Of a DNA stretch of 59,688 bases, positions 1-59,688 are shown one piece after another. This DNA is from Treponema sp. (GTDB lineage: Bacteria > Spirochaetota > Spirochaetia > Treponematales > Treponemataceae), in the NCBI GenBank assembly GCA_024695625.1, contig JAILHV010000082.1, forward strand, positions 1 through 59,688. Direction: 5' to 3'. Position 1 is the first letter of the stretch. Every line of letters starts with the position of its first letter. The translations under genes and the position numbers were made by a program. Under the pieces are notes generated by a model that was not told the DNA's origin, ran no database searches, and saw nothing but the letters and a program-made list of their open reading frames with translations.

Positions 1-143
1 GCTTCCTTTATGGCATCCTGTTTAACGCGTTCGGCTTTTTGTTCCGAGGCGGAAAGTTGAAATCTGGCATAAATCCAGCGAATAGTCCATCCAAGAACAA
101 TTCCTGCAACGGGGAGCACGATGTACAGAATCATTTTGTCCAT
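1..143 (-). CDS. rny: Ribonuclease Y, N-terminal part (cut by window edge)
   Basis: The minus strand opens with an ATG at 143 and reads to the window edge. The 47 visible residues give one N-terminal membrane helix (residues about 4-24) followed by a charged, Lys/Glu/Ala-rich stretch that begins a coiled coil (ASEQKAERVKQDAIKEA). This is the typical start of RNase Y, the membrane-anchored endoribonuclease that starts mRNA decay and carries KH and HD domains further on. A GGAG Shine-Dalgarno lies 8 nt before the ATG. The KH and HD domains are outside the window, so the call rests on the anchor alone. Confidence 0.75.
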   Translation of the reverse strand, partial: MDKMILYIVLPVAGIVLGWTIRWIYARFQLSASEQKAERVKQDAIKE

Positions 144-243
144 ACAAATCTCCATTGTATTTAAAATTGTTCATTTATATAGTATAGAAAAAATGCGCTA
201 ATGTCAAATGTAAAATATGTAATATAGGAATAAATATTTTTTT

Positions 244-413
244 TCAAGGGGGGACCCTTGGACCCCAGAATTTGGAGGGGAGAAAAACCTCTACTCGGAA
301 GCGGGTTTTCCTGCTGGAAACTTCGTTGCAAGTTCCCCTCCAAACATCCCCACCTTTCCAGCACCGCTTAGGCATGTTGCGATACGTTGAGCAACATGGC
401 CCCTAAGAACCCC
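244..413. repeat. Dispersed repeat family A, copy 1
   Basis: A GC-rich element that matches the segment at 58514-58689. The left ends share a CAAGGG..CCCTTGGACCCC hairpin. An inner pair of GGAGGGGA / CCCCTCC arms follows. The right 48 nt (366-413 and 58642-58689) are identical and contain a hairpin with CTTAGG..CCTAAG outer and ATGTTGC/GCAACAT inner arms. Together with the promoter at 493-521 it fills the gap between rny and the small ORF at 566. Confidence 0.85.
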
Positions 414-492
414 TGGTGTTTAAATAATAAATATTTATGGAGAAAGTAGTGTGTTGTGTTTCTACTGTTTTCTGAAGGGTGCGTCCTTGGAA

Positions 493-521
493 TTGACAAG
501 ACGGCTTGGTTTTGTTAGGAT
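493..521 (+). promoter_or_regulatory. Promoter for the small membrane ORF
   Basis: TTGACA (493-498) and TAGGAT (516-521) with a 17-nt spacer form a strong sigma70-type promoter. Transcription would start near 528, about 38 nt before the ATG at 566. Confidence 0.6.
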
Positions 522-565
522 TTTTATGTTCTTTTAATGAAACTTACGGGAAAAATTTACGAATT

Positions 566-730
566 ATGACTATTTTAAAACTTTTGCTGCTAATCGCCTT
601 TATAGACCTGATTTTTATCCTGCGCAACAAATTTGTAAACGGCTTTTCCATGCGCACAATGATCTTTATCTTGGGCGGAATAGACATAGCCTTTGTCGTA
701 GCCTACTTTGTTTACAGAATATTGCAATAG
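566..730 (+). CDS. Small two-helix membrane protein, unknown
   Basis: A 54-residue protein starting at the ATG at 566. It is almost entirely two hydrophobic helices (residues about 4-16 and 29-50) joined by a short loop with RNKF. A well-formed promoter lies upstream (493-521), which supports real expression, but there is no strong Shine-Dalgarno and no recognisable family. A longer reading from the TTG at 506 would begin inside the promoter and is unlikely. The gene ends 14-20 nt before the deaminase gene and may be cotranscribed with it. Confidence 0.5.
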   Translation: MTILKLLLLIAFIDLIFILRNKFVNGFSMRTMIFILGGIDIAFVVAYFVYRILQ

Positions 731-750
731 GTTGTGATATAATTATGCCT

Positions 751-1203
751 ATGGATTACATGGATGAAGCTATAAAAGAAGCATACGAAGGGATTAAAAG
801 CGGACACGGCGGGCCTTTTGGCTGTGTAATAGTAAAAGACGACAAAATTGTTGGGCGGGGGCACAATTGTGTTCTGTTAAAAAGCGACCCAACCTGCCAC
901 GGAGAGATGGAAGCTATCCGAGATGCCTGTAAAAATCTTGGAAGCCACAATCTTTCCGGCTGCGAGCTCTACACAACGGCTGAACCCTGCCCCATGTGCC
1001 TGGGAGGAATCCTCTGGGCAAACATCCGCAAGGTCTTTTACGGCTGCAAGGTTTCTGACACAGACAAAATCAACTTCCGCGACGACGAATTCTACAAGTG
1101 CTTTGAGGGCAAAAGCAACCTTTACTCTGCCCAGGAATGCAAGCGCGATGAATGCCTGAAGCTCTTTGAAGACTATGTAAAAACCGGTGCCAAAAGATAC
1201 TGA
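751..1203 (+). CDS. guaD: Guanine deaminase-like nucleoside deaminase
   Basis: A 150-residue member of the cytidine/deoxycytidylate deaminase superfamily. The zinc site is complete: HGEME (His ligand and catalytic Glu) and PCPMC (two Cys ligands). The overall pattern (GGPFG near the N-terminus, CLGGILWA after the second motif, short C-terminal tail) resembles the Bacillus GuaD type, which converts guanine to xanthine, rather than tRNA adenosine deaminase TadA. Two in-frame ATGs exist, at 745 and 751. A TATAAT box at 738-743 ends one base before the first, so transcription would begin about at the second; I use 751. No Shine-Dalgarno is visible. Exact substrate is inferred from family resemblance. 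Confidence 0.8.
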   Translation: MDYMDEAIKEAYEGIKSGHGGPFGCVIVKDDKIVGRGHNCVLLKSDPTCHGEMEAIRDACKNLGSHNLSGCELYTTAEPCPMCLGGILWANIRKVFYGCKVSDTDKINFRDDEFYKCFEGKSNLYSAQECKRDECLKLFEDYVKTGAKRY

Positions 1204-1228
1204 CTCTTAGAGGGCGTCTGCAAAAAGA

Positions 1229-1306
1229 GCCTACCCCCGATTGGAAGGGGGCGGAACGCATTGCCGCAGGCAATGGAGGCGAAAGCCGGAACCCTGGAAA
1301 GCGGGT
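1229..1306. repeat. Dispersed repeat family B, copy 1
   Basis: A roughly 78-nt GC-rich element running from GCCTACCCCCGATTGG to CCCTGGAAAGCGGGT. Five further copies occur in this window (17005-17097, 23812-23896, 27685-27779, 44480-44557, 59349-59427) in both orientations. It fills most of the gap between the deaminase gene and the first acyl carrier protein gene. Confidence 0.85.
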
Positions 1307-1390
1307 GAAACCAAGAATTTGCCGGACCAGGGGGGAGGCACAGTTTTACCGGACGCTTGGTCCAGAAGAAAAAGAAGAAAAATCTTTCTC

Positions 1391-1419
1391 TTGTATTTTT
1401 GGGCAAAATACAGTAACAT
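1391..1419 (+). promoter_or_regulatory. Possible promoter of the aryl-polyene-type operon
   Basis: TTGTAT (1391-1396), 17-nt spacer, TAACAT (1414-1419). Each box matches consensus at four of six positions. It sits between repeat B copy 1 and the first ACP gene, in the right place for an operon promoter, but the match is moderate. Confidence 0.35.
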
Positions 1420-1470
1420 TTTAGGAAGAAAATTGGACAGCTTAAAAAAATCTGGAATCCAGGAGTTTTT

Positions 1471-1740
1471 ATGGATATTGAAGAGCTTAAAAAGGAAATA
1501 AAGAACGTTATTATTTCTTCCCTTGAACTTGAAGACGTTACCGCTGAAGACATAAAGGATGACGAGGCTTTGTTTGGGGAAGGTCTTGGCCTTGATTCAA
1601 TTGATGCGCTTGAACTTGGCGTTGCGCTCAAGAAGCACTTTGGCGTAAAGTTTTCTTCCGAGAATGAGGAAAACAAGAAGCGCTTTGCTTCTATAAACAC
1701 TCTTGCAGAATATATTGCCCAGGAAAAGGACGGACAGTGA
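1471..1740 (+). CDS. apeE: Acyl carrier protein 1 (ApeE-like)
   Basis: An 89-residue acyl carrier protein. The phosphopantetheine attachment site is Ser43 in GLDSIDAL, the hallmark of ACPs, and the acidic helical pattern is typical. It carries intermediates as thioesters. It starts with an ATG preceded by CAGGAG and is the first gene of a long operon whose order (ACP, ACP, membrane protein, ligase, dehydratase, glycosyltransferase) matches aryl polyene gene clusters; the first ACP there is ApeE. Its stop codon overlaps the next start (TGATG). The symbol is given on gene order and family, not on tested function. Confidence 0.85.
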   Translation: MDIEELKKEIKNVIISSLELEDVTAEDIKDDEALFGEGLGLDSIDALELGVALKKHFGVKFSSENEENKKRFASINTLAEYIAQEKDGQ

Positions 1741-1985
1741 TGACAAAGGATGAACTCTACCAGAAGATAAAGTCTATTATGGTGAATGAATTTGAGGTTG
1801 AAGAGGAAAAGGTTCTTCCCGATGCCAAGCTTGTGGACGACATGGACTTGGATTCAATTGACTTTATTGACCTTGTTGTTAAGACCAAGGATTTTATTCC
1901 CGTAAAGATTGACCCGGAGATTTTTAGGACGGTTCGCACTATGCAGGACGTCGTGGACACTTTGTATCCCTACACCCAGCAATAA
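1740..1985 (+). CDS. apeF: Acyl carrier protein 2 (ApeF-like)
   Basis: An 81-residue second acyl carrier protein with the attachment serine at about residue 39 in DLDSIDFID. It is more divergent than the first ACP, with a PVKIDPEIF stretch near its C-terminus. The ATG at 1740 overlaps the stop of the preceding ACP gene; an in-frame GTG one codon earlier is the alternative start. In APE systems two different ACPs occur side by side, one for starter handling and one for chain growth; which does which here cannot be told from sequence. The next gene starts directly after its stop codon. Confidence 0.85.
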   Translation: MTKDELYQKIKSIMVNEFEVEEEKVLPDAKLVDDMDLDSIDFIDLVVKTKDFIPVKIDPEIFRTVRTMQDVVDTLYPYTQQ

Positions 1986-4010
1986 ATGGTTAAGGTAATC
2001 GCGGCTGTTCTTACGGCTCTTTATCCTTTGCTTGTCTTTACCCTTCTGGTGGTGCTTAAGCTGCCGGTAAGGGTTTTGTCGCTTTGCGTTGTTGCACTTT
2101 CTTTTGCGGCTTTTCTTAGCGCGGGGATAAAGGGTAGGGCTTCGGCTTCTGGGACTGCTGCGTCTGGGGCTTCGGTAGCTTCTTCGGCGGGCAGGTCTTT
2201 TTGGCTGCGCTTTAGGCCTTTTTTGGGGGCAAGCCTTTTTTTGGCGGCGGGGATTGCCTGTTTTTTTACCAACCAGGCGGTTTTCCTAAAGCTTTATTCG
2301 GTGGCGGTTACTTCAACATTTCTTTTTGTTTTTGCAAGTTCCCTTGTTTGGGGGCCCAACATAATTTTCCGCTTTGCTACGATGGCGGACAAGTCTATTC
2401 TGAATTCGGCAAAGGAAAAAAGTGTTGAGCGTTATTGCCGCAAGGTTTGCATTGCGTGGTGCCTGTTTTTTATCCTGAACGCAGGCATTTCCGCTTTTAC
2501 CGCGCTAAAATGCAGCGATGCGGTTTGGTCTTTGTACAATGGCGGCATTTCGTATGCCCTTATGGGGCTTATGTTTGCTGTTGAATATATTATCAGGATT
2601 CAGGTGAATAAAAAAATGCCCGGCGAATATTCAATCACAAAGTTTAAGAACGATTCCCGCAAGGATGACTATGTCCTTTGCTATGAAAATACTTGGTCTT
2701 CCAAAAAGTATAAGACTTGGCTGGACTTTCTTACTGCAAGTGCAAAGGTTCGCGCTTTTCTTTTGGACAGTTCCCGCTCGGCCTGCAAAGAGTGGATCTT
2801 GCACTGCGAGGACTACTGGTATTTTTTATGCACATTTACGGCTCTTTTGCAGTGCGGAAAAAAGGTTTTGCTTACCCAGAACATTAGCGGCAGTTTTATA
2901 AAAGAAATAAAGGCACCCGGAGTTGAATTCTTGACCGACCAGAATGTTGATGGGGCTTTTAGCATAAGCAATATAATAGAAGATTCTTTGCTTCCTTCTG
3001 AAAAAGAAATAAGGACTTCCCCTGCCATTGATGCGGATAAGACGGAAATCTTTATGTACACCTCGGGCAGCACAGGAAAACCCAAGGCCGTTGTTCAGCG
3101 CATGACTGAATTTGAGCTTGACAATAAATTCATCATCTCCAAGTGGGGGGATGATTTTTGTTCCCGCAGGCTTGTTACCACTGTTAGCCAGCACCACATT
3201 TACGGCTTTTTGTTTGGCATTTCTTTGCCTTTTACACTGGGCACTCCCTTCCGCAGAAAGAGAATTGAGTACCCGGAAGAATTTGAAAGTTTGGACGATG
3301 GCCCCTACATGATTATTGCAACCCCGGCTTTTTTAAAGCGCACCGTAGAAATAGAGGGCAAGCTTCCCACCAAAGACTGCTTTATCTTTACAAGTGGCGG
3401 CGTACTTACCCCCGACGTTGCAGAGCAGACGGACAAGGTCTTTGGCTTTTGGCCACTTGAAGTTTACGGTTCAACGGAGACTAGCGGTATAGCATACAGG
3501 CAGAGCAAGAATGGCCTTGAATGGACTCCCTTTGACAACGCAAAAATTTGGAAGGGGGACGACGGGTGTCTCCGCATAATTTCCCCCTACATCAAGAACC
3601 CGGAAGGCTTTGCTACGGCAGACCTGGTGGACATTCTGGATGACGGACGCTTTTTGCTTAAGGGTAGGGCTGATTCCATAGTTAAAATAGAAGAAAAACG
3701 CATTTCCATGACCGAAGTCGAAAACCGTATTTTGCAGACCGGCTTTGTCCGCGACGTAAAGGTTATTGCCCTTGAAGACCGCCGCCAGTACCTTGCAGCC
3801 GCAATTGAATTCAATGAGGAAGGAAAGAAAAAGTTTGGCGGGGTAAAAAAGCTTGAAGTTAACAAATTCTTCCACGACTTTTTGATGCAGTATTTTGAGA
3901 ACGTGGTTATTCCAAAGAAATGGCGTTTTGTAGAAAAGCTTCCCTGCGATGTTCAGGGAAAAAAACACAAGGAAGACATTGCTCTCCTTTTTGAAAAGGC
4001 GGAAGACTAG
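1986..4010 (+). CDS. COG4648 membrane domain fused to AMP-dependent acyl ligase (ApeG-ApeH type)
   Basis: A 674-residue fusion. Residues about 1-205 form a polytopic membrane domain with the COG4648 signature (WGPNIIFR, AWCLFFILNAG, SDAVWSLYNGGISYALMG). Residues about 215-674 are an ANL-superfamily adenylating enzyme: A3 loop TSGSTGKPK near 357, A5 YGSTETSG near 492, A8 GRADSIVKIEEK near 559, and the catalytic C-terminal lysine region GKKHK near 657. In proteobacterial aryl polyene clusters these are two separate proteins; here they are one chain, so starter acid activation and ACP loading would happen at the inner membrane. The starter acid (classically a hydroxycinnamate or hydroxybenzoate) is not known. 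Confidence 0.85.
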   Translation: MVKVIAAVLTALYPLLVFTLLVVLKLPVRVLSLCVVALSFAAFLSAGIKGRASASGTAASGASVASSAGRSFWLRFRPFLGASLFLAAGIACFFTNQAVFLKLYSVAVTSTFLFVFASSLVWGPNIIFRFATMADKSILNSAKEKSVERYCRKVCIAWCLFFILNAGISAFTALKCSDAVWSLYNGGISYALMGLMFAVEYIIRIQVNKKMPGEYSITKFKNDSRKDDYVLCYENTWSSKKYKTWLDFLTASAKVRAFLLDSSRSACKEWILHCEDYWYFLCTFTALLQCGKKVLLTQNISGSFIKEIKAPGVEFLTDQNVDGAFSISNIIEDSLLPSEKEIRTSPAIDADKTEIFMYTSGSTGKPKAVVQRMTEFELDNKFIISKWGDDFCSRRLVTTVSQHHIYGFLFGISLPFTLGTPFRRKRIEYPEEFESLDDGPYMIIATPAFLKRTVEIEGKLPTKDCFIFTSGGVLTPDVAEQTDKVFGFWPLEVYGSTETSGIAYRQSKNGLEWTPFDNAKIWKGDDGCLRIISPYIKNPEGFATADLVDILDDGRFLLKGRADSIVKIEEKRISMTEVENRILQTGFVRDVKVIALEDRRQYLAAAIEFNEEGKKKFGGVKKLEVNKFFHDFLMQYFENVVIPKKWRFVEKLPCDVQGKKHKEDIALLFEKAED

Positions 4011-4013
4011 GCC

Positions 4014-4391
4014 ATGTGCTCTAATTTGCATTCGATTCAGAATGAAAGAATAGTTTCCCAAAGCTCGGATGACCAGGCTAAGAAAAAAAGCGTCTGCCTG
4101 GAAGTTTTTATTTCTCCTGAATCGGATTTTTTTGACGGTCACTTTCCTGCCTTTAAGCTTTTTCCGGCTGTTGCGCAGATTTATCTTGCTGACCGTTTTG
4201 CAAAGAAATACCTTGGTCTGGAAGGCTTTGCCAAGGAAATAAAGCGGGTAAAGTTTCCGTCTCCTCTTTTGCCGGGGGCTACCCTTCTTTTGAGCCTTGA
4301 GCAAGACCTGCTTAACGGAACGCTTTCGTTTTGCCTTTGCGATTCTGTTCAAAAGGATAAAGTCTATTCCAGCGGGACGGCGGTTTTATGA
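4014..4391 (+). CDS. apeI: Hotdog-fold 3-hydroxyacyl-ACP dehydratase (ApeI-like)
   Basis: A 125-residue hotdog protein with the FabA/FabZ-type active-site motif FDGHFP at residues about 39-44, followed by the expected central-helix region and the second half ending LPGATLLLSLE. In APE systems this dehydratase works with a partner dehydratase (ApeP), which is present at 14446. It would remove water from 3-hydroxyacyl-ACP without a following enoyl reduction, so double bonds stay conjugated. It overlaps the next gene by 4 nt (ATGA). Confidence 0.75.
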   Translation: MCSNLHSIQNERIVSQSSDDQAKKKSVCLEVFISPESDFFDGHFPAFKLFPAVAQIYLADRFAKKYLGLEGFAKEIKRVKFPSPLLPGATLLLSLEQDLLNGTLSFCLCDSVQKDKVYSSGTAVL

Positions 4392-5140
4392 GTGGTGAAT
4401 TCAAGCCCTGCTTTGTAATACCTGTCTACAACCACGGGGCAGCCCTTGCTTCTGTTGTTCAAAACCTATGTTACTGCAAAATCCCTATGGTTTTGGTGGA
4501 CGACGGAAATGATTCTAAGAACAGGGAACTTATTCTTTCTGCTTCCAAGCTTTCGCCACTTTGCATTCTTCTTCCTCTTAAAAAAAACAGTGGCAAGGGT
4601 AAGGCATTTTTTGCCGGTGTAGAAAAAGCCCTGTCCCTTGGCTTTACCCATGTTTTCCAGATAGACGCAGACGGTCAGCACGACGCATCACGTTGCGCTT
4701 TCTTTTTAAAAGAGGCAGAATCTAATCCGGAAAAAATAATATGCGGCTACCCGGAATATGACGAGAGCGTTCCCCTTAAGCGGAAAAACGGAAGGGAAAT
4801 TTCCAACAGATGGGCCCGCTTTGTAACTTGGGATTCTTCTATTAAAGACGTTCTTTGTGGCTACAGGGTTTATCCGTCAAAGGCACTGCAAAAGCTAATA
4901 AAATGCCATGCCTACATCAACGCCCGCATGGGTTTTGACACAGACATTCTTGTTCACCTTTCATGGGCTGGCTTTAAGATTTTGAACTACGGCGTAAGGG
5001 TCACTTATCCCCAGGACGGCATTTCAAACTTCCGCATGGTGCGCGACAACATTGCAATTTCTTTAACCTACACACGTCTTTGCATAGGCATGATTGTCCG
5101 CATTCCAAAACTTTTGCTGCGGAGGATTTTCCGTGGCTAA
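4388..5140 (+). CDS. Family 2 glycosyltransferase of the polyene operon
   Basis: A 250-residue GT-A fold glycosyltransferase. It begins with the classic IPVYNHG sugar-nucleotide entry motif, has LVDDGND near residue 38, and a metal-binding DADGQHD at about 92-98. The closest style is dolichyl-phosphate mannosyltransferase-like GT2 enzymes, but without C-terminal membrane helices. In related APE clusters a glycosyltransferase domain is joined to an acyltransferase; here they are separate, overlapping genes. It probably puts a sugar on the membrane-anchored product or its head group; donor and acceptor are not known. Confidence 0.8.
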   Translation: MSGEFKPCFVIPVYNHGAALASVVQNLCYCKIPMVLVDDGNDSKNRELILSASKLSPLCILLPLKKNSGKGKAFFAGVEKALSLGFTHVFQIDADGQHDASRCAFFLKEAESNPEKIICGYPEYDESVPLKRKNGREISNRWARFVTWDSSIKDVLCGYRVYPSKALQKLIKCHAYINARMGFDTDILVHLSWAGFKILNYGVRVTYPQDGISNFRMVRDNIAISLTYTRLCIGMIVRIPKLLLRRIFRG

Positions 5141-6092
5141 GTCCAAAAATGGCGGTGGCGCTTGGTATGAGCAAAAAGAAACTGCCTCTTCCGACACACC
5201 TCTAAAACTGACGCTTTTTCTTGTCCGCATTCTTCCCCACTGGCTTTTGGCACTGCTAGCTTTTCCAGTCTCTTTTTTTTACTGGATTTCTTGTCCTAAA
5301 GCCAGGGCCTCTGCATCACTTTTTCAAAAACAGCTTTGCACTTTTGCCAAGAAGAAAGTTCGCGTGAATACTTATGCCCAGGTATATTCCTTTGCACTCT
5401 GCCTTGTAGAAAAATTTGAAGGCTGGTGCGGGAAGAAAAAATTCAGCAGTATAATTTATTCCGATGACGATTCAGCAGAGCTAAAGAATATCCTTGCCCA
5501 AAAAAAAGGCGCGGTTCTTATAGGAAGCCATCTTGGAAATTCTGAGCTTTTGCGTAGCTTTGCGTCTTTTGGAGAGACGGGAGTGCCAATCCGTGTTGGT
5601 GTTACCGCAGTTGCAGACATGAAGACCACCGCAAAGTTCAACAAGGCAATTGCTGCCCTAAACCTTAGCGCAGACATGGAAGTTCTTCCTACGGAGCAGA
5701 TTGGGGCTGGCACGATTGAATACCTTCAGCAGAAAGTTGATTCTGGCGGACTTGTGGTTCTTATGGGAGACAGGGTTTCATCTTCTGTTCCGGGGCGGTC
5801 ACTAAAGCAGGAATTCCTTGGCAAAGAGGCGGCCTTTCCTTACGGCACTTTTCTAATGGCATCGATGATTGAAGCACCAGTATATTATTTCTTTGCTTTG
5901 CGGCCAAAGGACATTACATTTACTTCAAAATATGATATGCTTGTAAAAAAGAGCAGGGTTCAATTCCTTCCTGGAAGAAAAAACAGGGATTTGAATTTGC
6001 AGAATTTTTCTTTTGAATATGCGCAGGTTTTGCAGGGGTATTGCATGGAGCATCCTTTCCAGTGGTACAACTTTTTTGACTTCTGGGCATAG
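5133..6092 (+). CDS. LpxL/HtrB-type lysophospholipid acyltransferase
   Basis: A 319-residue protein of the bacterial lipid A acyltransferase family (LpxL/HtrB-like). It has an N-terminal membrane segment (about residues 26-50) and the core pattern GSHLGNSELLRS followed by LMGDR. The start is taken as the GTG at 5133, which has a GGAGG nine nt upstream and overlaps the glycosyltransferase stop by 8 nt. It likely transfers an acyl chain, possibly the polyene itself, to the lipid anchor. It ends about 65 nt before a new promoter and the thioesterase gene. Confidence 0.75.
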   Translation: MAKSKNGGGAWYEQKETASSDTPLKLTLFLVRILPHWLLALLAFPVSFFYWISCPKARASASLFQKQLCTFAKKKVRVNTYAQVYSFALCLVEKFEGWCGKKKFSSIIYSDDDSAELKNILAQKKGAVLIGSHLGNSELLRSFASFGETGVPIRVGVTAVADMKTTAKFNKAIAALNLSADMEVLPTEQIGAGTIEYLQQKVDSGGLVVLMGDRVSSSVPGRSLKQEFLGKEAAFPYGTFLMASMIEAPVYYFFALRPKDITFTSKYDMLVKKSRVQFLPGRKNRDLNLQNFSFEYAQVLQGYCMEHPFQWYNFFDFWA

Positions 6093-6120
6093 AAGCCGGC
6101 AGTCAACTTCAAAAAAAAGA

Positions 6121-6149
6121 ATGACTTTTTGCGCTTTATCGCATATAAT
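6121..6149 (+). promoter_or_regulatory. Promoter for the thioesterase and channel module
   Basis: ATGACT (6121-6126), 17-nt spacer, perfect TATAAT (6144-6149). The -10 ends 8 nt before the ATG at 6158, and no Shine-Dalgarno is present, so the message should be leaderless. This gives the thioesterase and the channel genes their own promoter inside the operon. Confidence 0.6.
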
Positions 6150-6157
6150 GTATTTGT

Positions 6158-6589
6158 ATGAAAAAAAATATTTCTGAAGAGATTGTTTTTAATGTTGAAT
6201 TTTATGATGTTGACTCAATGCGGATCGTCTGGCACGGAAATTACGTAAAATACATGGAGGCGTCACGCTGCGCCCTTCTTAACAAAATAGGATACAACTA
6301 CAACGACATGGAGGCTTCTGGGGTGGCATTTCCCCTTGTGGACATTCATTTTAAATACGTACGCTCACTCCGCTTTATGGACAGGGTAAGGGCAGTTGCA
6401 AGGCTTGTTGAGTGGGAAAACTGCATCAAGATAAAGTATGAATTTTACAATGCGGAGTCCGGGGAGCTTACCACCAAGGCGGAAAGCACCCAGATGGGAG
6501 TGGACATCGCAAGCGGGGAGACTATGTTTGTTTGCCCGGAAATCTTTGTAAAGAAAGTGGAATCGATGCTGAATGAAAAAACAGACTAG
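6158..6589 (+). CDS. 4HBT-family acyl-ACP/CoA thioesterase (ApeK-like)
   Basis: A 143-residue single hotdog thioesterase. The 4-hydroxybenzoyl-CoA thioesterase pattern is clear near the N-terminus: DVDSMRIVWHGNYVKYMEASR-like sequence around residues 17-37, containing the active-site aspartate region and HGNY. A thioesterase of this class is a standard part of APE clusters and would release or edit acyl intermediates. It overlaps the first channel gene by 17 nt, so the channel module is translationally tied to it. Confidence 0.8.
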   Translation: MKKNISEEIVFNVEFYDVDSMRIVWHGNYVKYMEASRCALLNKIGYNYNDMEASGVAFPLVDIHFKYVRSLRFMDRVRAVARLVEWENCIKIKYEFYNAESGELTTKAESTQMGVDIASGETMFVCPEIFVKKVESMLNEKTD

Positions 6590-7709
6590 TAAAAGCCAGC
6601 CGTATTTTTTGCGCAGGATAAAACGCACTCTAAAGAATCCCTTCCTCTACGTGTTTCTTTTTATAGGGTTTGTAATATGTGCGGCAACCTATGTCGTCTA
6701 TAAGACGGAGACAAAGACCGACTCGGGCATTACGGGAATGTTCGATGCAGTCTGGCACACCATCGTTGCAGTTGTTGCAGCCTACTATGACTTTTACGTA
6801 AAGTCAGTTCCCGGAAGATTTGCCTCGCTCCTGCTCCTGCTATTGGGCATGGCGGTATGGGCAGTGATAATCGGTAAGATAACTTCTGTCATAATGAACA
6901 TCCAGAACAAAAACAACAGGGGGTTAAAAAAAATAAGACCTATGAAAGGACATTTTTTGCTTTGCGGCTGGAGAAGTGGATTTGAAAAACTATTGGAAAA
7001 CGTGCTTTCCTCCAACCCGGACATTACTCCCGACATGATTGTACTGGTGAATTCCGCTCCGAGTGAACAGGTGCGCTCTATACTTGAAGACCTAAGGTTC
7101 AAGGAAATAAAATATGTTTCGGGTGACTTCTCCGATGCGGAAACACTTCGCCGCGCTTCCATAGAAACGGCTGGCCGCGTTCTTGTCATTGCGGACTTTA
7201 CGGCCGGAAGTACATCAATGGAAATCGACTCCCGCACGGTACTTGCGGTTCTTACGATGAAGTCCATAAAGCCTCAGCTTTACATAGCGGCTGAACTGCT
7301 TGACGAAAAGCTGCAGGAGCACCTTCAGATGGCAAAATGCAACGAGATAATACTTACGCAGGCATATGAGCACAGTCTTCTTGCAACTGCTTCCAGCGGA
7401 ATGGGCTATACAAACGTAATAAGGACACTGATTGGAGACGATGATGATTCGGGCATTTTAATCCGTGCGCTTCCTTCCGGTTTTATAGGAAAGCCCTACG
7501 GCGAGCTTGAAAGCTATTACGACAAAAAGAACAGTTCAAAGATTCTTGTAGGACTTCTTTTGAATACGGATGCAAGCAGGACTGCAAAAAAGGATGAGGC
7601 GGAGCAGCCCTTCGTAAAATACAACGAGCCGGTGCTTACCCCTCCATCTGATTTTGTCATTCCAAAGTCAAGCAAGGTAATACTCATCGCGGGAAATGAG
7701 GGGGCTTGA
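6573..7709 (+). CDS. RCK/TrkA-N ion-channel protein 1 with non-canonical pore loop
   Basis: A 378-residue protein with two transmembrane helices (about 24-43 and 83-104) around a re-entrant pore segment, then a cytoplasmic RCK (TrkA-N, Rossmann) domain beginning near 126 with LLCGWRSGFEKLL. The CGWR.GF pattern and long RCK part resemble CASTOR/POLLUX-type channel proteins. The potassium selectivity signature TVGYG is absent; residues 66-75 read AVVAAYYDFY. The extracytoplasmic KTETKTDSGI stretch precedes the pore. Its neighbour downstream is a colinear paralogue with the same residue numbering. Ion specificity cannot be deduced. Its position inside a polyene lipid operon is unexpected. Confidence 0.8.
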   Translation: MKKQTSKSQPYFLRRIKRTLKNPFLYVFLFIGFVICAATYVVYKTETKTDSGITGMFDAVWHTIVAVVAAYYDFYVKSVPGRFASLLLLLLGMAVWAVIIGKITSVIMNIQNKNNRGLKKIRPMKGHFLLCGWRSGFEKLLENVLSSNPDITPDMIVLVNSAPSEQVRSILEDLRFKEIKYVSGDFSDAETLRRASIETAGRVLVIADFTAGSTSMEIDSRTVLAVLTMKSIKPQLYIAAELLDEKLQEHLQMAKCNEIILTQAYEHSLLATASSGMGYTNVIRTLIGDDDDSGILIRALPSGFIGKPYGELESYYDKKNSSKILVGLLLNTDASRTAKKDEAEQPFVKYNEPVLTPPSDFVIPKSSKVILIAGNEGA

Positions 7710-7716
7710 GCGGCAA

Positions 7717-8931
7717 ATGAAAAAAAAGGATAACGGCAGGCGAAAGCGGCTATTGCATGTTCTGAGGATAGTTGCCAAAAGCCCTGCGACATACATTTAC
7801 CTTGCGATTATGGTTCTTATAATTTCCATGACCGTAATTGTGTTCAACGTTGAGACAAAAACAGAAAGTGGAATCGAGACAAGGTTTGACTCCTTCTACT
7901 TTATGTGCGTTGCGGTTTTTGCAGGCTACTTTGAATATGTGTGTGAATCTCTGCCGGGAAGGGCAGCGGCCATCACGCTCTTGATAACGGGAACGTTTTT
8001 TTTCAGCTACATACGCGGTAAGGTTACTGCGGTGTTTGTGGACATTCAGGAAAAGAAGGATAAAGGTTTGAAAAGTTTAAAATCGATTGGCGGACATTTT
8101 ATAGTTTGCGGCTGGCGGCCGGGCTTTGAAAAAATCATAGAGACGGTTCTGCGCTCCAACCCCGACATTTCAACTGACTTGCTGGTACTTGTAAACGAGG
8201 CTGTTGAGCAGACATCCCAGCTCTTGACTCTTCCCCGCTACAAGGAAGTTCATTTTGTCTCCGGGGATTTTACTGATGAATCCACCTTGAACAGGGCAAG
8301 CATAAAGACTGCGGACCGGGTACTCGTCATTTCCGACCGCTCAAAAAATTATTCCGAACTTGAGGTTGACTCCCGCACGGTACTTGCTCTGCTTACCATA
8401 AGAAGCATGAACCAGGAAGTCTATGCGGTGGCTGAACTCTACAGCTCAAAATTCCAGCAGCACCTTAAGATGGCCCACTGCGACGAGATAATCCTGACCC
8501 AGGACTATGAGCAGAGCCTTCTTGCAACTGCTTCCGGCGGACAGGGGTACAGCAACGTAATCAGCACTCTTATAAGTGATGATGCTGATTCTGGAATTCT
8601 GATTGGCAATGTGCCCAAGGAATTCATTGGGAAGACTTACGGTGAGTTAAAGGCCTTTGAGCTTTCAAAGAGGTCGCAGAAGGGGGTTCTGGTCGGGCTG
8701 CTCCTGAATTCTGGAAACTTTCAGCAGCGCAGGAAGGAAGCCCTCCGCGAGGCGCAGAAAAATCCTGACATAAACAAGATAATCGACAACCTTCAGAAGG
8801 TAAAGACTCTCAAGAGCAACGACCCTCTCTTTGCCCCAAAAAGCGACTTTGTCATTCCACGGAATTCCAAGGCCATATTCGTCAGGGGAAAGGCCATAAA
8901 GGCCATAAAGACTGTAAAGGCAGGTAAATAA
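7717..8931 (+). CDS. RCK/TrkA-N ion-channel protein 2 with non-canonical pore loop
   Basis: A 404-residue paralogue of the preceding protein. TM1 (about 24-43), pore loop, TM2 (about 83-104) and RCK domain (CGWRPGFEKI near 131) align residue for residue with protein 1, including VETKTESGI before the pore and LPGR after it. The pore loop reads VAVFAGYFEY, again lacking TVGYG but keeping a G-Y pair. An in-frame ATG at 7696 overlaps the previous stop; 7717 is chosen because it gives an N-terminus matching protein 1. A heteromeric channel of the two gene products is a fair inference. A short C-terminal extension holds a lysine-rich stretch. Confidence 0.8.
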   Translation: MKKKDNGRRKRLLHVLRIVAKSPATYIYLAIMVLIISMTVIVFNVETKTESGIETRFDSFYFMCVAVFAGYFEYVCESLPGRAAAITLLITGTFFFSYIRGKVTAVFVDIQEKKDKGLKSLKSIGGHFIVCGWRPGFEKIIETVLRSNPDISTDLLVLVNEAVEQTSQLLTLPRYKEVHFVSGDFTDESTLNRASIKTADRVLVISDRSKNYSELEVDSRTVLALLTIRSMNQEVYAVAELYSSKFQQHLKMAHCDEIILTQDYEQSLLATASGGQGYSNVISTLISDDADSGILIGNVPKEFIGKTYGELKAFELSKRSQKGVLVGLLLNSGNFQQRRKEALREAQKNPDINKIIDNLQKVKTLKSNDPLFAPKSDFVIPRNSKAIFVRGKAIKAIKTVKAGK

Positions 8932-8932
8932 T

Positions 8933-9457
8933 ATGGAAGAAAAATACATGAACGACATTCTGCCAAAACTTTCCAAGATTCAGCTCTTTTCAGGCTTTAA
9001 TCCTGATGTGGAGGAAGACAGGAAAATCCTCATGCAGATTTATGAAAATATTTCCCTCAAGAAATTCAAGAAGGGGAATGTGATTATAAAAGAGGGAGAA
9101 GAAGGTGATGATTTTTTCATACTGAATTCCGGCTCGGTTCATATTTCCCGCAATACGCCGGACGGAGATCCTATTGCCCTGGCTGACCTTGATGATTCCA
9201 TGAACATTTTCTTTGGTGAGACAGCCCTTATAAGCAACGATGTTAGGAGCGCGACTGTTACCGCCCTTACAGACTGCACGCTGTTTGTTTTTTCCAGCAA
9301 GAAGTTCCACGCGCTTTGCAAGAAGGTTCCGGTTCTTGGCTACAGGGTTTTGCTGGTGCTTGCCAGGCGCATGGCAACTACGATACGCAACACCAACCGA
9401 GACAAGGCTATGCTTTACCAGGCCCTCTTTAACGAGATTGCCGGCAGCGAAAGATAG
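8933..9457 (+). CDS. Cyclic nucleotide-binding domain protein
   Basis: A 174-residue protein consisting mainly of one cNMP-binding (CAP_ED) domain. Residues 44-63 give the FKKGNVIIKEGEEGD entry strand, and the phosphate-binding cassette reads FFGETALISNDVRSATV with the key Glu96 and Arg105 that bind ribose and cyclic phosphate. No helix-turn-helix follows, so it is not a CRP-type activator. It starts 2 nt after the channel stop. A separate soluble cNMP sensor next to two RCK channel subunits suggests a regulatory subunit. An adenylate cyclase lies at 37283 in the same window. Confidence 0.85.
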   Translation: MEEKYMNDILPKLSKIQLFSGFNPDVEEDRKILMQIYENISLKKFKKGNVIIKEGEEGDDFFILNSGSVHISRNTPDGDPIALADLDDSMNIFFGETALISNDVRSATVTALTDCTLFVFSSKKFHALCKKVPVLGYRVLLVLARRMATTIRNTNRDKAMLYQALFNEIAGSER

Positions 9458-9513
9458 GCTTGTTTTCCTTGGAGACTTGCAGGCATCTTTCTTAAAAAAA
9501 GTAAAAAATAATA

Positions 9514-9542
9514 TTGAAATTTGTAACAAATTGTTATATCCT
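9514..9542 (+). promoter_or_regulatory. Promoter before the LolA-like gene
   Basis: TTGAAA (9514-9519), 17-nt spacer, TATCCT (9537-9542). The spacer holds an inverted repeat, GTAACA-AAT-TGTTAT, that could be an operator; a similar GTAAC palindrome overlaps the trpE transcription start. Confidence 0.5.
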
Positions 9543-9566
9543 TTGTTTTACTTACGGAAGGATTCT

Positions 9567-10208
9567 ATGAAAAAATATTTGTTCGGTCTAGTTTTGATAT
9601 TATTTTTATGTGCGGGCGTAAATTGCTTTGCAAAAGGTATGTCTGTGAATGACGTGCTAAAAAATCTTACCGGCCATGCGAACACCGTAGGGGAATTTTT
9701 ACAGGAAAAGAGCATTGTTGTAAACGGAAACAGGCGTGTACTCAAGTCATCAGGGACTTTTATAATTTCAAACCAGGGCATAGTCTGGAATACGCTTAAG
9801 CCTGTTCGCTCAGTTTCTACGATTACGGACGGACAGATAATCCTTGCTAATTCTGACGGCAGAAGGTCCGTGCTGGATATTCCTGCCAACAATGACTTTT
9901 CAAGTTTTTCAGTTTCTTTTTCTTCTATTTTTAAGGGCAACATGGAAAACCTGAATGAGAATTTTAGCGTCAGCTATAAGGAGAATCCTTCCGGGGAATG
10001 GATTATTTATCTGCTTCCCAAAAAGGAAAACCTTGCTTCCTTCATGAAGAAAATAGAGCTTGTGGGAGTTAACCTGAACGGCGACTCTAGGCTGGACAGC
10101 GTAACTCTTTTTCAGCAGAATGGGGAAGACATAAAATACACACTTACAAAGCAGCAGGTAAAAGAGATTCTTTCTGATGAAGAAAAATATTATTTTGAGG
10201 CAAAATAA
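9567..10208 (+). CDS. LolA-like periplasmic lipoprotein/lipid carrier (ApeM type)
   Basis: A 213-residue secreted protein. A signal peptide spans residues 1-22 (cleavage after CFA). The mature part has the LolA layout: an N-terminal segment that ends SGTFIISNQGIVWNTLKPV and a set of alternating strands. In aryl polyene operons a LolA-like protein sits next to an MMPL exporter and is thought to carry the lipid product across the periplasm. The start is fixed by GGAAGGA before the ATG at 9567. Its last 32 nt overlap the exporter gene. Confidence 0.75.
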   Translation: MKKYLFGLVLILFLCAGVNCFAKGMSVNDVLKNLTGHANTVGEFLQEKSIVVNGNRRVLKSSGTFIISNQGIVWNTLKPVRSVSTITDGQIILANSDGRRSVLDIPANNDFSSFSVSFSSIFKGNMENLNENFSVSYKENPSGEWIIYLLPKKENLASFMKKIELVGVNLNGDSRLDSVTLFQQNGEDIKYTLTKQQVKEILSDEEKYYFEAK

Positions 10209-12528
10209 ATTTTTTGTTTGTCTTTGGGGCTTTTTTCACGCAGTTGTTTTTATAGGATTTTTAGCTTCTGTTTTTTTTGGCAAGGGGCTGAATGTAGAGT
10301 CTAATCTTTTTTCCATGATGCCTTCATCCCTTTCTGCAAAAGAAATTCAGGCTGCGGATTCCATATTGTCTGAACGGACTGGGAACAATTTTTTTATTTT
10401 TGCAGGCAACGCTGAATTTTCCAAGGCAAAGGATGCTGCACTTAAGGCTTTTGAAAAACTTTCCGGCCACGATGAATTTTCCTTTCTTGAAGTGAACGCT
10501 TCATCTTTTTCTTCTGAAGAAATAACTTCTTTTGTTCACAGCCGGCGCTTTAATCTCTTGCCAAAAGCTACTGTGGATGAAATAAAATCTTCTGATAACG
10601 CGGCATCTTCTTTTGGTGAAGAGGCTCTTGCCAAAATTTACGGTGCCTTTAATCTTGCTCCGCTTGAAAATATGGAAAGCGATCCCTTTATGCTTGACGA
10701 CATTATTCTGCGCGGCTACCTTTCGCTTCTTTCTTCTTCCGAATCCTTGCTTTCTCCAAAAGAGGGTGTGCTTGCCGCAGAGCTGGACGGTCTTTGGTAC
10801 GTGGCCATTCGGGGTGGAATGAGCAAAAAGGGGGCTTCTCTTGGCGGCGGCAAAAACGGAGTGGCTCTTGTTTACAAGGAATGTCTTCCTTTGGAAAAGG
10901 ACGGTTGCCGTTTTGTTTTTTCCGGCACTCCTTTTCACAGCTACAAAAGTTCACTTTCTGCTTCCAAGGAAATTTCTGTAATCGGCATTCTTAGCATGAT
11001 TGCGGTTGTGCTTATTCTGTTTTTTGTGTTCAAAAGTTTTTTGCCCATAGCACTTTCTGTTTTTGCGGTGGCCCTTTCCTGTGCGGCCGCTTTTTCTGCA
11101 ACGCACCTTTTACTGGGAAAAGTTCATCTTACGGCACTTGTCTTTGGCACGTCTCTGATTGGTTCCTGCATTGACTACAGCCTGCATTTTTTTATCCACT
11201 GGCGGGCAGACCTGTCTTTGCAAAACGGTTCAGAGATAAGAAGGAAAATCTTTACGGGACTTTTGCTTTCACTTGCAAGCACGGAAATATGCTACCTTCT
11301 TTTGTTCTTTGCCCCATTTGAACTTTTGCGCCAGGTTGCAGTTTTTTCTTTTGCGGGTATAATGAGTTCCTTCCTTACATCTGTCTGCATTTACCCCTGT
11401 CTTAGCCTGCCTAAAAAGCGTTTGCCTCTTTCAATTCCAAAATTCAATTTGAATAAAAGATACCGCTATTTGATTTTGCTGGCATTCTTTGCATTTTCTT
11501 TGCTGGCACTTTTTGTACACAGAAAGGATGTTCGCATAAGAAACGATATTTCTTCTCTCTACAAAATGGAGGGAAGGTTAAAGGAAGACACAATTCTTAG
11601 CGCAAGGTTAACTGGCCAGACATCTCCTGCTTGGTTTTTGGTAAGCGGTGACGATGCAGAGTCCGTGCTGCAGACGGAAGAACTTTTGTCTTTGCAGGAA
11701 GGGCAGGGCTTTTCTGGTGGGGTTTGCACATCATTGTTTGCCCCTTCAAAAAAAACTCAGGATGAATCAAGGGCTGCTGTAGAAATCCTTCTTTCTGGTC
11801 TTGAGGGGCAGCTTTCAAATATAGGCTTTGAAGATGAACTTTCACTTAGGGAAAATTCTTTGGCCATAAAAAATGAATTTGCCGTTTCTGCAAACTCTTA
11901 TGTTTTTCCTTCTGACTTACCCACGGCACTTTCTTCTTTAACGGAAAATCTTTGGCTTGGAAAGATTGGCAAAAAATATTATTCAGTCTTTATGCCAAGG
12001 AAGATTCTTAGCAAGGATGAATGCCGCCTGTTTGCAGAAAAAATACCGGGACTCTTTTTTATGAACAAGGCAGAGGACATAAGCGAAGGTCTGGACCAGC
12101 TTTCCAAATTTATTGCAAAGACTTTCCTTTTGGCTTTTGTGCTTATTGCCATTATGCTAAAGTTCTTCTACGGCTTTAGGCAGCTTGCAAAGATTGTGCT
12201 TGTTCCCCTTGCGAGCGTGCTTTCTATTGTGACTGTCTTTGTGCTTTCTTCTACAAGAATCGAATTCTTTTGCATGACGGGGGCAGTTCTTGTCTTTGGT
12301 CTTGGCCTAGACTACATTATCTATATGGCGGAAAGTTCAAAGAGAAAATCCTCTCTGCAAAGTGGGGAAGAAAATCTTGAGCCTTTTGCGGTCTTGCTTT
12401 CTTTTGTTACGACGGCAATTTCTTTTGGCGCGCTTGCCTTTAGCTCCTTTGTGCCTGTCCACGTAATAGGTCTTGCGGTTTTTGCAGGCCTTTGTGCCGC
12501 AGTAGCCACCACCTTCCTGCAAAGCTAG
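10177..12528 (+). CDS. MMPL/RND-family lipid exporter
   Basis: A 783-residue RND-superfamily transporter (COG4258 type). It has the duplicated layout: an N-terminal helix (about 15-35), a periplasmic loop to about 265, a block of five helices (about 266-430), a second periplasmic loop and a second block (about 645-783) with the FGLGLDYIIYM motif carrying the proton-relay-like Asp. The first half has the matching GTSLIGSCIDYSLHF. It likely extrudes the finished polyene lipid from the inner membrane and hands it to the LolA-like protein whose gene overlaps it. The ATG at 10177 lies inside the preceding gene. Confidence 0.85.
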   Translation: MKKNIILRQNKFFVCLWGFFHAVVFIGFLASVFFGKGLNVESNLFSMMPSSLSAKEIQAADSILSERTGNNFFIFAGNAEFSKAKDAALKAFEKLSGHDEFSFLEVNASSFSSEEITSFVHSRRFNLLPKATVDEIKSSDNAASSFGEEALAKIYGAFNLAPLENMESDPFMLDDIILRGYLSLLSSSESLLSPKEGVLAAELDGLWYVAIRGGMSKKGASLGGGKNGVALVYKECLPLEKDGCRFVFSGTPFHSYKSSLSASKEISVIGILSMIAVVLILFFVFKSFLPIALSVFAVALSCAAAFSATHLLLGKVHLTALVFGTSLIGSCIDYSLHFFIHWRADLSLQNGSEIRRKIFTGLLLSLASTEICYLLLFFAPFELLRQVAVFSFAGIMSSFLTSVCIYPCLSLPKKRLPLSIPKFNLNKRYRYLILLAFFAFSLLALFVHRKDVRIRNDISSLYKMEGRLKEDTILSARLTGQTSPAWFLVSGDDAESVLQTEELLSLQEGQGFSGGVCTSLFAPSKKTQDESRAAVEILLSGLEGQLSNIGFEDELSLRENSLAIKNEFAVSANSYVFPSDLPTALSSLTENLWLGKIGKKYYSVFMPRKILSKDECRLFAEKIPGLFFMNKAEDISEGLDQLSKFIAKTFLLAFVLIAIMLKFFYGFRQLAKIVLVPLASVLSIVTVFVLSSTRIEFFCMTGAVLVFGLGLDYIIYMAESSKRKSSLQSGEENLEPFAVLLSFVTTAISFGALAFSSFVPVHVIGLAVFAGLCAAVATTFLQS

Positions 12529-12555
12529 TTGGGTGTCCCGCCCCTTTTGCTGTAT

Positions 12556-12584
12556 TTGACAAAAGACGGCATATTTCTTACAAT
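12556..12584 (+). promoter_or_regulatory. Internal promoter before the DUF3261 lipoprotein gene
   Basis: TTGACA (12556-12561), 17-nt spacer, TACAAT (12579-12584), a near-perfect promoter. The -10 ends 10 nt before the ATG at 12595 and no Shine-Dalgarno is visible, so this message is probably leaderless. It would drive the second half of the operon separately. Confidence 0.65.
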
Positions 12585-12594
12585 TAAAATTCCT

Positions 12595-13230
12595 ATGAAA
12601 CTCTTACCTACACAAAAAAACTTTTTGAACTTTACTCAAAAGACTTTTGCTGCAGCTCTTATTTTTTCTGCGCTTTTGTCATCATTTGCATTTTTTTCAT
12701 GCGTTTCTTCTGCCAAGGCAAAACTCCATCCAGTTTATATTACCGACAAAAAATGTATAGAACTTCTGCCGCCTTCTGCATGCTCCCTTTCCAAAGAGTG
12801 TGCCCAGGAATTTAGCGGTGATTTTGACGGAAAATCTTTTTCGATGATGGCATATCTTAAGCTGGATAAAAAAGAAATTTCTGTCTGCCTTTTGAGCACT
12901 TTTGGCGTGGACATTGGCTTTCTTTCCTACGATGGAAAAAGCGTTAAATTTGAATCCCACTTTTTTCCAGACAGCTTTAGGGCTGAATATATAGTTGCGG
13001 ATTTTCAAAACGCATATTATGACTTTGATGTGCTAAAGGCAAATTACTCTGCAGCAGGGCTTGCCTTTTCGGAAACAAAAACATCCACTTCCATTACGCG
13101 CACAATTCATGACGGTAAGAATTTAATAGAAGAAATAGAAATAAGTCTTAAGAAAAAAAAGATTAGCCGCATCAAGATAAGAAACCACCTTCGTAACTAC
13201 ACATATATTATTACGGAGGTTGAACCTTAA
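12595..13230 (+). CDS. DUF3261-type outer-membrane lipoprotein of the polyene operon
   Basis: A 211-residue predicted lipoprotein. The signal peptide ends FAFFSC with the lipid-modified cysteine at residue 36. The remainder is a compact beta-rich domain of about 170 residues ending in a basic stretch. Small lipoproteins of the DUF3261 family are regular members of APE clusters, between the exporter and the ketosynthase genes, as here; the family call is by position and general resemblance. The start at 12595 is chosen because an upstream TTG at 12529 lies before the internal promoter. The stop codon overlaps the ketosynthase start (TAATG). Confidence 0.65.
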   Translation: MKLLPTQKNFLNFTQKTFAAALIFSALLSSFAFFSCVSSAKAKLHPVYITDKKCIELLPPSACSLSKECAQEFSGDFDGKSFSMMAYLKLDKKEISVCLLSTFGVDIGFLSYDGKSVKFESHFFPDSFRAEYIVADFQNAYYDFDVLKANYSAAGLAFSETKTSTSITRTIHDGKNLIEEIEISLKKKKISRIKIRNHLRNYTYIITEVEP

Positions 13231-14456
13231 TGAAAGCAGAAGCTTTGCAAAAAATTTATTTTTCGGCCCCCGGAGTTTTTTGTTCGGCAGGAAAAAACAT
13301 TGGCGAACTTTGGGCTGGTGTGTGTTCCGCTGATAATTCAGGAATAAAAAAAACAAGGACTCTTTCTGGAAAGGAATTTTTTGCAGCCCGTGTTGAAGAT
13401 GATTCTTTGCCTAAAGTAAAGGCCCGACTTGATATGAAAATAACCAGGCTGGAAGCGGCCGCTCTTTTGCAGATAGAGGACTTTATCTTTGAAGCAAAAG
13501 AAAAATACGGCTCTGACCGCGTAGCAGTCTGCGTGGGTTCTTGCGACAACGGAAGCGAACTTTCTATTGCGGGTCACAAGGCTTTTTTTGAGCAGGGGAA
13601 TTTTCCGCTTTCCTATAGCCTGGAAAACCAGTGTGCGGATTATGTTGCAACTTTTGTAAGCGAAAACTATGAGCTTAAGGGTGCGTCCCTTGCATTCACT
13701 ACGGCATGTGCTTCAAGTGCGGCTGCAATCTCCAAAGCGGCAGAACTTATCCGTTCTGGGCTTGCCGATGCCGTGGTTGCAGGTGGAGTGGACATTGCTT
13801 CTGACACAGTTCTTCTTGGCTTTGATTCACTTGAATCCATCTCTTTGCAGAAGACCAATCCATTCAGCAAAAACAGAAACGGAATAACCTTGGGCGACGG
13901 AGCGGCATTTTTTTTGCTTAGCCGTGACAACCTTTTAAAAAGCGGAGTGCCTGTAATTCTTTCGGGAAGCGGACAAAGTTCGGATGCCTACCACATAACA
14001 TCTCCTGACCCGGAAGGAAATGGGGCTGCGGATGCTATGCAAAAGGCATTGGACGATGCAGCTTTAAAAGCGGAAGACATTGATTACCTTAACCTTCACG
14101 GGACAGGTACCCGCCTTAATGATTCTATGGAAGCAAAGGCTGTAGAAAAAGTTTTTGCAAGCCACAAACTCTTGTGCAGTTCCACAAAGTCGGAGACAGG
14201 ACATACGCTTGGTGCGGCTGGAGCATTGGAAGCTGCTGTGTGCTGGGCTCTTATTCAGGAAAGTGCCAAGGGGTCGGACAAAGTTCCCCTTCAGGCTTGG
14301 GACGGAGAAAGGGACAGTGAACTTCCGGACTTGAATTTTGCAGGCAAGGATTCATCTGTAAAATTCAGGGTAAGGAACTGCATGAGCAATTCCTTTGCAT
14401 TCGGCGGAAGCAATACGGTTTTGATTCTTAGCGCGGAGGATTCTTATGCAGTTTGA
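13230..14456 (+). CDS. apeO: Beta-ketoacyl-ACP synthase (ApeO-like)
   Basis: A 408-residue ketosynthase with a full active site: Cys near residue 160 in TACASS, His near 290 in HGTGT, and His near 327 in GHTLGAAGA. It condenses malonyl-ACP with an acyl-ACP. In characterised APE pathways this KS pairs with a non-catalytic chain-length-factor-like partner (ApeC); a gene for such a partner is found at 52963-53664 in this window, 38 kb away. GGAGG precedes the ATG. It overlaps the dehydratase gene by 11 nt. Confidence 0.85.
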   Translation: MKAEALQKIYFSAPGVFCSAGKNIGELWAGVCSADNSGIKKTRTLSGKEFFAARVEDDSLPKVKARLDMKITRLEAAALLQIEDFIFEAKEKYGSDRVAVCVGSCDNGSELSIAGHKAFFEQGNFPLSYSLENQCADYVATFVSENYELKGASLAFTTACASSAAAISKAAELIRSGLADAVVAGGVDIASDTVLLGFDSLESISLQKTNPFSKNRNGITLGDGAAFFLLSRDNLLKSGVPVILSGSGQSSDAYHITSPDPEGNGAADAMQKALDDAALKAEDIDYLNLHGTGTRLNDSMEAKAVEKVFASHKLLCSSTKSETGHTLGAAGALEAAVCWALIQESAKGSDKVPLQAWDGERDSELPDLNFAGKDSSVKFRVRNCMSNSFAFGGSNTVLILSAEDSYAV

Positions 14457-14940
14457 GCTTCCGGTAGAAAAAGATGAGCTTTTGACTATGGTTCCCCACA
14501 AGGGCAAGATGTTCCTTTTGAACCGTGTGGTTCAGTATGACGTGGAAAAGCTTACGATAACCTTGCAGCTGGACGTTAAGCCGGACAATATTTTTTACGA
14601 TGAAGTGCTTGGCGGAATTCCTTCATGGTGCACATTTGAAATTATGGCACAGGGAGTTGCGGCTCTTTCCTTCATAAAAAAAACAGTGCGCGGAGAAAGT
14701 GAAAAATGCAATCCCGGAGTTGTACTTAGCATCTCTCACTTTAAGACAAGGGTTTCATCCTTTGCAGCAGGAACAACAATCAGTATAAAAGTTTCGGAGG
14801 ATGTTTCTTCCGGAGACATTTCAAAATTCAGCTGTGCAATATTCGGACAGGACAATACTTCGCAGGATGATGCGGATGTGACTACATTCATTACCGTAAT
14901 GGAATCAAAAGATTTGGAACAGAGGCTGGGGCAGGAATGA
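14446..14940 (+). CDS. apeP: Second hotdog dehydratase (ApeP-like)
   Basis: A 164-residue hotdog protein. The N-terminal VPHKGKMFLLNRV and the helix region SWCTFEIMAQGVAALS match the FabA/FabZ-like ApeP family, in which the catalytic His lies in the PHKG segment. It is the presumed partner of the dehydratase at 4014, together forming a heterodimer that dehydrates without isomerisation so that the chain keeps conjugated double bonds. It is translationally coupled to the ketosynthase gene before it. Confidence 0.8.
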   Translation: MQFELPVEKDELLTMVPHKGKMFLLNRVVQYDVEKLTITLQLDVKPDNIFYDEVLGGIPSWCTFEIMAQGVAALSFIKKTVRGESEKCNPGVVLSISHFKTRVSSFAAGTTISIKVSEDVSSGDISKFSCAIFGQDNTSQDDADVTTFITVMESKDLEQRLGQE

Positions 14941-14961
14941 CTAGCCCAAGGAAAAATAAAA

Positions 14962-15693
14962 ATGGAAGATGAAAAGAAAAAAATTCTTGTAACAGGTGCA
15001 AGCGGAGGAATTGGAAGAGCCATTTGCCTTGCCGCTGCAAAAAAAGGATATTATGTAATTGCCCACTACAACCGCGGTAAGGAAAAGGCGGAAGAAACTT
15101 TGCGCTTGATAAAAGATGCCGGTGGAAAAGGGGAGCTTATTCAGTTTGACGTTCTTGACAGGGAAGGCTGCCGCGAAAAGATGAATGCCCTTTTGCTTTC
15201 ACATGGTGCCCTCTGGGGAATCGTTAGCAATGCGGGAATAAACAAAGACCAGACTTTTGCAGGTCTGGAAGGCCAGGACTGGGATTCTGTAGTGCACACA
15301 AGCCTTGACGGTTTTTACAACGTCCTTCAGCCTCTGACCCTTGCCATGTGCCGTAAGAAGAAGGGGCGCATAATTGCAATTTCTTCCGTAAGCGGAATTA
15401 CCGGCAACAGGGGACAGACAAACTACAGTGCTGCAAAGGCGGGGCTGATTGGTGCCTGCAAAGCCCTTGCGGTTGAGCTTGCCAGCAGAAACATTACCGT
15501 TAACGCTGTGGCACCCGGTCTTATTGAGACGGAAATGCTAAAAGATGCACCTGTAGAAACTCTGCTTGCTTCTGTTCCAATGAAGCGAATGGGAAAGCCC
15601 GAGGATGTTGCAAACCTTGTAACCTTCCTTTTGAGCGAAGAAGCGGGATACATTACTCGTCAGGTAATTTCTGTAAACGGCGGTATAATATGA
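14962..15693 (+). CDS. apeQ: 3-oxoacyl-ACP reductase, FabG type (ApeQ-like)
   Basis: A 243-residue short-chain dehydrogenase. The NAD(P)-binding TGASGGIG is at residues 11-18, the NAG motif at about 91, the catalytic serine in ISSVSG, and YSAAK at about 155-159. The C-terminal pattern (GLIETEML, EEAGYITRQVISVNGGI) is typical of FabG. It reduces 3-ketoacyl-ACP to 3-hydroxyacyl-ACP. No enoyl reductase gene is found in the operon, which fits a polyene product. It overlaps the next ketosynthase by 4 nt. Confidence 0.85.
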   Translation: MEDEKKKILVTGASGGIGRAICLAAAKKGYYVIAHYNRGKEKAEETLRLIKDAGGKGELIQFDVLDREGCREKMNALLLSHGALWGIVSNAGINKDQTFAGLEGQDWDSVVHTSLDGFYNVLQPLTLAMCRKKKGRIIAISSVSGITGNRGQTNYSAAKAGLIGACKALAVELASRNITVNAVAPGLIETEMLKDAPVETLLASVPMKRMGKPEDVANLVTFLLSEEAGYITRQVISVNGGII

Positions 15694-16949
15694 ATTTTAC
15701 AAAAGCAAACGGAAAGAGAAGGGTTGTTGTTACAGGCGGAGGAATGCTTACCGCTTTGGGAGACACTTGGGACGAAGCCTATAAGACTTTGCGTTCCGGA
15801 AAAAACTGCATACGCTACATGCCAGACTGGGACCGCTTTGACAAGATGAACACACGCCTTGCCTGTCCCTATACAGGAGAGTTGCCCAAGTACCCAAGAA
15901 AAAAAGTGCGCGGTATGGGTAGGGTTGCCCTTCTTGCCCTTACTGCGACAGAAGCAGCCTTTGAAGATGCAGGCCTTAAGAATGAAGACGGAAGCCTTTT
16001 GGAAGAACTTCACAACGGCAGAACTGGAATTGCATACGGTTCCTGCATGGGAAGCATGGACTCCATGGTGGACATGTTCGGCATGGTGCTTACAAACGAC
16101 TCAAGCAAGATAGATTCCCAGACCTACATAAAGTGTATGCCCCAGACTTGTGCCGCAAACATAAGCGTCTTCTATTCCTTGCGCGGAAGAATAATCACTA
16201 CTAACACAGCATGCACTTCAGGCAGCCAGGCAATCGGATACGCATACGAGGCAATAGAAAACGGCATACAGGACATGATGGTGGCAGGTGGAGCAGAAGA
16301 GCTTGTTCCTCCTGATGCAGCGGCATTTGATGCAATGGGTGCAACTGCATACGACAACGCCCATCCACAGGAAGAGCCAAAGCCTTTTGATGTAAAGCGC
16401 GACGGCCTTGTTATTGGCGAAGGGGCTGGAACCCTGATTCTTGAAGACATGGAGCACGCATACAAGCGCGGTGCAAAGATGTATGCAGAGGTTGCAGGCT
16501 TTGGAACCAACTGCGACGGAACCCACATCACAAGCCCCAATTCGGAGACTATGGCTCAGGCACTTAGGCTTGCACTCGATGACGCCGGAATTGCCCCTGA
16601 AAAAATTGCCTACGTAAATGCCCACGGAACTTCCACTGCCGCAGGAGACGTTGCAGAAAGCATTGCCACTTATTCAGTCTTTAAAAGGGACGTTCCCATT
16701 AGCACTACAAAAAGCTACATTGGCCACACTCTTGGTGCATGCGGATGCGTAGAGGCATGGCTTACCATAAACATGATGAACGAAGGCTACTTCCATCCAA
16801 ACCTTAACCTTACCCAGCTTGACCCAAACTGCGCGCCCCTTGGCTACATAATGGGAAGCGGCCTGGAGCTGCCGGATGCGGAATACGTGATGAGCAACAA
16901 CTTTGCCTTTGGCGGAGTGAATACAAGCCTTGTCTTTAGAAGAATTTAG
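15690..16949 (+). CDS. apeR: Beta-ketoacyl-ACP synthase II-type (ApeR-like)
   Basis: A 419-residue FabF-like ketosynthase with all catalytic residues: Cys near 175 in TACTSGS, His near 312 in HGTST, and His near 346 in GHTLGACG. It is the last gene of the operon and is followed by a strong hairpin at 16973-16992. In APE clusters a second, homodimeric ketosynthase sits in this last position. It differs clearly from the ketosynthase at 13230, so the two are old paralogues, not a recent duplication. Confidence 0.85.
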   Translation: MNFTKANGKRRVVVTGGGMLTALGDTWDEAYKTLRSGKNCIRYMPDWDRFDKMNTRLACPYTGELPKYPRKKVRGMGRVALLALTATEAAFEDAGLKNEDGSLLEELHNGRTGIAYGSCMGSMDSMVDMFGMVLTNDSSKIDSQTYIKCMPQTCAANISVFYSLRGRIITTNTACTSGSQAIGYAYEAIENGIQDMMVAGGAEELVPPDAAAFDAMGATAYDNAHPQEEPKPFDVKRDGLVIGEGAGTLILEDMEHAYKRGAKMYAEVAGFGTNCDGTHITSPNSETMAQALRLALDDAGIAPEKIAYVNAHGTSTAAGDVAESIATYSVFKRDVPISTTKSYIGHTLGACGCVEAWLTINMMNEGYFHPNLNLTQLDPNCAPLGYIMGSGLELPDAEYVMSNNFAFGGVNTSLVFRRI

Positions 16950-16972
16950 GAGCGGGCTGTCATTTTTACGCG

Positions 16973-16992
16973 CCCTGTCATAAATGACAGGG
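16973..16992 (+). terminator. Hairpin terminator after the polyene operon
   Basis: A perfect 9-bp stem, CCCTGTCAT/ATGACAGGG, with a 2-nt loop, soon followed by ATTTTT. It lies 24 nt after the last ketosynthase stop codon. Confidence 0.6.
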
Positions 16993-17004
16993 AAATCATT
17001 TTTC

Positions 17005-17097
17005 CGGGCTTTCCGGGGCTTGCCCGTCTTACGACGCGCGGCCCGTCCGTACCGGCCGGTCGCCTACGGCCCCCTCCAATCCCTGCTACTACCCTTT
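17005..17097. repeat. Dispersed repeat family B, copy 2 (reverse orientation)
   Basis: Begins GGGCTTTCCGGGGCTT and ends CCAATCCCTGCT, the reversed ends of the family B unit, with a GC-rich variable middle. It fills the space between the operon terminator and tRNA-Val. Confidence 0.65.
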
Positions 17098-17153
17098 GCA
17101 AGGAGGATAGGATGGACATTCATATATTTAAAAACAAAAGCACCGCCTCTTAG

Positions 17154-17227
17154 TGCGCGGCACTAGAATCGAACTAGTGACCCCCACGATGTCAACGTGA
17201 TGCTCTAACCATCTGAGCTAGTCGCGC
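17154..17227 (-). tRNA. tRNA-Val (anticodon GAC)
   Basis: A full cloverleaf on the minus strand: acceptor GCGCGAC/GCCGCGC with one A-C mismatch, D-stem GCTC/GAGC, anticodon loop TTGACAT giving GAC, T-arm ACTAG-TTCGATT-CTAGT. Discriminator is A. CCA is not encoded. Confidence 0.93.
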
Positions 17228-17308
17228 ATTAAAAAGCGGTGTAGAAATAATATATATGCTAAGCAAAAAAGTGTCAAGTGCCTGGTCAAGCACCTTAATC
17301 AAAGAGTC

Positions 17309-17337
17309 TACACAGTTTCTGTAAAATACGCTATTAT
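17309..17337 (+). promoter_or_regulatory. Likely feoAB promoter
   Basis: TACACA (17309-17314), 17-nt spacer, TATTAT (17332-17337), ending 6 nt before the feoAB ATG, which lacks a Shine-Dalgarno. The message would be leaderless. No clear Fur box is visible. Confidence 0.45.
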
Positions 17338-17343
17338 GTTTTT

Positions 17344-19704
17344 ATGACACTTAAGGACTTGGCATTAGGAAAAACAGGACGCATTTTAAAGGTAGGCGGC
17401 AACGGGGAACTCAGGCAGCATTTTTTGGACATGGGAATCATTCCCGGTACTGCCGTAACAAAGGTAAAGCTTGCCCCCATGGGCGACCCCGCAGAATTTG
17501 ACGTTAGCGGCTATGAGCTTACCATGCGGCTGGACGATGCACAGAAGATAGAAGTGGACGAATGCGAAGGTTCTGGAGTGGAATTCGGGACTGACGGCGG
17601 GCCTTTGCCTTTGGACAGAAAATTCAGGACGGAGCATCCTGGGCTTGGGGAAGACGGGCGCTTCCATGCAAAGGAGGGTGAACATCCCCTTCCCGAGGGA
17701 ATCCTTCTTACATACGCGCTTGTGGGAAATCAGAATTCTGGAAAGACGACTCTCTTTAACCAGCTTACGGGTTCCAGCCAGCACGTTGGGAATTTCCCGG
17801 GGGTTACGGTAGACAGGAAGGACGGCTCCATACGCGGGCATTCGGACACGCTTGTGACTGACCTGCCGGGCATTTATTCCATGTCGCCCTATTCAAGCGA
17901 GGAGATTATTTCAAGGAATTTCGTGCTCAACGAAAAGCCCAGGGGAATCATAAACATTGTAGATGCTACGAACATAGAGCGCAACCTTTACCTGACCATG
18001 CAGCTTTTGGAAATGAATGTTCCTATGGTTGTTGCCCTGAACATGATGGACGAGGTTTACGGCAACGGCGGCTCAGTGGATATAAACAAGATGGAGGAGC
18101 TTTTGGGAGTTCCTGTTGTTCCCATATCTGCGGCAAAGAACCAGGGGGTGGACGAACTTGTAAAGCATGCGCTCCATGTTGCCCACTTTCAGGAAAAGCC
18201 GCTCAGGCAGGATTTCTGCGATGAAAAGGATTCCGGGGGGGCGGTGCACCGGGCACTTCATGCTGTTATCCACCTTATAGAAGACCATGCGCTAAAGGCG
18301 GGAATACCTGTGCGCTTTGCGGCCAGCAAGCTGCTCGAGGGGGACAAGAGGATTGTTCACCAGCTGGACCTGGACCTTAACGAAAAGGAAACCCTTGAAC
18401 ACATAGCCCTGCAGATGGAAAGGGAAAGGGGACTCGACCGCAGCGCAGCAATTGCAGACATGCGCTATTCATACATAAGAAATGTCTGCGGCAAGGCAGT
18501 CCACAAGCCCAAGAAAAACCGGGAAAGGCTTCGTTCCCAAAAAATAGATTCCCTCTTGACCGGAAAGTACACAGCGATTCCTTTTTTTGTCCTGATTATG
18601 GCACTGGTCTTTTTTTTGACCTTCAATGTAATCGGGGCATTTTTGCAGGGGCTTTTGGAAAGGGGAATAGACTGGCTTACTCTTCTTGCAGATTCCGCTC
18701 TTACCAGGGCAGGGACCAATGAAGTCCTTCACGCTCTTATTGTTGACGGTATTTTTGCGGGGGTGGGCAGTGTGCTGGCCTTTTTGCCCATAATCGTGAC
18801 TTTGTTCCTCTTCCTTTCCCTTTTGGAAGATTCAGGCTACATTGCCCGCGTTGCATTCGTAATGGATACGCTCCTTAGAAAAATTGGCCTTTCAGGGCGG
18901 AGCATAGTTCCCCTTTTGATAGGATTTGGCTGTACGGTTCCTGCGGTTATGTCCACCCGAATTTTGCCAAGCGAGCGCGACCGCAAGATGACTATTCTTT
19001 TGACACCCTTTATGAGCTGCACGGCAAAGCTTCCTATTTATGCCTTTTTTACGGCGGCATTTTTTCCCCGCTGCGGGGGACTTGTCATGACAGCCCTTTA
19101 TCTTGGCGGGATATTTGTAGGCATACTTGCAGCCCTTTTCTACAGGAAGACCCTGTTCAAGGGTGAGCCTGTTCCCTTTGTGATGGAGCTTCCGAATTAC
19201 CGTCTTCCCAGCCTAAAGAATACGGCCCAGCTGCTTTGGGAAAAGGCAAGGGATTTTTTGGAGAGGGCCTTTACCGTGATTTTTGTGGCGACCATTGTAA
19301 TCTGGTTCTTGCAGAGCTTTACCCCCGGCCTGAACTTTACCCAGGATTCTTCCAGAAGCATACTTGCCCTTTTTGCGGGGCTTTTGGAGCCTGTAATGCG
19401 GCCTCTGGGGCTTGGCGACTGGAGAATTTGCACTTCGCTCATTTCCGGGGTGATGGCAAAGGAAAGCGTTGTTTCCACGATGGAAATTCTTTTTGCGGGC
19501 GGAATCACTTCTGCCCTTACCATGCCTTCTGCGGCCAGCCTTCTTGTCTTTAGCCTGCTTTATTCCCCCTGTGTTGCGGCAATAGCTTCCGTAAAGAGGG
19601 AACTTGGAAAGAGATGGTCTTTTGCCATGGTTGCCTGGCAGTGCCTTTTGGCATGGATTTTCGCCTTTCTTGTCTACAAGTTGCTTGCTTATGTGCAGAT
19701 TTGA
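17344..19704 (+). CDS. feoB: Fused FeoA-FeoB ferrous iron transporter
   Basis: A 786-residue protein. Residues about 1-77 are an SH3-like FeoA domain (MTLKDLALGKTGRI start). A charged linker leads to the FeoB G-domain with G1 GNQNSGKT near 128, G3 DLPG near 176 and G4 NMMD near 230, then an alpha-helical guanine-dissociation-inhibitor region and a membrane domain from about 400 with two Gate motifs (FGCTVPAVMSTR, PFMSCTAKLPIY). It imports Fe(II) across the inner membrane. Fusion of FeoA to FeoB is known in some anaerobes. It is a single gene between tRNA-Val and a new promoter that overlaps its stop codon. Confidence 0.95.
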   Translation: MTLKDLALGKTGRILKVGGNGELRQHFLDMGIIPGTAVTKVKLAPMGDPAEFDVSGYELTMRLDDAQKIEVDECEGSGVEFGTDGGPLPLDRKFRTEHPGLGEDGRFHAKEGEHPLPEGILLTYALVGNQNSGKTTLFNQLTGSSQHVGNFPGVTVDRKDGSIRGHSDTLVTDLPGIYSMSPYSSEEIISRNFVLNEKPRGIINIVDATNIERNLYLTMQLLEMNVPMVVALNMMDEVYGNGGSVDINKMEELLGVPVVPISAAKNQGVDELVKHALHVAHFQEKPLRQDFCDEKDSGGAVHRALHAVIHLIEDHALKAGIPVRFAASKLLEGDKRIVHQLDLDLNEKETLEHIALQMERERGLDRSAAIADMRYSYIRNVCGKAVHKPKKNRERLRSQKIDSLLTGKYTAIPFFVLIMALVFFLTFNVIGAFLQGLLERGIDWLTLLADSALTRAGTNEVLHALIVDGIFAGVGSVLAFLPIIVTLFLFLSLLEDSGYIARVAFVMDTLLRKIGLSGRSIVPLLIGFGCTVPAVMSTRILPSERDRKMTILLTPFMSCTAKLPIYAFFTAAFFPRCGGLVMTALYLGGIFVGILAALFYRKTLFKGEPVPFVMELPNYRLPSLKNTAQLLWEKARDFLERAFTVIFVATIVIWFLQSFTPGLNFTQDSSRSILALFAGLLEPVMRPLGLGDWRICTSLISGVMAKESVVSTMEILFAGGITSALTMPSAASLLVFSLLYSPCVAAIASVKRELGKRWSFAMVAWQCLLAWIFAFLVYKLLAYVQI

Positions 19705-19729
19705 CATTTTGGACATTCTGCTTTAGAAT
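19701..19729 (+). promoter_or_regulatory. Promoter of the membrane protein gene at 19760
   Basis: TTGACA (19701-19706), 17-nt spacer, TAGAAT (19724-19729). The -35 box overlaps the feoAB stop codon. Transcription would give a leader of about 25 nt holding AAGGAG before the ATG. Confidence 0.7.
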
Positions 19730-19759
19730 TGTCTTATATTTAACATCAAGGAGTTTTTC

Positions 19760-20416
19760 ATGTTAGAATTGTTAAGTTTTGCAAACTATGAATCGACCTA
19801 CATCAAAATTGTAACAGTCGTTTCTGCCGTAGCAGCTGTCTTAGGCTACATTTTCCTAAGAAAGGTCCTTAAGCTTCCCCAGACGGATTTCACCAAGCAC
19901 ACAAAGCAGTGGTGCCTCGAAGGCGTGGCAATGGAAAGAATCACCCTGCTCATACTTTTAAAGGATGTGCTTTCCTGCATTCTTGGCGTTCTCTACCTTT
20001 TCTTTACGATTTTTACTGTCCTCGCTTCATTTGAAGTTTTTCGTGCTGGCGGCGTAAACGAATACACTATTCCTGTTTGGGCAGCCATTTTCTTTGTAAT
20101 GCCAATACTCATCCGCATAGTCTTTGAGCTTGTTCGTATATTCATCTACAAGTGCCTCAAGTACGTGATTAAGTTTGTAATCATGGTGATTGTCTTTGTT
20201 GCAAAGCTCATCTGGCGCATCGTATGCTGCGTGGCCCGCTTTGTCTGGGATTTTGCTGCGGCAGGAAGCCACATTGCGGTAGACTTGCTCAGGTGGATTG
20301 ACGCAATCCTCAAGAACCACATAGAAAAGAACAACAAGCAGCGCGAGGAAATCAAGAAAGGCAACGGAATCTTCTACAATCCCAAGTTCTACACAAAGGA
20401 ACAGATTAAGAAATAG
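19760..20416 (+). CDS. Polytopic membrane protein, unknown
   Basis: A 218-residue protein with about four to five hydrophobic helices (about 13-35, 60-92, 97-125, 130-150, 150-175) and a basic, Lys/Asn-rich C-terminal tail of about 35 residues that should be cytoplasmic. The long run of aromatic and aliphatic residues around 120-180 is unusual. I do not recognise the family. It has its own strong promoter, an AAGGAG site and a strong terminator, so it is a well-delimited single-gene unit. Confidence 0.75.
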   Translation: MLELLSFANYESTYIKIVTVVSAVAAVLGYIFLRKVLKLPQTDFTKHTKQWCLEGVAMERITLLILLKDVLSCILGVLYLFFTIFTVLASFEVFRAGGVNEYTIPVWAAIFFVMPILIRIVFELVRIFIYKCLKYVIKFVIMVIVFVAKLIWRIVCCVARFVWDFAAAGSHIAVDLLRWIDAILKNHIEKNNKQREEIKKGNGIFYNPKFYTKEQIKK

Positions 20417-20451
20417 CTTGGGTCTTTGAGTTTTAATTATCCGCTGAACGG

Positions 20452-20480
20452 CAGGGGGCATTTTTGTCCCCTGTTTTTTT
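20452..20480 (+). terminator. Rho-independent terminator
   Basis: A 9-bp stem CAGGGGGCA/TGTCCCCTG (one G-U pair), short T loop, then a run of seven or more T. It ends the transcript of the membrane protein gene and insulates trpE. Confidence 0.8.
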
Positions 20481-20528
20481 TGCCTATTTATCAATCCAAA
20501 GAAAATTCAAAATTTTTTAATATTTCTA

Positions 20529-20557
20529 TTGACAGAAACAGATCTGCTTGCTATATT
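20529..20557 (+). promoter_or_regulatory. trpE promoter
   Basis: Perfect TTGACA (20529-20534), 17-nt spacer, TATATT (20552-20557). The predicted start of transcription lies inside the palindrome at 20558-20575. Confidence 0.8.
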
Positions 20558-20575
20558 GTTACTGTAAGTAGTAAC
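20558..20575. promoter_or_regulatory. Candidate operator at the trpE transcription start
   Basis: An inverted repeat, GTTACT-N6-AGTAAC, directly after the -10 box. This is the usual place for a repressor site. It does not look like the enterobacterial TrpR box (which centres on CTAG). A related GTAACA..TGTTAT repeat lies in the promoter of the LolA-like gene. Confidence 0.5.
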
Positions 20576-20603
20576 AAATTTGATTGAGCCTTGGAGGGCT
20601 TTT

Positions 20604-22022
20604 ATGAGCAAGCGTCAGGATTGCATATATGAAAACTTGTCTGCGGAGAGGTACACGCCTTTTTCCCTTGCAAAAAAGATTGGGGCAAAGGCCATTTTGG
20701 AGAGTGCACGTTTTAATATGGGAAAGGAAAGGTATTCCATTCTTTTGTGCGAGGAAGCCTTTCACATTTTGCAGGATGATGACGGGGTTGCCTTTATTGT
20801 GGACGGCCGCCGCATTCCTTTTGTTGGGGGAGATTCTGCCGGTGGTAAGACAGACATTCTGGATGCCCTGCTTTACGTTGCCCAGGAAAACGAGCTTCCT
20901 GTAAAGGGGATCCCAGTTCCTGCCAGCGGTGTTGGAAGCCTTGGCTACGAGTTTTGTGCCAGGTGCGATACGATTAACCTTGCGCCCCAGGTGGACGAGC
21001 TGCATATTCCTGAGAGCGAATTTGTTGTTGGCCACCTGTACATTGTATTTGACCACTTTACGGAGACCCTGCATGTCTTTGCGATGAACTATACCGAGCA
21101 CCAGATTGACCTGCAGAAGGCTGTGGACAATCTTAAAAAACGCTTGGGTGACATGGATTTTAGCTACCTTGCGCCGCCAGAGGAGCCCATGCCTTGCCGC
21201 GTGGTGACGGACCTTGCCCTTTCCGAAAGGGAATACAAGGACAAGGTTGTCGCGCTAAAGAAGGACATTGTGGCGGGGAATATTTTTCAGGCAGTTCCCA
21301 GCAGGAGGCTTACCCTTGAATGCGAAAATTCTGCTCTGGAAATTTACCGCCGCCTGCGTTCGGTGAATCCTTCGCCCTACCTGCTCTACATAGACTTTGG
21401 CGACAGGCAGCTGGTGGGTTCTTCGCCGGAAAGCCTTGTCCGCGTCCGTGACGGAATTGCCTCGATACGCCCGATTGCGGGTACGCGCCGCCGTGGGAAA
21501 AATGCAGCGGAAGACGAAGAGCTTAAAAAGGACCTGCTCGGTGACCCCAAGGAAAAGAGCGAGCACCTTATGCTGGTGGATCTTGCAAGAAACGACCTGG
21601 GCCGTGTTTGCGAGAGCGGAAGCGTAAAAGTTACGCGCTACATGGACTGCGAATACTTTAGCCACGTCATGCACCTTGTAAGCGACACCGAGGGTAGGGT
21701 ACGGGATGGTGTAAAGCCTGTCCAGGTTCTTCGCTCTGCATTTCCTGCTGGAACTGTAAGCGGTTCGCCAAAAATCAGCGCGATAGAGATTTTGAGCCGG
21801 CTGGAAAAGATAAAGAGACGCTTCTATGCCGGGGCAATAGGCTATTTGCAGACAAACGGTGACCTGGACTTTTGCATAGGAATCCGCTGTGCGTTAAGGC
21901 AGAATGCCACTTGGACGCTGCAGGCCGGGGGAGGAATCGTCTACGACAGCAACCCGGACCGCGAATGGCAGGAGACCTGCGAAAAGCTTGGGGCTTTGGT
22001 AAAGGTGATTGAAAACAAATAA
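20604..22022 (+). CDS. trpE: Anthranilate synthase component I
   Basis: A 472-residue TrpE. It catalyses chorismate plus ammonia to anthranilate. The chorismate-binding core is complete (PIAGTRRRG, LVDLARNDLGRVC, AFPAGTVSGSPKI, GAIGY, QAGGGIVYDS), and the N-terminal tryptophan-sensing LES region reads AILESAR. The ATG at 20604 has GGAGG eight nt upstream; an in-frame TTG at 20580 is less likely. It lies 11 nt before trpGD, with which it forms the enzyme complex. chorismate synthase is encoded at 48355 in this window. Confidence 0.95.
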   Translation: MSKRQDCIYENLSAERYTPFSLAKKIGAKAILESARFNMGKERYSILLCEEAFHILQDDDGVAFIVDGRRIPFVGGDSAGGKTDILDALLYVAQENELPVKGIPVPASGVGSLGYEFCARCDTINLAPQVDELHIPESEFVVGHLYIVFDHFTETLHVFAMNYTEHQIDLQKAVDNLKKRLGDMDFSYLAPPEEPMPCRVVTDLALSEREYKDKVVALKKDIVAGNIFQAVPSRRLTLECENSALEIYRRLRSVNPSPYLLYIDFGDRQLVGSSPESLVRVRDGIASIRPIAGTRRRGKNAAEDEELKKDLLGDPKEKSEHLMLVDLARNDLGRVCESGSVKVTRYMDCEYFSHVMHLVSDTEGRVRDGVKPVQVLRSAFPAGTVSGSPKISAIEILSRLEKIKRRFYAGAIGYLQTNGDLDFCIGIRCALRQNATWTLQAGGGIVYDSNPDREWQETCEKLGALVKVIENK

Positions 22023-22033
22023 GGGGGAAAAAT

Positions 22034-23653
22034 ATGATTTTGGTTATTGATAATTACGATTCATTTACATACAACGTTGTTCAGGCTTTGCAGAGGCTTT
22101 CCGGCGAGGAAGTAAAGGTTGTGCGCTCAAAGGAATGCACGCTTGAAGACTTAAAGGCCATGAATCCTGGGCGTCTTGTCATTAGTCCTGGCCCCGGTAC
22201 GCCAAGCGATGCGGGAATCAGCAAGGAAGCGATAAGGTATTTTGCGGGAAAGATTCCCATCCTTGGGGTTTGCCTTGGCCACCAGTCAATCGGTGAGGCA
22301 TTCGGTGCAAAAATCGTCCAGGCAAAGAGAATTTGCCACGGCGTTGTTGAAGAGATGAAGCTTGACGGCCGCGGTATCTTCCGCCTGGTGGGAACAAAGG
22401 CAAGCTTTACCCGCTACCATTCGCTTGTAATCGACGAGTCCACCCTGCCAGAAGGCTTTGAGGTTACGGCCCGTTCTGCCGACGGCGACATTATGGGCAT
22501 ACGCCACAAAACCATGTTCATAGAAGGGGTTCAGTTCCACCCGGAAAGCATTGCAAGCGAAACAGGGGACCGCATTTTTACTGCCTTCCTCAACTACAGG
22601 CGTGACAACCTTCCCGTTGCATCCTATCTTAGCATGGTAATCGACCGCAAGGACCTTACCGAAGACCAGGCGGCCATATTCATGGAAAACCTTACTGACG
22701 GCGACCTTGACGAGCGTGTTACGGCTGCCATGCTTACTGCCCTTGCCGCAAAGGGGCATACTACCAGCGAGATTGTAGGGTGCGCAAAAGTTCTGCTTAA
22801 GAAGAAAAAGCCCATGCCGGAAAAGATTCCGGGGCTTGCGGAAATAGTTGGAACAGGCGGTGACTGCAAGGGAAGCTTTAACATTTCATCACTTAGCGCA
22901 ATCGTTGCAGCTTCTTGCGGCCAGAAGGTTGCAAAGCACGGCAACAGGGCTGTCTCTTCCAAGTCCGGGGCCGCAGATTTTTTTGAGGCTCTGGGAGTTA
23001 AAATCGACAATACGCCAGAAAAGACAACTGACATCATAAAGAAGACCGGCTTTGCATTCCTTATGGCTCCAATTTACCATGCCGCAATGAGATACGCGGC
23101 TCCTGTACGCAAGGCACTTGGAATCAAGACAATCATGAACATCCTTGGTCCCCTCCTTAACCCTGCCGGTGCCGAATACGAAGTGCTTGGCGTCTACTCA
23201 AAGGACCTCCTTGAGCGCTATGCCCGTGCAGCAAAGGAACTTGGTGCAAAACGCGTTATGGTCGTTGCAAGCGATGACGGCTATGACGAGATAAGTCCGT
23301 GTGCCCTTACCCACGTCTTCCAGATTAACGAGGACGGAAAGGAGTTCCGCTACGTGATTGACCCTGCAAAAATCGGTATTACAGGCGTTGACCCCAATGA
23401 CCTTGCAGGTGGTTCCGGAGCTGACAATGCCGCAATGGCCCTTGAAGTCCTTAATGGAAGGGGCAAAAGGGGAGTGCGCGAGGCCGTCGCCCTTAACACG
23501 GGTGCCCTGCTTTACATAAGCGGAAAGGCACGCAACATTTCGGAAGGCTACAAGGTTGCCCTTGATGCGATTGACAGCGGAAAGGCTTTGGCAAAGCTTG
23601 AAGAGGTGCGCACAGAAAGCAACCCATCATCGCCTGTTCCGAGTGCAGCATAA
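22034..23653 (+). CDS. trpGD: Fused anthranilate synthase glutaminase and anthranilate phosphoribosyltransferase
   Basis: A 539-residue bifunctional protein. Residues about 1-190 are a class I glutamine amidotransferase (TrpG) with the nucleophile Cys near 80 in GVCLGHQ and His/Glu in QFHPES. Residues about 200-530 are TrpD with the PRPP site VGTGGDCKGSFNIS and the anthranilate site KHGNRAVSSKSGAAD. TrpG feeds ammonia to TrpE; TrpD joins anthranilate to phosphoribosyl pyrophosphate. The fusion also occurs in enterobacteria. GGGGGAAAA precedes the start. Confidence 0.95.
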   Translation: MILVIDNYDSFTYNVVQALQRLSGEEVKVVRSKECTLEDLKAMNPGRLVISPGPGTPSDAGISKEAIRYFAGKIPILGVCLGHQSIGEAFGAKIVQAKRICHGVVEEMKLDGRGIFRLVGTKASFTRYHSLVIDESTLPEGFEVTARSADGDIMGIRHKTMFIEGVQFHPESIASETGDRIFTAFLNYRRDNLPVASYLSMVIDRKDLTEDQAAIFMENLTDGDLDERVTAAMLTALAAKGHTTSEIVGCAKVLLKKKKPMPEKIPGLAEIVGTGGDCKGSFNISSLSAIVAASCGQKVAKHGNRAVSSKSGAADFFEALGVKIDNTPEKTTDIIKKTGFAFLMAPIYHAAMRYAAPVRKALGIKTIMNILGPLLNPAGAEYEVLGVYSKDLLERYARAAKELGAKRVMVVASDDGYDEISPCALTHVFQINEDGKEFRYVIDPAKIGITGVDPNDLAGGSGADNAAMALEVLNGRGKRGVREAVALNTGALLYISGKARNISEGYKVALDAIDSGKALAKLEEVRTESNPSSPVPSAA

Positions 23654-23695
23654 ATTTTTCCTTTCTTTTCTGGAGCGGCCGTCATGTAAAAACTG

Positions 23696-23816
23696 TGGCA
23701 TTTTATCCTTTAGAAGAATCAGTGCCACGGTTTCATGCAGTGCAACTTCCTGCCTGGCGCGTCATTTGCTAGCAGAAAACTTGCGGGATAAAATGCCAGA
23801 AAAGACTTTATCCCGC
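23696..23816. repeat. Nested inverted repeat after trpGD
   Basis: A perfect 13-bp inverted pair, TGGCATTTTATCC (23696-23708) and its complement (23786-23798), overlaps a second 10-bp pair, GCGGGATAAA (23783-23792) and its complement (23807-23816). The two pairs are mutually exclusive, as in alternative RNA structures. An inner GTGGCA/TGCCAC pair is also present. It could end transcription of trpEGD, although no T tract follows. Confidence 0.6.
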
Positions 23817-23896
23817 TTTCCAGGGTTCCGGGGGCCCCACCCCCCTCCATTGCCTGCGGCAAGCCGCTTTCGCGGCCCCTTCCAATCGGGGCTAGG
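23812..23896. repeat. Dispersed repeat family B, copy 3 (reverse orientation)
   Basis: Begins CCCGCTTTCCAGGGTTCC and ends CCAATCGGGGCTAGGG, the reversed ends of the family B unit. With the nested inverted repeat and the promoter at 24016 it explains most of the trpGD to lipoprotein gap. Confidence 0.8.
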
Positions 23897-24015
23897 GTGC
23901 CTTTCGTGGCGGGATATCCTGCGGTACGTTTGTATGGAAAGATAAATTTATATAAAAATATACACCTTTCTGAAATATTTCCACCTTTTGGCAGAGAGAA
24001 ATCCTTCAAAATTCC

Positions 24016-24044
24016 TTGACGATGTTTGTAAATGCGCTAATAAT
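24016..24044 (+). promoter_or_regulatory. Promoter of the sugar-binding lipoprotein gene
   Basis: TTGACG (24016-24021) with a 17-nt spacer to AATAAT (24039-24044), or 16 nt to TAATAA. The mRNA leader would be about 100 nt. Confidence 0.55.
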
Positions 24045-24052
24045 ATGTATTT

Positions 24053-24062
24053 GAAAGCTTTC
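24053..24062. promoter_or_regulatory. Candidate operator, 10-bp palindrome
   Basis: GAAAGCTTTC just downstream of the -10 box, at the predicted transcription start. Short AT-flanked palindromes of this kind serve LacI-family sugar regulators; the length is too short for certainty. Confidence 0.3.
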
Positions 24063-24148
24063 TTTTGTAAATGCGGCCCCGGCTTGGAAAATCTGCTAAA
24101 AACCATCTTAAAACGCCGGACTGTAAAGAAGCTTCTGGGGATAGTTTA

Positions 24149-25462
24149 ATGAAAAAGTATCATTTTGCGGCTCTTGCAGCTGCCTTAACCTTTGCATCTT
24201 CTGCTGCCATCTGCTTTCTTGGCTGCAGCGGAAAGTCAAATTCTGCAAATAGCGAAAATCTGCCAAAAATCGTAGTGTGGTCATATTCAAGCGAGCTTGG
24301 CAACATGCTGGACATACCCACCTTTGGCTACAAGGCAAGGCATCCCGACGTTCAGGTTGACTATTCGCTTACACCCGTTGACCAGTTCCCTTCCAAGCTT
24401 GACCGGGCGTTGAGTTGTTCAAGCGAGGTTCCCGATGTTTTTGCCCTGGACGTTTCCTTTGTCCGAAAGTATATAGAAGAAGGTGCAGACTTTTTGCTGC
24501 CCCTGGACGACATCTACGAGCAGGTCAAGGACAAAATGGATTCCTACCCTATGCAGGTCGGAACCTACGACGAGCATGTGTATGGAATGAGCTGGCAGGT
24601 CTTTCCCGGAGCGGTCTTCTACCGCAGAAGCCTTGCAAAACGCTTCTTTGGCACTGACGACCCGGTGATGGTTCAGCAGCACCTCAAGGACATTCCGTCT
24701 TTTCTGGATTCCGCAAAGCTCATAAATGAAAAGTCCTACGGAACTGTATACATAGTCTCTTCTTCCCAAGACCTATTTATGCCCTACAAGGGCCTGCGCA
24801 AGGTTCACTGGGTTACGAACAACAATCTTTTTATAGACCCGGCAATGCAGGCCTACATGGAAATGTGCCGCACAATGCACGTAAAGCACTACGATGCCGG
24901 CGTAAGGCAGTGGTCGGAAGGCTGGTTTGCCGGTATGAACGACACCCTCACTGATGAATCTGGCAAGAGCGCAAAGATTTTCTGCTATTTCCTGCCCGCC
25001 TGGGGACTTCATTCTGTCTTGAAGGAAAATGCCGGTGATACTGCCGGTGACTGGGCAATGGTCGCGGGCCCCGTCCACTATGACTGCGGTCGCACATGGC
25101 TTGCTGCCTACAAGGGCACGAAAAACCCCGAGGCTGTAAAGGAAATGATACGCTATCTTGTAAGCGACGACGGCTTTTGCACAGGCTATGCCCGCATGAC
25201 GGGTGACATCGTTGCAAACATCCACACCCAGGATGCAATAAAAAATACCTTTAGCGAGCCCTTCCTTGGCGGTCAGAACCACTACGCGGAACTCTGTGAA
25301 ATGTCCAGAAACACAAAGGAAAGCCTTGTTCAGGGGTCAGACCAGGCCATAGAAGCCCTCTGGAGCGAGGCGGTTTCATCCTATGCCTACGGTGAAAAGA
25401 CAAAGGAAGAGGCCCTTGCAGACTTCCGCTCCCACGTTAAGAGTACTCTGGGTTTTAATTAG
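24149..25462 (+). CDS. ABC-type sugar-binding lipoprotein (orphan)
   Basis: A 437-residue extracellular solute-binding protein of the MalE/UgpB class. The lipoprotein signal peptide ends FLGC with the lipidated cysteine at residue 26. The mature protein starts with IVVWSYSSELG and the helix-rich two-lobe pattern including DVFALDVSFVRKYIEEG. The start at 24149 follows a GGGG; an upstream ATG at 24071 would not give a signal peptide. No permease or ATPase gene is near, so it serves a transporter encoded elsewhere. Its place between trpGD and trpCF is not explained by tryptophan metabolism. Confidence 0.85.
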   Translation: MKKYHFAALAAALTFASSAAICFLGCSGKSNSANSENLPKIVVWSYSSELGNMLDIPTFGYKARHPDVQVDYSLTPVDQFPSKLDRALSCSSEVPDVFALDVSFVRKYIEEGADFLLPLDDIYEQVKDKMDSYPMQVGTYDEHVYGMSWQVFPGAVFYRRSLAKRFFGTDDPVMVQQHLKDIPSFLDSAKLINEKSYGTVYIVSSSQDLFMPYKGLRKVHWVTNNNLFIDPAMQAYMEMCRTMHVKHYDAGVRQWSEGWFAGMNDTLTDESGKSAKIFCYFLPAWGLHSVLKENAGDTAGDWAMVAGPVHYDCGRTWLAAYKGTKNPEAVKEMIRYLVSDDGFCTGYARMTGDIVANIHTQDAIKNTFSEPFLGGQNHYAELCEMSRNTKESLVQGSDQAIEALWSEAVSSYAYGEKTKEEALADFRSHVKSTLGFN

Positions 25463-25518
25463 GAAATATGGGGTGAATGCCTTTCGTGGTGAGGCTTACC
25501 CCACTTGAAAATTTAAGG

Positions 25519-25902
25519 TTATTTCTTTACAATCTCTGTTATCTGCACGGAAGCGTGGCCGTTTTGGCTTGAGAGTTTGCCTCTTGCAAAGAGTTTGCCG
25601 TCTACAAGGATTTCTGCTGCCTCAACTGGCTGGCGGTCCAGTTCAATGACGGTTCCCCTTGTATAAGCGTCCACTTCCTTCTGCTTTTTAAGGATGGAAC
25701 CGTAGACGACGGTGATTCGGCGCGGGGATGTGGCGTTTGCTTCTGCAATGAGGGCTGCTGCCCTTGCTTTTCTTGCCGCTATTTTTGCCGCACGGACTTT
25801 TGCTGCGTCTTCGGAGGATGGTTCAAGCTTTTTTTGGTCCTGGCTCTTTGCTTCTGCCTGAGGCTTCTTTAAGTTGTCTGTTTTGGGTGTGCTTGGGCTC
25901 AT
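25519..25902 (-). CDS. FliN-like SpoA-domain protein
   Basis: A 127-residue protein. Residues about 1-60 are low-complexity, Lys/Ala/Gln/Pro-rich and probably unfolded; residues about 62-127 form a SpoA (surface presentation of antigens) domain as in FliN and FliM C-termini: the GTVIELDRQPVEAAEILVDGKLFARG pattern and the ending ITEIVKK (only part quoted here as GTVIELDR and VDGKLFARG). SpoA proteins build the flagellar C-ring or type III sorting platform. The start at 25902 has GGAGGAA upstream. No other flagellar gene is near, so this is likely a second, specialised FliN paralogue. Confidence 0.75.
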   Translation of the reverse strand: MSPSTPKTDNLKKPQAEAKSQDQKKLEPSSEDAAKVRAAKIAARKARAAALIAEANATSPRRITVVYGSILKKQKEVDAYTRGTVIELDRQPVEAAEILVDGKLFARGKLSSQNGHASVQITEIVKK

Positions 25903-26039
25903 TCTTCCTCCAAAAGTTTGTCTATGACTTGGAAATGCAAGTCGCAGGCATAACTTAATTATAGCATAAGTTTTTACAAATGCAAGGAAATAGGGCATTT
26001 TTGCCGATTTAAATATTACATATAGAAGGCTAAAAAAAA

Positions 26040-27614
26040 ATGAGCATTATTGATGAAATTGTACAGAAACGCAAGCAGGATATAAGGAACCTTAGTTTTA
26101 ACTACGGAGTTGACATTCCCCGTGAACGCCCAAGGCGTATAGTGCCCTTCCTTGGTGCAAAGGGGGCAATCCTGGAGATAAAGAGGGCCTCCCCCAGCAA
26201 GGGAGACATAGCCCCCAACCTTGATGCCGCCGACACTGCAAGAAAATACGTTGAGGCTGGTGCCAGCGCAATTTCAGTTCTTACGGAGCAGAATTATTTT
26301 AAAGGTTCCCTGCAGGACCTGATTGCTGTATGTGAGGAAGTTGGCAACCGAAACGTGGCAGTCCTCCGCAAGGACTTTCTCTTTGACCCGGAAGAGGTCG
26401 AAATTGCATACAAGTGCGGGGCGGATGCAGTCCTTTTGATTGCCCGCATGCTGGACACGGAAAAGCTCATAGAAATGGCAAAGGAATGTGCCTTCCTTAA
26501 GATTACAGCTTTTGTTGAACTGCGCCAAAGCGAAGACTTGCAGAAGTACAAGCAGCTCCTGGAAGCCGTGGACAACCGCTACATAGTTTGCGGCGTGAAT
26601 GCCCGTGACCTAAGTGACTTTAGCATAGACTTCCTAAAGCCAGCCGGCATGATAAGGGAAATCCGCATAATTTCCGGTGTAAGTTCCCGCGTTGTCTTTG
26701 AAAGCGGAATCAAGACCACCCAGGCCGCATCTTTTGCAGGAAGCCTGGGCTTTACCGGCATGCTGATGGGTGAAGCCGCTGCCTCAAATCCTGAAGAGGC
26801 AAGTTCCCTCGTTGCATCCTTCGTGGAAGCAGAAGAAAATGATGCATCCAAGAAGTGGCTTGAGTATGCAGGTTCCTTGCGCCGCCGCATGGAAAAGAAA
26901 CCCCGCCCCTTCGTAAAGATTTGCGGAATAACCTCTGCCCCTGATGCGGTAAAGGCCGTTAAGCTTGGTGCAGATCTCTTGGGCTTTATTTTCTGTGCCG
27001 AAAGCAAGCGCAATGTTGCAGGCTCAACAGTGGCAAAAATCGCCGGTGAACTGCAGAATTCAAGCCTGCGCGGAAAGGTTAGCCTTGTTGGCGTAATAAC
27101 AGACCCTTTCTCAGACGAAGCAAAGGAAGCCTACGCTCTTATAGACTCAGGTGTACTTGACTTTATCCAGCTTCACGGATGTGCAGACGAATTCCTTAGG
27201 GCAGAGGGGCTTGATGCCGGCAAGAAGAAGTTCAAGCCGTCAGAAATACCACATTATCCTGCCGTAAACATAACGAGCGTTGAAGACCTGCAGCAGATAG
27301 ACGTTATGTGTGCCTACGGTGAACCCAGAATCCTGATTGACGCAAAGGACGGAGACCAGGTTGGCGGAACAGGCATTCAGGTTGGCGAAGGCTTTGTTGA
27401 GCAGGTTGGCAAAAAGACCAAGCTCTGGCTTGCAGGCGGAATTGACCCCAAGAACGTAAAGGACATAATCCAAAAATTCAACCCCGAGCTTTTGGATGTT
27501 TCAAGCGGCGTAGAATCTGCCCCCGGCGTTAAGGACTATGCAAAGTTGGAAAAACTCTTCAAGGCCATAAAGTCCGGTGCAAAGAAAGTCAAAAAGGAAA
27601 AAAAAGAAAAATAA
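26040..27614 (+). CDS. trpCF: Fused indole-3-glycerol phosphate synthase and phosphoribosylanthranilate isomerase
   Basis: A 524-residue bifunctional enzyme of two TIM barrels. TrpC (about 1-255) shows ILEIKRASPSKG, SVLTEQNYFKGS and VLRKDF, with its Glu and Lys catalytic residues. TrpF (about 290-510) starts with KICGITS and ends LAGGIDPKNV, LDVSSGVES. TrpF isomerises phosphoribosylanthranilate; TrpC closes the indole ring. AGAAGG precedes the ATG. A Lys-rich tail ends the protein. trpA and trpB are not in the window. Confidence 0.95.
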   Translation: MSIIDEIVQKRKQDIRNLSFNYGVDIPRERPRRIVPFLGAKGAILEIKRASPSKGDIAPNLDAADTARKYVEAGASAISVLTEQNYFKGSLQDLIAVCEEVGNRNVAVLRKDFLFDPEEVEIAYKCGADAVLLIARMLDTEKLIEMAKECAFLKITAFVELRQSEDLQKYKQLLEAVDNRYIVCGVNARDLSDFSIDFLKPAGMIREIRIISGVSSRVVFESGIKTTQAASFAGSLGFTGMLMGEAAASNPEEASSLVASFVEAEENDASKKWLEYAGSLRRRMEKKPRPFVKICGITSAPDAVKAVKLGADLLGFIFCAESKRNVAGSTVAKIAGELQNSSLRGKVSLVGVITDPFSDEAKEAYALIDSGVLDFIQLHGCADEFLRAEGLDAGKKKFKPSEIPHYPAVNITSVEDLQQIDVMCAYGEPRILIDAKDGDQVGGTGIQVGEGFVEQVGKKTKLWLAGGIDPKNVKDIIQKFNPELLDVSSGVESAPGVKDYAKLEKLFKAIKSGAKKVKKEKKEK

Positions 27615-27684
27615 TTGTTCTGCAAACGCTGAAAGACGGCAGCTTGCATGCAGCGTGGGAGCTGGCGGTTGAAAATATAGGCAC

Positions 27685-27779
27685 GGCAGGGATTGGAGGG
27701 GCCCGCCGCAGGCGGGTTGCGGAACGGAGTGGAGCAATGGAGCGGGTAGGGCCCCGCGGAACCCCGGAAAGCCCCTAGC
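27685..27779. repeat. Dispersed repeat family B, copy 4
   Basis: Runs from GCAGGGATTGGAGGGGCC to GGAACCCCGGAAAGCCCC, with an expanded GC-rich middle. It lies between the convergent trpCF and the metalloprotease gene. Confidence 0.7.
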
Positions 27780-27799
27780 ATATAAAAGCGCCGCAAAAA

Positions 27800-30700
27800 T
27801 CAGTAGAAAAAAGAAGAACCGATGCCAAGCACGTATTTTTTCTCGTCGTTGAATGTGTGCGGCTGGTATCTGAATGAAAGGCTGAGCTTGTGAACTATGG
27901 ATGGGGATGCAAGTACCCCGGTGTTTATCATTTGGTAGAAGGATGCCGTTAGGTAAACTGCGTCTTCCATAAGGTCACTGTCTGCTTCTTTTAATGCCTC
28001 TGTAATCCTGAATATTTCCATGTTGCCGTTCAGGTGGGCAATCCTCATCGCATATCCGCCAGTAATTGAAAATCTCTTGAAGTAAAGGGGAACGGCGGAA
28101 ATTCCCTTTTGTATTTCCGAGGCAAAGAGTACTGCTTCTGCCGAAAACTTAAAGAGGCTTGTGGCGTTGTAGCACAGGGAAGCGGATGCTCCGACCGGAA
28201 GGTTGTATGTTAAGCCCTGCCTGCAGTCAATAGGAATGAGGTTTCCTATGCGGATTGTCGCGGACGGGAAGAGCTGGCTGTTTGAGTAGGAGCTGTTTTC
28301 GTCCTTGATCCTAAGGTATTTGTTTGCGTAGACGGTCTTAAAGCTGAATCCAGACCTGTTCCAATAGCCTGAACCTGTCTGGTGAATGTTTGAGTATTCA
28401 AGGGAAAGGGCATTTTGCATGTTAAAGAGGCTTTGGTTGTCGGAATCCCCCATTTTTGTAGAGGCGAATATTCCCGCGTTGTCACTGCCAAAAAGAGAAA
28501 AGTCGTAGTCATCACTGCTTGAAAGCTTTTGCTTTCCGTCCACGAGCAGGTTTTTTTCCGTTGCAGTAATGGAGCCTGTTTTTCCGACTTGCACCGTGTT
28601 GCTCATGCTTATGCTGTTGGAGAACTGCCTTATGCCGTTTGCGTCGTAGGTAAGGGCAGCTTCCTCTCCGTAGACAAAAAACTGGGTCTGCTGCATGGAT
28701 CCGCCCTGCAGTTTTACCGCAAGGCCGCCGCACCTGCTGAATATGTCCCAGCCCGTGCTGATGGAAAGAATCTCGTTGTCCCAGGGGGTGGCGAATATGC
28801 CCATCACGCCGGGGAAGACGATTGTGTTGGAGTAGGCTCCATTGTCGTCATACTGGGGAACATAGGAAAATGGCAGGACGGAGAGTTTTTTCTGGAACAT
28901 GTTGCGGTAGGGCTTTGCGTCTGCAAGAAAGCTTGCAATTGCCTCTTCCTGCTGAATTACTTCGGCGCTGCTATTACCGTCATCGCTACGGCTTTCCTCT
29001 CCCTTCCCTTTGATGGCAACATATATTGCTTTTTCTTCTGCATGGACACTTTGAAGCGGCATGCCTTTTGCATTCATTTTAAGCAGCTTGCTGTCCATGT
29101 AGAAATGCGCGCTGTAGACGGTGCTTTCTCCAAGGCAGACCGGGCTGTATATACCGCCTGAGACATCGGTAGACAAAATGTATGCGCCTGAGCCTTCTAT
29201 AATTCCAAGGCGGGGAAAAGTTCCAGGCATTGCAAGGCTAAAGGCAAGGCTTTCTTCCCCGGAAGTGCGGTCGCTTTGGTTTAGGCCTGAGGGGGTGCTT
29301 GATCCGTAGTAAAAGGAAAGGTCCCTTAGCTCAACATCTTTTCCAAGCGAATATTCAATTCCCTTCCCGGCATCTTTTCCGTAGGCAAAGACATTCCGTA
29401 TTTTCCATTCAAGGCCGTCTTTGCAAAGAAAGGCTATGTTTCCTCCTCTTCCTCCGCAAAGAGAGAAGGGGGCTTCCCCCTTGCCAAGAAATAGCTCCTT
29501 GTCTTCTTCAAGTTGCCCGTCCTTTATTCGATAGGTCTTTATAAAGCTTTTCTGACCGATAACCTTTACCGCTGCAAGTGCGTATTCACAAGGCTTTCCT
29601 TCTTTTGCGCCCCTTGCAATCAGAACTGAGGCGTCCCTAAGGCCTGTCTCGTCCAAGCTTGTCCAATCCTTTGACTGCATGTTGTAGAGCTTAACCTTTG
29701 TCTTTACGTTCATGCTGTTGTAGCTGTGGTAGCTTACCGCAAGAAATGCCCCGTCCGGAGAAAGAGAAATGGATGTAATTCCCTTGTGGGCAAAAAGCTT
29801 CCTTGGCTTTTCAAATGAACCGTCCTTTTTAATGCCGGAATAGTAGACCGAAGATGTTTCGCCTTCAATGTAGGCAAAGCCATTTTTGCAAGACGTAAGC
29901 CCTGTGTACCTGTAGCCGCTCGTGTTTTTGCTGTCCAGCTTCTTCGCCCCAGCCTTACCGCCCGCACCAGTCTTTTTACCCGCAGCCCTAAAAAAATCGC
30001 CAATAAATTCCTCTGCCAAAGGATTGCTATTTATAGAAGGAACTTGAACACTCTGCATGAATTCCTTCCAAGCAGCATTCAAATTCACCCCGTAAACCTT
30101 TTGAAATCCCCCGCGGAAGGTAATGTGGAAATTGTTGATAATTTCCCACCAGAAGTCCGCATACTTTTGCATTCCGTACTTTTCCTGCAGCCACTTGGTA
30201 AAGGAACTGCCAAAAATGTACGGCGTACTGCCAGCCGGGTAAATGTCACGCGAACCAAGCACGTCCGGCCATGAAGGAAATTCCCCGCTAAGCTTTGTCT
30301 GCCTTATCGTGTGCAGGAAAAATGAACTGTTAAGCCTTCCCTGACCGCCACGGCTCTCCTGGGCAACAGCCGCCCCCTCCTTTATCATGGAAGGCGTTTC
30401 TATAAAATCTCCCCAGTAAATCATGTTGCAAAGCCTGTGCCTAAACTTGTCCGACTTCTGGTTCACGGTAAGCGCATGGGTAAGCTCATGTTCAAAAGTG
30501 GAAAGCAGGTTGTCGGAGTAAAGGGAAAGGTCTTCTGTTGCCGCCGCATCAAAAAGAACTATGTGGTTGTAGCTTGCATTGCTAAAGTATGCGTTGTAAA
30601 CGTCCGTGCTCTGGGTAATAACCACTGGCATGGCCGTAAAGGGGCAGGTCATGTTCATATCGGAACAAATCTTTTGGCAAATGGAATCTGCGTTCTGCCT

Positions 30701-30877
30701 AAGCTCCATTGCGCTCTGGATGCATTGCTCCGGAAAAATAATAAGAAAGTATTGGCTTTGAACCGAGCGGATGTTTGTGCCCCCGGAAAGCTGACCGTTA
30801 ATGCTAGTAACCTCTGCCGTAAGCGGATAAAAGCTAAAAAAAATGAGCAACAAAAATATGGCCTTAAGTCTTCTCAT
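27800..30877 (-). CDS. Secreted metalloprotease with beta-propeller and C-terminal barrel-like region
   Basis: A 1025-residue exported protein. Signal peptide 1-21 (ends TAE). Residues about 25-290 are a zinc-peptidase domain of the MA clan with the HELTH motif at 130-134 and a downstream acidic residue in KEGAAVAQE that could be the third ligand. Residues about 320-700 hold repeated strands of a TolB/WD40-like propeller (SLSPDGAFLAVSYHSY). The C-terminal 350 residues alternate polar and hydrophobic positions, with many Tyr/Phe, and end YVLGIGSSFFY, like an outer-membrane barrel. The start at 30877 is preferred over ATGs at 30904 and 30916 because only it begins with the signal peptide. Substrate unknown. 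Confidence 0.7.
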   Translation of the reverse strand: MRRLKAIFLLLIFFSFYPLTAEVTSINGQLSGGTNIRSVQSQYFLIIFPEQCIQSAMELRQNADSICQKICSDMNMTCPFTAMPVVITQSTDVYNAYFSNASYNHIVLFDAAATEDLSLYSDNLLSTFEHELTHALTVNQKSDKFRHRLCNMIYWGDFIETPSMIKEGAAVAQESRGGQGRLNSSFFLHTIRQTKLSGEFPSWPDVLGSRDIYPAGSTPYIFGSSFTKWLQEKYGMQKYADFWWEIINNFHITFRGGFQKVYGVNLNAAWKEFMQSVQVPSINSNPLAEEFIGDFFRAAGKKTGAGGKAGAKKLDSKNTSGYRYTGLTSCKNGFAYIEGETSSVYYSGIKKDGSFEKPRKLFAHKGITSISLSPDGAFLAVSYHSYNSMNVKTKVKLYNMQSKDWTSLDETGLRDASVLIARGAKEGKPCEYALAAVKVIGQKSFIKTYRIKDGQLEEDKELFLGKGEAPFSLCGGRGGNIAFLCKDGLEWKIRNVFAYGKDAGKGIEYSLGKDVELRDLSFYYGSSTPSGLNQSDRTSGEESLAFSLAMPGTFPRLGIIEGSGAYILSTDVSGGIYSPVCLGESTVYSAHFYMDSKLLKMNAKGMPLQSVHAEEKAIYVAIKGKGEESRSDDGNSSAEVIQQEEAIASFLADAKPYRNMFQKKLSVLPFSYVPQYDDNGAYSNTIVFPGVMGIFATPWDNEILSISTGWDIFSRCGGLAVKLQGGSMQQTQFFVYGEEAALTYDANGIRQFSNSISMSNTVQVGKTGSITATEKNLLVDGKQKLSSSDDYDFSLFGSDNAGIFASTKMGDSDNQSLFNMQNALSLEYSNIHQTGSGYWNRSGFSFKTVYANKYLRIKDENSSYSNSQLFPSATIRIGNLIPIDCRQGLTYNLPVGASASLCYNATSLFKFSAEAVLFASEIQKGISAVPLYFKRFSITGGYAMRIAHLNGNMEIFRITEALKEADSDLMEDAVYLTASFYQMINTGVLASPSIVHKLSLSFRYQPHTFNDEKKYVLGIGSSFFY

Positions 30878-30915
30878 AAAATGTCCAGACAGTCTTCTTC
30901 CCATACATAATAGCA

Positions 30916-30958
30916 TAAAAAAAAGCCGTAAAATTCACAAGATGTAAATTCTACGGCT
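30916..30958 (-). terminator. Terminator of tRNA-Cys
   Basis: On the minus strand a stem AGCCGTA/TACGGCT, with further partial pairing inside, is followed by a run of eight T. It lies just downstream of tRNA-Cys and also upstream of the metalloprotease gene. Confidence 0.75.
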
Positions 30959-30964
30959 CGTAGC

Positions 30965-31036
30965 AGGCGTCTAGCGGAGTCGAACCGCTTCATAGTGGTT
31001 TTGCAGACCATTCCCTTCCCACTTGGGTAAGACGCC
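30965..31036 (-). tRNA. tRNA-Cys (anticodon GCA)
   Basis: Cloverleaf on the minus strand: acceptor GGCGTCT/AGACGCC, anticodon loop CTGCAAA giving GCA, T-arm with GGTTCGACTCC. The discriminator base is U, as required for cysteine tRNAs. CCA is not encoded. Confidence 0.93.
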
Positions 31037-31108
31037 ATAACGGAAAAGATAATAGCATTTTTTACGATTTGTGTCAACAAGAGAAAAAGGTTTTTGCCTA
31101 TGTATTTA

Positions 31109-31270
31109 GGAGGGGGAAGTCTCCCCCTGCGCCCGCACTTCGTTGCGTGCTACCCCCTCTGCGGGCTCAAACGCCGCCCGCAACGCCTGCTAAAATGAAT
31201 CGTGTTAACATAAAAATCCCGCGAGTTACGAATTAACTCGGTAGCTTGCGAAGCGAGCGGACAACTCCCC
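31109..31270. repeat. Repeat family D, copy 1
   Basis: Shares several blocks with the opposite strand of 36228-36376: GGGGGAAGTCTCCCCCTGCG, ACCCCCTCTGCGGG, CCGCAACGCC, and the stretch GAGTTAC..AACTCGG. The 31271-31400 remainder also shares an ACATTTGTTGGC block. No coding sequence is visible between tRNA-Cys and 31440. Confidence 0.75.
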
Positions 31271-31439
31271 AGAATGTCAAGTAACATTTGTTGGCGTAAA
31301 AACAGCGAGCGGCTTACGACTTTCACCTTCGGGGTCACGACAGTCACCTTCGGGCTTGCCCCGGAGGTCTTTCAAAGCGGATTATCGGGTCTAGCTGGAA
31401 AATGACACATTTCTTGCTAAAAACTCAAAATTGAATTTA

Positions 31440-32285
31440 TTAATATTTTGTGTAATACTCAACGGTTTTGTAGTAATTGTCTTCTATAAAATCTCCTTTA
31501 CTGTATATGTCTATTTTATCATAAAGCTCTTTTGTTCCGCGTATTTCAAGTTCTGCTTCCTGACTTTCTTCAATATAGCGACTAGGCTGGGATATAGCAA
31601 AGTTATTTAAAATCTTTTCTTTTTTCCAGAAAAATCTTTGCACTTCACCATAAAGTGATGTTAGATTTTTTTCAACTTCAATCTGGCTTATAGCTTCTTG
31701 GTTAGCAGCAGGGACATATATTTTAAATGTTCCCATAATAATGTCAAAGTCAGGTTCAAGTTTCATATACAGCACCTTGCCGTCTGCCCTTAACTCTTCA
31801 ACAAACTGCCTCCGCTCATTTGTTTTTTCAAAGGTCTCTATATTTTTAATACCCTTATTCATTTTAGAAATAATTTTTTCAATGCCTTCTGATGGAAAAT
31901 AATGATATTCAAATCCATCTTTATAATCCCATATATTGTCTTCTACACTGATGTCAATTTCTTTTTTGATGCCGGAATCATTTGTTAAATACAAAAAATG
32001 TGAATGATGGGCGCGAACGTTCAACAAGATGAGCTTCTTTAATCTAAGTTTTGTTGAATACTTCACATTCAAACTTTTAGGTAAAAGGCTCAATATATTT
32101 TGTATTTCATTTTCATCTTCCTGATAATACACTTCGCCACTGTCTCTGCAATAAAGAACAAGGATTCCACTATTTTTATTTCTGGAGCTTTTACTGGAAG
32201 TTGATTCTGTTTGCGTGGATTTACAGCTTACAAAAAAAATTATGAGAAGAAGAATTGAAATAAGTACTATAAAATTCTTTTTAAT
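31440..32285 (-). CDS. Lipoprotein of unknown function with an ATT start codon
   Basis: An open frame that must begin after an in-frame TAG at about 32297. No ATG, GTG or TTG occurs before the signal sequence, but an ATT at 32283-32285 stands 6 nt after AGGAG and opens a textbook lipoprotein signal: (I)KKNFIVL, a hydrophobic run and FVSC, with cysteine at residue 21. The protein would have 281 residues. The first standard start is a GTG at 32132, which would remove the signal. The mature part is AT-rich in codon use, has Lys/Glu/Ile/Tyr-rich segments and no recognised domain. Either ATT is used, or the gene has lost its ATG by a point change. Confidence 0.6.
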   Translation of the reverse strand: MKKNFIVLISILLLIIFFVSCKSTQTESTSSKSSRNKNSGILVLYCRDSGEVYYQEDENEIQNILSLLPKSLNVKYSTKLRLKKLILLNVRAHHSHFLYLTNDSGIKKEIDISVEDNIWDYKDGFEYHYFPSEGIEKIISKMNKGIKNIETFEKTNERRQFVEELRADGKVLYMKLEPDFDIIMGTFKIYVPAANQEAISQIEVEKNLTSLYGEVQRFFWKKEKILNNFAISQPSRYIEESQEAELEIRGTKELYDKIDIYSKGDFIEDNYYKTVEYYTKY

Positions 32286-32350
32286 ATTACTCTCCTACAA
32301 AGCAGCCTTTGTGCCAAAGCCGTATCGCATTGAAGCTTTTTTATGTGATA

Positions 32351-32563
32351 TTACTTACTAAACGCAAGTTCCAGATGTTTCTTTTCTTTTACACAATCCA
32401 GAAGATAATAGTTAATAATATTCTGATACGGCATACCTGTTTCTTCTGCCATATTCTTAAAATATTCAATTACCTGAGCATCAAGACGGATTGTAATCTG
32501 TTTTTTGAGTCTGTCTGCGTAAGGATTTTTTATTCCATTTGAAAAATCATAATTGTCTCTCAT
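32351..32563 (-). CDS. brnA: BrnA-type antitoxin
   Basis: A 70-residue ribbon-helix-helix protein of the BrnA family. The core KKQITIRLDAQVIEYFKNMAEE is the DNA-binding strand and first helix; MPYQNIINYYLLDCV follows. BrnA binds the BrnT toxin and represses its own operon. The start at 32563 has GGAGGAAG upstream; a longer frame back to 32647 only translates the toxin remnant in the wrong frame. The matching toxin gene upstream is broken (see 32565-32667), so this is an orphan antitoxin. Confidence 0.85.
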   Translation of the reverse strand: MRDNYDFSNGIKNPYADRLKKQITIRLDAQVIEYFKNMAEETGMPYQNIINYYLLDCVKEKKHLELAFSK

Positions 32564-32564
32564 T

Positions 32565-32667
32565 TTATCTTCCTCCATATTGTGCGGATTCAAGTGCATT
32601 CGCTTTTCTTGCAGAAATAATTCAATTCCGCTTTTACAGGATCCCATTCAAAGATTATTTTATCCAT
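32565..32667 (-). pseudogene. brnT: BrnT toxin remnant with internal deletion
   Basis: Directly upstream of brnA. From an ATG at 32667 the frame reads MDKIIFEWDPVKAELN, the start of a BrnT ribonuclease toxin. After that the frame shifts, and a second frame reads ISARKANALESAQYGGR and stops 1 nt before the brnA start, which is the usual BrnT C-terminus. The central part (roughly 55 residues, including the RNase core) is missing. A promoter (TTGACG at 32698-32703, 18-nt spacer, TATAAT at 32674-32679) still stands before it. Confidence 0.8.
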
Positions 32668-32673
32668 AATTAT

Positions 32674-32703
32674 ATTATAATTATACTTTGTAAAAACCGT
32701 CAA
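32674..32703 (-). promoter_or_regulatory. Promoter of the brnTA remnant operon
   Basis: TTGACG, 18-nt spacer, perfect TATAAT on the minus strand, ending 6 nt before the old brnT ATG. It should still express brnA. Confidence 0.6.
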
Positions 32704-32736
32704 GCATAAAAAAAATCGGGCTTGACCCGCTGTCGG

Positions 32737-33525
32737 CTACGAAACTATATGATTATTTCTTATTTCCTGTAAAGCTTTTTTATAGAAAGATTTATAATCT
32801 TCAACCTTATAGGAACCATAAATTTCTTCAAAGTAATTAATACTTTTTATATATTCATCTCTATTGAAATCTTTTATATGATTTACACCTTGAACATTTG
32901 TTATAAAAATTTCAAAACTCATGGCAAAATCAACAAGGTTTTCACTTGTTATATTTTTTAAAAACTTTTTATTCCGATATAATTTTAATGCTTTGTCTGT
33001 AAGTTTGTTATCATCCATCAGAATAATTGAAATTAGATTTATTAAATCAATTTCCTGAAAAAGTAAATCTTCATATTCTGTGGCCTTTTTACTTTTTAAA
33101 TAGAACAATTCTTTGAGACAAGTTGAAGCCAAAATAGGATTTTTTTTATGGTAATAATTAATAAAAGCTTCTTCCAGATATTTACAATTATTAATTTTTC
33201 TCATTTTTGCAAAAGCCAAGATTGTGCCTTGTTTTTTGAATAGAAAATCAGAATTTAAATATGCGGAGAACTTTTCGCAAAATCCAATTTCATCTAATTT
33301 AGAATCTATATATTCAAAATCATCATTACTGATATTTAAACTGACATATAAATCACAGATGAATTCAATAAGATTTTGAAAAATCAATTCATTCTCGTTT
33401 TTTTGCTCTTCCTCGATTAAAGTATATAAACCATAGGGCAAATTTTGAATTTCATCTTTAGAAAAATAATTATAGAATTCTCTGCTATCATACAGGTCAT
33501 TTGAAAAAACTTCTTTTATATTCAT
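32737..33525 (-). CDS. Unknown AT-rich accessory protein
   Basis: A 262-residue acidic, all-helical protein rich in Asn, Ile, Lys, Tyr and Phe. Helices of similar length and the absence of a signal peptide or membrane segment suggest an armadillo/HEAT-like solenoid, as seen in several polymorphic-toxin immunity proteins; this is inference only. AGGAAAATAA precedes the ATG. Codon use is markedly more AT-rich than that of the flanking genes, which suggests recent acquisition. No partner gene is recognisable next to it. Confidence 0.65.
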   Translation of the reverse strand: MNIKEVFSNDLYDSREFYNYFSKDEIQNLPYGLYTLIEEEQKNENELIFQNLIEFICDLYVSLNISNDDFEYIDSKLDEIGFCEKFSAYLNSDFLFKKQGTILAFAKMRKINNCKYLEEAFINYYHKKNPILASTCLKELFYLKSKKATEYEDLLFQEIDLINLISIILMDDNKLTDKALKLYRNKKFLKNITSENLVDFAMSFEIFITNVQGVNHIKDFNRDEYIKSINYFEEIYGSYKVEDYKSFYKKALQEIRNNHIVS

Positions 33526-33685
33526 TTATTTTCCTAATTAAAAAAAAAGTACCCCAGTGCAGTCGTCCACATAACATATATTCCAATGGCAAGGTTTGAA
33601 ATTGATTCGCGCAGAGGTGATGCAGGTTGCGATGCCACTGAATTTGGCATAAGTTTGACTACACTCGTATTTTAGAGACTTTGCT

Positions 33686-33985
33686 TTACTTTAGTTTTGA
33701 AAGCCTGTCGTGTAGGGAGATGTAGAGTCCAAGAACGGCACAGGCAACGACTGTTCCTGTGATAAGGTTTCCCAGTGGAATCAGCAGGGGAAGAATCATA
33801 AGGACCAGGCTTGCCGGGAAAATTGTCCGGTAGGATGATGAGGCTTTGGGAATTTCTTTTCCTGCCTCGCGCAAGGTCTTTTTTGCCTTGGAAATCTTTT
33901 TAAGAAAAATTGCCAGTACTAAAAGGTATGCCACAAGTCCTGCAAAAAAAATGTAGAATACCGGCGGAAAAACGTAAAGCCTCAT
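33686..33985 (-). CDS. Small membrane protein, unknown
   Basis: A 99-residue protein with a hydrophobic N-terminal helix (about 8-28), a basic loop (KKISKAKKTLREAGKE), and two closely spaced helices (about 54-72 and 74-92). A good AGGAGG lies 8 nt before the ATG. Codon use is like the bulk of the window, unlike the AT-rich genes before it. I do not recognise a family. Confidence 0.7.
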   Translation of the reverse strand: MRLYVFPPVFYIFFAGLVAYLLVLAIFLKKISKAKKTLREAGKEIPKASSSYRTIFPASLVLMILPLLIPLGNLITGTVVACAVLGLYISLHDRLSKLK

Positions 33986-34049
33986 TTATAAGCCTCCTAG
34001 TATTTTTATTCTATCTGCTGATGTTAAAAAAATCAACATTACGCGTACC

Positions 34050-34290
34050 GCATGTAGAAGGTAAGTGCAATTCTAAATGAAACTTAGCAAGCATTAATCT
34101 AAATGCGGAAGCACTTCCATTCCCGGCTGAAAACGCGTCAAAAAAGCCGAGCGCGGATATAAGGTGTCTGACTCCCTTCGGTCGCTCCGCGCAAATGCTT
34201 TTTTGACGCGTTTTCAGCCTCCATTCCAGTGCTTCCGCACACTGTTTTGCTACATTGCATTCATTGTATGTTGCACTTACCTTCTGTATG
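34050..34290. repeat. Very large nested inverted repeat, family C copy 1
   Basis: Arms pair in nested blocks: GAAGGTAAGTGCAA with TTGCACTTACCTTC (outer), GCGGAAGCACT with AGTGCTTCCGC, and GGCTGAAAACGCGTC plus AAAAAAGC with GCTTTTTTGACGCGTTTTCAGCC (inner). The loop holds a further GAGCGCGGA..TCCGCGC pair. A short block, ACATTACGCGTACCGCA, occurs on both sides (34035 and 34381). No coding potential. This explains the 33986-34473 gap. Confidence 0.8.
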
Positions 34291-34473
34291 TTCTGGAAGA
34301 AGAAAAAAAATGATGCTGGATGCTTTTGCATAACAATCATATGCCAAAATTGAGAATTTCGCTTAACACTTATTAATGACACATTACGCGTACCGCAGAT
34401 GAATTTCTGGTTAGCAAAACGCGCAAGGGATTTGAATACGGTGGCAGCTTGCTGCCATGCGCCCAGAAAAAAA

Positions 34474-35004
34474 TTATTTTTTGGACAAATAGAATTCCAG
34501 CGTCTTTCGTGCAGAATCAAATGCCAGCGGCACTTTCTCCAGCTCTTCAAGATTTTGGATTTTTACCCATTCAAAAGACTGAACTTCGCTTTCCTGTCCC
34601 CTTAGCTGGTAGGAGTCTGGAAGTTTTGCCACAAAAAAGAGGTCGCAGGTTTTGTAGACTACATCCCGGTAAACATAGGTGTTTGCAAAGGAACACAGGT
34701 ATTCCACGCTTTTGGGTTTTACACCGCTTTCTTCCATGCATTCGCGAACGGCTGCTTCTTCTGCGCTTTCCCCTGGGTCAGAAAAGCCTCCTGGAAATGC
34801 AAGAAAACCTTTTCTTGGTTCCTTGGCACGCCTTTCAAAAAGGAATTCACCCTTTTCGTTTTCTATTACAAGGCCTACAGCGCTTGCCACGTTGTTGTAA
34901 AGGTCAAATTTGCAGTCCGGGCAGTACCACTTGCGGCCACCCATGAGCGTCTGAATGTTTTGCGAACCGCATTCAGGGCAAAAGTTGAATTTGTTGTCTT
35001 TCAT
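34474..35004 (-). CDS. Nudix hydrolase with N-terminal zinc ribbon
   Basis: A 176-residue protein. Residues about 6-34 form a zinc ribbon (CPECGSQ..CPDCKF). The Nudix box spans about residues 68-90 in the pattern G-x5-E-x7-RE-x2-EE-x-G (GGFSDPGE, then RECMEESG). Zinc-ribbon Nudix proteins of this kind include NADH pyrophosphatase-like and other housecleaning enzymes; it lacks the NudC-specific SQPWPFPxS motif, so substrate is open. The start at 35004 begins the zinc ribbon properly; no clear Shine-Dalgarno is seen. Confidence 0.8.
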   Translation of the reverse strand: MKDNKFNFCPECGSQNIQTLMGGRKWYCPDCKFDLYNNVASAVGLVIENEKGEFLFERRAKEPRKGFLAFPGGFSDPGESAEEAAVRECMEESGVKPKSVEYLCSFANTYVYRDVVYKTCDLFFVAKLPDSYQLRGQESEVQSFEWVKIQNLEELEKVPLAFDSARKTLEFYLSKK

Positions 35005-35183
35005 AGGGGAAAATATATCACTTTGCGGGGGAAAGGTTAAGGGCGGAGTGCAATGGCGGTGGAGGGAAAGTTTTGGCACTGCTTTTGGTTAAAAAAAAAA
35101 TTTGTTTTTGTAACGACTTTATTGTTATATTAAAAGGGTAGGGAGTAAATGACAGGGTAGAACCTAAGCTTGCGGGGTATTTT

Positions 35184-36023
35184 ATGGATAATATTATAGA
35201 AGGAAAAACCTTTGATGAAGAGCGCGCGCTTTACGGGCAGCATGACATTACCGTAAAAAACTGCCGCTTTGACGGGCCTGCAGATGGCGAGAGCGCTTTT
35301 AAGGAAGCAAGATGCATTCGGGCGGAAAAGAATTTCTACAACCTGCGTTACCCCTTCTGGCACTGTACAAATCTTGAAGTTCTTGGCGGAGAGATGACGG
35401 ACAAGTGCCGGGCTGCCCTCTGGTATTCAAAGGATGTTAAGATTGAAGGCCTTGCCATGCACGGAATTAAGGCTGTCCGCGAGTGCGAAAATGTTCAGGT
35501 TGAAAATGCCGACATAGATTCACCGGAGTTTGGCTGGTTTACTAGGGGCATGTCCATGGCAAAGAGCAGGGCTAAAAGCGAGTATTTTATGCTAAAGAGC
35601 TCTGGCCTTAATTTTAGCGGAGTGGAATTTTCCGGTAAGTATTCATTCCAGTACGTTGAGGACAGCGTTTTTGAAAACTGCAACTTTGACACAAAGGACG
35701 CTTTTTGGCACGCAAAGAATGTGCTAGTAAAAAACTGTACGGTAAAGGGCGAATACCTTGCCTGGTACTGCGAGAACGTTACCTTTGAAAACTGCACGAT
35801 AAGCGGAACCCAGCCGCTCTGCTACTGCAAGGGTCTAAAGCTTGTAAACTGCAAGATGTATGACGCAGACCTTGCCTTTGAAAAGTCGGAAGTTCAGGCG
35901 GACATAAAAAGTCACGTGGAAAGCATAAAGAACCCCAAGTCCGGCTGCATAAAGGTGGCTTCTCTTGGAAGTCTTATACGCGATGACACTGCTTCTTTGG
36001 CAGACGTTGTGGTGGGGAAGTAA
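35184..36023 (+). CDS. DUF3737 right-handed beta-helix protein
   Basis: A 279-residue protein of the DUF3737 family. Its centre is a run of roughly 20-residue coils with repeated 'xxNCxF/xxNCxI' type steps (FENCNF, VKNCTV, FENCTI, LVNCKM), the sign of a parallel beta-helix. Conserved Trp/Tyr clusters (YPFWHC, ALWYSKD, AFWHAKN, AWYCEN) line up between coils. It has no signal peptide, so it is cytoplasmic. The biochemical role of this family is not known. A weak promoter (TTGTTT at 35102, TATATT at 35126) and GGGGT before the ATG are present. Confidence 0.75.
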   Translation: MDNIIEGKTFDEERALYGQHDITVKNCRFDGPADGESAFKEARCIRAEKNFYNLRYPFWHCTNLEVLGGEMTDKCRAALWYSKDVKIEGLAMHGIKAVRECENVQVENADIDSPEFGWFTRGMSMAKSRAKSEYFMLKSSGLNFSGVEFSGKYSFQYVEDSVFENCNFDTKDAFWHAKNVLVKNCTVKGEYLAWYCENVTFENCTISGTQPLCYCKGLKLVNCKMYDADLAFEKSEVQADIKSHVESIKNPKSGCIKVASLGSLIRDDTASLADVVVGK

Positions 36024-36054
36024 AGCGGCTTTGTTTTACAGGGGGATGGCCGTC

Positions 36055-36220
36055 ATTCCGGGCTCCGACCCGGAATCTATGGAAGGTGTGTGCGGGGCCT
36101 TGGTTTAGAACATACATTTCGTATCGGGACAGACCCTGAATCAAGTTCAGGGTGACAGTTCCTCGTTAGGGTGACAGTTCCTCGTTAGGGTGACTGGTCT
36201 CCGTTAGGGTGACGGTACTC
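36055..36220. repeat. Hairpins followed by 19-nt tandem repeats
   Basis: Two perfect hairpins (ATTCCGGG/CCCGGAAT at 36055-36076; CCCTGAA/TTCAGGG at 36134-36152) lead into three and a half tandem units of 19 nt at 36150-36220, GGGTGACAGTTCCTCGTTA and variants. The same CCCTGAA hairpin stands at 46905. No T tract follows, and no spacers separate the units. Confidence 0.75.
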
Positions 36221-36227
36221 ACTTTGC

Positions 36228-36444
36228 GAATCCTCCGAGTTATTTTGTAACTCGCAGTTTTTTATGCCAACAAATGTTTCTTGGTTTTTCGGGGGCGTTG
36301 CGGGGGTGTCCCCCGCAGAGGGGGTAGGCGATTCTTTAGATGAGCCGCAGGGGGAGACTTCCCCCACCTTGTGTTCAAACAAATATCAGGGGGTATTCGC
36401 AGCAAGCCCAAAGGGCGCAGCTTCCAGCGGACTTCCCCCACCTA
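36228..36444. repeat. Repeat family D, copy 2 (inverted relative to copy 1)
   Basis: Blocks CGAGTTA..TAACTCG, GCCAACAAATGTTTC, GGCGTTGCGG, CCCGCAGAGGGGGT and CGCAGGGGGAGACTTCCCCC are the reverse complement of those in 31109-31270. Together with the tandem repeat it fills the gap between the DUF3737 gene and the AraC-type gene. Confidence 0.75.
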
Positions 36445-37230
36445 AATGCCGTCCTTTTTTAGCGAATCCCTGTCTGCAAATTCGGGGTAGTCGGTGTGCT
36501 TGCAGTAGCGCAGGTCGCGGTATTTCTTTGGCGTCATTCCTGTATTTTTTCTGAAAACGTAAATAAAGTGGCTTTGGGTTGTAAAGCAAAGCATGTCGGA
36601 AATCTCGGAAATGGAATATTCGGTAAATTTAAGGAGCTTTTTTGCGTACTCGATTTTTTTGAGGCGGATGTAGTTTCCGATTGAATAGCCGGTTTCCTTT
36701 TTGAAGAGTTGGGTCAGGTAGCTTTCCGAGAGGCCTGAGACTTTTGCCAGGTCGGCTGCGGAAATTCGTTTTGTGATGTTGATGTAGATGTATTCCATGC
36801 ACTTGGAAAGGTTTCCCGGCATTACTCCCTGGTGCTGGCTGCTCTTCATCCGTTCTGCGTAGTCTAGGCACATTTCCTTTTGCAGGGCTACGATTTCTTC
36901 CTTGGTGGTACAAAGGTCGGTGCGCTGGATGTAGTAGTCGCTAAGCTTGTAGGATTCCTCCATGCTCATGCCCATTTCCACGCAGAACCGTGAACACATG
37001 GCGGTGTTTATTACAAAATGGAATTTTAGGTTTTGCAGGGGATTTTCGGAGAGCCGGCCCTTGTCCTTCATGTCGGCAAAGTCGTTGCGCTCGCATATTT
37101 TTCTTACGGTGTCTGTGTCGCCGCTCGCAACGGACTTGTAGAAGGTGAATTCCTCTTCCATCGGAAGGTGCCGCTTCTGTTCGTAGAGGGAGTCTTCTTC
37201 AAATTTAAGCCAATCGGAAAAATATTTCAC
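36442..37230 (-). CDS. AraC-family transcriptional regulator
   Basis: A 262-residue protein. The C-terminal about 100 residues are a double helix-turn-helix of the AraC/XylS family (ISAADLAKVSGLSESYLTQLFKKETG, then the closing GMTPKKYRDLR). The N-terminal 150 residues are helical with no cupin pattern, similar to sensor-less AraC proteins found next to two-component systems. The start codon is GTG at 37230 with a weak GAGAA. It is divergent from the adenylate cyclase gene, with only 52 nt between them, so it may regulate that gene. Confidence 0.85.
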   Translation of the reverse strand: MKYFSDWLKFEEDSLYEQKRHLPMEEEFTFYKSVASGDTDTVRKICERNDFADMKDKGRLSENPLQNLKFHFVINTAMCSRFCVEMGMSMEESYKLSDYYIQRTDLCTTKEEIVALQKEMCLDYAERMKSSQHQGVMPGNLSKCMEYIYINITKRISAADLAKVSGLSESYLTQLFKKETGYSIGNYIRLKKIEYAKKLLKFTEYSISEISDMLCFTTQSHFIYVFRKNTGMTPKKYRDLRYCKHTDYPEFADRDSLKKDGI

Positions 37231-37282
37231 GTTCTGTTTCTCTTGTCCCGGACTGAACTCTCCTAAAGTATTATAGCATATA

Positions 37283-38695
37283 ATGGCCGGAAATGAAAAG
37301 GTGCTAACCGTGCTTGCTGATGTGGCGGGGCTGGTAAATTTGATTGTGTTTTGGTTCGCTATGGTGTATAATTTTTACGTGAATTACAATATTCAGTTCC
37401 AGATTGCCGGGTTTACAGTTATTTTTCTCCTTACCGTAATCTTCTTTTCCAAGAAAAGGTGGAAGAGCATTCAGAATACGATTTACAGCATCCTTCTTTT
37501 TGTTACCCTGTTTGAGCTGGCCTTTGACATTGTTAGCGTGATTACGATTGCAAACCGGGACAAAATTCCCCGCCTAAACGAATTTTTTTCGGTGGCATAT
37601 CTTGTGCTGATGGTCCTCTACATTTATACGGTTTCTGTATATGCGCTTTCAAACACCTTTTACCCTGGCATTACAAAGTTAAGAAGGAGAATTAAGTTTG
37701 CAGAGCTTGCCTTTATTACTGTTGGAATGCTTTCGGCAGTGGCGGTTATTCTTTCCACCAAGCTTTTGTACGCCGGTGAGGGTGGTTTCATCTATTCATA
37801 CGGAATTCCAAGCGACACGGTTTACGTATATTCAACGGTCTCCGTTGTTTTCGTGCTTGCGGTTCTTCTTTTTAACGCAAGGCACATGCCGGTGCGCAGG
37901 CAGCTTTCCATATATTCCTTCTGCATAATGGAAGGAATCGTTGCCATAGTCCAGATGTACAACAAGGAGCTTCTTATCGTTGGCTTTGGAACTGCAGTTG
38001 CGGTTATGCTCATGTATTTTACTTTGGAAAACCCCGATATGAACATAATTGCCAAGCTTGACGCTGCAAACAAGCGGTCCAGGGAGCTGCTGCTTAACAT
38101 ACTGCCGGTTGAGATTGCAGACCGCCTTACCGAGGAGCCTTCCACCTTTACGCAGAAATTTGATGACGTTACGATTATGTTCCTTGACATAGTTGATTTT
38201 TCCGGGCTTTCAAAGCGCATGGGGCCTGTAAAGACCGTAATGCTTTTGAATACCCTCTTTTCGCGCATAGATGATTTGCTTTCTGGCTATTCAATAGAAA
38301 AGATAAAGACGATAGGGGATTCCTATATGACTGCAGCCGGTGTCCCCGAGCCCTATGCAGACAACTGCAGGGAGACTGTGGACTTTGCAAGGGAAATACT
38401 TTGCACGCTGGACAGCTTTAACAAGGAATTCAGCACCGACCTTAAAATACGAATCGGGATAAACTGCGGTTCCGTGGTTGCGGGCATAATAGGAAAGCGC
38501 AAGTTCATCTACGACCTGTGGGGGACTAGCGTTAACCTTGCATCCCGCATGGAAAGCTACGGTGAGGCAAACCGCATAGATGTGTCGCCCCTCGTAGTGG
38601 AAAAACTCAAGGACTATCCAGGCTACACCTTTGAGCGGAGGCCTGAGCTTGAAATAAAGGGTTTTGGGCGGGTGCAGACTTATTTTGTAAGCTGA
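37283..38695 (+). CDS. Membrane-bound class III adenylate cyclase
   Basis: A 470-residue protein. Residues about 1-240 hold six to seven transmembrane helices (7TM-like sensor, no extracellular domain). The class III cyclase domain spans about 285-470: first metal Asp in FLDIVDFSG, the substrate-choosing Lys in KIKTIGDSYM, the second metal Asp in IGD, the adenine-choosing Asp in YDLWGTSVN, and the transition-state Asn and Arg in SVNLASR. The Lys/Asp pair means ATP, not GTP, is the likely substrate. The product cAMP has a possible receptor at 8933-9457. A -10-like TATTAT lies 8 nt before the ATG. Confidence 0.85.
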   Translation: MAGNEKVLTVLADVAGLVNLIVFWFAMVYNFYVNYNIQFQIAGFTVIFLLTVIFFSKKRWKSIQNTIYSILLFVTLFELAFDIVSVITIANRDKIPRLNEFFSVAYLVLMVLYIYTVSVYALSNTFYPGITKLRRRIKFAELAFITVGMLSAVAVILSTKLLYAGEGGFIYSYGIPSDTVYVYSTVSVVFVLAVLLFNARHMPVRRQLSIYSFCIMEGIVAIVQMYNKELLIVGFGTAVAVMLMYFTLENPDMNIIAKLDAANKRSRELLLNILPVEIADRLTEEPSTFTQKFDDVTIMFLDIVDFSGLSKRMGPVKTVMLLNTLFSRIDDLLSGYSIEKIKTIGDSYMTAAGVPEPYADNCRETVDFAREILCTLDSFNKEFSTDLKIRIGINCGSVVAGIIGKRKFIYDLWGTSVNLASRMESYGEANRIDVSPLVVEKLKDYPGYTFERRPELEIKGFGRVQTYFVS

Positions 38696-38698
38696 ACT

Positions 38699-40684
38699 TT
38701 AGGCCAGGCATTCAAGGTAGGCGCGGACTGCCTTTTGCAGCTCCCCGTAAATCAGGCGCGAATAGTAGACAGGTTTTAGCAGGGCATCGTTCATGGCGGA
38801 AGGGGGAAGTTCCCCTGCCTTTGCGGCCAGCTGGCGTTCCGTTGGGAATACCAGTGATGCGGCTTCTTTTCCCTTTGAATTCATTATCTTTGCATCAATT
38901 TCAGAAAGCTTTGCATTTACTTCCTGCACTTTGGTCCTGTTCTGGATTGCAATTTGGCAGAGGGCAAGCCCCTTTTTGGAAAGTTCTGCAAGATTTTCTA
39001 GGCTTTCCCTAAATTCGTCACGGACGCTTTCAAAAGAAGGTAGGCCGTTTTTTTCATCTTCATTTTTCTGCTGGACTGAATTTTTTTCTGCCTGCTCAAG
39101 GAATTGTTTCTTTGCCATAACAAGCTGCTCTTTTTTGGCTGAGCATTCCTTAAGGAGCTCCTCTGGGGAAGAGACGGCTATGTTTGGAATGGCAAGGCTC
39201 TGCGGCGTAAGGGTGAAGGTTTCCTGACCGTCCTTTAGCGCAGTGGCACAGTTGCTTTCGAACCACCATGCAAAGAGGGACATGCGCTTGTCCGTAAGAA
39301 TATCATTTCCTCTGTAGTCCTTTGCAAGTGTTGGGGCTGCACCCAGCAGGGAAGAAACACCGTCGCTTTCGGCTGTGTGGGTGCGGGCGGAAGTCCTGTG
39401 GGCCCTCTCTTCAAACTGGGAGCCCCTTATGTGGGTCTGCTTTCCGGGGAAGCCCAAGTCCATGCCGGCTATGTATATCTTTCTTGTTCCGCAGGTACGG
39501 GCAAAATCCCAGGCTGTCGTAGCAACGCTTCCTCCTGCCCCAAGCTTTCCCTTTTGTCCAAGTCGGCTTTCAAAGTACTGGCCTATGGGGAAAAGGGATG
39601 AGCACATTACTGTTTCCCTGCATTCAAAGCGGAAAACCGAAGGGTAGGCTGCGCTTTCCGTAATCAGGACTGAGGTTGGCGACTTAAGGAATTCCAGGTG
39701 GCGGGCACAGGCATACTGGGGGTCAACCAGTACGATGAAGTCCGGCTCCACCCCGGCCTTTAGGACTGCATGCAGGGCTGTATCCACGCAGACAAGTACG
39801 CAGCATTCCTTTAGCTTCTGCAAATGGGGGATTACTGCGGCAAGGGAAGGTCCCGCTGCAAGTATTACAAAGGGAAGCTCCGTAGCATTTCCGCCCAGCT
39901 GCAAAAGGGTGCTCCTGTATTTTTTTACCCCGTCGCACTTGGCAAGGTAGGGAAGGTTTGCAAGGCTGTTCTTCATCCACAGACGGGAGAATTTTTCCAG
40001 CGTGTTGGTGTTTATTTCATCCTTTTGAAGGCTGCGCTTGAACAGCTCAAGGAATTGGCTTGCAAAGGCCGTGTCGTGGGTAGTGTGTGCCTTGGCGGAA
40101 AATATTTTAATCCTTTCTGCACGGTAGCCTGAAAGCAGGGAAACTGCCGTTGCCGGGTCAGCTTTTGTTACAAAAACAAGTGCCTGGTGGGAGAGTACTT
40201 TGGTAAAGTCAACTGTATTCAAAGCCGCAAAAAGAAAAAGCGGGTTGTTTTCTATGAGAATCATCGGTGTGGAAGGATTTTTCTCTGCAAAGGCAAGGGG
40301 GCCGTAGCCAAGTCCAAAGCCAAGGAATACCGCTGCATCAAAGTCATTTCTGCTGAACTGGGAGACAAGCTGCTCAGCCTCCCTTTCTGGGTTGTACTTG
40401 GAGTGCAGGGGCAGGGCTTGCGGGCTTTCTGATGTGGCATTTGTAGTCGCCAATCTTGCATTAGCCGCTTCTGCTTTATCCTGTGCGCCAGGGGTGGCAG
40501 AAGGTTTTCCCCGGTAAATGGCCGTTGGGCTTCCATTTTTTGCTTGGAGGAATTCAAGGGGGAGGGGAAAATGCCCTTTTTCGCATTCCTCCTCAAAAAA
40601 AGCAAGGTCATTTTTTAGCATGTCCAATAGGGCGGGGAAGCGTTTTTTAAAAAGGGCTATGTTAGTATTCCAGGTTGAGTTCAA
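38699..40684 (-). CDS. DUF115 motility-associated glycosyltransferase-like protein (Maf family)
   Basis: A 661-residue protein with a central DUF115 (MAF_flag10) domain: ILAAGPSL, VDTALHAVLKAGVEPDFIVLVDPQ and the later IYIAGMDLGFPGKQTH. Such proteins glycosylate flagellin in polar-flagellated bacteria and are common in spirochaetes. The C-terminal about 150 residues are charged and likely helical. It ends 3 nt from the convergent cyclase gene and overlaps the upstream PBP gene by 23 nt. No flagellin gene is in the window. Confidence 0.8.
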   Translation of the reverse strand: MNSTWNTNIALFKKRFPALLDMLKNDLAFFEEECEKGHFPLPLEFLQAKNGSPTAIYRGKPSATPGAQDKAEAANARLATTNATSESPQALPLHSKYNPEREAEQLVSQFSRNDFDAAVFLGFGLGYGPLAFAEKNPSTPMILIENNPLFLFAALNTVDFTKVLSHQALVFVTKADPATAVSLLSGYRAERIKIFSAKAHTTHDTAFASQFLELFKRSLQKDEINTNTLEKFSRLWMKNSLANLPYLAKCDGVKKYRSTLLQLGGNATELPFVILAAGPSLAAVIPHLQKLKECCVLVCVDTALHAVLKAGVEPDFIVLVDPQYACARHLEFLKSPTSVLITESAAYPSVFRFECRETVMCSSLFPIGQYFESRLGQKGKLGAGGSVATTAWDFARTCGTRKIYIAGMDLGFPGKQTHIRGSQFEERAHRTSARTHTAESDGVSSLLGAAPTLAKDYRGNDILTDKRMSLFAWWFESNCATALKDGQETFTLTPQSLAIPNIAVSSPEELLKECSAKKEQLVMAKKQFLEQAEKNSVQQKNEDEKNGLPSFESVRDEFRESLENLAELSKKGLALCQIAIQNRTKVQEVNAKLSEIDAKIMNSKGKEAASLVFPTERQLAAKAGELPPSAMNDALLKPVYYSRLIYGELQKAVRAYLECLA

Positions 40685-42545
40685 TTGTCATGTTCTCCGT
40701 AACCGGGGTTCCTGGTGCAGGCGACTGCCTTACGACCCAGCCTTCGCCGTTTATCTGGAAATTCAAGTCCTTGCGTCCGTCAACAACAGGCACAAGGTCC
40801 CTTTTTGGCCTTCCTGTAAAGTCTGGTACCGTCTTTCCAATCTGTATTGGCTGGTTTTCCTTGATGGAGACAACGCCAGAATGCTCAAGGCTTGCCGCAC
40901 CTTCGCGGGGCTGCCCCTGGTAGTCAATGATTTCGTTTGCTGCGCTTTTTATTACCGGAGCGGCAATGCGACCGCCAAGGTTTTCGCCCTGGGCCTTTTC
41001 GATTACGATGTAAACTACAATCTGGGGGTCTTCAACAGGGAAAATACCCATGCAGCTTGAGATGTACTGGTTTTCGAGCAGCCGTCCGTTTTCAAAAATC
41101 TGGGCGGTACCTGTCTTTGTACCGATGGAAACGTCCTTTAGGGCTGCCCTATGGCCTGTTCCCGACTGGGTGACCTTTTCCATGCAGCTTATGATGAAGT
41201 CTGCGGTGGAGCTTTTGAGTACGCGGGTCTTGTATTCGGGCGTGTGCACGTATTCGTCGTTGCCGTCCTTGTCCGTAATGCGCTTGATAAAGGTAAGTTT
41301 GGGCGGAATTCCGTGGTTTGCGATTGCAACGGATGCCTGAAGCATTTGAAGTGCCGAAACAGAGATTTCCTGGCCAATAGAGATGGTGGCCTTGGTTCTT
41401 GCGGACCATGACTTGTCCGAAGGGGACTTTAGAATACCCTTTGTCTCTCCCGGAAGCTCTACACCCGTCCTTTCCCCAAAGCCAAACTTCTTTAGGTAAG
41501 AGACAAATTCATCATTCCCCATAGTCTCGCTCATCTGGGCAAAAGCGTCGTTGCATGAATACTCAAGTGCCTCGCGTATGGTTCCCCAGCCGTGCGGGTG
41601 AGGATCGTGGCATTCAATCTTTATGGTTTCGCCAAGGTTCGTGGTGCGAAGGTATGTTCCCGTAGTGTGGATTAGAGTGTTTGGTCCAACCCGTCCAGAG
41701 TCAACATAAGCCGCTGCAGTAAAAATCTTGAATACGCTGCCTGGTTCGTATGCGTTGATTGCGGCCCTGTCCCTCTTTTCCTCGGAAGAAGCCATCGTGT
41801 ACTCGTTAAGGTTTACGGAAGGCAGGTTTATGTAGGAAAGAATTTCCCCCGTCTTTGATTCTGCCGCCAAGAGGATAAGGCTTGCCGCCTTGGTGGAATT
41901 CATTGTGTCCTTTGCGATTTTTTCCAGCTTGTACTGGAGGTTTGCGTCTATCGTAAGGAATACGTTCTTTCCGTGGATTACGTCGCCGCTTTCCACAATG
42001 CCGTTTTCGGGGCTCAAAAGGTTCTGCTCGGAGAATTCAATTCCACCCAGACCCTTTCCCGAATCTCCCATAAAGCCAATCAGCGTGCTTGCAAGGTCGT
42101 TCATGGGGTAAACGCGTCCGGGAAGCCTGTCAAAGCGGCAGAAATTCGTAAAGCCGTGGTCTTCTATCATCTTGTAGAGCTCGTCACGCTGGGCCTGGGT
42201 AATCTTCTTCTTTATGTACAAAAAGCTGCCCTTGGGGTTCCTGTAGATTTTTTCCGCAATCTCTTCCTGCGTCATGTTCAGAAGCGGTGCTGCAAGGGCG
42301 GAAAAACCGTCAATATCCTCAATCAGCTTGGGCGTAACCACAAAATGGTAGAAATTCGTGACGACTGCCAGTGGCCTTCCGTTCCTGTCCACGATTGAAC
42401 CGCGCTCAATTGTAGGCATTGATGCCGTAAGAACCGGTTCCGGCTGCTTTGCAAGAGAAGCGAACCTTGACAATATGTAAAAAACAACCAGTGCACAAGG
42501 AATCAATACAATCCAGAGCCTTGGCTTTCTGTAAAAAGTGTTCAT
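40662..42545 (-). CDS. Class B penicillin-binding protein (FtsI/PBP2 type) with PASTA domain
   Basis: A 627-residue transpeptidase. One membrane anchor (about 9-28), an N-terminal dimerisation region (RGSIVDRNGRPLA), and the transpeptidase with SVFK near 270, SCN near 333 and KTGT near 475. A single PASTA domain ends the protein (about 565-627). This is the FtsI/SpoVD layout, used for septal or lateral cross-linking of peptidoglycan. It overlaps lepB by 4 nt (ATGA), so the two share an mRNA. Confidence 0.9.
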   Translation of the reverse strand: MNTFYRKPRLWIVLIPCALVVFYILSRFASLAKQPEPVLTASMPTIERGSIVDRNGRPLAVVTNFYHFVVTPKLIEDIDGFSALAAPLLNMTQEEIAEKIYRNPKGSFLYIKKKITQAQRDELYKMIEDHGFTNFCRFDRLPGRVYPMNDLASTLIGFMGDSGKGLGGIEFSEQNLLSPENGIVESGDVIHGKNVFLTIDANLQYKLEKIAKDTMNSTKAASLILLAAESKTGEILSYINLPSVNLNEYTMASSEEKRDRAAINAYEPGSVFKIFTAAAYVDSGRVGPNTLIHTTGTYLRTTNLGETIKIECHDPHPHGWGTIREALEYSCNDAFAQMSETMGNDEFVSYLKKFGFGERTGVELPGETKGILKSPSDKSWSARTKATISIGQEISVSALQMLQASVAIANHGIPPKLTFIKRITDKDGNDEYVHTPEYKTRVLKSSTADFIISCMEKVTQSGTGHRAALKDVSIGTKTGTAQIFENGRLLENQYISSCMGIFPVEDPQIVVYIVIEKAQGENLGGRIAAPVIKSAANEIIDYQGQPREGAASLEHSGVVSIKENQPIQIGKTVPDFTGRPKRDLVPVVDGRKDLNFQINGEGWVVRQSPAPGTPVTENMTIELNLEY

Positions 42546-43093
42546 TTTGCAAACACCCTGCCTAAAACATTTTCTTCGCTGACAAAGCCGTAGTTGCGGG
42601 AGTCAATAGAAACCTCCGCGTTGTCCCCGATTGCAAGAACCATTCCCTGGGGAACGGCCCTAATCTCCTGCATTACGGAGAACTGTGCCGGCGTAAGCGG
42701 GTACACTTTGTCCCCGACAATAAGATTATACCCAGATTCGCTTGAATATTCCAGAGGCGTATTTTCTGCCGCCGCGCAGCGTTTTACAACTAAATTATTG
42801 TCATACAAGTAAATAATTATATCTCCCTGCTCAACCTTGCCCCACTTAAAAAGAAGTGAATCCCCAAAAGGCTTTACAAGGCCGTAGCAAAGCTTGTTCA
42901 CTGCAACTCTTTCCCCATCCTTTATTGTCGGCTCCATAGAAGCGCCTCTTACATTAAGAATGTCAATTACAAAGAATTTTAAAATAAGCCCCAGTATAAG
43001 GCCAGCCAGTATGAATTTAAAAGTAGTGCCCTTTTTTGCCGCCGTTTTTTCACCTTCCGGCAACTCTGTGTTTGTAATGCTTGAATTTTCCAT
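42542..43093 (-). CDS. lepB: Signal peptidase I
   Basis: A 183-residue type I signal peptidase. One membrane helix (about 25-45), the catalytic Ser52 in GASMEPT and the general base Lys104 in VVKRCA. The closing box E motif reads GDNAEVSIDSRNYG. It removes signal peptides of secreted proteins at the outer face of the inner membrane. It lacks a Shine-Dalgarno but has a good promoter ending 9 nt before the ATG. Confidence 0.92.
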   Translation of the reverse strand: MENSSITNTELPEGEKTAAKKGTTFKFILAGLILGLILKFFVIDILNVRGASMEPTIKDGERVAVNKLCYGLVKPFGDSLLFKWGKVEQGDIIIYLYDNNLVVKRCAAAENTPLEYSSESGYNLIVGDKVYPLTPAQFSVMQEIRAVPQGMVLAIGDNAEVSIDSRNYGFVSEENVLGRVFAK

Positions 43094-43102
43094 TTAGTTA
43101 TT

Positions 43103-43131
43103 ATTCTAATATGGAAGGAAAATTATGTCGA
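43103..43131 (-). promoter_or_regulatory. lepB promoter (leaderless)
   Basis: On the minus strand TCGACA (43131-43126), 17-nt spacer, TAGAAT (43108-43103), then 9 nt to the lepB ATG. Confidence 0.65.
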
Positions 43132-43141
43132 TAGTAAATTT

Positions 43142-44389
43142 ATGGAAATTATAAACTATTCTGGAACAAAAATTTCAGCCATAAATACAAATTTCAGGTT
43201 CGGTGCAAGGGAAAATTCCCTGGGAGATTTTTTTTCTGAACTCTGGGAACGCATTACTAATTTTTCCTACCGTGATGCCTATAGGGCCGGAGTTGGTTCT
43301 TTCCGCTTTTCTGTAAAAAGCCTTAATTCCATGTTCAAGTCGGCAAGCCTTGCCCTTGCAAAAGCCCTGCCCAAGTTATTCTTCCTCTCGCTGTGCGTGG
43401 CAGCTCCCGTCCTTTCAATAAAATACCTTTCCTACAGGGAAAACAACTTCTGCAGCATAGAGCTAAAGACAGCCTCCGCAAAGGAACTTGACTACCTTGA
43501 CCTTGCAATGTCATCATTTGCACTCTCAAATTCAACCTGCTTCGATGGGGACGGAAACGTAGTAATCTTCGGCAGCCAGGAAGCTTCCCTAGCCGCAGCC
43601 ACTGCATCAGCGTCAACTGCAACGGCAGAACGGCCAGATGCCCCCCTTTTCAAGCAGAAAGTCTCATTCAGAAGCTACACCGTTCAGCCCGGAGACTCAA
43701 TCAGTTCCGTCTGCCAGAAATTCGGACTAAAGAACATCTCTACCCTCATCGCGGTAAACAGCATATCCAACGTCCGCTCCCTCCGTTCAGGGCAAAAACT
43801 CTCCGTTCCCTCACTTGACGGTCTGAATTATACCGTTGCCGCAGGAGACACAATCGAAGGCCTTAGCGCAAAATACAAGGTCAGCGTGGAAGACCTTTTG
43901 GACGTTAACGACTTGTCTTCAGCAGTCCTTCAGAAGGGCCAGAAACTCTTTGTCCCGGGCGCAAAAATGGACAGCCTTGCACTCCGCCGCGCAATGGGCG
44001 AAATTTTCGTCTACCCCATAAGCGCAAAGTGGAGGCTCACATCCCGCTTCGGCTACCGCCCAGACCCCTTTACCGGCATAAGGCAAAACCACACCGGAAT
44101 AGACATGGCATGCCCCACCGGCACACCGATTAAGGCTGCAAAAAGCGGAAGGGTAAGCTTTACAGGCTATTCAAACGTCTATGGAAAATACGTAATCGTA
44201 ACCCATGACGACGGTTACCAGACACTTTACGGCCACATGAGCCGCATAACCACCAAAAAGGGAGATGCTGTAAACCAGGGAACACAGCTCGGACTTGTGG
44301 GAAGCACAGGATATTCAACCGGCCCCCACCTGCATCTTTCCGTCTACAAAAACGGCAAGCTAATCGACCCGCTTTCCGTCTTAAAATAG
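43142..44389 (+). CDS. LysM and M23 peptidase-domain protein
   Basis: A 415-residue envelope protein. A membrane anchor lies at about 80-97. Two LysM peptidoglycan-binding domains follow (YTVQPGDSIS near 178; YTVAAGDTIEG near 229), then a LytM/M23 peptidase domain (about 290-415) with zinc-ligand motifs HTGIDM near 316 and HLHLS near 396. It probably cleaves peptidoglycan cross-bridges or activates amidases during division. An Ala/Thr/Ser-rich linker lies before the first LysM. It is divergent from lepB. Confidence 0.88.
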   Translation: MEIINYSGTKISAINTNFRFGARENSLGDFFSELWERITNFSYRDAYRAGVGSFRFSVKSLNSMFKSASLALAKALPKLFFLSLCVAAPVLSIKYLSYRENNFCSIELKTASAKELDYLDLAMSSFALSNSTCFDGDGNVVIFGSQEASLAAATASASTATAERPDAPLFKQKVSFRSYTVQPGDSISSVCQKFGLKNISTLIAVNSISNVRSLRSGQKLSVPSLDGLNYTVAAGDTIEGLSAKYKVSVEDLLDVNDLSSAVLQKGQKLFVPGAKMDSLALRRAMGEIFVYPISAKWRLTSRFGYRPDPFTGIRQNHTGIDMACPTGTPIKAAKSGRVSFTGYSNVYGKYVIVTHDDGYQTLYGHMSRITTKKGDAVNQGTQLGLVGSTGYSTGPHLHLSVYKNGKLIDPLSVLK

Positions 44390-44411
44390 CTTTGGCTGGA
44401 GGGGAATAAAA

Positions 44412-46874
44412 ATGAAGGAATTCAACATTTACAGTCTCAAAAATTTTTTTTCTTTTTCTGGACCATATTTTATCTGCAAACCCGCTTTCCAGGGTTCCGG
44501 CTTTCGCCTCCATTCGCTTGCGCGAACGGCTACGCCGCCCTTCCAATCGGGGGTAGGTTTTCGTTTGCAAAAGCGGATAAAAAAAATTGCTAAGCTCTGC
44601 CTCTTTTCTTTCCTTGCCCTTTCACCAGCATTTCTTTTTGCAAAAGTTCAGTTTGCAGACTTGGACATAAACTCAAATTCCGAGCTCCTCTTTACAGCAG
44701 AACAGGACGGCGGCGGAACTCTTCCCTACAAGAGCATCTTCCTTTCCCGCTTGGACGAAAGCCAGACTTCACCCAAGCTGCTTACCTGCTTTCCCGAGCA
44801 CATGGAACTCCTCGACGGCGGTAAAAAGCTTCAGGTAAGGAACCGCTACGGAACTGCAGTCTACAACCTTCTTACCCAGTCTCTTGACTGGATTTCCAAA
44901 TCCAGCGGTTTTCCTGTCGAATACTCAAGCACGGGTGTCCAAGAGGCAAGCCCGGACGGAAAATGGATTTGCTCAGTCCGTCAGAGCGGAAAGGCCCAGG
45001 GAACGCTTCTCCTTGAATCAGCAGCAGACAGGAAGAGCCTTGTCCTAAATCCCAATGCCCAGATATGCTACGACAGAATAAACGTAAAGTGGTCCCCAGA
45101 TTCATCTGCCCTGCTTTACGAAAAAAACGGAAGCGTATACTTTGCAAAGCCGGAAACCCTTTTCTCTGGAATTAGCTTTCCTGATTCCTTCTATAAAATA
45201 GGTGCAGGCTCAATAAATAGCGTGGAATGGACCCCCCGCGGAGACATCATATATGTTAGCGGAGACATCGTTTACCTTATACAAAGCACTGAACTTTTTA
45301 CCCGCGTACTCTATGCCAAGCTCCTAGGCAGCGGCCGCATTACCGGACGGCTTCCACTGCGCTTTAACCCCGAAACCGACTACTTTACCGCCTGTGACGA
45401 CGGACTCCAGCTTGCCGTATGCTGCGGAGAAAAAACTGTTTACTGGTACCAGGCTGATCTCACCAAGGAAGAGTCAAGTGGCAAGAACCCCAAGCCCCAG
45501 GGCTGCCGTTTTTACAAGAACGTTGGCTGTTACCCCCTTACCCAGACCGATGGTATCGTAATCCGCTCGCAGATATTCTGGACCGCTGAACCTTCCAAAA
45601 AGCCGGTGCTCTGGCTTGACCTTATCGAATACGGAAGCTGCTCAAAAAAGAGCCTTGCCTATGTCCTCGGTTCAAAGCCCCTTCTTGCTGTCCAGACTTC
45701 ATTCAATACTAGGCCGCGTCTTTCTCCAGACGGAAAGCACATCGCCTTTAGCTCTCAGGATACTCTTTTTGTTTACAGCACAGTCAACTGGAAGCAGGAG
45801 GCTGCCCTAAGGGGTGAGCAGATTGTCTCCTTTGTATGGAGCGGCTCTTCTGCAATCTTTGCAGGTGGCGAGTCTACAGTCCGCCTTTGGGATATTGCCA
45901 ATAACGAATACATTTTCCTCTTCCTCTCTTCCGTAGAAAAGGCCAATTGGGATGCAGGCCGCATTTATGCTTTTACAAAAAAGGATTCGTCTGGAAAGGA
46001 GAATGTCTTTGCCTTCGATTCTTCAACAAAAAACTGGAACCATGTTAAGAACGGCATCAAGTCGGAACTGCGTCCAAGCCTTACCAACGGTTACTACAGG
46101 GTCTACCTTGGAAAGGGGCGCAACGACTTTTACGGCAACGCAATCTTTGTCCGCTCTCTTTCGCTTCCTGTAAAGACTTATCCCCTCTTTGCAGATTCTC
46201 AGAAGACAGAGGCCCAGAAAAAACGCGTAGCACTCATATTCGATGCCCAGGACAATGCGGAAGGCCTTGCCCAGGTTCTTTCAGTGCTAAAGGAATTCAA
46301 CGTGAGCGCAACCTTCTTTGTCAACGGTGAATTCATAAGGCGCTATCCCCAGGAAACAAAGCAGATTGCCCTTAGCGGTTTTGAATGTGCATCTTCATTC
46401 TACTGCAATGCCAACTTGCTTGATGATTCTTTTACGATTGACGCTGATTTTATAAAGAGGGGGCTTGGCCGCAACGAGGATGAATTCTATGCCGCTACGG
46501 GAAAGGAGCTTTCACCTCTCTGGCACGCACCCTTCTATTCCGCTGATGAAAAAATGCGCAGGGCTGGAAATGCTGCAGGCTATATCTATGTGGATGCCTA
46601 CAGGGAACTTTCCGACCGGATAACAATAGAGGAATCCATGCTTACTGGAAAGCCCTATAAAAATGCCTGTCAGATAATAGATGAACTTTCACCCTTGCTA
46701 AGCGATGGTATGGTTATCCCGGTAAACATCGGAGCTCTTCCTTCAGGTAGCCGCGGCGACTATCTCTACCAAAAGCTTGGAATCCTCATCAGTGCAATAC
46801 TGAACCGTGGCTATTCCATTGTAGATGTAGGCACACTGACACTATCGGAAATGGAAGAAGATGCCGGCATGTAG
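44412..46874 (+). CDS. Propeller-like exported protein with a degenerate NodB deacetylase domain
   Basis: An 820-residue protein. The ATG follows GGAGGGG. Residues about 23-50 are translated from a family B repeat; the real signal peptide is at about 54-77 (RIKKIAKLCLF to LFA). Residues about 80-590 have TolB/WD40-like strands (SPDGKHIAFSS, SPDGKWICS). Residues about 600-815 match the polysaccharide deacetylase (NodB) fold, for example SATFFVNGEFIRRYP. The catalytic sites are lost: the FDD metal motif reads FDAQD, the HxxxH pair is replaced by SFYCN, and RxPYG by HAPFY. It is likely a non-catalytic carbohydrate-binding or structural protein of the envelope. Confidence 0.75.
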   Translation: MKEFNIYSLKNFFSFSGPYFICKPAFQGSGFRLHSLARTATPPFQSGVGFRLQKRIKKIAKLCLFSFLALSPAFLFAKVQFADLDINSNSELLFTAEQDGGGTLPYKSIFLSRLDESQTSPKLLTCFPEHMELLDGGKKLQVRNRYGTAVYNLLTQSLDWISKSSGFPVEYSSTGVQEASPDGKWICSVRQSGKAQGTLLLESAADRKSLVLNPNAQICYDRINVKWSPDSSALLYEKNGSVYFAKPETLFSGISFPDSFYKIGAGSINSVEWTPRGDIIYVSGDIVYLIQSTELFTRVLYAKLLGSGRITGRLPLRFNPETDYFTACDDGLQLAVCCGEKTVYWYQADLTKEESSGKNPKPQGCRFYKNVGCYPLTQTDGIVIRSQIFWTAEPSKKPVLWLDLIEYGSCSKKSLAYVLGSKPLLAVQTSFNTRPRLSPDGKHIAFSSQDTLFVYSTVNWKQEAALRGEQIVSFVWSGSSAIFAGGESTVRLWDIANNEYIFLFLSSVEKANWDAGRIYAFTKKDSSGKENVFAFDSSTKNWNHVKNGIKSELRPSLTNGYYRVYLGKGRNDFYGNAIFVRSLSLPVKTYPLFADSQKTEAQKKRVALIFDAQDNAEGLAQVLSVLKEFNVSATFFVNGEFIRRYPQETKQIALSGFECASSFYCNANLLDDSFTIDADFIKRGLGRNEDEFYAATGKELSPLWHAPFYSADEKMRRAGNAAGYIYVDAYRELSDRITIEESMLTGKPYKNACQIIDELSPLLSDGMVIPVNIGALPSGSRGDYLYQKLGILISAILNRGYSIVDVGTLTLSEMEEDAGM
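44480..44557. repeat. Dispersed repeat family B, copy 5, inside a coding frame
   Basis: From ACCCGCTTTCCAGGGTTCC to AATCGGGGGTAGG, reverse orientation. It lies between the ATG and the signal peptide of the gene at 44412 and keeps the frame open. The same peptide reading (PAFQGSGFRLH, ATPPFQSG) is present in silent frames of other copies. Confidence 0.85.
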
Positions 46875-46904
46875 AAAACCGTCACTCAGAAATTGAAACC
46901 GTCA

Positions 46905-46923
46905 CCCTGAACTTGTTTCAGGG
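46905..46923. terminator. Hairpin between convergent genes
   Basis: CCCTGAA/TTCAGGG with a 5-nt loop, between the ends of the deacetylase-like gene and dacA. A T tract is missing, so use as a terminator is not certain. The same hairpin is at 36134-36152. Confidence 0.4.
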
Positions 46924-46958
46924 TCTGTCATACTAACACGAGCCCCTTTCCACTTGCC

Positions 46959-48341
46959 CTACATCCTCTTTAGAATCTCCGATACTGCTGTGTCAAAGAA
47001 AGTACCCTTTCCAATGCTTCTGTCTGCTACAAGGGGAACCGTATACAAAATGCGGTCTCCGCTTGTATAGGCCAGAAGCCCGTACTGCTTTCCGCACTCA
47101 ACTGAATCAAAAATATACTCAGGCACTTTCTTTGTTACGCTAAGCTTTTCTCCCTTTGGTGCTGTAAAATTCAGTGGATAGGCTGGAATAAGGTTCACGC
47201 TTTTTTGGCTGCAGCCTGCAAGGGGAACAGAAACAGATTGGCTTACCTCGCTTCTAAAGTCAGCAAAAGTGTTAAATGCATATTCAACAATCACCGTGTT
47301 GTCGGCAACGCGCCACTTGTTTCCTTCTGCAGTATTGCTGCCAGGTCCTCCCATTGTAACGGACAGAAAGCGTGTTCCGTTCCTTTCTGCTGTAACCGCA
47401 ATGTTGTAACCGCTTTCGTTTATGAAGCCTGTCTTTAGTCCGTCGCATCCTTCAAGCACACCCAGAAGCTTGTTTGTATTTTCCTGCTCAACAGAAAGTT
47501 TTTCCCCAACCGCTGCCCTTTCCTTTTCCTCCGGGCTGAAATTCCTTTCTACAGGATAGACTATTTTTTTCTGCGAATGGAACATTGCAAGTGCTTCGGG
47601 AAAAGTGTTTATGTAGTGTCTTGCAAACCTTGCAAACTCGCGGGCCGTAGTAATGTTTTCCTCGCTGTAACCTGAGGATTCCACAAAATGGGTCTTTGTA
47701 AGCCCTGCTTCCTTTACGGCTTCATTCATCTTCTTTACAAATTCTTCCATGGAACCGCAAACAAATTTTGCAGTTGCAATCGAGGCATCGTTTCCACTTG
47801 CAACTGCAAGGCCAAGCAAAAGCTCCTCAAGCGTTACGTGTTCACCCCTGCCAAGACACATACGGGATGCGTCAAGAGGAAGGTTCTGCGCAAGTGCCTC
47901 TTCGGGAATGGGAACTTCACTCTGCAAAGATATGTTGTTCTTTTTGCATTCGCTAAATACAACGTACATCTCCACGATTTTTGTAAGTGATGCCGGGGGA
48001 ATTTCTTCGTCCGCATTTTTTTCGTAGAGTATGCTACCTGTAAGTGTGTCTACAAGAATTGCGCTCTTTGCCTTTACGTCAAGATGAGGTGCCTGTGCCT
48101 GGTAGGGGAGTGCCCTTAGGCAAAGAGAATCCCTTTCCTTTGTATATGTTGAATCAAGTACCGTCTGCAGGAATTTTTTTTCCTGAGCCGTAAGGGGTGC
48201 CGGTGCTGGAGCATTCTTTACGTTTTTTGCGCTGACGTATGCCGTAGTAAGAAAGGCCACTACAACTGCAAGTGCAAGGTCAAATATCAAAAATGAAATT
48301 TTAAGGAGCCTTATCGTTGATGAGTTTTTTTCTTTGTTCAT
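46959..48341 (-). CDS. dacA: D-alanyl-D-alanine carboxypeptidase (class C PBP5 family)
   Basis: A 460-residue penicillin-binding protein of the S11 family. The three active-site motifs are Ser118-x-x-Lys121 (ASLTK), Ser182-Gly-Asn184 and KTG in CDGLKTGF near 300. A single N-terminal membrane helix (about 17-37) serves as signal anchor. A C-terminal domain of about 100 residues follows. It trims the terminal D-Ala from peptidoglycan stem peptides. AGGAAA precedes the ATG; it starts 13 nt after aroC. Confidence 0.9.
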   Translation of the reverse strand: MNKEKNSSTIRLLKISFLIFDLALAVVVAFLTTAYVSAKNVKNAPAPAPLTAQEKKFLQTVLDSTYTKERDSLCLRALPYQAQAPHLDVKAKSAILVDTLTGSILYEKNADEEIPPASLTKIVEMYVVFSECKKNNISLQSEVPIPEEALAQNLPLDASRMCLGRGEHVTLEELLLGLAVASGNDASIATAKFVCGSMEEFVKKMNEAVKEAGLTKTHFVESSGYSEENITTAREFARFARHYINTFPEALAMFHSQKKIVYPVERNFSPEEKERAAVGEKLSVEQENTNKLLGVLEGCDGLKTGFINESGYNIAVTAERNGTRFLSVTMGGPGSNTAEGNKWRVADNTVIVEYAFNTFADFRSEVSQSVSVPLAGCSQKSVNLIPAYPLNFTAPKGEKLSVTKKVPEYIFDSVECGKQYGLLAYTSGDRILYTVPLVADRSIGKGTFFDTAVSEILKRM

Positions 48342-48354
48342 TTTTATTTCCTGA

Positions 48355-49455
48355 TTAAATCCGTGAGCTCAAGTTTCTAAGGTACATGTCTGCCACCGTG
48401 AGTGCTGCCATGGCTTCTGCAACGGGAACAATGCGGGGGCAAAGGCAAACGTCGTGCCTTCCTTCAATCAGTATGGAGCAGTCGTTGAACTGTGTGTCCA
48501 CTGTCTTCTGCTCAATAAAAATGCTGGGTACGGGTTTTACCGCAATGCGGAAAATTATATCGTCACCCCGGCTCATTCCGCCAAGTATGCCGCCTGCATT
48601 GTTTGTCAAAAACTGAATCTTTCCGAGTGAAGCGCTCATGTTGTCATTGTCTTCTTTTCCAGTAGTGTCTGCCGCTTCAAAGCCAAGTCCAAATTCAATT
48701 CCCTTTACTGCGCCAATAGAGAGCATGGCCTTTGCAAGTTCCGCATCCATTTTGTCAAAGACAGGTTCACCAAGTCCCGCAGGAACTCCGCTTATAATGC
48801 ATTCGATGACTCCGCCGCATGAATTCCCTTCTTTTCGAAACGCAGAAATTTTTTCTTCCATCATTGCGGCCGCTTCTGCATCGGGTGCGCGCATGGGATT
48901 TCTTTCTATTTCATCCAAGCTGAATTTTTTGCATTCAATTCCGGCTGCCTTTTTTGTGTAGGCCCTTATGCTGATTCCCTTTTGGGCAAGGAACATTTTT
49001 GCAACTGCTCCTGCCGCAACCCTTGCCGCAGTTTCCCTTCCGCTTGAACGTCCGCCGCCCCTGTAGTCGCGGAAGCCGTATTTTGCAAAGTAGGTCCAGT
49101 CTGCATGTCCCGGACGGAACTTGTCTTTTATCTTGCTGTAGTCCTTGGAAATTTGGCTTGTGTTTTGGATTACGATTGCAATTGGGGTTCCTTCTGTTTT
49201 ACCCTCAAAGACACCGCTTAAAACTTCCGCCTTGTCGTCTTCGCTTCTTGCCGTAACCGATGCGTTGAAAATTTCTTTTCCGCTTGAATCCTTTTGTCTT
49301 GCACCCGGCTTTCTTCTGTTCATCTCGCTCTGCAAAAAATCAGCGTCAAATTCAATTCCTGCCGGGCAGCCGTCTACAATGCATCCCAGCCCAGCTCCAT
49401 GGCTCTCTCCAAAAGTCGTTACCCTAAAAATCTCACCAAAAGTGTTACCAGACAT
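48355..49455 (-). CDS. aroC: Chorismate synthase
   Basis: A 366-residue AroC. The FMN-binding and substrate motifs are complete: GESHGAGLGCIVDG near the N-terminus, RPGHADWTYFAKYG, and GRSSGRETAARVAAGA. It makes chorismate, the precursor for tryptophan (trpE here) and for aromatic starter acids. AAGGAAG precedes the ATG. It is transcribed with dacA. Confidence 0.96.
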   Translation of the reverse strand: MSGNTFGEIFRVTTFGESHGAGLGCIVDGCPAGIEFDADFLQSEMNRRKPGARQKDSSGKEIFNASVTARSEDDKAEVLSGVFEGKTEGTPIAIVIQNTSQISKDYSKIKDKFRPGHADWTYFAKYGFRDYRGGGRSSGRETAARVAAGAVAKMFLAQKGISIRAYTKKAAGIECKKFSLDEIERNPMRAPDAEAAAMMEEKISAFRKEGNSCGGVIECIISGVPAGLGEPVFDKMDAELAKAMLSIGAVKGIEFGLGFEAADTTGKEDNDNMSASLGKIQFLTNNAGGILGGMSRGDDIIFRIAVKPVPSIFIEQKTVDTQFNDCSILIEGRHDVCLCPRIVPVAEAMAALTVADMYLRNLSSRI

Positions 49456-49569
49456 AATTTCTTCCTTAAATTCTTATCCTTATTTTAATGGAAATGCATT
49501 CAATTTTCAATGCATGGCTTGCAGTCACGGAAATCAATTTTCACGACATTTTTTATGCAAAGCAACAGT

Positions 49570-49714
49570 AAGTCAGTTTTGGGTACAGCGGAAGTCAAAG
49601 CCGGCAGAAAACCCGCATTGGAGCGGAACGAGCGTAGCGAGTTTAATTTCCTATTCCGCGACACCGCGGGTTTTCGGACGGATTTGACTGGGAGCTGTAC
49701 CCAAAACTGACTTC
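49570..49714. repeat. Large nested inverted repeat (family E)
   Basis: A perfect 20-bp inverted pair at the ends (49570-49589 and 49695-49714), with nested pairs GGAAGTCAAA/TTTGACT, GAAAACCCGC/GCGGGTTTTC and CGGAA/TTCCG inside. Its centre reads AACGAGCGTAGCGAGTTT. It lies between aroC and hisH, directly upstream of the hisH promoter. A partial copy of its right half is at about 58775-58815. Confidence 0.8.
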
Positions 49715-49725
49715 CATGTTTGCAG

Positions 49726-49754
49726 TTGACACCCTATCTCTCTGTCGGTAAAAT
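49726..49754 (+). promoter_or_regulatory. hisH promoter (leaderless)
   Basis: Perfect TTGACA (49726-49731), 17-nt spacer, TAAAAT (49749-49754), then only 6 nt to the hisH ATG. There is no room for a Shine-Dalgarno. Confidence 0.8.
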
Positions 49755-49760
49755 TGCAGT

Positions 49761-50456
49761 ATGACTGGAATTGTAGATTATAATGCCGGAAACATAAAAA
49801 GTGTTGAGCGGGCTCTTGCATATTTAAAGGCTCCGTATGTCCTTTCAAAAAATCCTAAGGATTTGGAAAATGTAGACAGGATTATTTTTCCCGGTGTAGG
49901 CGAAGCGGCTTATGCCATGCAGCAGCTAAGGGAAACTGGATTCGATTCATTCCTTAAAGACTGGGCAAAAAGCAAAAAGAAGCTTCTTGGAATTTGTCTT
50001 GGTGCCCAGATAATTTTTGATGAATCAGAAGAAAGCAACACAAAATGCCTGGGGCTTGTTCCCGGAGTAATCCGCCACTTTGAAAACCTCTGGAAGGAGC
50101 GCGGCCCGAACGAAGCTGAATGCAGGGAATCTGCACTCTTGCACAATGCGCTAAAAGTTCCCCATATGGGTTGGAACGACGTAACCTTCTGCAACGGTGG
50201 TACAAAACTCGTGGAAGGCGTTGCCGACAAGACCGATTTTTACTTTGTGCATTCCTATGTAATCCAGCCTGACTCTCCCGAAGTTATAAAGGGATATGCC
50301 CACTACGGTACCATGGTTCCCGCAATCGTGGAGCAGGACAATATTTCTGCCTGCCAGTTCCACCCGGAAAAATCTGGAAAACCGGGACTTGCCATTTTGC
50401 GCAATTATGTTTTGTCCGACTTGGCTGCAGATTCAACGGGAGGTGCCCAATGCTAA
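49761..50456 (+). CDS. hisH: Imidazole glycerol phosphate synthase, glutaminase subunit
   Basis: A 231-residue class I glutamine amidotransferase. Nucleophile Cys79 in GICLGAQ, His and Glu in FHPEKSG. The N-terminal IVDYNAGNIKSV is the HisH signature. It produces ammonia for HisF. Overlaps hisF by 7 nt. The rest of the histidine pathway is elsewhere. Confidence 0.93.
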   Translation: MTGIVDYNAGNIKSVERALAYLKAPYVLSKNPKDLENVDRIIFPGVGEAAYAMQQLRETGFDSFLKDWAKSKKKLLGICLGAQIIFDESEESNTKCLGLVPGVIRHFENLWKERGPNEAECRESALLHNALKVPHMGWNDVTFCNGGTKLVEGVADKTDFYFVHSYVIQPDSPEVIKGYAHYGTMVPAIVEQDNISACQFHPEKSGKPGLAILRNYVLSDLAADSTGGAQC

Positions 50457-51214
50457 AAAAAAGAATCATCATCTGCCTTGATGTAAAAGATGGCCGTACT
50501 ACAAAAGGCGTAAAATTTCAGAACAACATAGACATAGGCGATCCTGTAGACATGGCCGCTGAATACTACAGCCAGGGCGTAGACGAACTTGTCTTCTACG
50601 ACATAATGGCAAGCGCAAGGGGAAGAGGCCCAATCCTTGACCTTATTTCCCGCGTGGCATCAAAAATATTCATCCCCTTCTGCGTTGGCGGAGGAATAGG
50701 AACTTTGGACGACATCCGTTCAACAATCCTTGCCGGTGCGGAAAAGGTTTCGCTTAATTCCCAGGCCGTAAAGCATCCTGAACTTATAAGCGAGGGCGCA
50801 AGGATTTTTGGAAACCAGTGCATTGTCCTTGGCATGGACGTGCGGCGTGATCCTTCAAAGCCGAGCGGTTTTGGCACTACAATAAACGGTGGCCGCGTGG
50901 ATACAGGTCTTGATGCCCTTGAATGGGCAAAGCGTGGCGTTGAACTTGGTGCTGGCGAAATCGTTTTGAATTCAATGGATGCAGACGGAACAAGAAACGG
51001 CTACGACATTGAGCTTACAAAACTGATTGCGGACAATGTTCCAGTTCCTGTAATAGCAAGCGGTGGCGGCGGAAAAGTTGAGCACTTGGAAAAAGTTCTT
51101 ACTCAAGGAAATGCCGATGCTGCCCTTATTGCAAGCATGGTTCATTCAGGTGAATACACAGTGGGAAGCATAAAAACAGAATTGGACAAGAGCGGAGTTC
51201 CTGTAAGGCTTTAG
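50450..51214 (+). CDS. hisF: Imidazole glycerol phosphate synthase, cyclase subunit
   Basis: A 254-residue TIM barrel. The catalytic Asp residues are near 9-11 (CLDVKDG) and in GMDVRRD near 130. The closing phosphate-binding motifs are ASGGGGKVEH. Some HisF proteins have LLxSMDxDG; here NSMDADGTRNGYD. It converts PRFAR and ammonia to imidazole glycerol phosphate and AICAR. It ends 5 nt before a convergent esterase gene. Confidence 0.95.
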   Translation: MLKKRIIICLDVKDGRTTKGVKFQNNIDIGDPVDMAAEYYSQGVDELVFYDIMASARGRGPILDLISRVASKIFIPFCVGGGIGTLDDIRSTILAGAEKVSLNSQAVKHPELISEGARIFGNQCIVLGMDVRRDPSKPSGFGTTINGGRVDTGLDALEWAKRGVELGAGEIVLNSMDADGTRNGYDIELTKLIADNVPVPVIASGGGGKVEHLEKVLTQGNADAALIASMVHSGEYTVGSIKTELDKSGVPVRL

Positions 51215-51218
51215 GTTT

Positions 51219-52094
51219 TTACATAAATCCTTTGGCCACAAGCCATTCCTCTAGTTCCTCGTTCCAGCGGTATTTTTTTAGGAACTTGTTCTTCACCATT
51301 CCAAAGCCGTGGCCACCTTCGGGATATTGCTTAAAGACAAAGTCTGCACCAGCTTCTTCCAGTGCCTTGCTAAGCCTTGCGCTGTTTTCAAAAAGAACAA
51401 CAGGGTCATCCTTACAGGCAACAAGATATGTTGGCGGCATGTCCTTTGGAACTTGAAGCTCCAGGGAAAACAAATCTTTTTTTTGCTGGGAAGGATTTTT
51501 TCCAAGAAGGCTTTTCCTGCTCCACTTGTGGCCAATGTCATCCTGCATGGAAACAACCGGGTATACAGGAATAACAAAGTCAGGCGTAAGGTTTGCACTT
51601 GTTTCTATCCCGATTTTTTTAAGCTCGTTTGTCCTTCCTCCGAACATTCCGCTCCAAGCCGCAAGGTGTCCACCGGCAGAAAATCCTATTACGCCAACTT
51701 TGTAAGCCTTGTAAAAATACGGGTCTTCCCTAACAAGCTGAATTGCCCTTTGAATGTCCTGCATTTGTGCGGGGTAGTGATAGTTGTTTTTTGCCACGCG
51801 GTACCATAAAAGGCATGTGGTAACCCCATTGGAATTGAACCACTTTGCGCTTGTCCTTCCCTCGTTCAAAATGCCAAGATGATGGTAGCTTCCACCGGGG
51901 CAGATTATTACGGCACATCCCTTTGGGTTTTCGGGAACGTTCACTTCCATAAGCACCCTTTCCCCCCGCATGGATTTTATTCCTTTCCAAATATAGACGC
52001 TGTGTTTTTGTACACCATGATTTTTTGTTTTGTCTTTTGCAAAAGAAATAAAGCTTAATCCCAAAAGAATAAAAATGAATGCCAGTTTTTTCAT
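51219..52094 (-). CDS. Secreted alpha/beta-hydrolase (esterase/lipase-like)
   Basis: A 291-residue protein. Signal peptide 1-19. The oxyanion region reads CPGGSYHHL, the nucleophile is Ser139 in GFSAGG, and the catalytic His lies in GGHGFGM; an Asp in KDDPV fits the triad. It belongs to the acetyl-esterase/BD-FAE-like group that removes acetyl or feruloyl groups from polysaccharides. It is the last gene of a four-gene operon with the acyltransferase, the ketosynthase-like protein and the methyltransferase (2-nt gap), so a role in releasing or modifying the polyene lipid is possible. Confidence 0.78.
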   Translation of the reverse strand: MKKLAFIFILLGLSFISFAKDKTKNHGVQKHSVYIWKGIKSMRGERVLMEVNVPENPKGCAVIICPGGSYHHLGILNEGRTSAKWFNSNGVTTCLLWYRVAKNNYHYPAQMQDIQRAIQLVREDPYFYKAYKVGVIGFSAGGHLAAWSGMFGGRTNELKKIGIETSANLTPDFVIPVYPVVSMQDDIGHKWSRKSLLGKNPSQQKKDLFSLELQVPKDMPPTYLVACKDDPVVLFENSARLSKALEEAGADFVFKQYPEGGHGFGMVKNKFLKKYRWNEELEEWLVAKGFM

Positions 52095-52096
52095 TG

Positions 52097-52966
52097 CTAA
52101 ACAATCCTTCCGTCAACGGCCATGGCTGTGTCTGCAATTTCCTTGTGAATTCTTTCCGTGATCCTTCGGGCTGCAATCTGGGCTTCCATGTCTTTGTAAT
52201 CTTCTATTTTTATTTCGTCCAGAACATGTATGTCAAAAATGTAGTGCCCTTGATGGAGGTAAGAAAATGCAGGGTCGTGTTTGCCAAGACCGTACTTGTC
52301 GCTTCCGCCTATGTAAACAGGAATTATTGAGCAGTTTGCGTTTAGGGCAATGCGGGCCGCACCCCTCTTGAACTGGTTTGTTCCGTGCCTTGGAGTGCGT
52401 GTTCCTTCCGGGAAGATGATGATGTTTGCCCCTTCTTCCAAAGATTTTTTTGAAAGGTCAAGCATTTCCTGGTTTCCCACTGTGTTCATTATGTAAAGCG
52501 GTCTTGCCACCCCGGCAAAAACAGACTTTGCCAAGGTTCCGCGGATTATGCAGTCTGCATTTTTTATGCATGCTATAAGATATACAACGTCAATGTAGGA
52601 GGGATGGTTTGCTACAATAATTTTTCCTTCCGCATTTTTCAGTTTTTCCTTTCCGTGGAATTTATACTTGCTGCCTCCCAAAATGCTTACGAGGTTTATA
52701 AAAAAATTGAATGTGGCAGAGATTACTTTTCTTGACCTTGTTTTGAATTTTTTCTTTCCGCCAAGAATCAGTATTGGTTCAACAAGCAGGGCTATAAGGA
52801 TTGCTCCGCTTCCCACTAGAATAAAGCTAAAAATCCTAAGCAGGTTGTAGTAAATGTAAAGCGGCCAGTTTTTTACAGGCGGCAGGTCGTCGTGTGAGTA
52901 GCGCTCTTTGATTTCATCTATTTCTTCCTGACTCATTTTTTTCTTGCTTTTCATAGAAGAAATCAC
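52097..52966 (-). CDS. PlsC-type lysophospholipid acyltransferase (ApeD-like)
   Basis: A 289-residue 1-acyl-glycerol-3-phosphate acyltransferase-family protein. The H-x4-D motif is His121..Asp126 in NHPSYID; the phosphate-binding FPEGTRT is near 184. One or two membrane helices lie at about 44-68. In APE clusters a PlsC-like acyltransferase directly follows the Ketoacyl-synt_2 protein, exactly as here. It likely builds the glycerolipid-type anchor of the product. Overlaps the gene before it by 4 nt. Confidence 0.82.
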   Translation of the reverse strand: MISSMKSKKKMSQEEIDEIKERYSHDDLPPVKNWPLYIYYNLLRIFSFILVGSGAILIALLVEPILILGGKKKFKTRSRKVISATFNFFINLVSILGGSKYKFHGKEKLKNAEGKIIVANHPSYIDVVYLIACIKNADCIIRGTLAKSVFAGVARPLYIMNTVGNQEMLDLSKKSLEEGANIIIFPEGTRTPRHGTNQFKRGAARIALNANCSIIPVYIGGSDKYGLGKHDPAFSYLHQGHYIFDIHVLDEIKIEDYKDMEAQIAARRITERIHKEIADTAMAVDGRIV

Positions 52967-53664
52967 CTGTTTGCATTAAGAAGCATTTTTAAAAAATCAA
53001 TCGGAGTGCTTTTTGATGTAAAATCTGCTGAATTGAATTTTGCTCCAGAACAATTTTCCAGAGGGCTGTTTCCTATAACAAGGGCAAAGGCAAGGGGAAT
53101 GTTTGGAATGTGTATGTTTCCTTCCTTTACGCTTTTGATTGAATCGTACTCTTTTGGAAAAAGTTCATCGCCGTATACAAAAAGAATCCTGTCATTCTTT
53201 CCGCCAAAGACAGATGCTTCCGCTGCTTGCAATGCGTATGAAAAGTTTCCCTTGGAAGGAAAGACAACTTCGTATCCTGATTTTATTCCGCATTGGAGCG
53301 TTGCCAAGGCAATTGGTGCGTTGAATGTTGAGAGGGAAAATGCTGCCGGCATAACAGAGCCTTCTGTAATAACTGAACGGTCAATCGTAAACTCGCGGTT
53401 TATTTCTCCGTATACAGAAGTAAAGAGAATGGGCAGGTCTTTTAAGCCGAATCTTTCTATTGAATCGTGCACAACCTGAACAGTCATCCTGCAAAGCTGC
53501 CCAAGCCTTCTCCTAAAAAGTGGAGTGGTAAATTCCAGCTTGGGTGCTTCTGAGGTGTGCTCAATATCTTTTTTGCCCTGCGCAAAATTTTTCCAGTCTT
53601 CTTCCGTCTGCATTCCGGGTGCCCAGCATACGGGACAGGATGCATAGATTGTCCTTTCCATCAT
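52963..53664 (-). CDS. apeC: Ketoacyl-synt_2 protein, chain-length-factor-like (ApeC type)
   Basis: A 233-residue short relative of ketosynthase N-terminal halves (Ketoacyl-synt_2 family). The diagnostic part is PAAFSLSTFNAPIALATL, aligning with the nucleophile region of true ketosynthases but without the active cysteine, followed by ALQAAEASVFGGKNDRILFVYGDE. In characterised aryl polyene pathways such a protein pairs with the ketosynthase ApeO. Here the ApeO-like gene is in the other operon (13230). It is flanked by a methyltransferase and a PlsC protein, with ATGA overlaps on both sides. Confidence 0.8.
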   Translation of the reverse strand: MMERTIYASCPVCWAPGMQTEEDWKNFAQGKKDIEHTSEAPKLEFTTPLFRRRLGQLCRMTVQVVHDSIERFGLKDLPILFTSVYGEINREFTIDRSVITEGSVMPAAFSLSTFNAPIALATLQCGIKSGYEVVFPSKGNFSYALQAAEASVFGGKNDRILFVYGDELFPKEYDSIKSVKEGNIHIPNIPLAFALVIGNSPLENCSGAKFNSADFTSKSTPIDFLKMLLNANR

Positions 53665-54800
53665 GCCTTCCTAAATTCAAGGAGGGTGTAGCTGTTTGCC
53701 CCAAGGTCATCGTATTCATTGGAAAGCTTTAGTCCGCCTTCTTCTATTGCGTCTATCAGTTCTTTTGAGCGGTACATCTTGCTGTTTCCGTTTGCCATGC
53801 AGGTAAAGTAAAGCGACGTTGCCTGGAGGCTGTATGCGTTGCCCGCAAACTTTTGCTTGTCCCACAAAGGTTCAAGGACATAAGTTTTTGTGGATTCAGA
53901 TGATGCCTCACAAATCTTTTTGGAAATCTTTGTAATCTGGTGAAGCGAAAAGCAGTCAAGGAACTGGCTCATCCAAAAGGCATCAGGATTTGTTGGAAGC
54001 TTGGTTTCTTCCCTAAGGACGTTGCCTGAATAAGTTCCTATTCTGGATGCAAAGCCCTGTTCAGCCGCATTCTTTTCTGCGACCGCCGTTTGTCCTGGCA
54101 AGTCCACGATTGTAACTTTTACATCCGGGTTGTGCTTGCAGCAGAGGATTGCCCATTTTGCAGTATTGCCGCCAATGTCCACCAAGCTTTGAACCTTGTT
54201 CTTAAAGACAATGGAAAGTGCCTGTGGGAATGCTATGTCGGAATAGAAGTGGTCAAAAGTGAACCAGCTCTTTTTTTCTTTTTGCGGAAGTGAAGAAAGT
54301 GCTTCGTAGATTGTTGTCCACTGGCTGCCAAAAACTTTTAGGCCTTCTGGCTTTGAATTCTTTATTGATTGGGTCATGCTGAATGCGCCCTGGTAGCAAA
54401 TGTCTGCGGTAAAATAGAAATTTGCCCTGGTGCATTCGTCTTCCAAAAGCATCCAGCCTATTTTTCCCAAGGTGAATTTTTCTTTTTGAACGGAAGAATC
54501 TTTTGACAGTTTTATTACGTTCATGCCAAGCGCCATTTCGCAAAGCACGTTTATGCCGTAAAGGCTTACGCCGGATTTTTCTGCAAGTTCATCAGGAGAA
54601 ATTCCTTCGTCACCGGCATCTTCTATTAACTGCATGATGCCTAAATCAAGCATGGATTTTATTGCCTGGAATGAAAGCGGTGCGAATGCTATTTTTTGCG
54701 CTTCAAACTTTGCGTCTACAGCGCGTATGTTATCGTTTTTGTAACTGTTTTCTGTAAGGTAAGCCGGGTCACCGTCGGCCTTGCTGTTTTTGTATCCCAT
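53661..54800 (-). CDS. SAM-dependent methyltransferase with dimerisation domain (ApeB-like)
   Basis: A 379-residue class I methyltransferase of the O-methyltransferase type. An N-terminal winged-helix dimerisation domain (LAEKSGVSLYGINVLCEMAL) precedes the SAM-binding LVDIGGNTAKWA and VTIVDLPGQ. It could methylate the aromatic head group of the polyene. The start at 54800 is fixed by a promoter whose -10 ends 7 nt before it; an upstream in-frame start at 54836 would overlap the -35 box. It is the first gene of the second polyene-type operon. Confidence 0.8.
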   Translation of the reverse strand: MGYKNSKADGDPAYLTENSYKNDNIRAVDAKFEAQKIAFAPLSFQAIKSMLDLGIMQLIEDAGDEGISPDELAEKSGVSLYGINVLCEMALGMNVIKLSKDSSVQKEKFTLGKIGWMLLEDECTRANFYFTADICYQGAFSMTQSIKNSKPEGLKVFGSQWTTIYEALSSLPQKEKKSWFTFDHFYSDIAFPQALSIVFKNKVQSLVDIGGNTAKWAILCCKHNPDVKVTIVDLPGQTAVAEKNAAEQGFASRIGTYSGNVLREETKLPTNPDAFWMSQFLDCFSLHQITKISKKICEASSESTKTYVLEPLWDKQKFAGNAYSLQATSLYFTCMANGNSKMYRSKELIDAIEEGGLKLSNEYDDLGANSYTLLEFRKA

Positions 54801-54807
54801 GTAGAAC

Positions 54808-54836
54808 AATTTAGCACGTACTCGGCTTATGGTCAA
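54808..54836 (-). promoter_or_regulatory. Promoter of the second polyene-type operon (leaderless)
   Basis: On the minus strand TTGACC (54836-54831), 17-nt spacer, TAAATT (54813-54808), then 7 nt to the ATG of the methyltransferase gene. Confidence 0.7.
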
Positions 54837-54843
54837 TTAGCAG

Positions 54844-54928
54844 TAAACGCATCAAAAAAGCCGAGCGCGGATACAAGGTATCTAACTCGCTTCGCTCGCA
54901 CCGCGCAAATGCTTTTTTGCTGCGTTTC
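54844..54928. repeat. Inverted repeat, family C copy 2
   Basis: AAACGCATCAAAAAAGC pairs with GCTTTTTTGCTGCGTTT; the loop holds CGAGCGCGGA and its partner. It matches the core and right flank (CCTCCATTCCAGTGCTT) of the element at 34050-34290. It lies between the ribH end and the methyltransferase promoter. Confidence 0.8.
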
Positions 54929-54950
54929 CCGCCTCCATTCCAGTGCTTTC

Positions 54951-55427
54951 TTAGCATATTTTTTGCAGCATGTTTATCATTTCTATTGCGCCAAGAGCAC
55001 AGTCGTAGCCTTTGTTTCCGGCTTTTGTTCCGGCTCTTTCTACTGCCTGTTCGATTGTGTCGCAGGTAAGGACTCCGAACATTACCGGAATGCCTGCCTG
55101 CAAGCTAACCTGGGCAATACCCTTTGAAACTTCTGCACAGACATAGTCGTAGTGACTTGTTGAACCGCGGATTACAGCTCCTACGCAAATAATTGCATCG
55201 TACTTTTTGCTTTCCGCAAGTTTTTTTGCCGCAAGAGGAATTTCAAATGCTCCTGGAACCCAGCAGAGTGTAATGTTTTCTTCTGCAAGGTCGTGGCGTA
55301 CCAGGGCATCATGTGCTCCACCAACAAGCTTTGTTGTGATGAATTCATTAAAGCGGGAAGCTACGATAGCCACGTTGATTTTTTTGCCGCCTTCATTGGC
55401 AACGATTTTTCCTTCAATAATATTCAT
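54951..55427 (-). CDS. ribH: 6,7-dimethyl-8-ribityllumazine synthase
   Basis: A 158-residue lumazine synthase. Signature regions: [33 protein letters not shown] and [13 protein letters not shown]. It joins dihydroxybutanone phosphate (from RibBA) with the pyrimidine from RibD. It is the last gene of the riboflavin operon, 26 nt after ribBA, with AAGGAG before its ATG. Confidence 0.95.
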
Positions 55428-55453
55428 GTTTTTCTCCTTAAAAATTTCTTTTG

Positions 55454-56668
55454 CTATATGTTGTTTAGTAAATGACCCATCCTCTTCATTTTTGTTTCCA
55501 GATAGAATGAATCGAATTTTTGCGCCTGTATCTGAAGAGGAATTCTTTCTGTAATTTCAAGGCCGCAGCTCTTGCTGTTCAAGCCGTATATTTTCTTTGG
55601 GTTGTTGGTCATAAGCTTTATCTTGCTTATTCCAAGGTCCTTTAGAATCTGAATGCCAACGTTGTAGTCACGTGCGTCTTCCGGTAAGCCCAGCGCAAGG
55701 TTTGCGTCCACTGTGTCCATGCCTTTGTCCTGCAGGGCATAAGCCTTTATCTTGTTAAGGATGCCAATGCCGCGTCCCTCTTGTGTAAGGTAGACAAGAA
55801 CGCCCCTTCCTTCTTCCGATATTTTTTTTAGCGCAAGGTCAAGCTGCTGACCGCAGTCGCATTTTAATGAACCAAAGGTGTCGCCTGTAAGACATTCACT
55901 GTGAACCCTGCAAAGAACGGCATCTTCTGTCTGAACATTTCCCATTACAAGTGCCTCGTGGTGTTCTCCAGTTACAAGGTCCTTGAATCCGTAAAGCTCG
56001 AACAGTCCGTACTTGGTTGGAAGGTTTGATTTTGCAACGCGCTCGATTATCTTTTCATGTGATTTTCTGTATGCAATAAGCTGCTTGATGCTTACAATGG
56101 TCATTCCCCATTTTTTTGCAAGTTCGCAAAGTTCGGGAAGCCTTGCCATTGTTCCGTCTTGGCTCATTATTTCGCAGCAGAGACCTGCTTCCGGTAAGCC
56201 AGCAAGACGGCAAAGGTCAACGGTTGCTTCTGTGTGTCCAGCCCTTTCAAGAACGCCGTGTTCTTTTGCAATAAGAGGGAACATGTGCCCTGGTCTTCTA
56301 AAGTCTGAGGGTAGGGTTGCCTCTTCTGCTACCGCCGTTGCTGTTGCAGACCTGTCGAATGCGGAGATGCCTGTTGAATTTGAAACGTGGTCTACGGAAA
56401 TTGTAAAGGCTGTGCAGTGGTTGTCCGTATTGTTTGCAGTCATTGGGTCAAAGTTTAATTTTTGTGCGACCTTTTTGCTTACCGGCATGCAGATTAAACC
56501 GCAGGCATTTTTTGCAATAAAGTTTACAGTCTGGGGACTTGCGAATTTGCAGGATACGATTATGTCCCCTTCGTTTTCGCGGTCTTCGTCGTCTGTTACG
56601 ATTATCATTTTTCCGGCAGCAAGATCTTCCAGTGCCTGTTCAATACTTCCAAAGGGATTGTATTCCAT
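55454..56668 (-). CDS. ribBA: Bifunctional DHBP synthase / GTP cyclohydrolase II
   Basis: A 404-residue two-domain enzyme. RibB part (about 1-200): [11 protein letters not shown] and [13 protein letters not shown]. RibA part (about 205-404): [18 protein letters not shown] with the zinc cysteines, and [14 protein letters not shown]. It supplies both precursors of riboflavin. The start at 56668 follows GGAGAA and overlaps the end of ribE by 29 nt; an in-frame ATG at 56680 is less likely. Confidence 0.94.
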
Positions 56669-57275
56669 ATTCTTCTCCATTTTTTGTGTCTACAAAATGA
56701 GCAATGTATTTTCCGACTAAATCACATTCTATGTTCAAGAGGTTTCCAGGGCGCTTGTGTTTTAGGTTTGTGTTTTCCCATGTGTGGGGAATTACAGCCG
56801 CAGTAAAAACGCATCCGCTTGCGCTGTGTCCAACGCTTGCAACCGTAAGGCTTATTCCGTCTATTGAAGCTGAACCTTTTTCTATGATGAACTTGGCAAT
56901 GTTTTTTGGAGCCTGTATTCTTATTATGAATGAATTTGCGTCTTTTCTTGAACCAAGGAATTTTGCAGTACCATCTATGTGTCCGCTTACGATGTGCCCA
57001 CCAAAGCGTCCGTCTGCCTTCATTGCGCGCTCAAGGTTCACTGGGCATGAGGTGGCTTGCGCAAGGGATGTTCTGCTTAGTGTTTCCGGGCTTATGTCTG
57101 CAAAAAATGAACTTGTGTCTTTTTGGCTAACCGTAAGGCATATCCCGTTTACCGCAACGCTTTCACCAAGTGTCAGTTCTTCTGCAAAGGGACATTCAAT
57201 TCTTATTCGGTAGGATGAGGAATTTTTTTCTGTGCCGGTGATTTTACCCTGCGCTTCTACCAGTCCAGTGAACAT
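56640..57275 (-). CDS. ribE: Riboflavin synthase alpha subunit
   Basis: A 211-residue protein with the internal duplication of riboflavin synthase: two similar barrel domains (about 1-95 and 96-195), each with a lumazine-binding pattern (FTGLVEAQG start; GHIDGTAKF in the second). It dismutates two lumazine molecules to riboflavin. The start at 57275 follows AGGGGA; it overlaps ribD by 19 nt. Confidence 0.94.
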   Translation of the reverse strand: MFTGLVEAQGKITGTEKNSSSYRIRIECPFAEELTLGESVAVNGICLTVSQKDTSSFFADISPETLSRTSLAQATSCPVNLERAMKADGRFGGHIVSGHIDGTAKFLGSRKDANSFIIRIQAPKNIAKFIIEKGSASIDGISLTVASVGHSASGCVFTAAVIPHTWENTNLKHKRPGNLLNIECDLVGKYIAHFVDTKNGEEYGIQSLWKY

Positions 57276-58480
57276 TGCCATTCCCCTGATGAGGCTTGAG
57301 TCTTTGCTGGCAGCACCTTGTATTCAAGCAATAGGTCGTCTTCAATAAATGTGACGGACGGGCGCGAAAGTTTTACAGTGTCGCCAATGTCTTTTGCCCC
57401 AAGGCCAGATACCGGTGTGTACCTGCTTTGACCGAAAATTTTTGGGCAAAGGTAGCATTGAATCTTTTGTGCGCAAGGCGGGAACAAAAAGTTTGCGGCT
57501 AAGGTTCCTCCGCTTTCTACAAGTATGCTGTCTATGCCTTTTTGTCCCAGTATGACCAAGAGTTCTTCTAGGTTTATGCGGCCGTGTTCGTTTTGACTTG
57601 TCTGTATGATTTGAAGGCCTTTTTCCAAGAGAAGGGCTTTCTTTTTTTCTTCTTCCGCGTTTAGTTCTTTTACGCAGCAAAGGATGACGGGAATTTCTTT
57701 TGCACTTGTAACAAGCTCTGCATCAAGGGGAATCCTTAGGTGTGAGTCTGCAACAATCCTTAGTGGCTGGAAGTGCTTTATGCCGTCGCTAAGGCGAACC
57801 GTTAGCTTTGGGTTGTCGGCCAGTACAGTGTTAACGCCTACCATTACGGCCATTACGTTTGCCCTTGTCCTGTGAACGTTTTCCCTTGATTTGTGTGAGC
57901 TGATCCATTCCTGCTTTCCTGAATCAAGGGCAGTCTTTCCGTCTGCGGTGCAGGCGTATTTTAAAATGACGTAGGGCTTTTTTGTCTGTAGATAATAGAA
58001 GAAAATTTCATTGATGGCATCGCATTTGTCTTTTAGGACGTTTTCGCGGACTTGAATGCCGGCTTTTTTTAGCTCTTCAATTCCTTTTCCGTTTACAAGT
58101 GGATTTGGGTCTTTGCTTCCTGTTACAACCCGGCTTATTCCGCTTTGAATTATGGCGGTAGTGCAGGGCGGTTGCTTTCCTGTGTGGCAGCAGGGTTCAA
58201 GCGTTACGTAGATGGTTGCGCCTTTTACGTCTGCATTTGATTCTGCCGCATTTTTTAAGGCGTCGCGTTCTGCGTGAAGGTCACCATATTTGTGGTGGTA
58301 GCCCTTTGCAAGAACCTTTCCGTCTTTTACGATGACGGCTCCGACAAGAGGATTGGGATGGGCAAAGCCTTCTCCCTTTTGAGCTTCTTTAATGGCCATG
58401 TCCATGAAGTATTCGTCACATTCATCTTGGCAGGATGCGTGGCAATCTTCAAAATGGTTTGATATAAAATTATTTTCCAT
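57257..58480 (-). CDS. ribD: Bifunctional pyrimidine deaminase/reductase
   Basis: A 407-residue RibD. The deaminase domain (about 24-160) has HAERDAL and the zinc cysteines PCCHTGKQPPC. The reductase domain (about 165-395) has LKYACTADGKTALDSG and ILVESGGTLAANFL. Its N-terminal 20 residues are Cys/His-rich, which is unusual; an internal ATG at about 58405 (MDMAIKEAQ) would give the usual length, but the promoter position favours the upstream start. No Shine-Dalgarno and no FMN riboswitch are seen. Confidence 0.93.
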   Translation of the reverse strand: MENNFISNHFEDCHASCQDECDEYFMDMAIKEAQKGEGFAHPNPLVGAVIVKDGKVLAKGYHHKYGDLHAERDALKNAAESNADVKGATIYVTLEPCCHTGKQPPCTTAIIQSGISRVVTGSKDPNPLVNGKGIEELKKAGIQVRENVLKDKCDAINEIFFYYLQTKKPYVILKYACTADGKTALDSGKQEWISSHKSRENVHRTRANVMAVMVGVNTVLADNPKLTVRLSDGIKHFQPLRIVADSHLRIPLDAELVTSAKEIPVILCCVKELNAEEEKKKALLLEKGLQIIQTSQNEHGRINLEELLVILGQKGIDSILVESGGTLAANFLFPPCAQKIQCYLCPKIFGQSRYTPVSGLGAKDIGDTVKLSRPSVTFIEDDLLLEYKVLPAKTQASSGEWQCSLDW

Positions 58481-58488
58481 TCGAGATA

Positions 58489-58517
58489 GTTTTATATCAA
58501 ATTAAACTGTTTGTCAA
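58489..58517 (-). promoter_or_regulatory. Riboflavin operon promoter (leaderless)
   Basis: On the minus strand TTGACA (58517-58512), 17-nt spacer, TAAAAC (58494-58489), or TATAAA with a 15-nt spacer. The first choice ends 8 nt before the ribD ATG. Confidence 0.6.
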
Positions 58518-58689
58518 GGGAGTTCCCTTGGACCCCGAATTTGGAGGGGAGGAAACCGCTCGGAGTCCGAAGCCCGCTGTTTCCTCCCCTCCAAACCACC
58601 TTCGACGGTACGCACTTGCTACCGTCTCATCCCTGGGCACGGCTTAGGCATGTTGCGATACGTTGAGCAACATGGCCCCTAAGAACCCC
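58514..58689. repeat. Dispersed repeat family A, copy 2
   Basis: Partner of the element at 244-413. It overlaps the -35 region of the rib operon promoter. The 48-nt right end is identical in both copies. Confidence 0.85.
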
Positions 58690-58850
58690 AAATTTTTACA
58701 TGCATGACAGCTCAAAACAATTGCGTCATTGCCATACTTGATACGGCAATCTTGGGAAAAGTAAGAAGTTTTAATGCGCAGTGGGTTTTCAGACGAATTT
58801 GCCTGGGAGCGGAACAGAAAAGTTATTTTCGTGATGTTTTTAGACTTGTA

Positions 58851-58879
58851 TTGAAAGGCAATTTATTTTGCGGTAGAAT
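58851..58879 (+). promoter_or_regulatory. rnhA promoter (leaderless)
   Basis: TTGAAA (58851-58856), 17-nt spacer, TAGAAT (58874-58879), then 7 nt to the ATG at 58887. Confidence 0.7.
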
Positions 58880-58886
58880 GGCGGGC

Positions 58887-59324
58887 ATGGATGAAATTGT
58901 TATTTATACGGATGGCGGGTGCCATGGGAATCCTGGGCCTGGGGGCTGGGGTTGTGTTGTAATAGATGGAGAGAAAGTTAGGAAGCTTAGCGGTGGCGAG
59001 AAGCAGACTACCAACAACCGCATGGAGCTTAGTGCGGCTATAGAAGCTTTGCAGGCTGTTGCGCTTGAAGGGCGGAAAATTGTTGTGTATTCCGACAGCC
59101 AGTATGTAAAGAACGGAATTACTTCCTGGATTAAAAACTGGAAGAAGAACGGCTGGAGGACTGCGGCAAAGAAGCCTGTGCTGAATCAGGATCTTTGGGT
59201 TCAGTTGGATACGCTTTACAATTCCCTTGATGTTGAATGGAAGTGGGTAAAGGGGCACGCTGGTGTTGAATACAACGAAGTGTGCGATCAGCTTTGCCAG
59301 ATGGAAATTGCAAAATTTGAGTGA
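58887..59324 (+). CDS. rnhA: Ribonuclease HI
   Basis: A 145-residue RNase H1. The catalytic acids are Asp9 in IYTDGGCHGNPGPGGWG, Glu in NNRMEL near 48, Asp in YSDSQYV near 70, and the late Asp in EVCDQL. The basic handle (SWIKNWKKNGW) is present, as in E. coli. It removes RNA from RNA-DNA hybrids. The ATG at 58887 is used because the in-frame ATG at 58878 overlaps the -10 box. Confidence 0.95.
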   Translation: MDEIVIYTDGGCHGNPGPGGWGCVVIDGEKVRKLSGGEKQTTNNRMELSAAIEALQAVALEGRKIVVYSDSQYVKNGITSWIKNWKKNGWRTAAKKPVLNQDLWVQLDTLYNSLDVEWKWVKGHAGVEYNEVCDQLCQMEIAKFE

Positions 59325-59348
59325 GTTTTAACGATGAATGCAAATTAT

Positions 59349-59427
59349 GCCTAGCCCCGATTGGAAGGGCGGCGTAGCCGTTGCCGTTAGGCAATGGAGG
59401 CGGAAGCCGGAACCCTGGAAAGCGGGT
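59349..59427. repeat. Dispersed repeat family B, copy 6
   Basis: From GCCTAGCCCCGATTGG to CCCTGGAAAGCGGGT, same orientation as copy 1. A short direct repeat, GGGTAGAAATTGCA, follows twice (59424 and 59536). No gene is seen between rnhA and the gene cut by the window end. Confidence 0.85.
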
Positions 59428-59618
59428 AGAAATTGCATCCGTGCAATTTCTACCCACAAGTTTCCTTCGGAAACTTGCCGTATTTTTATTGCCAACATTT
59501 GACGCGCCGTCCATGGTGCTATCGGTTTGCGAATGGGTAGAAATTGCATGGAGTCTGGCCGGACACGGAGTGCCGGACACAGTTGAAAATGGCCTTTGCT
59601 CCAGAATATAAAAAAAAA

Positions 59619-59688
59619 TTATTCTTCCGATTTAATCGTGAAAATTTTTATTCCTTCGTTTTTGAATTTTTCTTTTACGGCTGCAATT
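59619..59688 (-). CDS. C-terminal end of an unidentified gene
   Basis: A minus-strand frame enters at the window edge and stops with TAA at 59619-59621. The 22 visible residues (AAVKEKFKNEG, then IKIFTIKSEE) are charged and do not identify a family. The frame is the only open one across the edge with codon use like its neighbours. Confidence 0.4.
   Translation of the reverse strand, partial: IAAVKEKFKNEGIKIFTIKSEE

Follow-up and report, generated by a model that had tools for sequence, protein, structure and literature searches.

What are two RCK channel genes and a gene for a stand-alone cyclic-nucleotide-binding protein doing in the middle of an aryl-polyene-type cluster of a Treponema sp.? 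We addressed this question in a window of 59,688 nt (contig JAILHV010000082.1), in which the polyene cluster spans about 1471-16949 and the three genes, here called chA, chB and CNBD, lie between its thioesterase and LolA genes. An earlier note on this DNA, made from the sequence alone, took the triplet for a possible envelope-sensing or osmotic system tied to production of a membrane polyene. Our analysis leads to a different reading, which we consider reasonably probable: a split cyclic-nucleotide-gated cation channel conserved across Spirochaetota, for which we infer the complex, the gating, the docking, the permeation and the heteromer.

The three genes and their products

All three genes are on the forward strand and have the boundaries given in the earlier note: chA at 6573..7709, chB at 7696..8931 and CNBD at 8933..9457. 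The 17-nt overlap of chA with the thioesterase gene (6158-6589) is also as described there, but the gap between chB and CNBD is 1 nt and not the 2 nt claimed; the CNBD gene has an alternative start at 8948. As annotated, chA and chB appear to overlap by 14 nt. In homologues of chB the first residue corresponds to the Met codon at 7717, which is the probable true start, so that this overlap may instead be a 7-nt gap. Against the window's closest relatives, dN/dS is 0.02-0.08 for all three genes; such strong purifying selection argues that the triplet is not a chance arrangement.

The chA and chB products are 51% identical, and both match Slo-like_RCK (PF22614) and TrkA_N (PF02254) above the Pfam cut-off, with the RCK domain at the C-terminal end, in agreement with the claim of two RCK channel paralogues; chA forms its own clade beside chB. 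The two window channels have 378-411 residues and fit a 2TM model, and no 6TM voltage-sensor-like architecture was found. A structural model of chB, of moderate confidence (mean pLDDT 72.5), has helices at residues 30-53, 63-76 and 86-122, that is two transmembrane helices and a P-loop helix, and the top match in a fold search of the PDB was MthK. As the model was built on a 12-row alignment and has a pTM of 0.43, we regard its domain folds as credible and its domain arrangement as not.

The CNBD product, a putative sensor subunit, matches PF00027 at 6.5e-22, bearing out its description as a stand-alone cNMP-binding protein, and its PDB matches are CNBDs that include those of PKG, MloK1 and SthK. 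Its phosphate-binding cassette (IFFGETALISNDVRSATV, 9206..9259, forward strand) contains G95, E96 and R105, the full set of ligand residues. Among the partner CNBDs of related channels the cassette G is present in 162/162, the E in 158/162 and the R in 158/162. The four proteins without E and R (FGKAALLGEDFHGSS) come from all four genomes of one sister genus (L156-L159), where the gene pair is retained although no ligand site is evident; this suggests a ligand-independent or changed sensor in that genus and counts against the split-channel reading. The genome carrying the window has 14 class III cyclase matches, so that a ligand is likely available. One class III cyclase domain (PF00211) is encoded on the same contig, at 38153-38692 of the window.

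A Pycsar-like anti-phage system was considered since PADLOC reports PycTIR and similar effectors as matches of the CNBD protein (E 5e-13). This match covers the CNBD only, the neighbourhood of the pair in the window has neither a TIR domain nor a cyclase, and the distribution of the family is phylum-wide and vertical-looking; we rejected a defence function as extremely improbable.

The polyene cluster as a setting

Reading along the window cluster, the gene order is ACP, ACP, acyl-ACP synthetase, dehydratase, glycosyltransferase, acyltransferase, thioesterase, the triplet, LolA, MMPL, a DUF3261-type gene, KS, DH, KR and KS. This is the order of apeE-R in the E. coli aryl polyene cluster apeA-R (PMC8253772), from which the window differs in that the chA-chB-CNBD triplet is added and an apeG-type gene is absent. 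In E. coli the apeK thioesterase gene is followed directly by apeL LolA, with no channel between them (PMC8253772), and the APE clusters read in other Treponema likewise have an uninterrupted thioesterase-LolA junction, so the earlier statement that the triplet does not belong to known APE clusters stands. The polyene acyl-ACP synthetase has a relative in 134/196 Treponema genomes. We read 20 such synthetase loci and found that wherever the junction survives the thioesterase gene adjoins LolA, except in the window's near relatives. Channel genes were thus not a recurrent part of the clusters read, in other Treponema or in E. coli, and the triplet is an addition to the polyene cluster in one small lineage.

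Starting from the channel instead, we found the polyene cluster at 5 of 80 named loci (L053-L057), each sharing 88% identity or more with the window. The other 75 lie away from an APE cluster, among unrelated neighbours. The earlier note had named a triplet widespread away from lipid genes as the observation that would speak against its proposal, and for channel-CNBD loci this is what we see. The operon position common to the window and its closest relatives does favour an envelope or osmotic sensor linked to the polyene; against such a sensor stand the 75 loci elsewhere and the channel-free APE clusters of other Treponema. Because the triplet is confined to the clusters of the closest relatives and most pairs are found elsewhere, we rejected the functional tie to the polyene, a reading that we regard as very improbable. 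In the window lineage the triplet would be a neighbour of the polyene genes in their operon and not a working part of it.

Compared with L054, L055 and L057 over window positions 4388-12528, the acyltransferase, thioesterase and MMPL genes around the triplet have dS values of 0.1-0.6, whereas those of chA, chB and CNBD are about 0.9-1.4, and LolA is just 83% identical. The low dS of the flanking polyene genes against the higher dS of the triplet points to a recombination mosaic. At another locus a channel-CNBD pair lies within a few kb of a gene (L127:13943-16327) whose product is related to the polyene MMPL exporter at 43% identity; other polyene genes are absent there.

Pairing of channel and CNBD genes across Spirochaetota

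The feature that recurs is the pairing of channel and CNBD. In nearly all of the first 20 relatives read, a CNBD gene directly follows chB, and across the family it lies directly downstream on the same strand in 163/166 channels, often overlapping or no more than 25 nt away; the 166 are loci and not independent genomes, some genomes being counted twice. The three exceptions are from one genome, in which the CNBD gene is kept on another contig. Outside the window's own family, 25 further families of Spirochaetota have the pair. As a control we took 20 other RCK channels of the phylum, too distant for orthology, and none of them had a CNBD neighbour within the 5-6 kb read. Conversely, the partner-type CNBD is missing as well from 16/16 good Treponema genomes that lack the channel: their best CNBD match scores 81 bits and such matches are in proteins of ~400 residues, against at least 226 bits for partner CNBDs of the same genus.

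This adjacency, together with the shared presence and absence, is strong evidence for joint function, as distinct from physical contact. With the conserved ligand residues, it upholds the proposal of a conserved unit in which a channel has its putative ligand sensor on a separate soluble protein. No natural channel-CNBD fusion was seen in the loci read, where the genes are separate throughout, and a search of plasmids for fused homologues returned only distant RCK channels, matched over less than the full length. Searches of family libraries and of the literature, mostly without subscription papers, found no description of the pair. The parts are of known kinds, and the combination and the filter described below are new as far as the literature searched shows.

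Filter, RCK-C insert and a proposed mechanism

A point absent from the earlier note is that neither window channel has a K+ selectivity filter. By alignment with orthologues, TxTTVGYGDxx is replaced by VAVVAAYYDFY in chA (6768..6800, forward strand) and by VAVFAGYFEYV, one residue shorter, in chB (7909..7941, forward strand), so that in place of TxGYG chA has VVAAYYD (in full, the non-canonical filter VVAAYYDF) and chB has FAGYFE. Channel orthologues across the phylum have a TxGYGD-type filter, outside one clade of gut Treponema in which the filter reads A-[GAN]-Y-[FY]-[DE] and, through a deletion, is one residue shorter than TxGYGD. The replacement is required once on a tree of 147 channels (branch support 76). 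In 62 chB-type sequences A76 and Y78 are invariant and the next positions are [FY]79 and [DE]80, and few positions of the membrane part have an entropy as low as those of the filter. This conservation favours a working filter over decay, and the presence of the new filter in both chA and chB indicates that the channel duplicated after the filter change or together with it.

From these sequences the Treponema-clade pore is probably no longer K+-selective but cation-conducting. NirBac channels demonstrate that K+-channel scaffolds can acquire new non-selective filters (PMC4607889); they resemble the Treponema clade in having a replaced non-canonical filter on such a scaffold, and differ in having a Kir cytoplasmic domain where the window channels have an RCK domain, no CNBD partner, and other filter sequences. 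Eukaryotic CNG filters are also without GYG, as in the T-I-G-E of CNGA1 (PMC12375067). A filter without GYG could also be closed, and the Treponema-clade protein might then be non-conducting, its membrane-anchored RCK ring and CNBD serving as a signalling scaffold or receptor. In favour of this, the TxGYG backbone is missing from the filter of this clade, which is also shorter by one residue, and the window proteins, unlike the K-type orthologues, have no Pfam Ion_trans_2 match. Such a pseudo-channel sits poorly with a filter that is conserved and not drifting, and with the finding that orthologues with canonical filters have the same CNBD partner, and we judge it rather unlikely.

Where might the CNBD protein act on the channel? 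The partnered channels have an RCK-C insert, which in chB is 38 residues long (SGNFQQRRKEALREAQKNPDINKIIDNLQKVKTLKSND, 8710..8823, forward strand) and which we propose as a candidate docking element and contact site for the CNBD. It measures 38-41 residues in 163/163 partnered channels and 2-4 in 20 unpartnered RCK channels. Insert and CNBD both mark the same orthologous group, so this match is confounded, except for chA, which is without a CNBD of its own and in which the loop has 21 residues against the 38 of chB (range in chA-type channels 2-28). Among chB-type channels no region varies less than the insert (entropy 0.67 bits), and among chA-type channels none varies more (1.73 bits); judged by these alignments, chA has lost the conserved insert.

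Co-variation between chB and CNBD exceeds that of a random-pairing null, which leaves relatedness in, at a Neff of 79; at this same Neff the couplings of the insert are 0.07-0.095 against 0.098 expected, with no enrichment. A fused model from Treponema bryantii, in which channel and CNBD are in frame and the stop was read through, had a pTM of 0.36 and was uninformative on contact. With neither line supporting contact, the CNBD protein could act on another target, for example a kinase or regulator, the genes being merely co-expressed. We regard this as unlikely in view of the adjacency in 25 further families, the joint absence, the displaced CNBD gene that is still kept in its genome, and the CNBD protein itself, in which Pfam finds no further domain, DNA-binding or otherwise.

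In the mechanism that we propose for a split channel, chB, joined by chA in the window lineage, would assemble into a tetramer like that of MthK, with a 2TM pore and a gating ring of RCK domains. The CNBD protein, made from the reading frame right after chB, would bind cAMP or cGMP from class III cyclases and, with ligand bound, would act in trans on the RCK ring, perhaps via the 38-residue RCK-C insert. The ligand would change the ring and the ring would move the inner helices, as it does in MthK and GsuK (PMC3510474), so that the pore opens or closes. TxGYGD would have been swapped once in the Treponema clade for the shorter A-[GAN]-Y-[FY]-[DE], and after this change the channel would have duplicated, chA giving pore and RCK domain with the insert lost and chB keeping the CNBD contact; a heteromer of chA and chB is plausible. 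We see an even chance for the reading in this specific form, namely a two-protein cNMP-gated cation channel made of an RCK pore and a separate CNBD, in which a single event in Treponema put a shorter A-G-Y-[FY]-[DE] filter of new selectivity in place of the K+ filter, with duplication into the chA/chB heteromer coming after it.

An octameric ring in single-RCK channels requires extra RCK subunits (PMC3510474), and an internal translation start as in MthK is possible in this channel family. A Shine-Dalgarno-like site precedes an RCK-proximal internal Met in 35/84 sequences, compared with 13.6 expected from synonymous shuffles and uncorrected for relatedness. In the window, chB has no RCK-proximal Met and chA no clear Shine-Dalgarno-like site.

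The window channels share their topology and RCK gating domain with MthK and other 2TM single-RCK channels, and differ from the MthK type in the missing TxGYGD filter, the extra RCK-C insert of partnered channels and the CNBD protein partner. CNG/CNBD channels (SthK, MloK1, CNGA1) combine a cNMP-binding domain with a tetrameric cation pore, as proposed here, but in those channels CNBD and 6TM pore part form one polypeptide, whereas the window encodes the CNBD apart from a 2TM-RCK channel that has another filter sequence. In Ktr/Trk systems a regulatory ring protein is supplied in trans; there it is the RCK ring that is separate, with a transporter-type subunit in the membrane, while in the window the separate part is the CNBD. 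If the split-channel reading is true, spirochaetes, which are rich in class III cyclases, would have a phylum-wide cyclic-nucleotide effector, and a channel whose cyclic-nucleotide sensor is a separate protein that could be added or removed. They would also offer a natural before-and-after series of K+ filter rewriting in which the gating apparatus and the partner are unchanged.

The pair also occurs in other arrangements. At L091, L121 and in many Treponema it is followed by genes for a YfjP/RsgA-like GTPase (~328 residues) and a MutS2-like protein (~840 residues), both named by eye from sequence. At L154 and L155, where the filters are of the canonical K+ type, the whole pair is tandemly duplicated in the order channel-CNBD-channel-CNBD.
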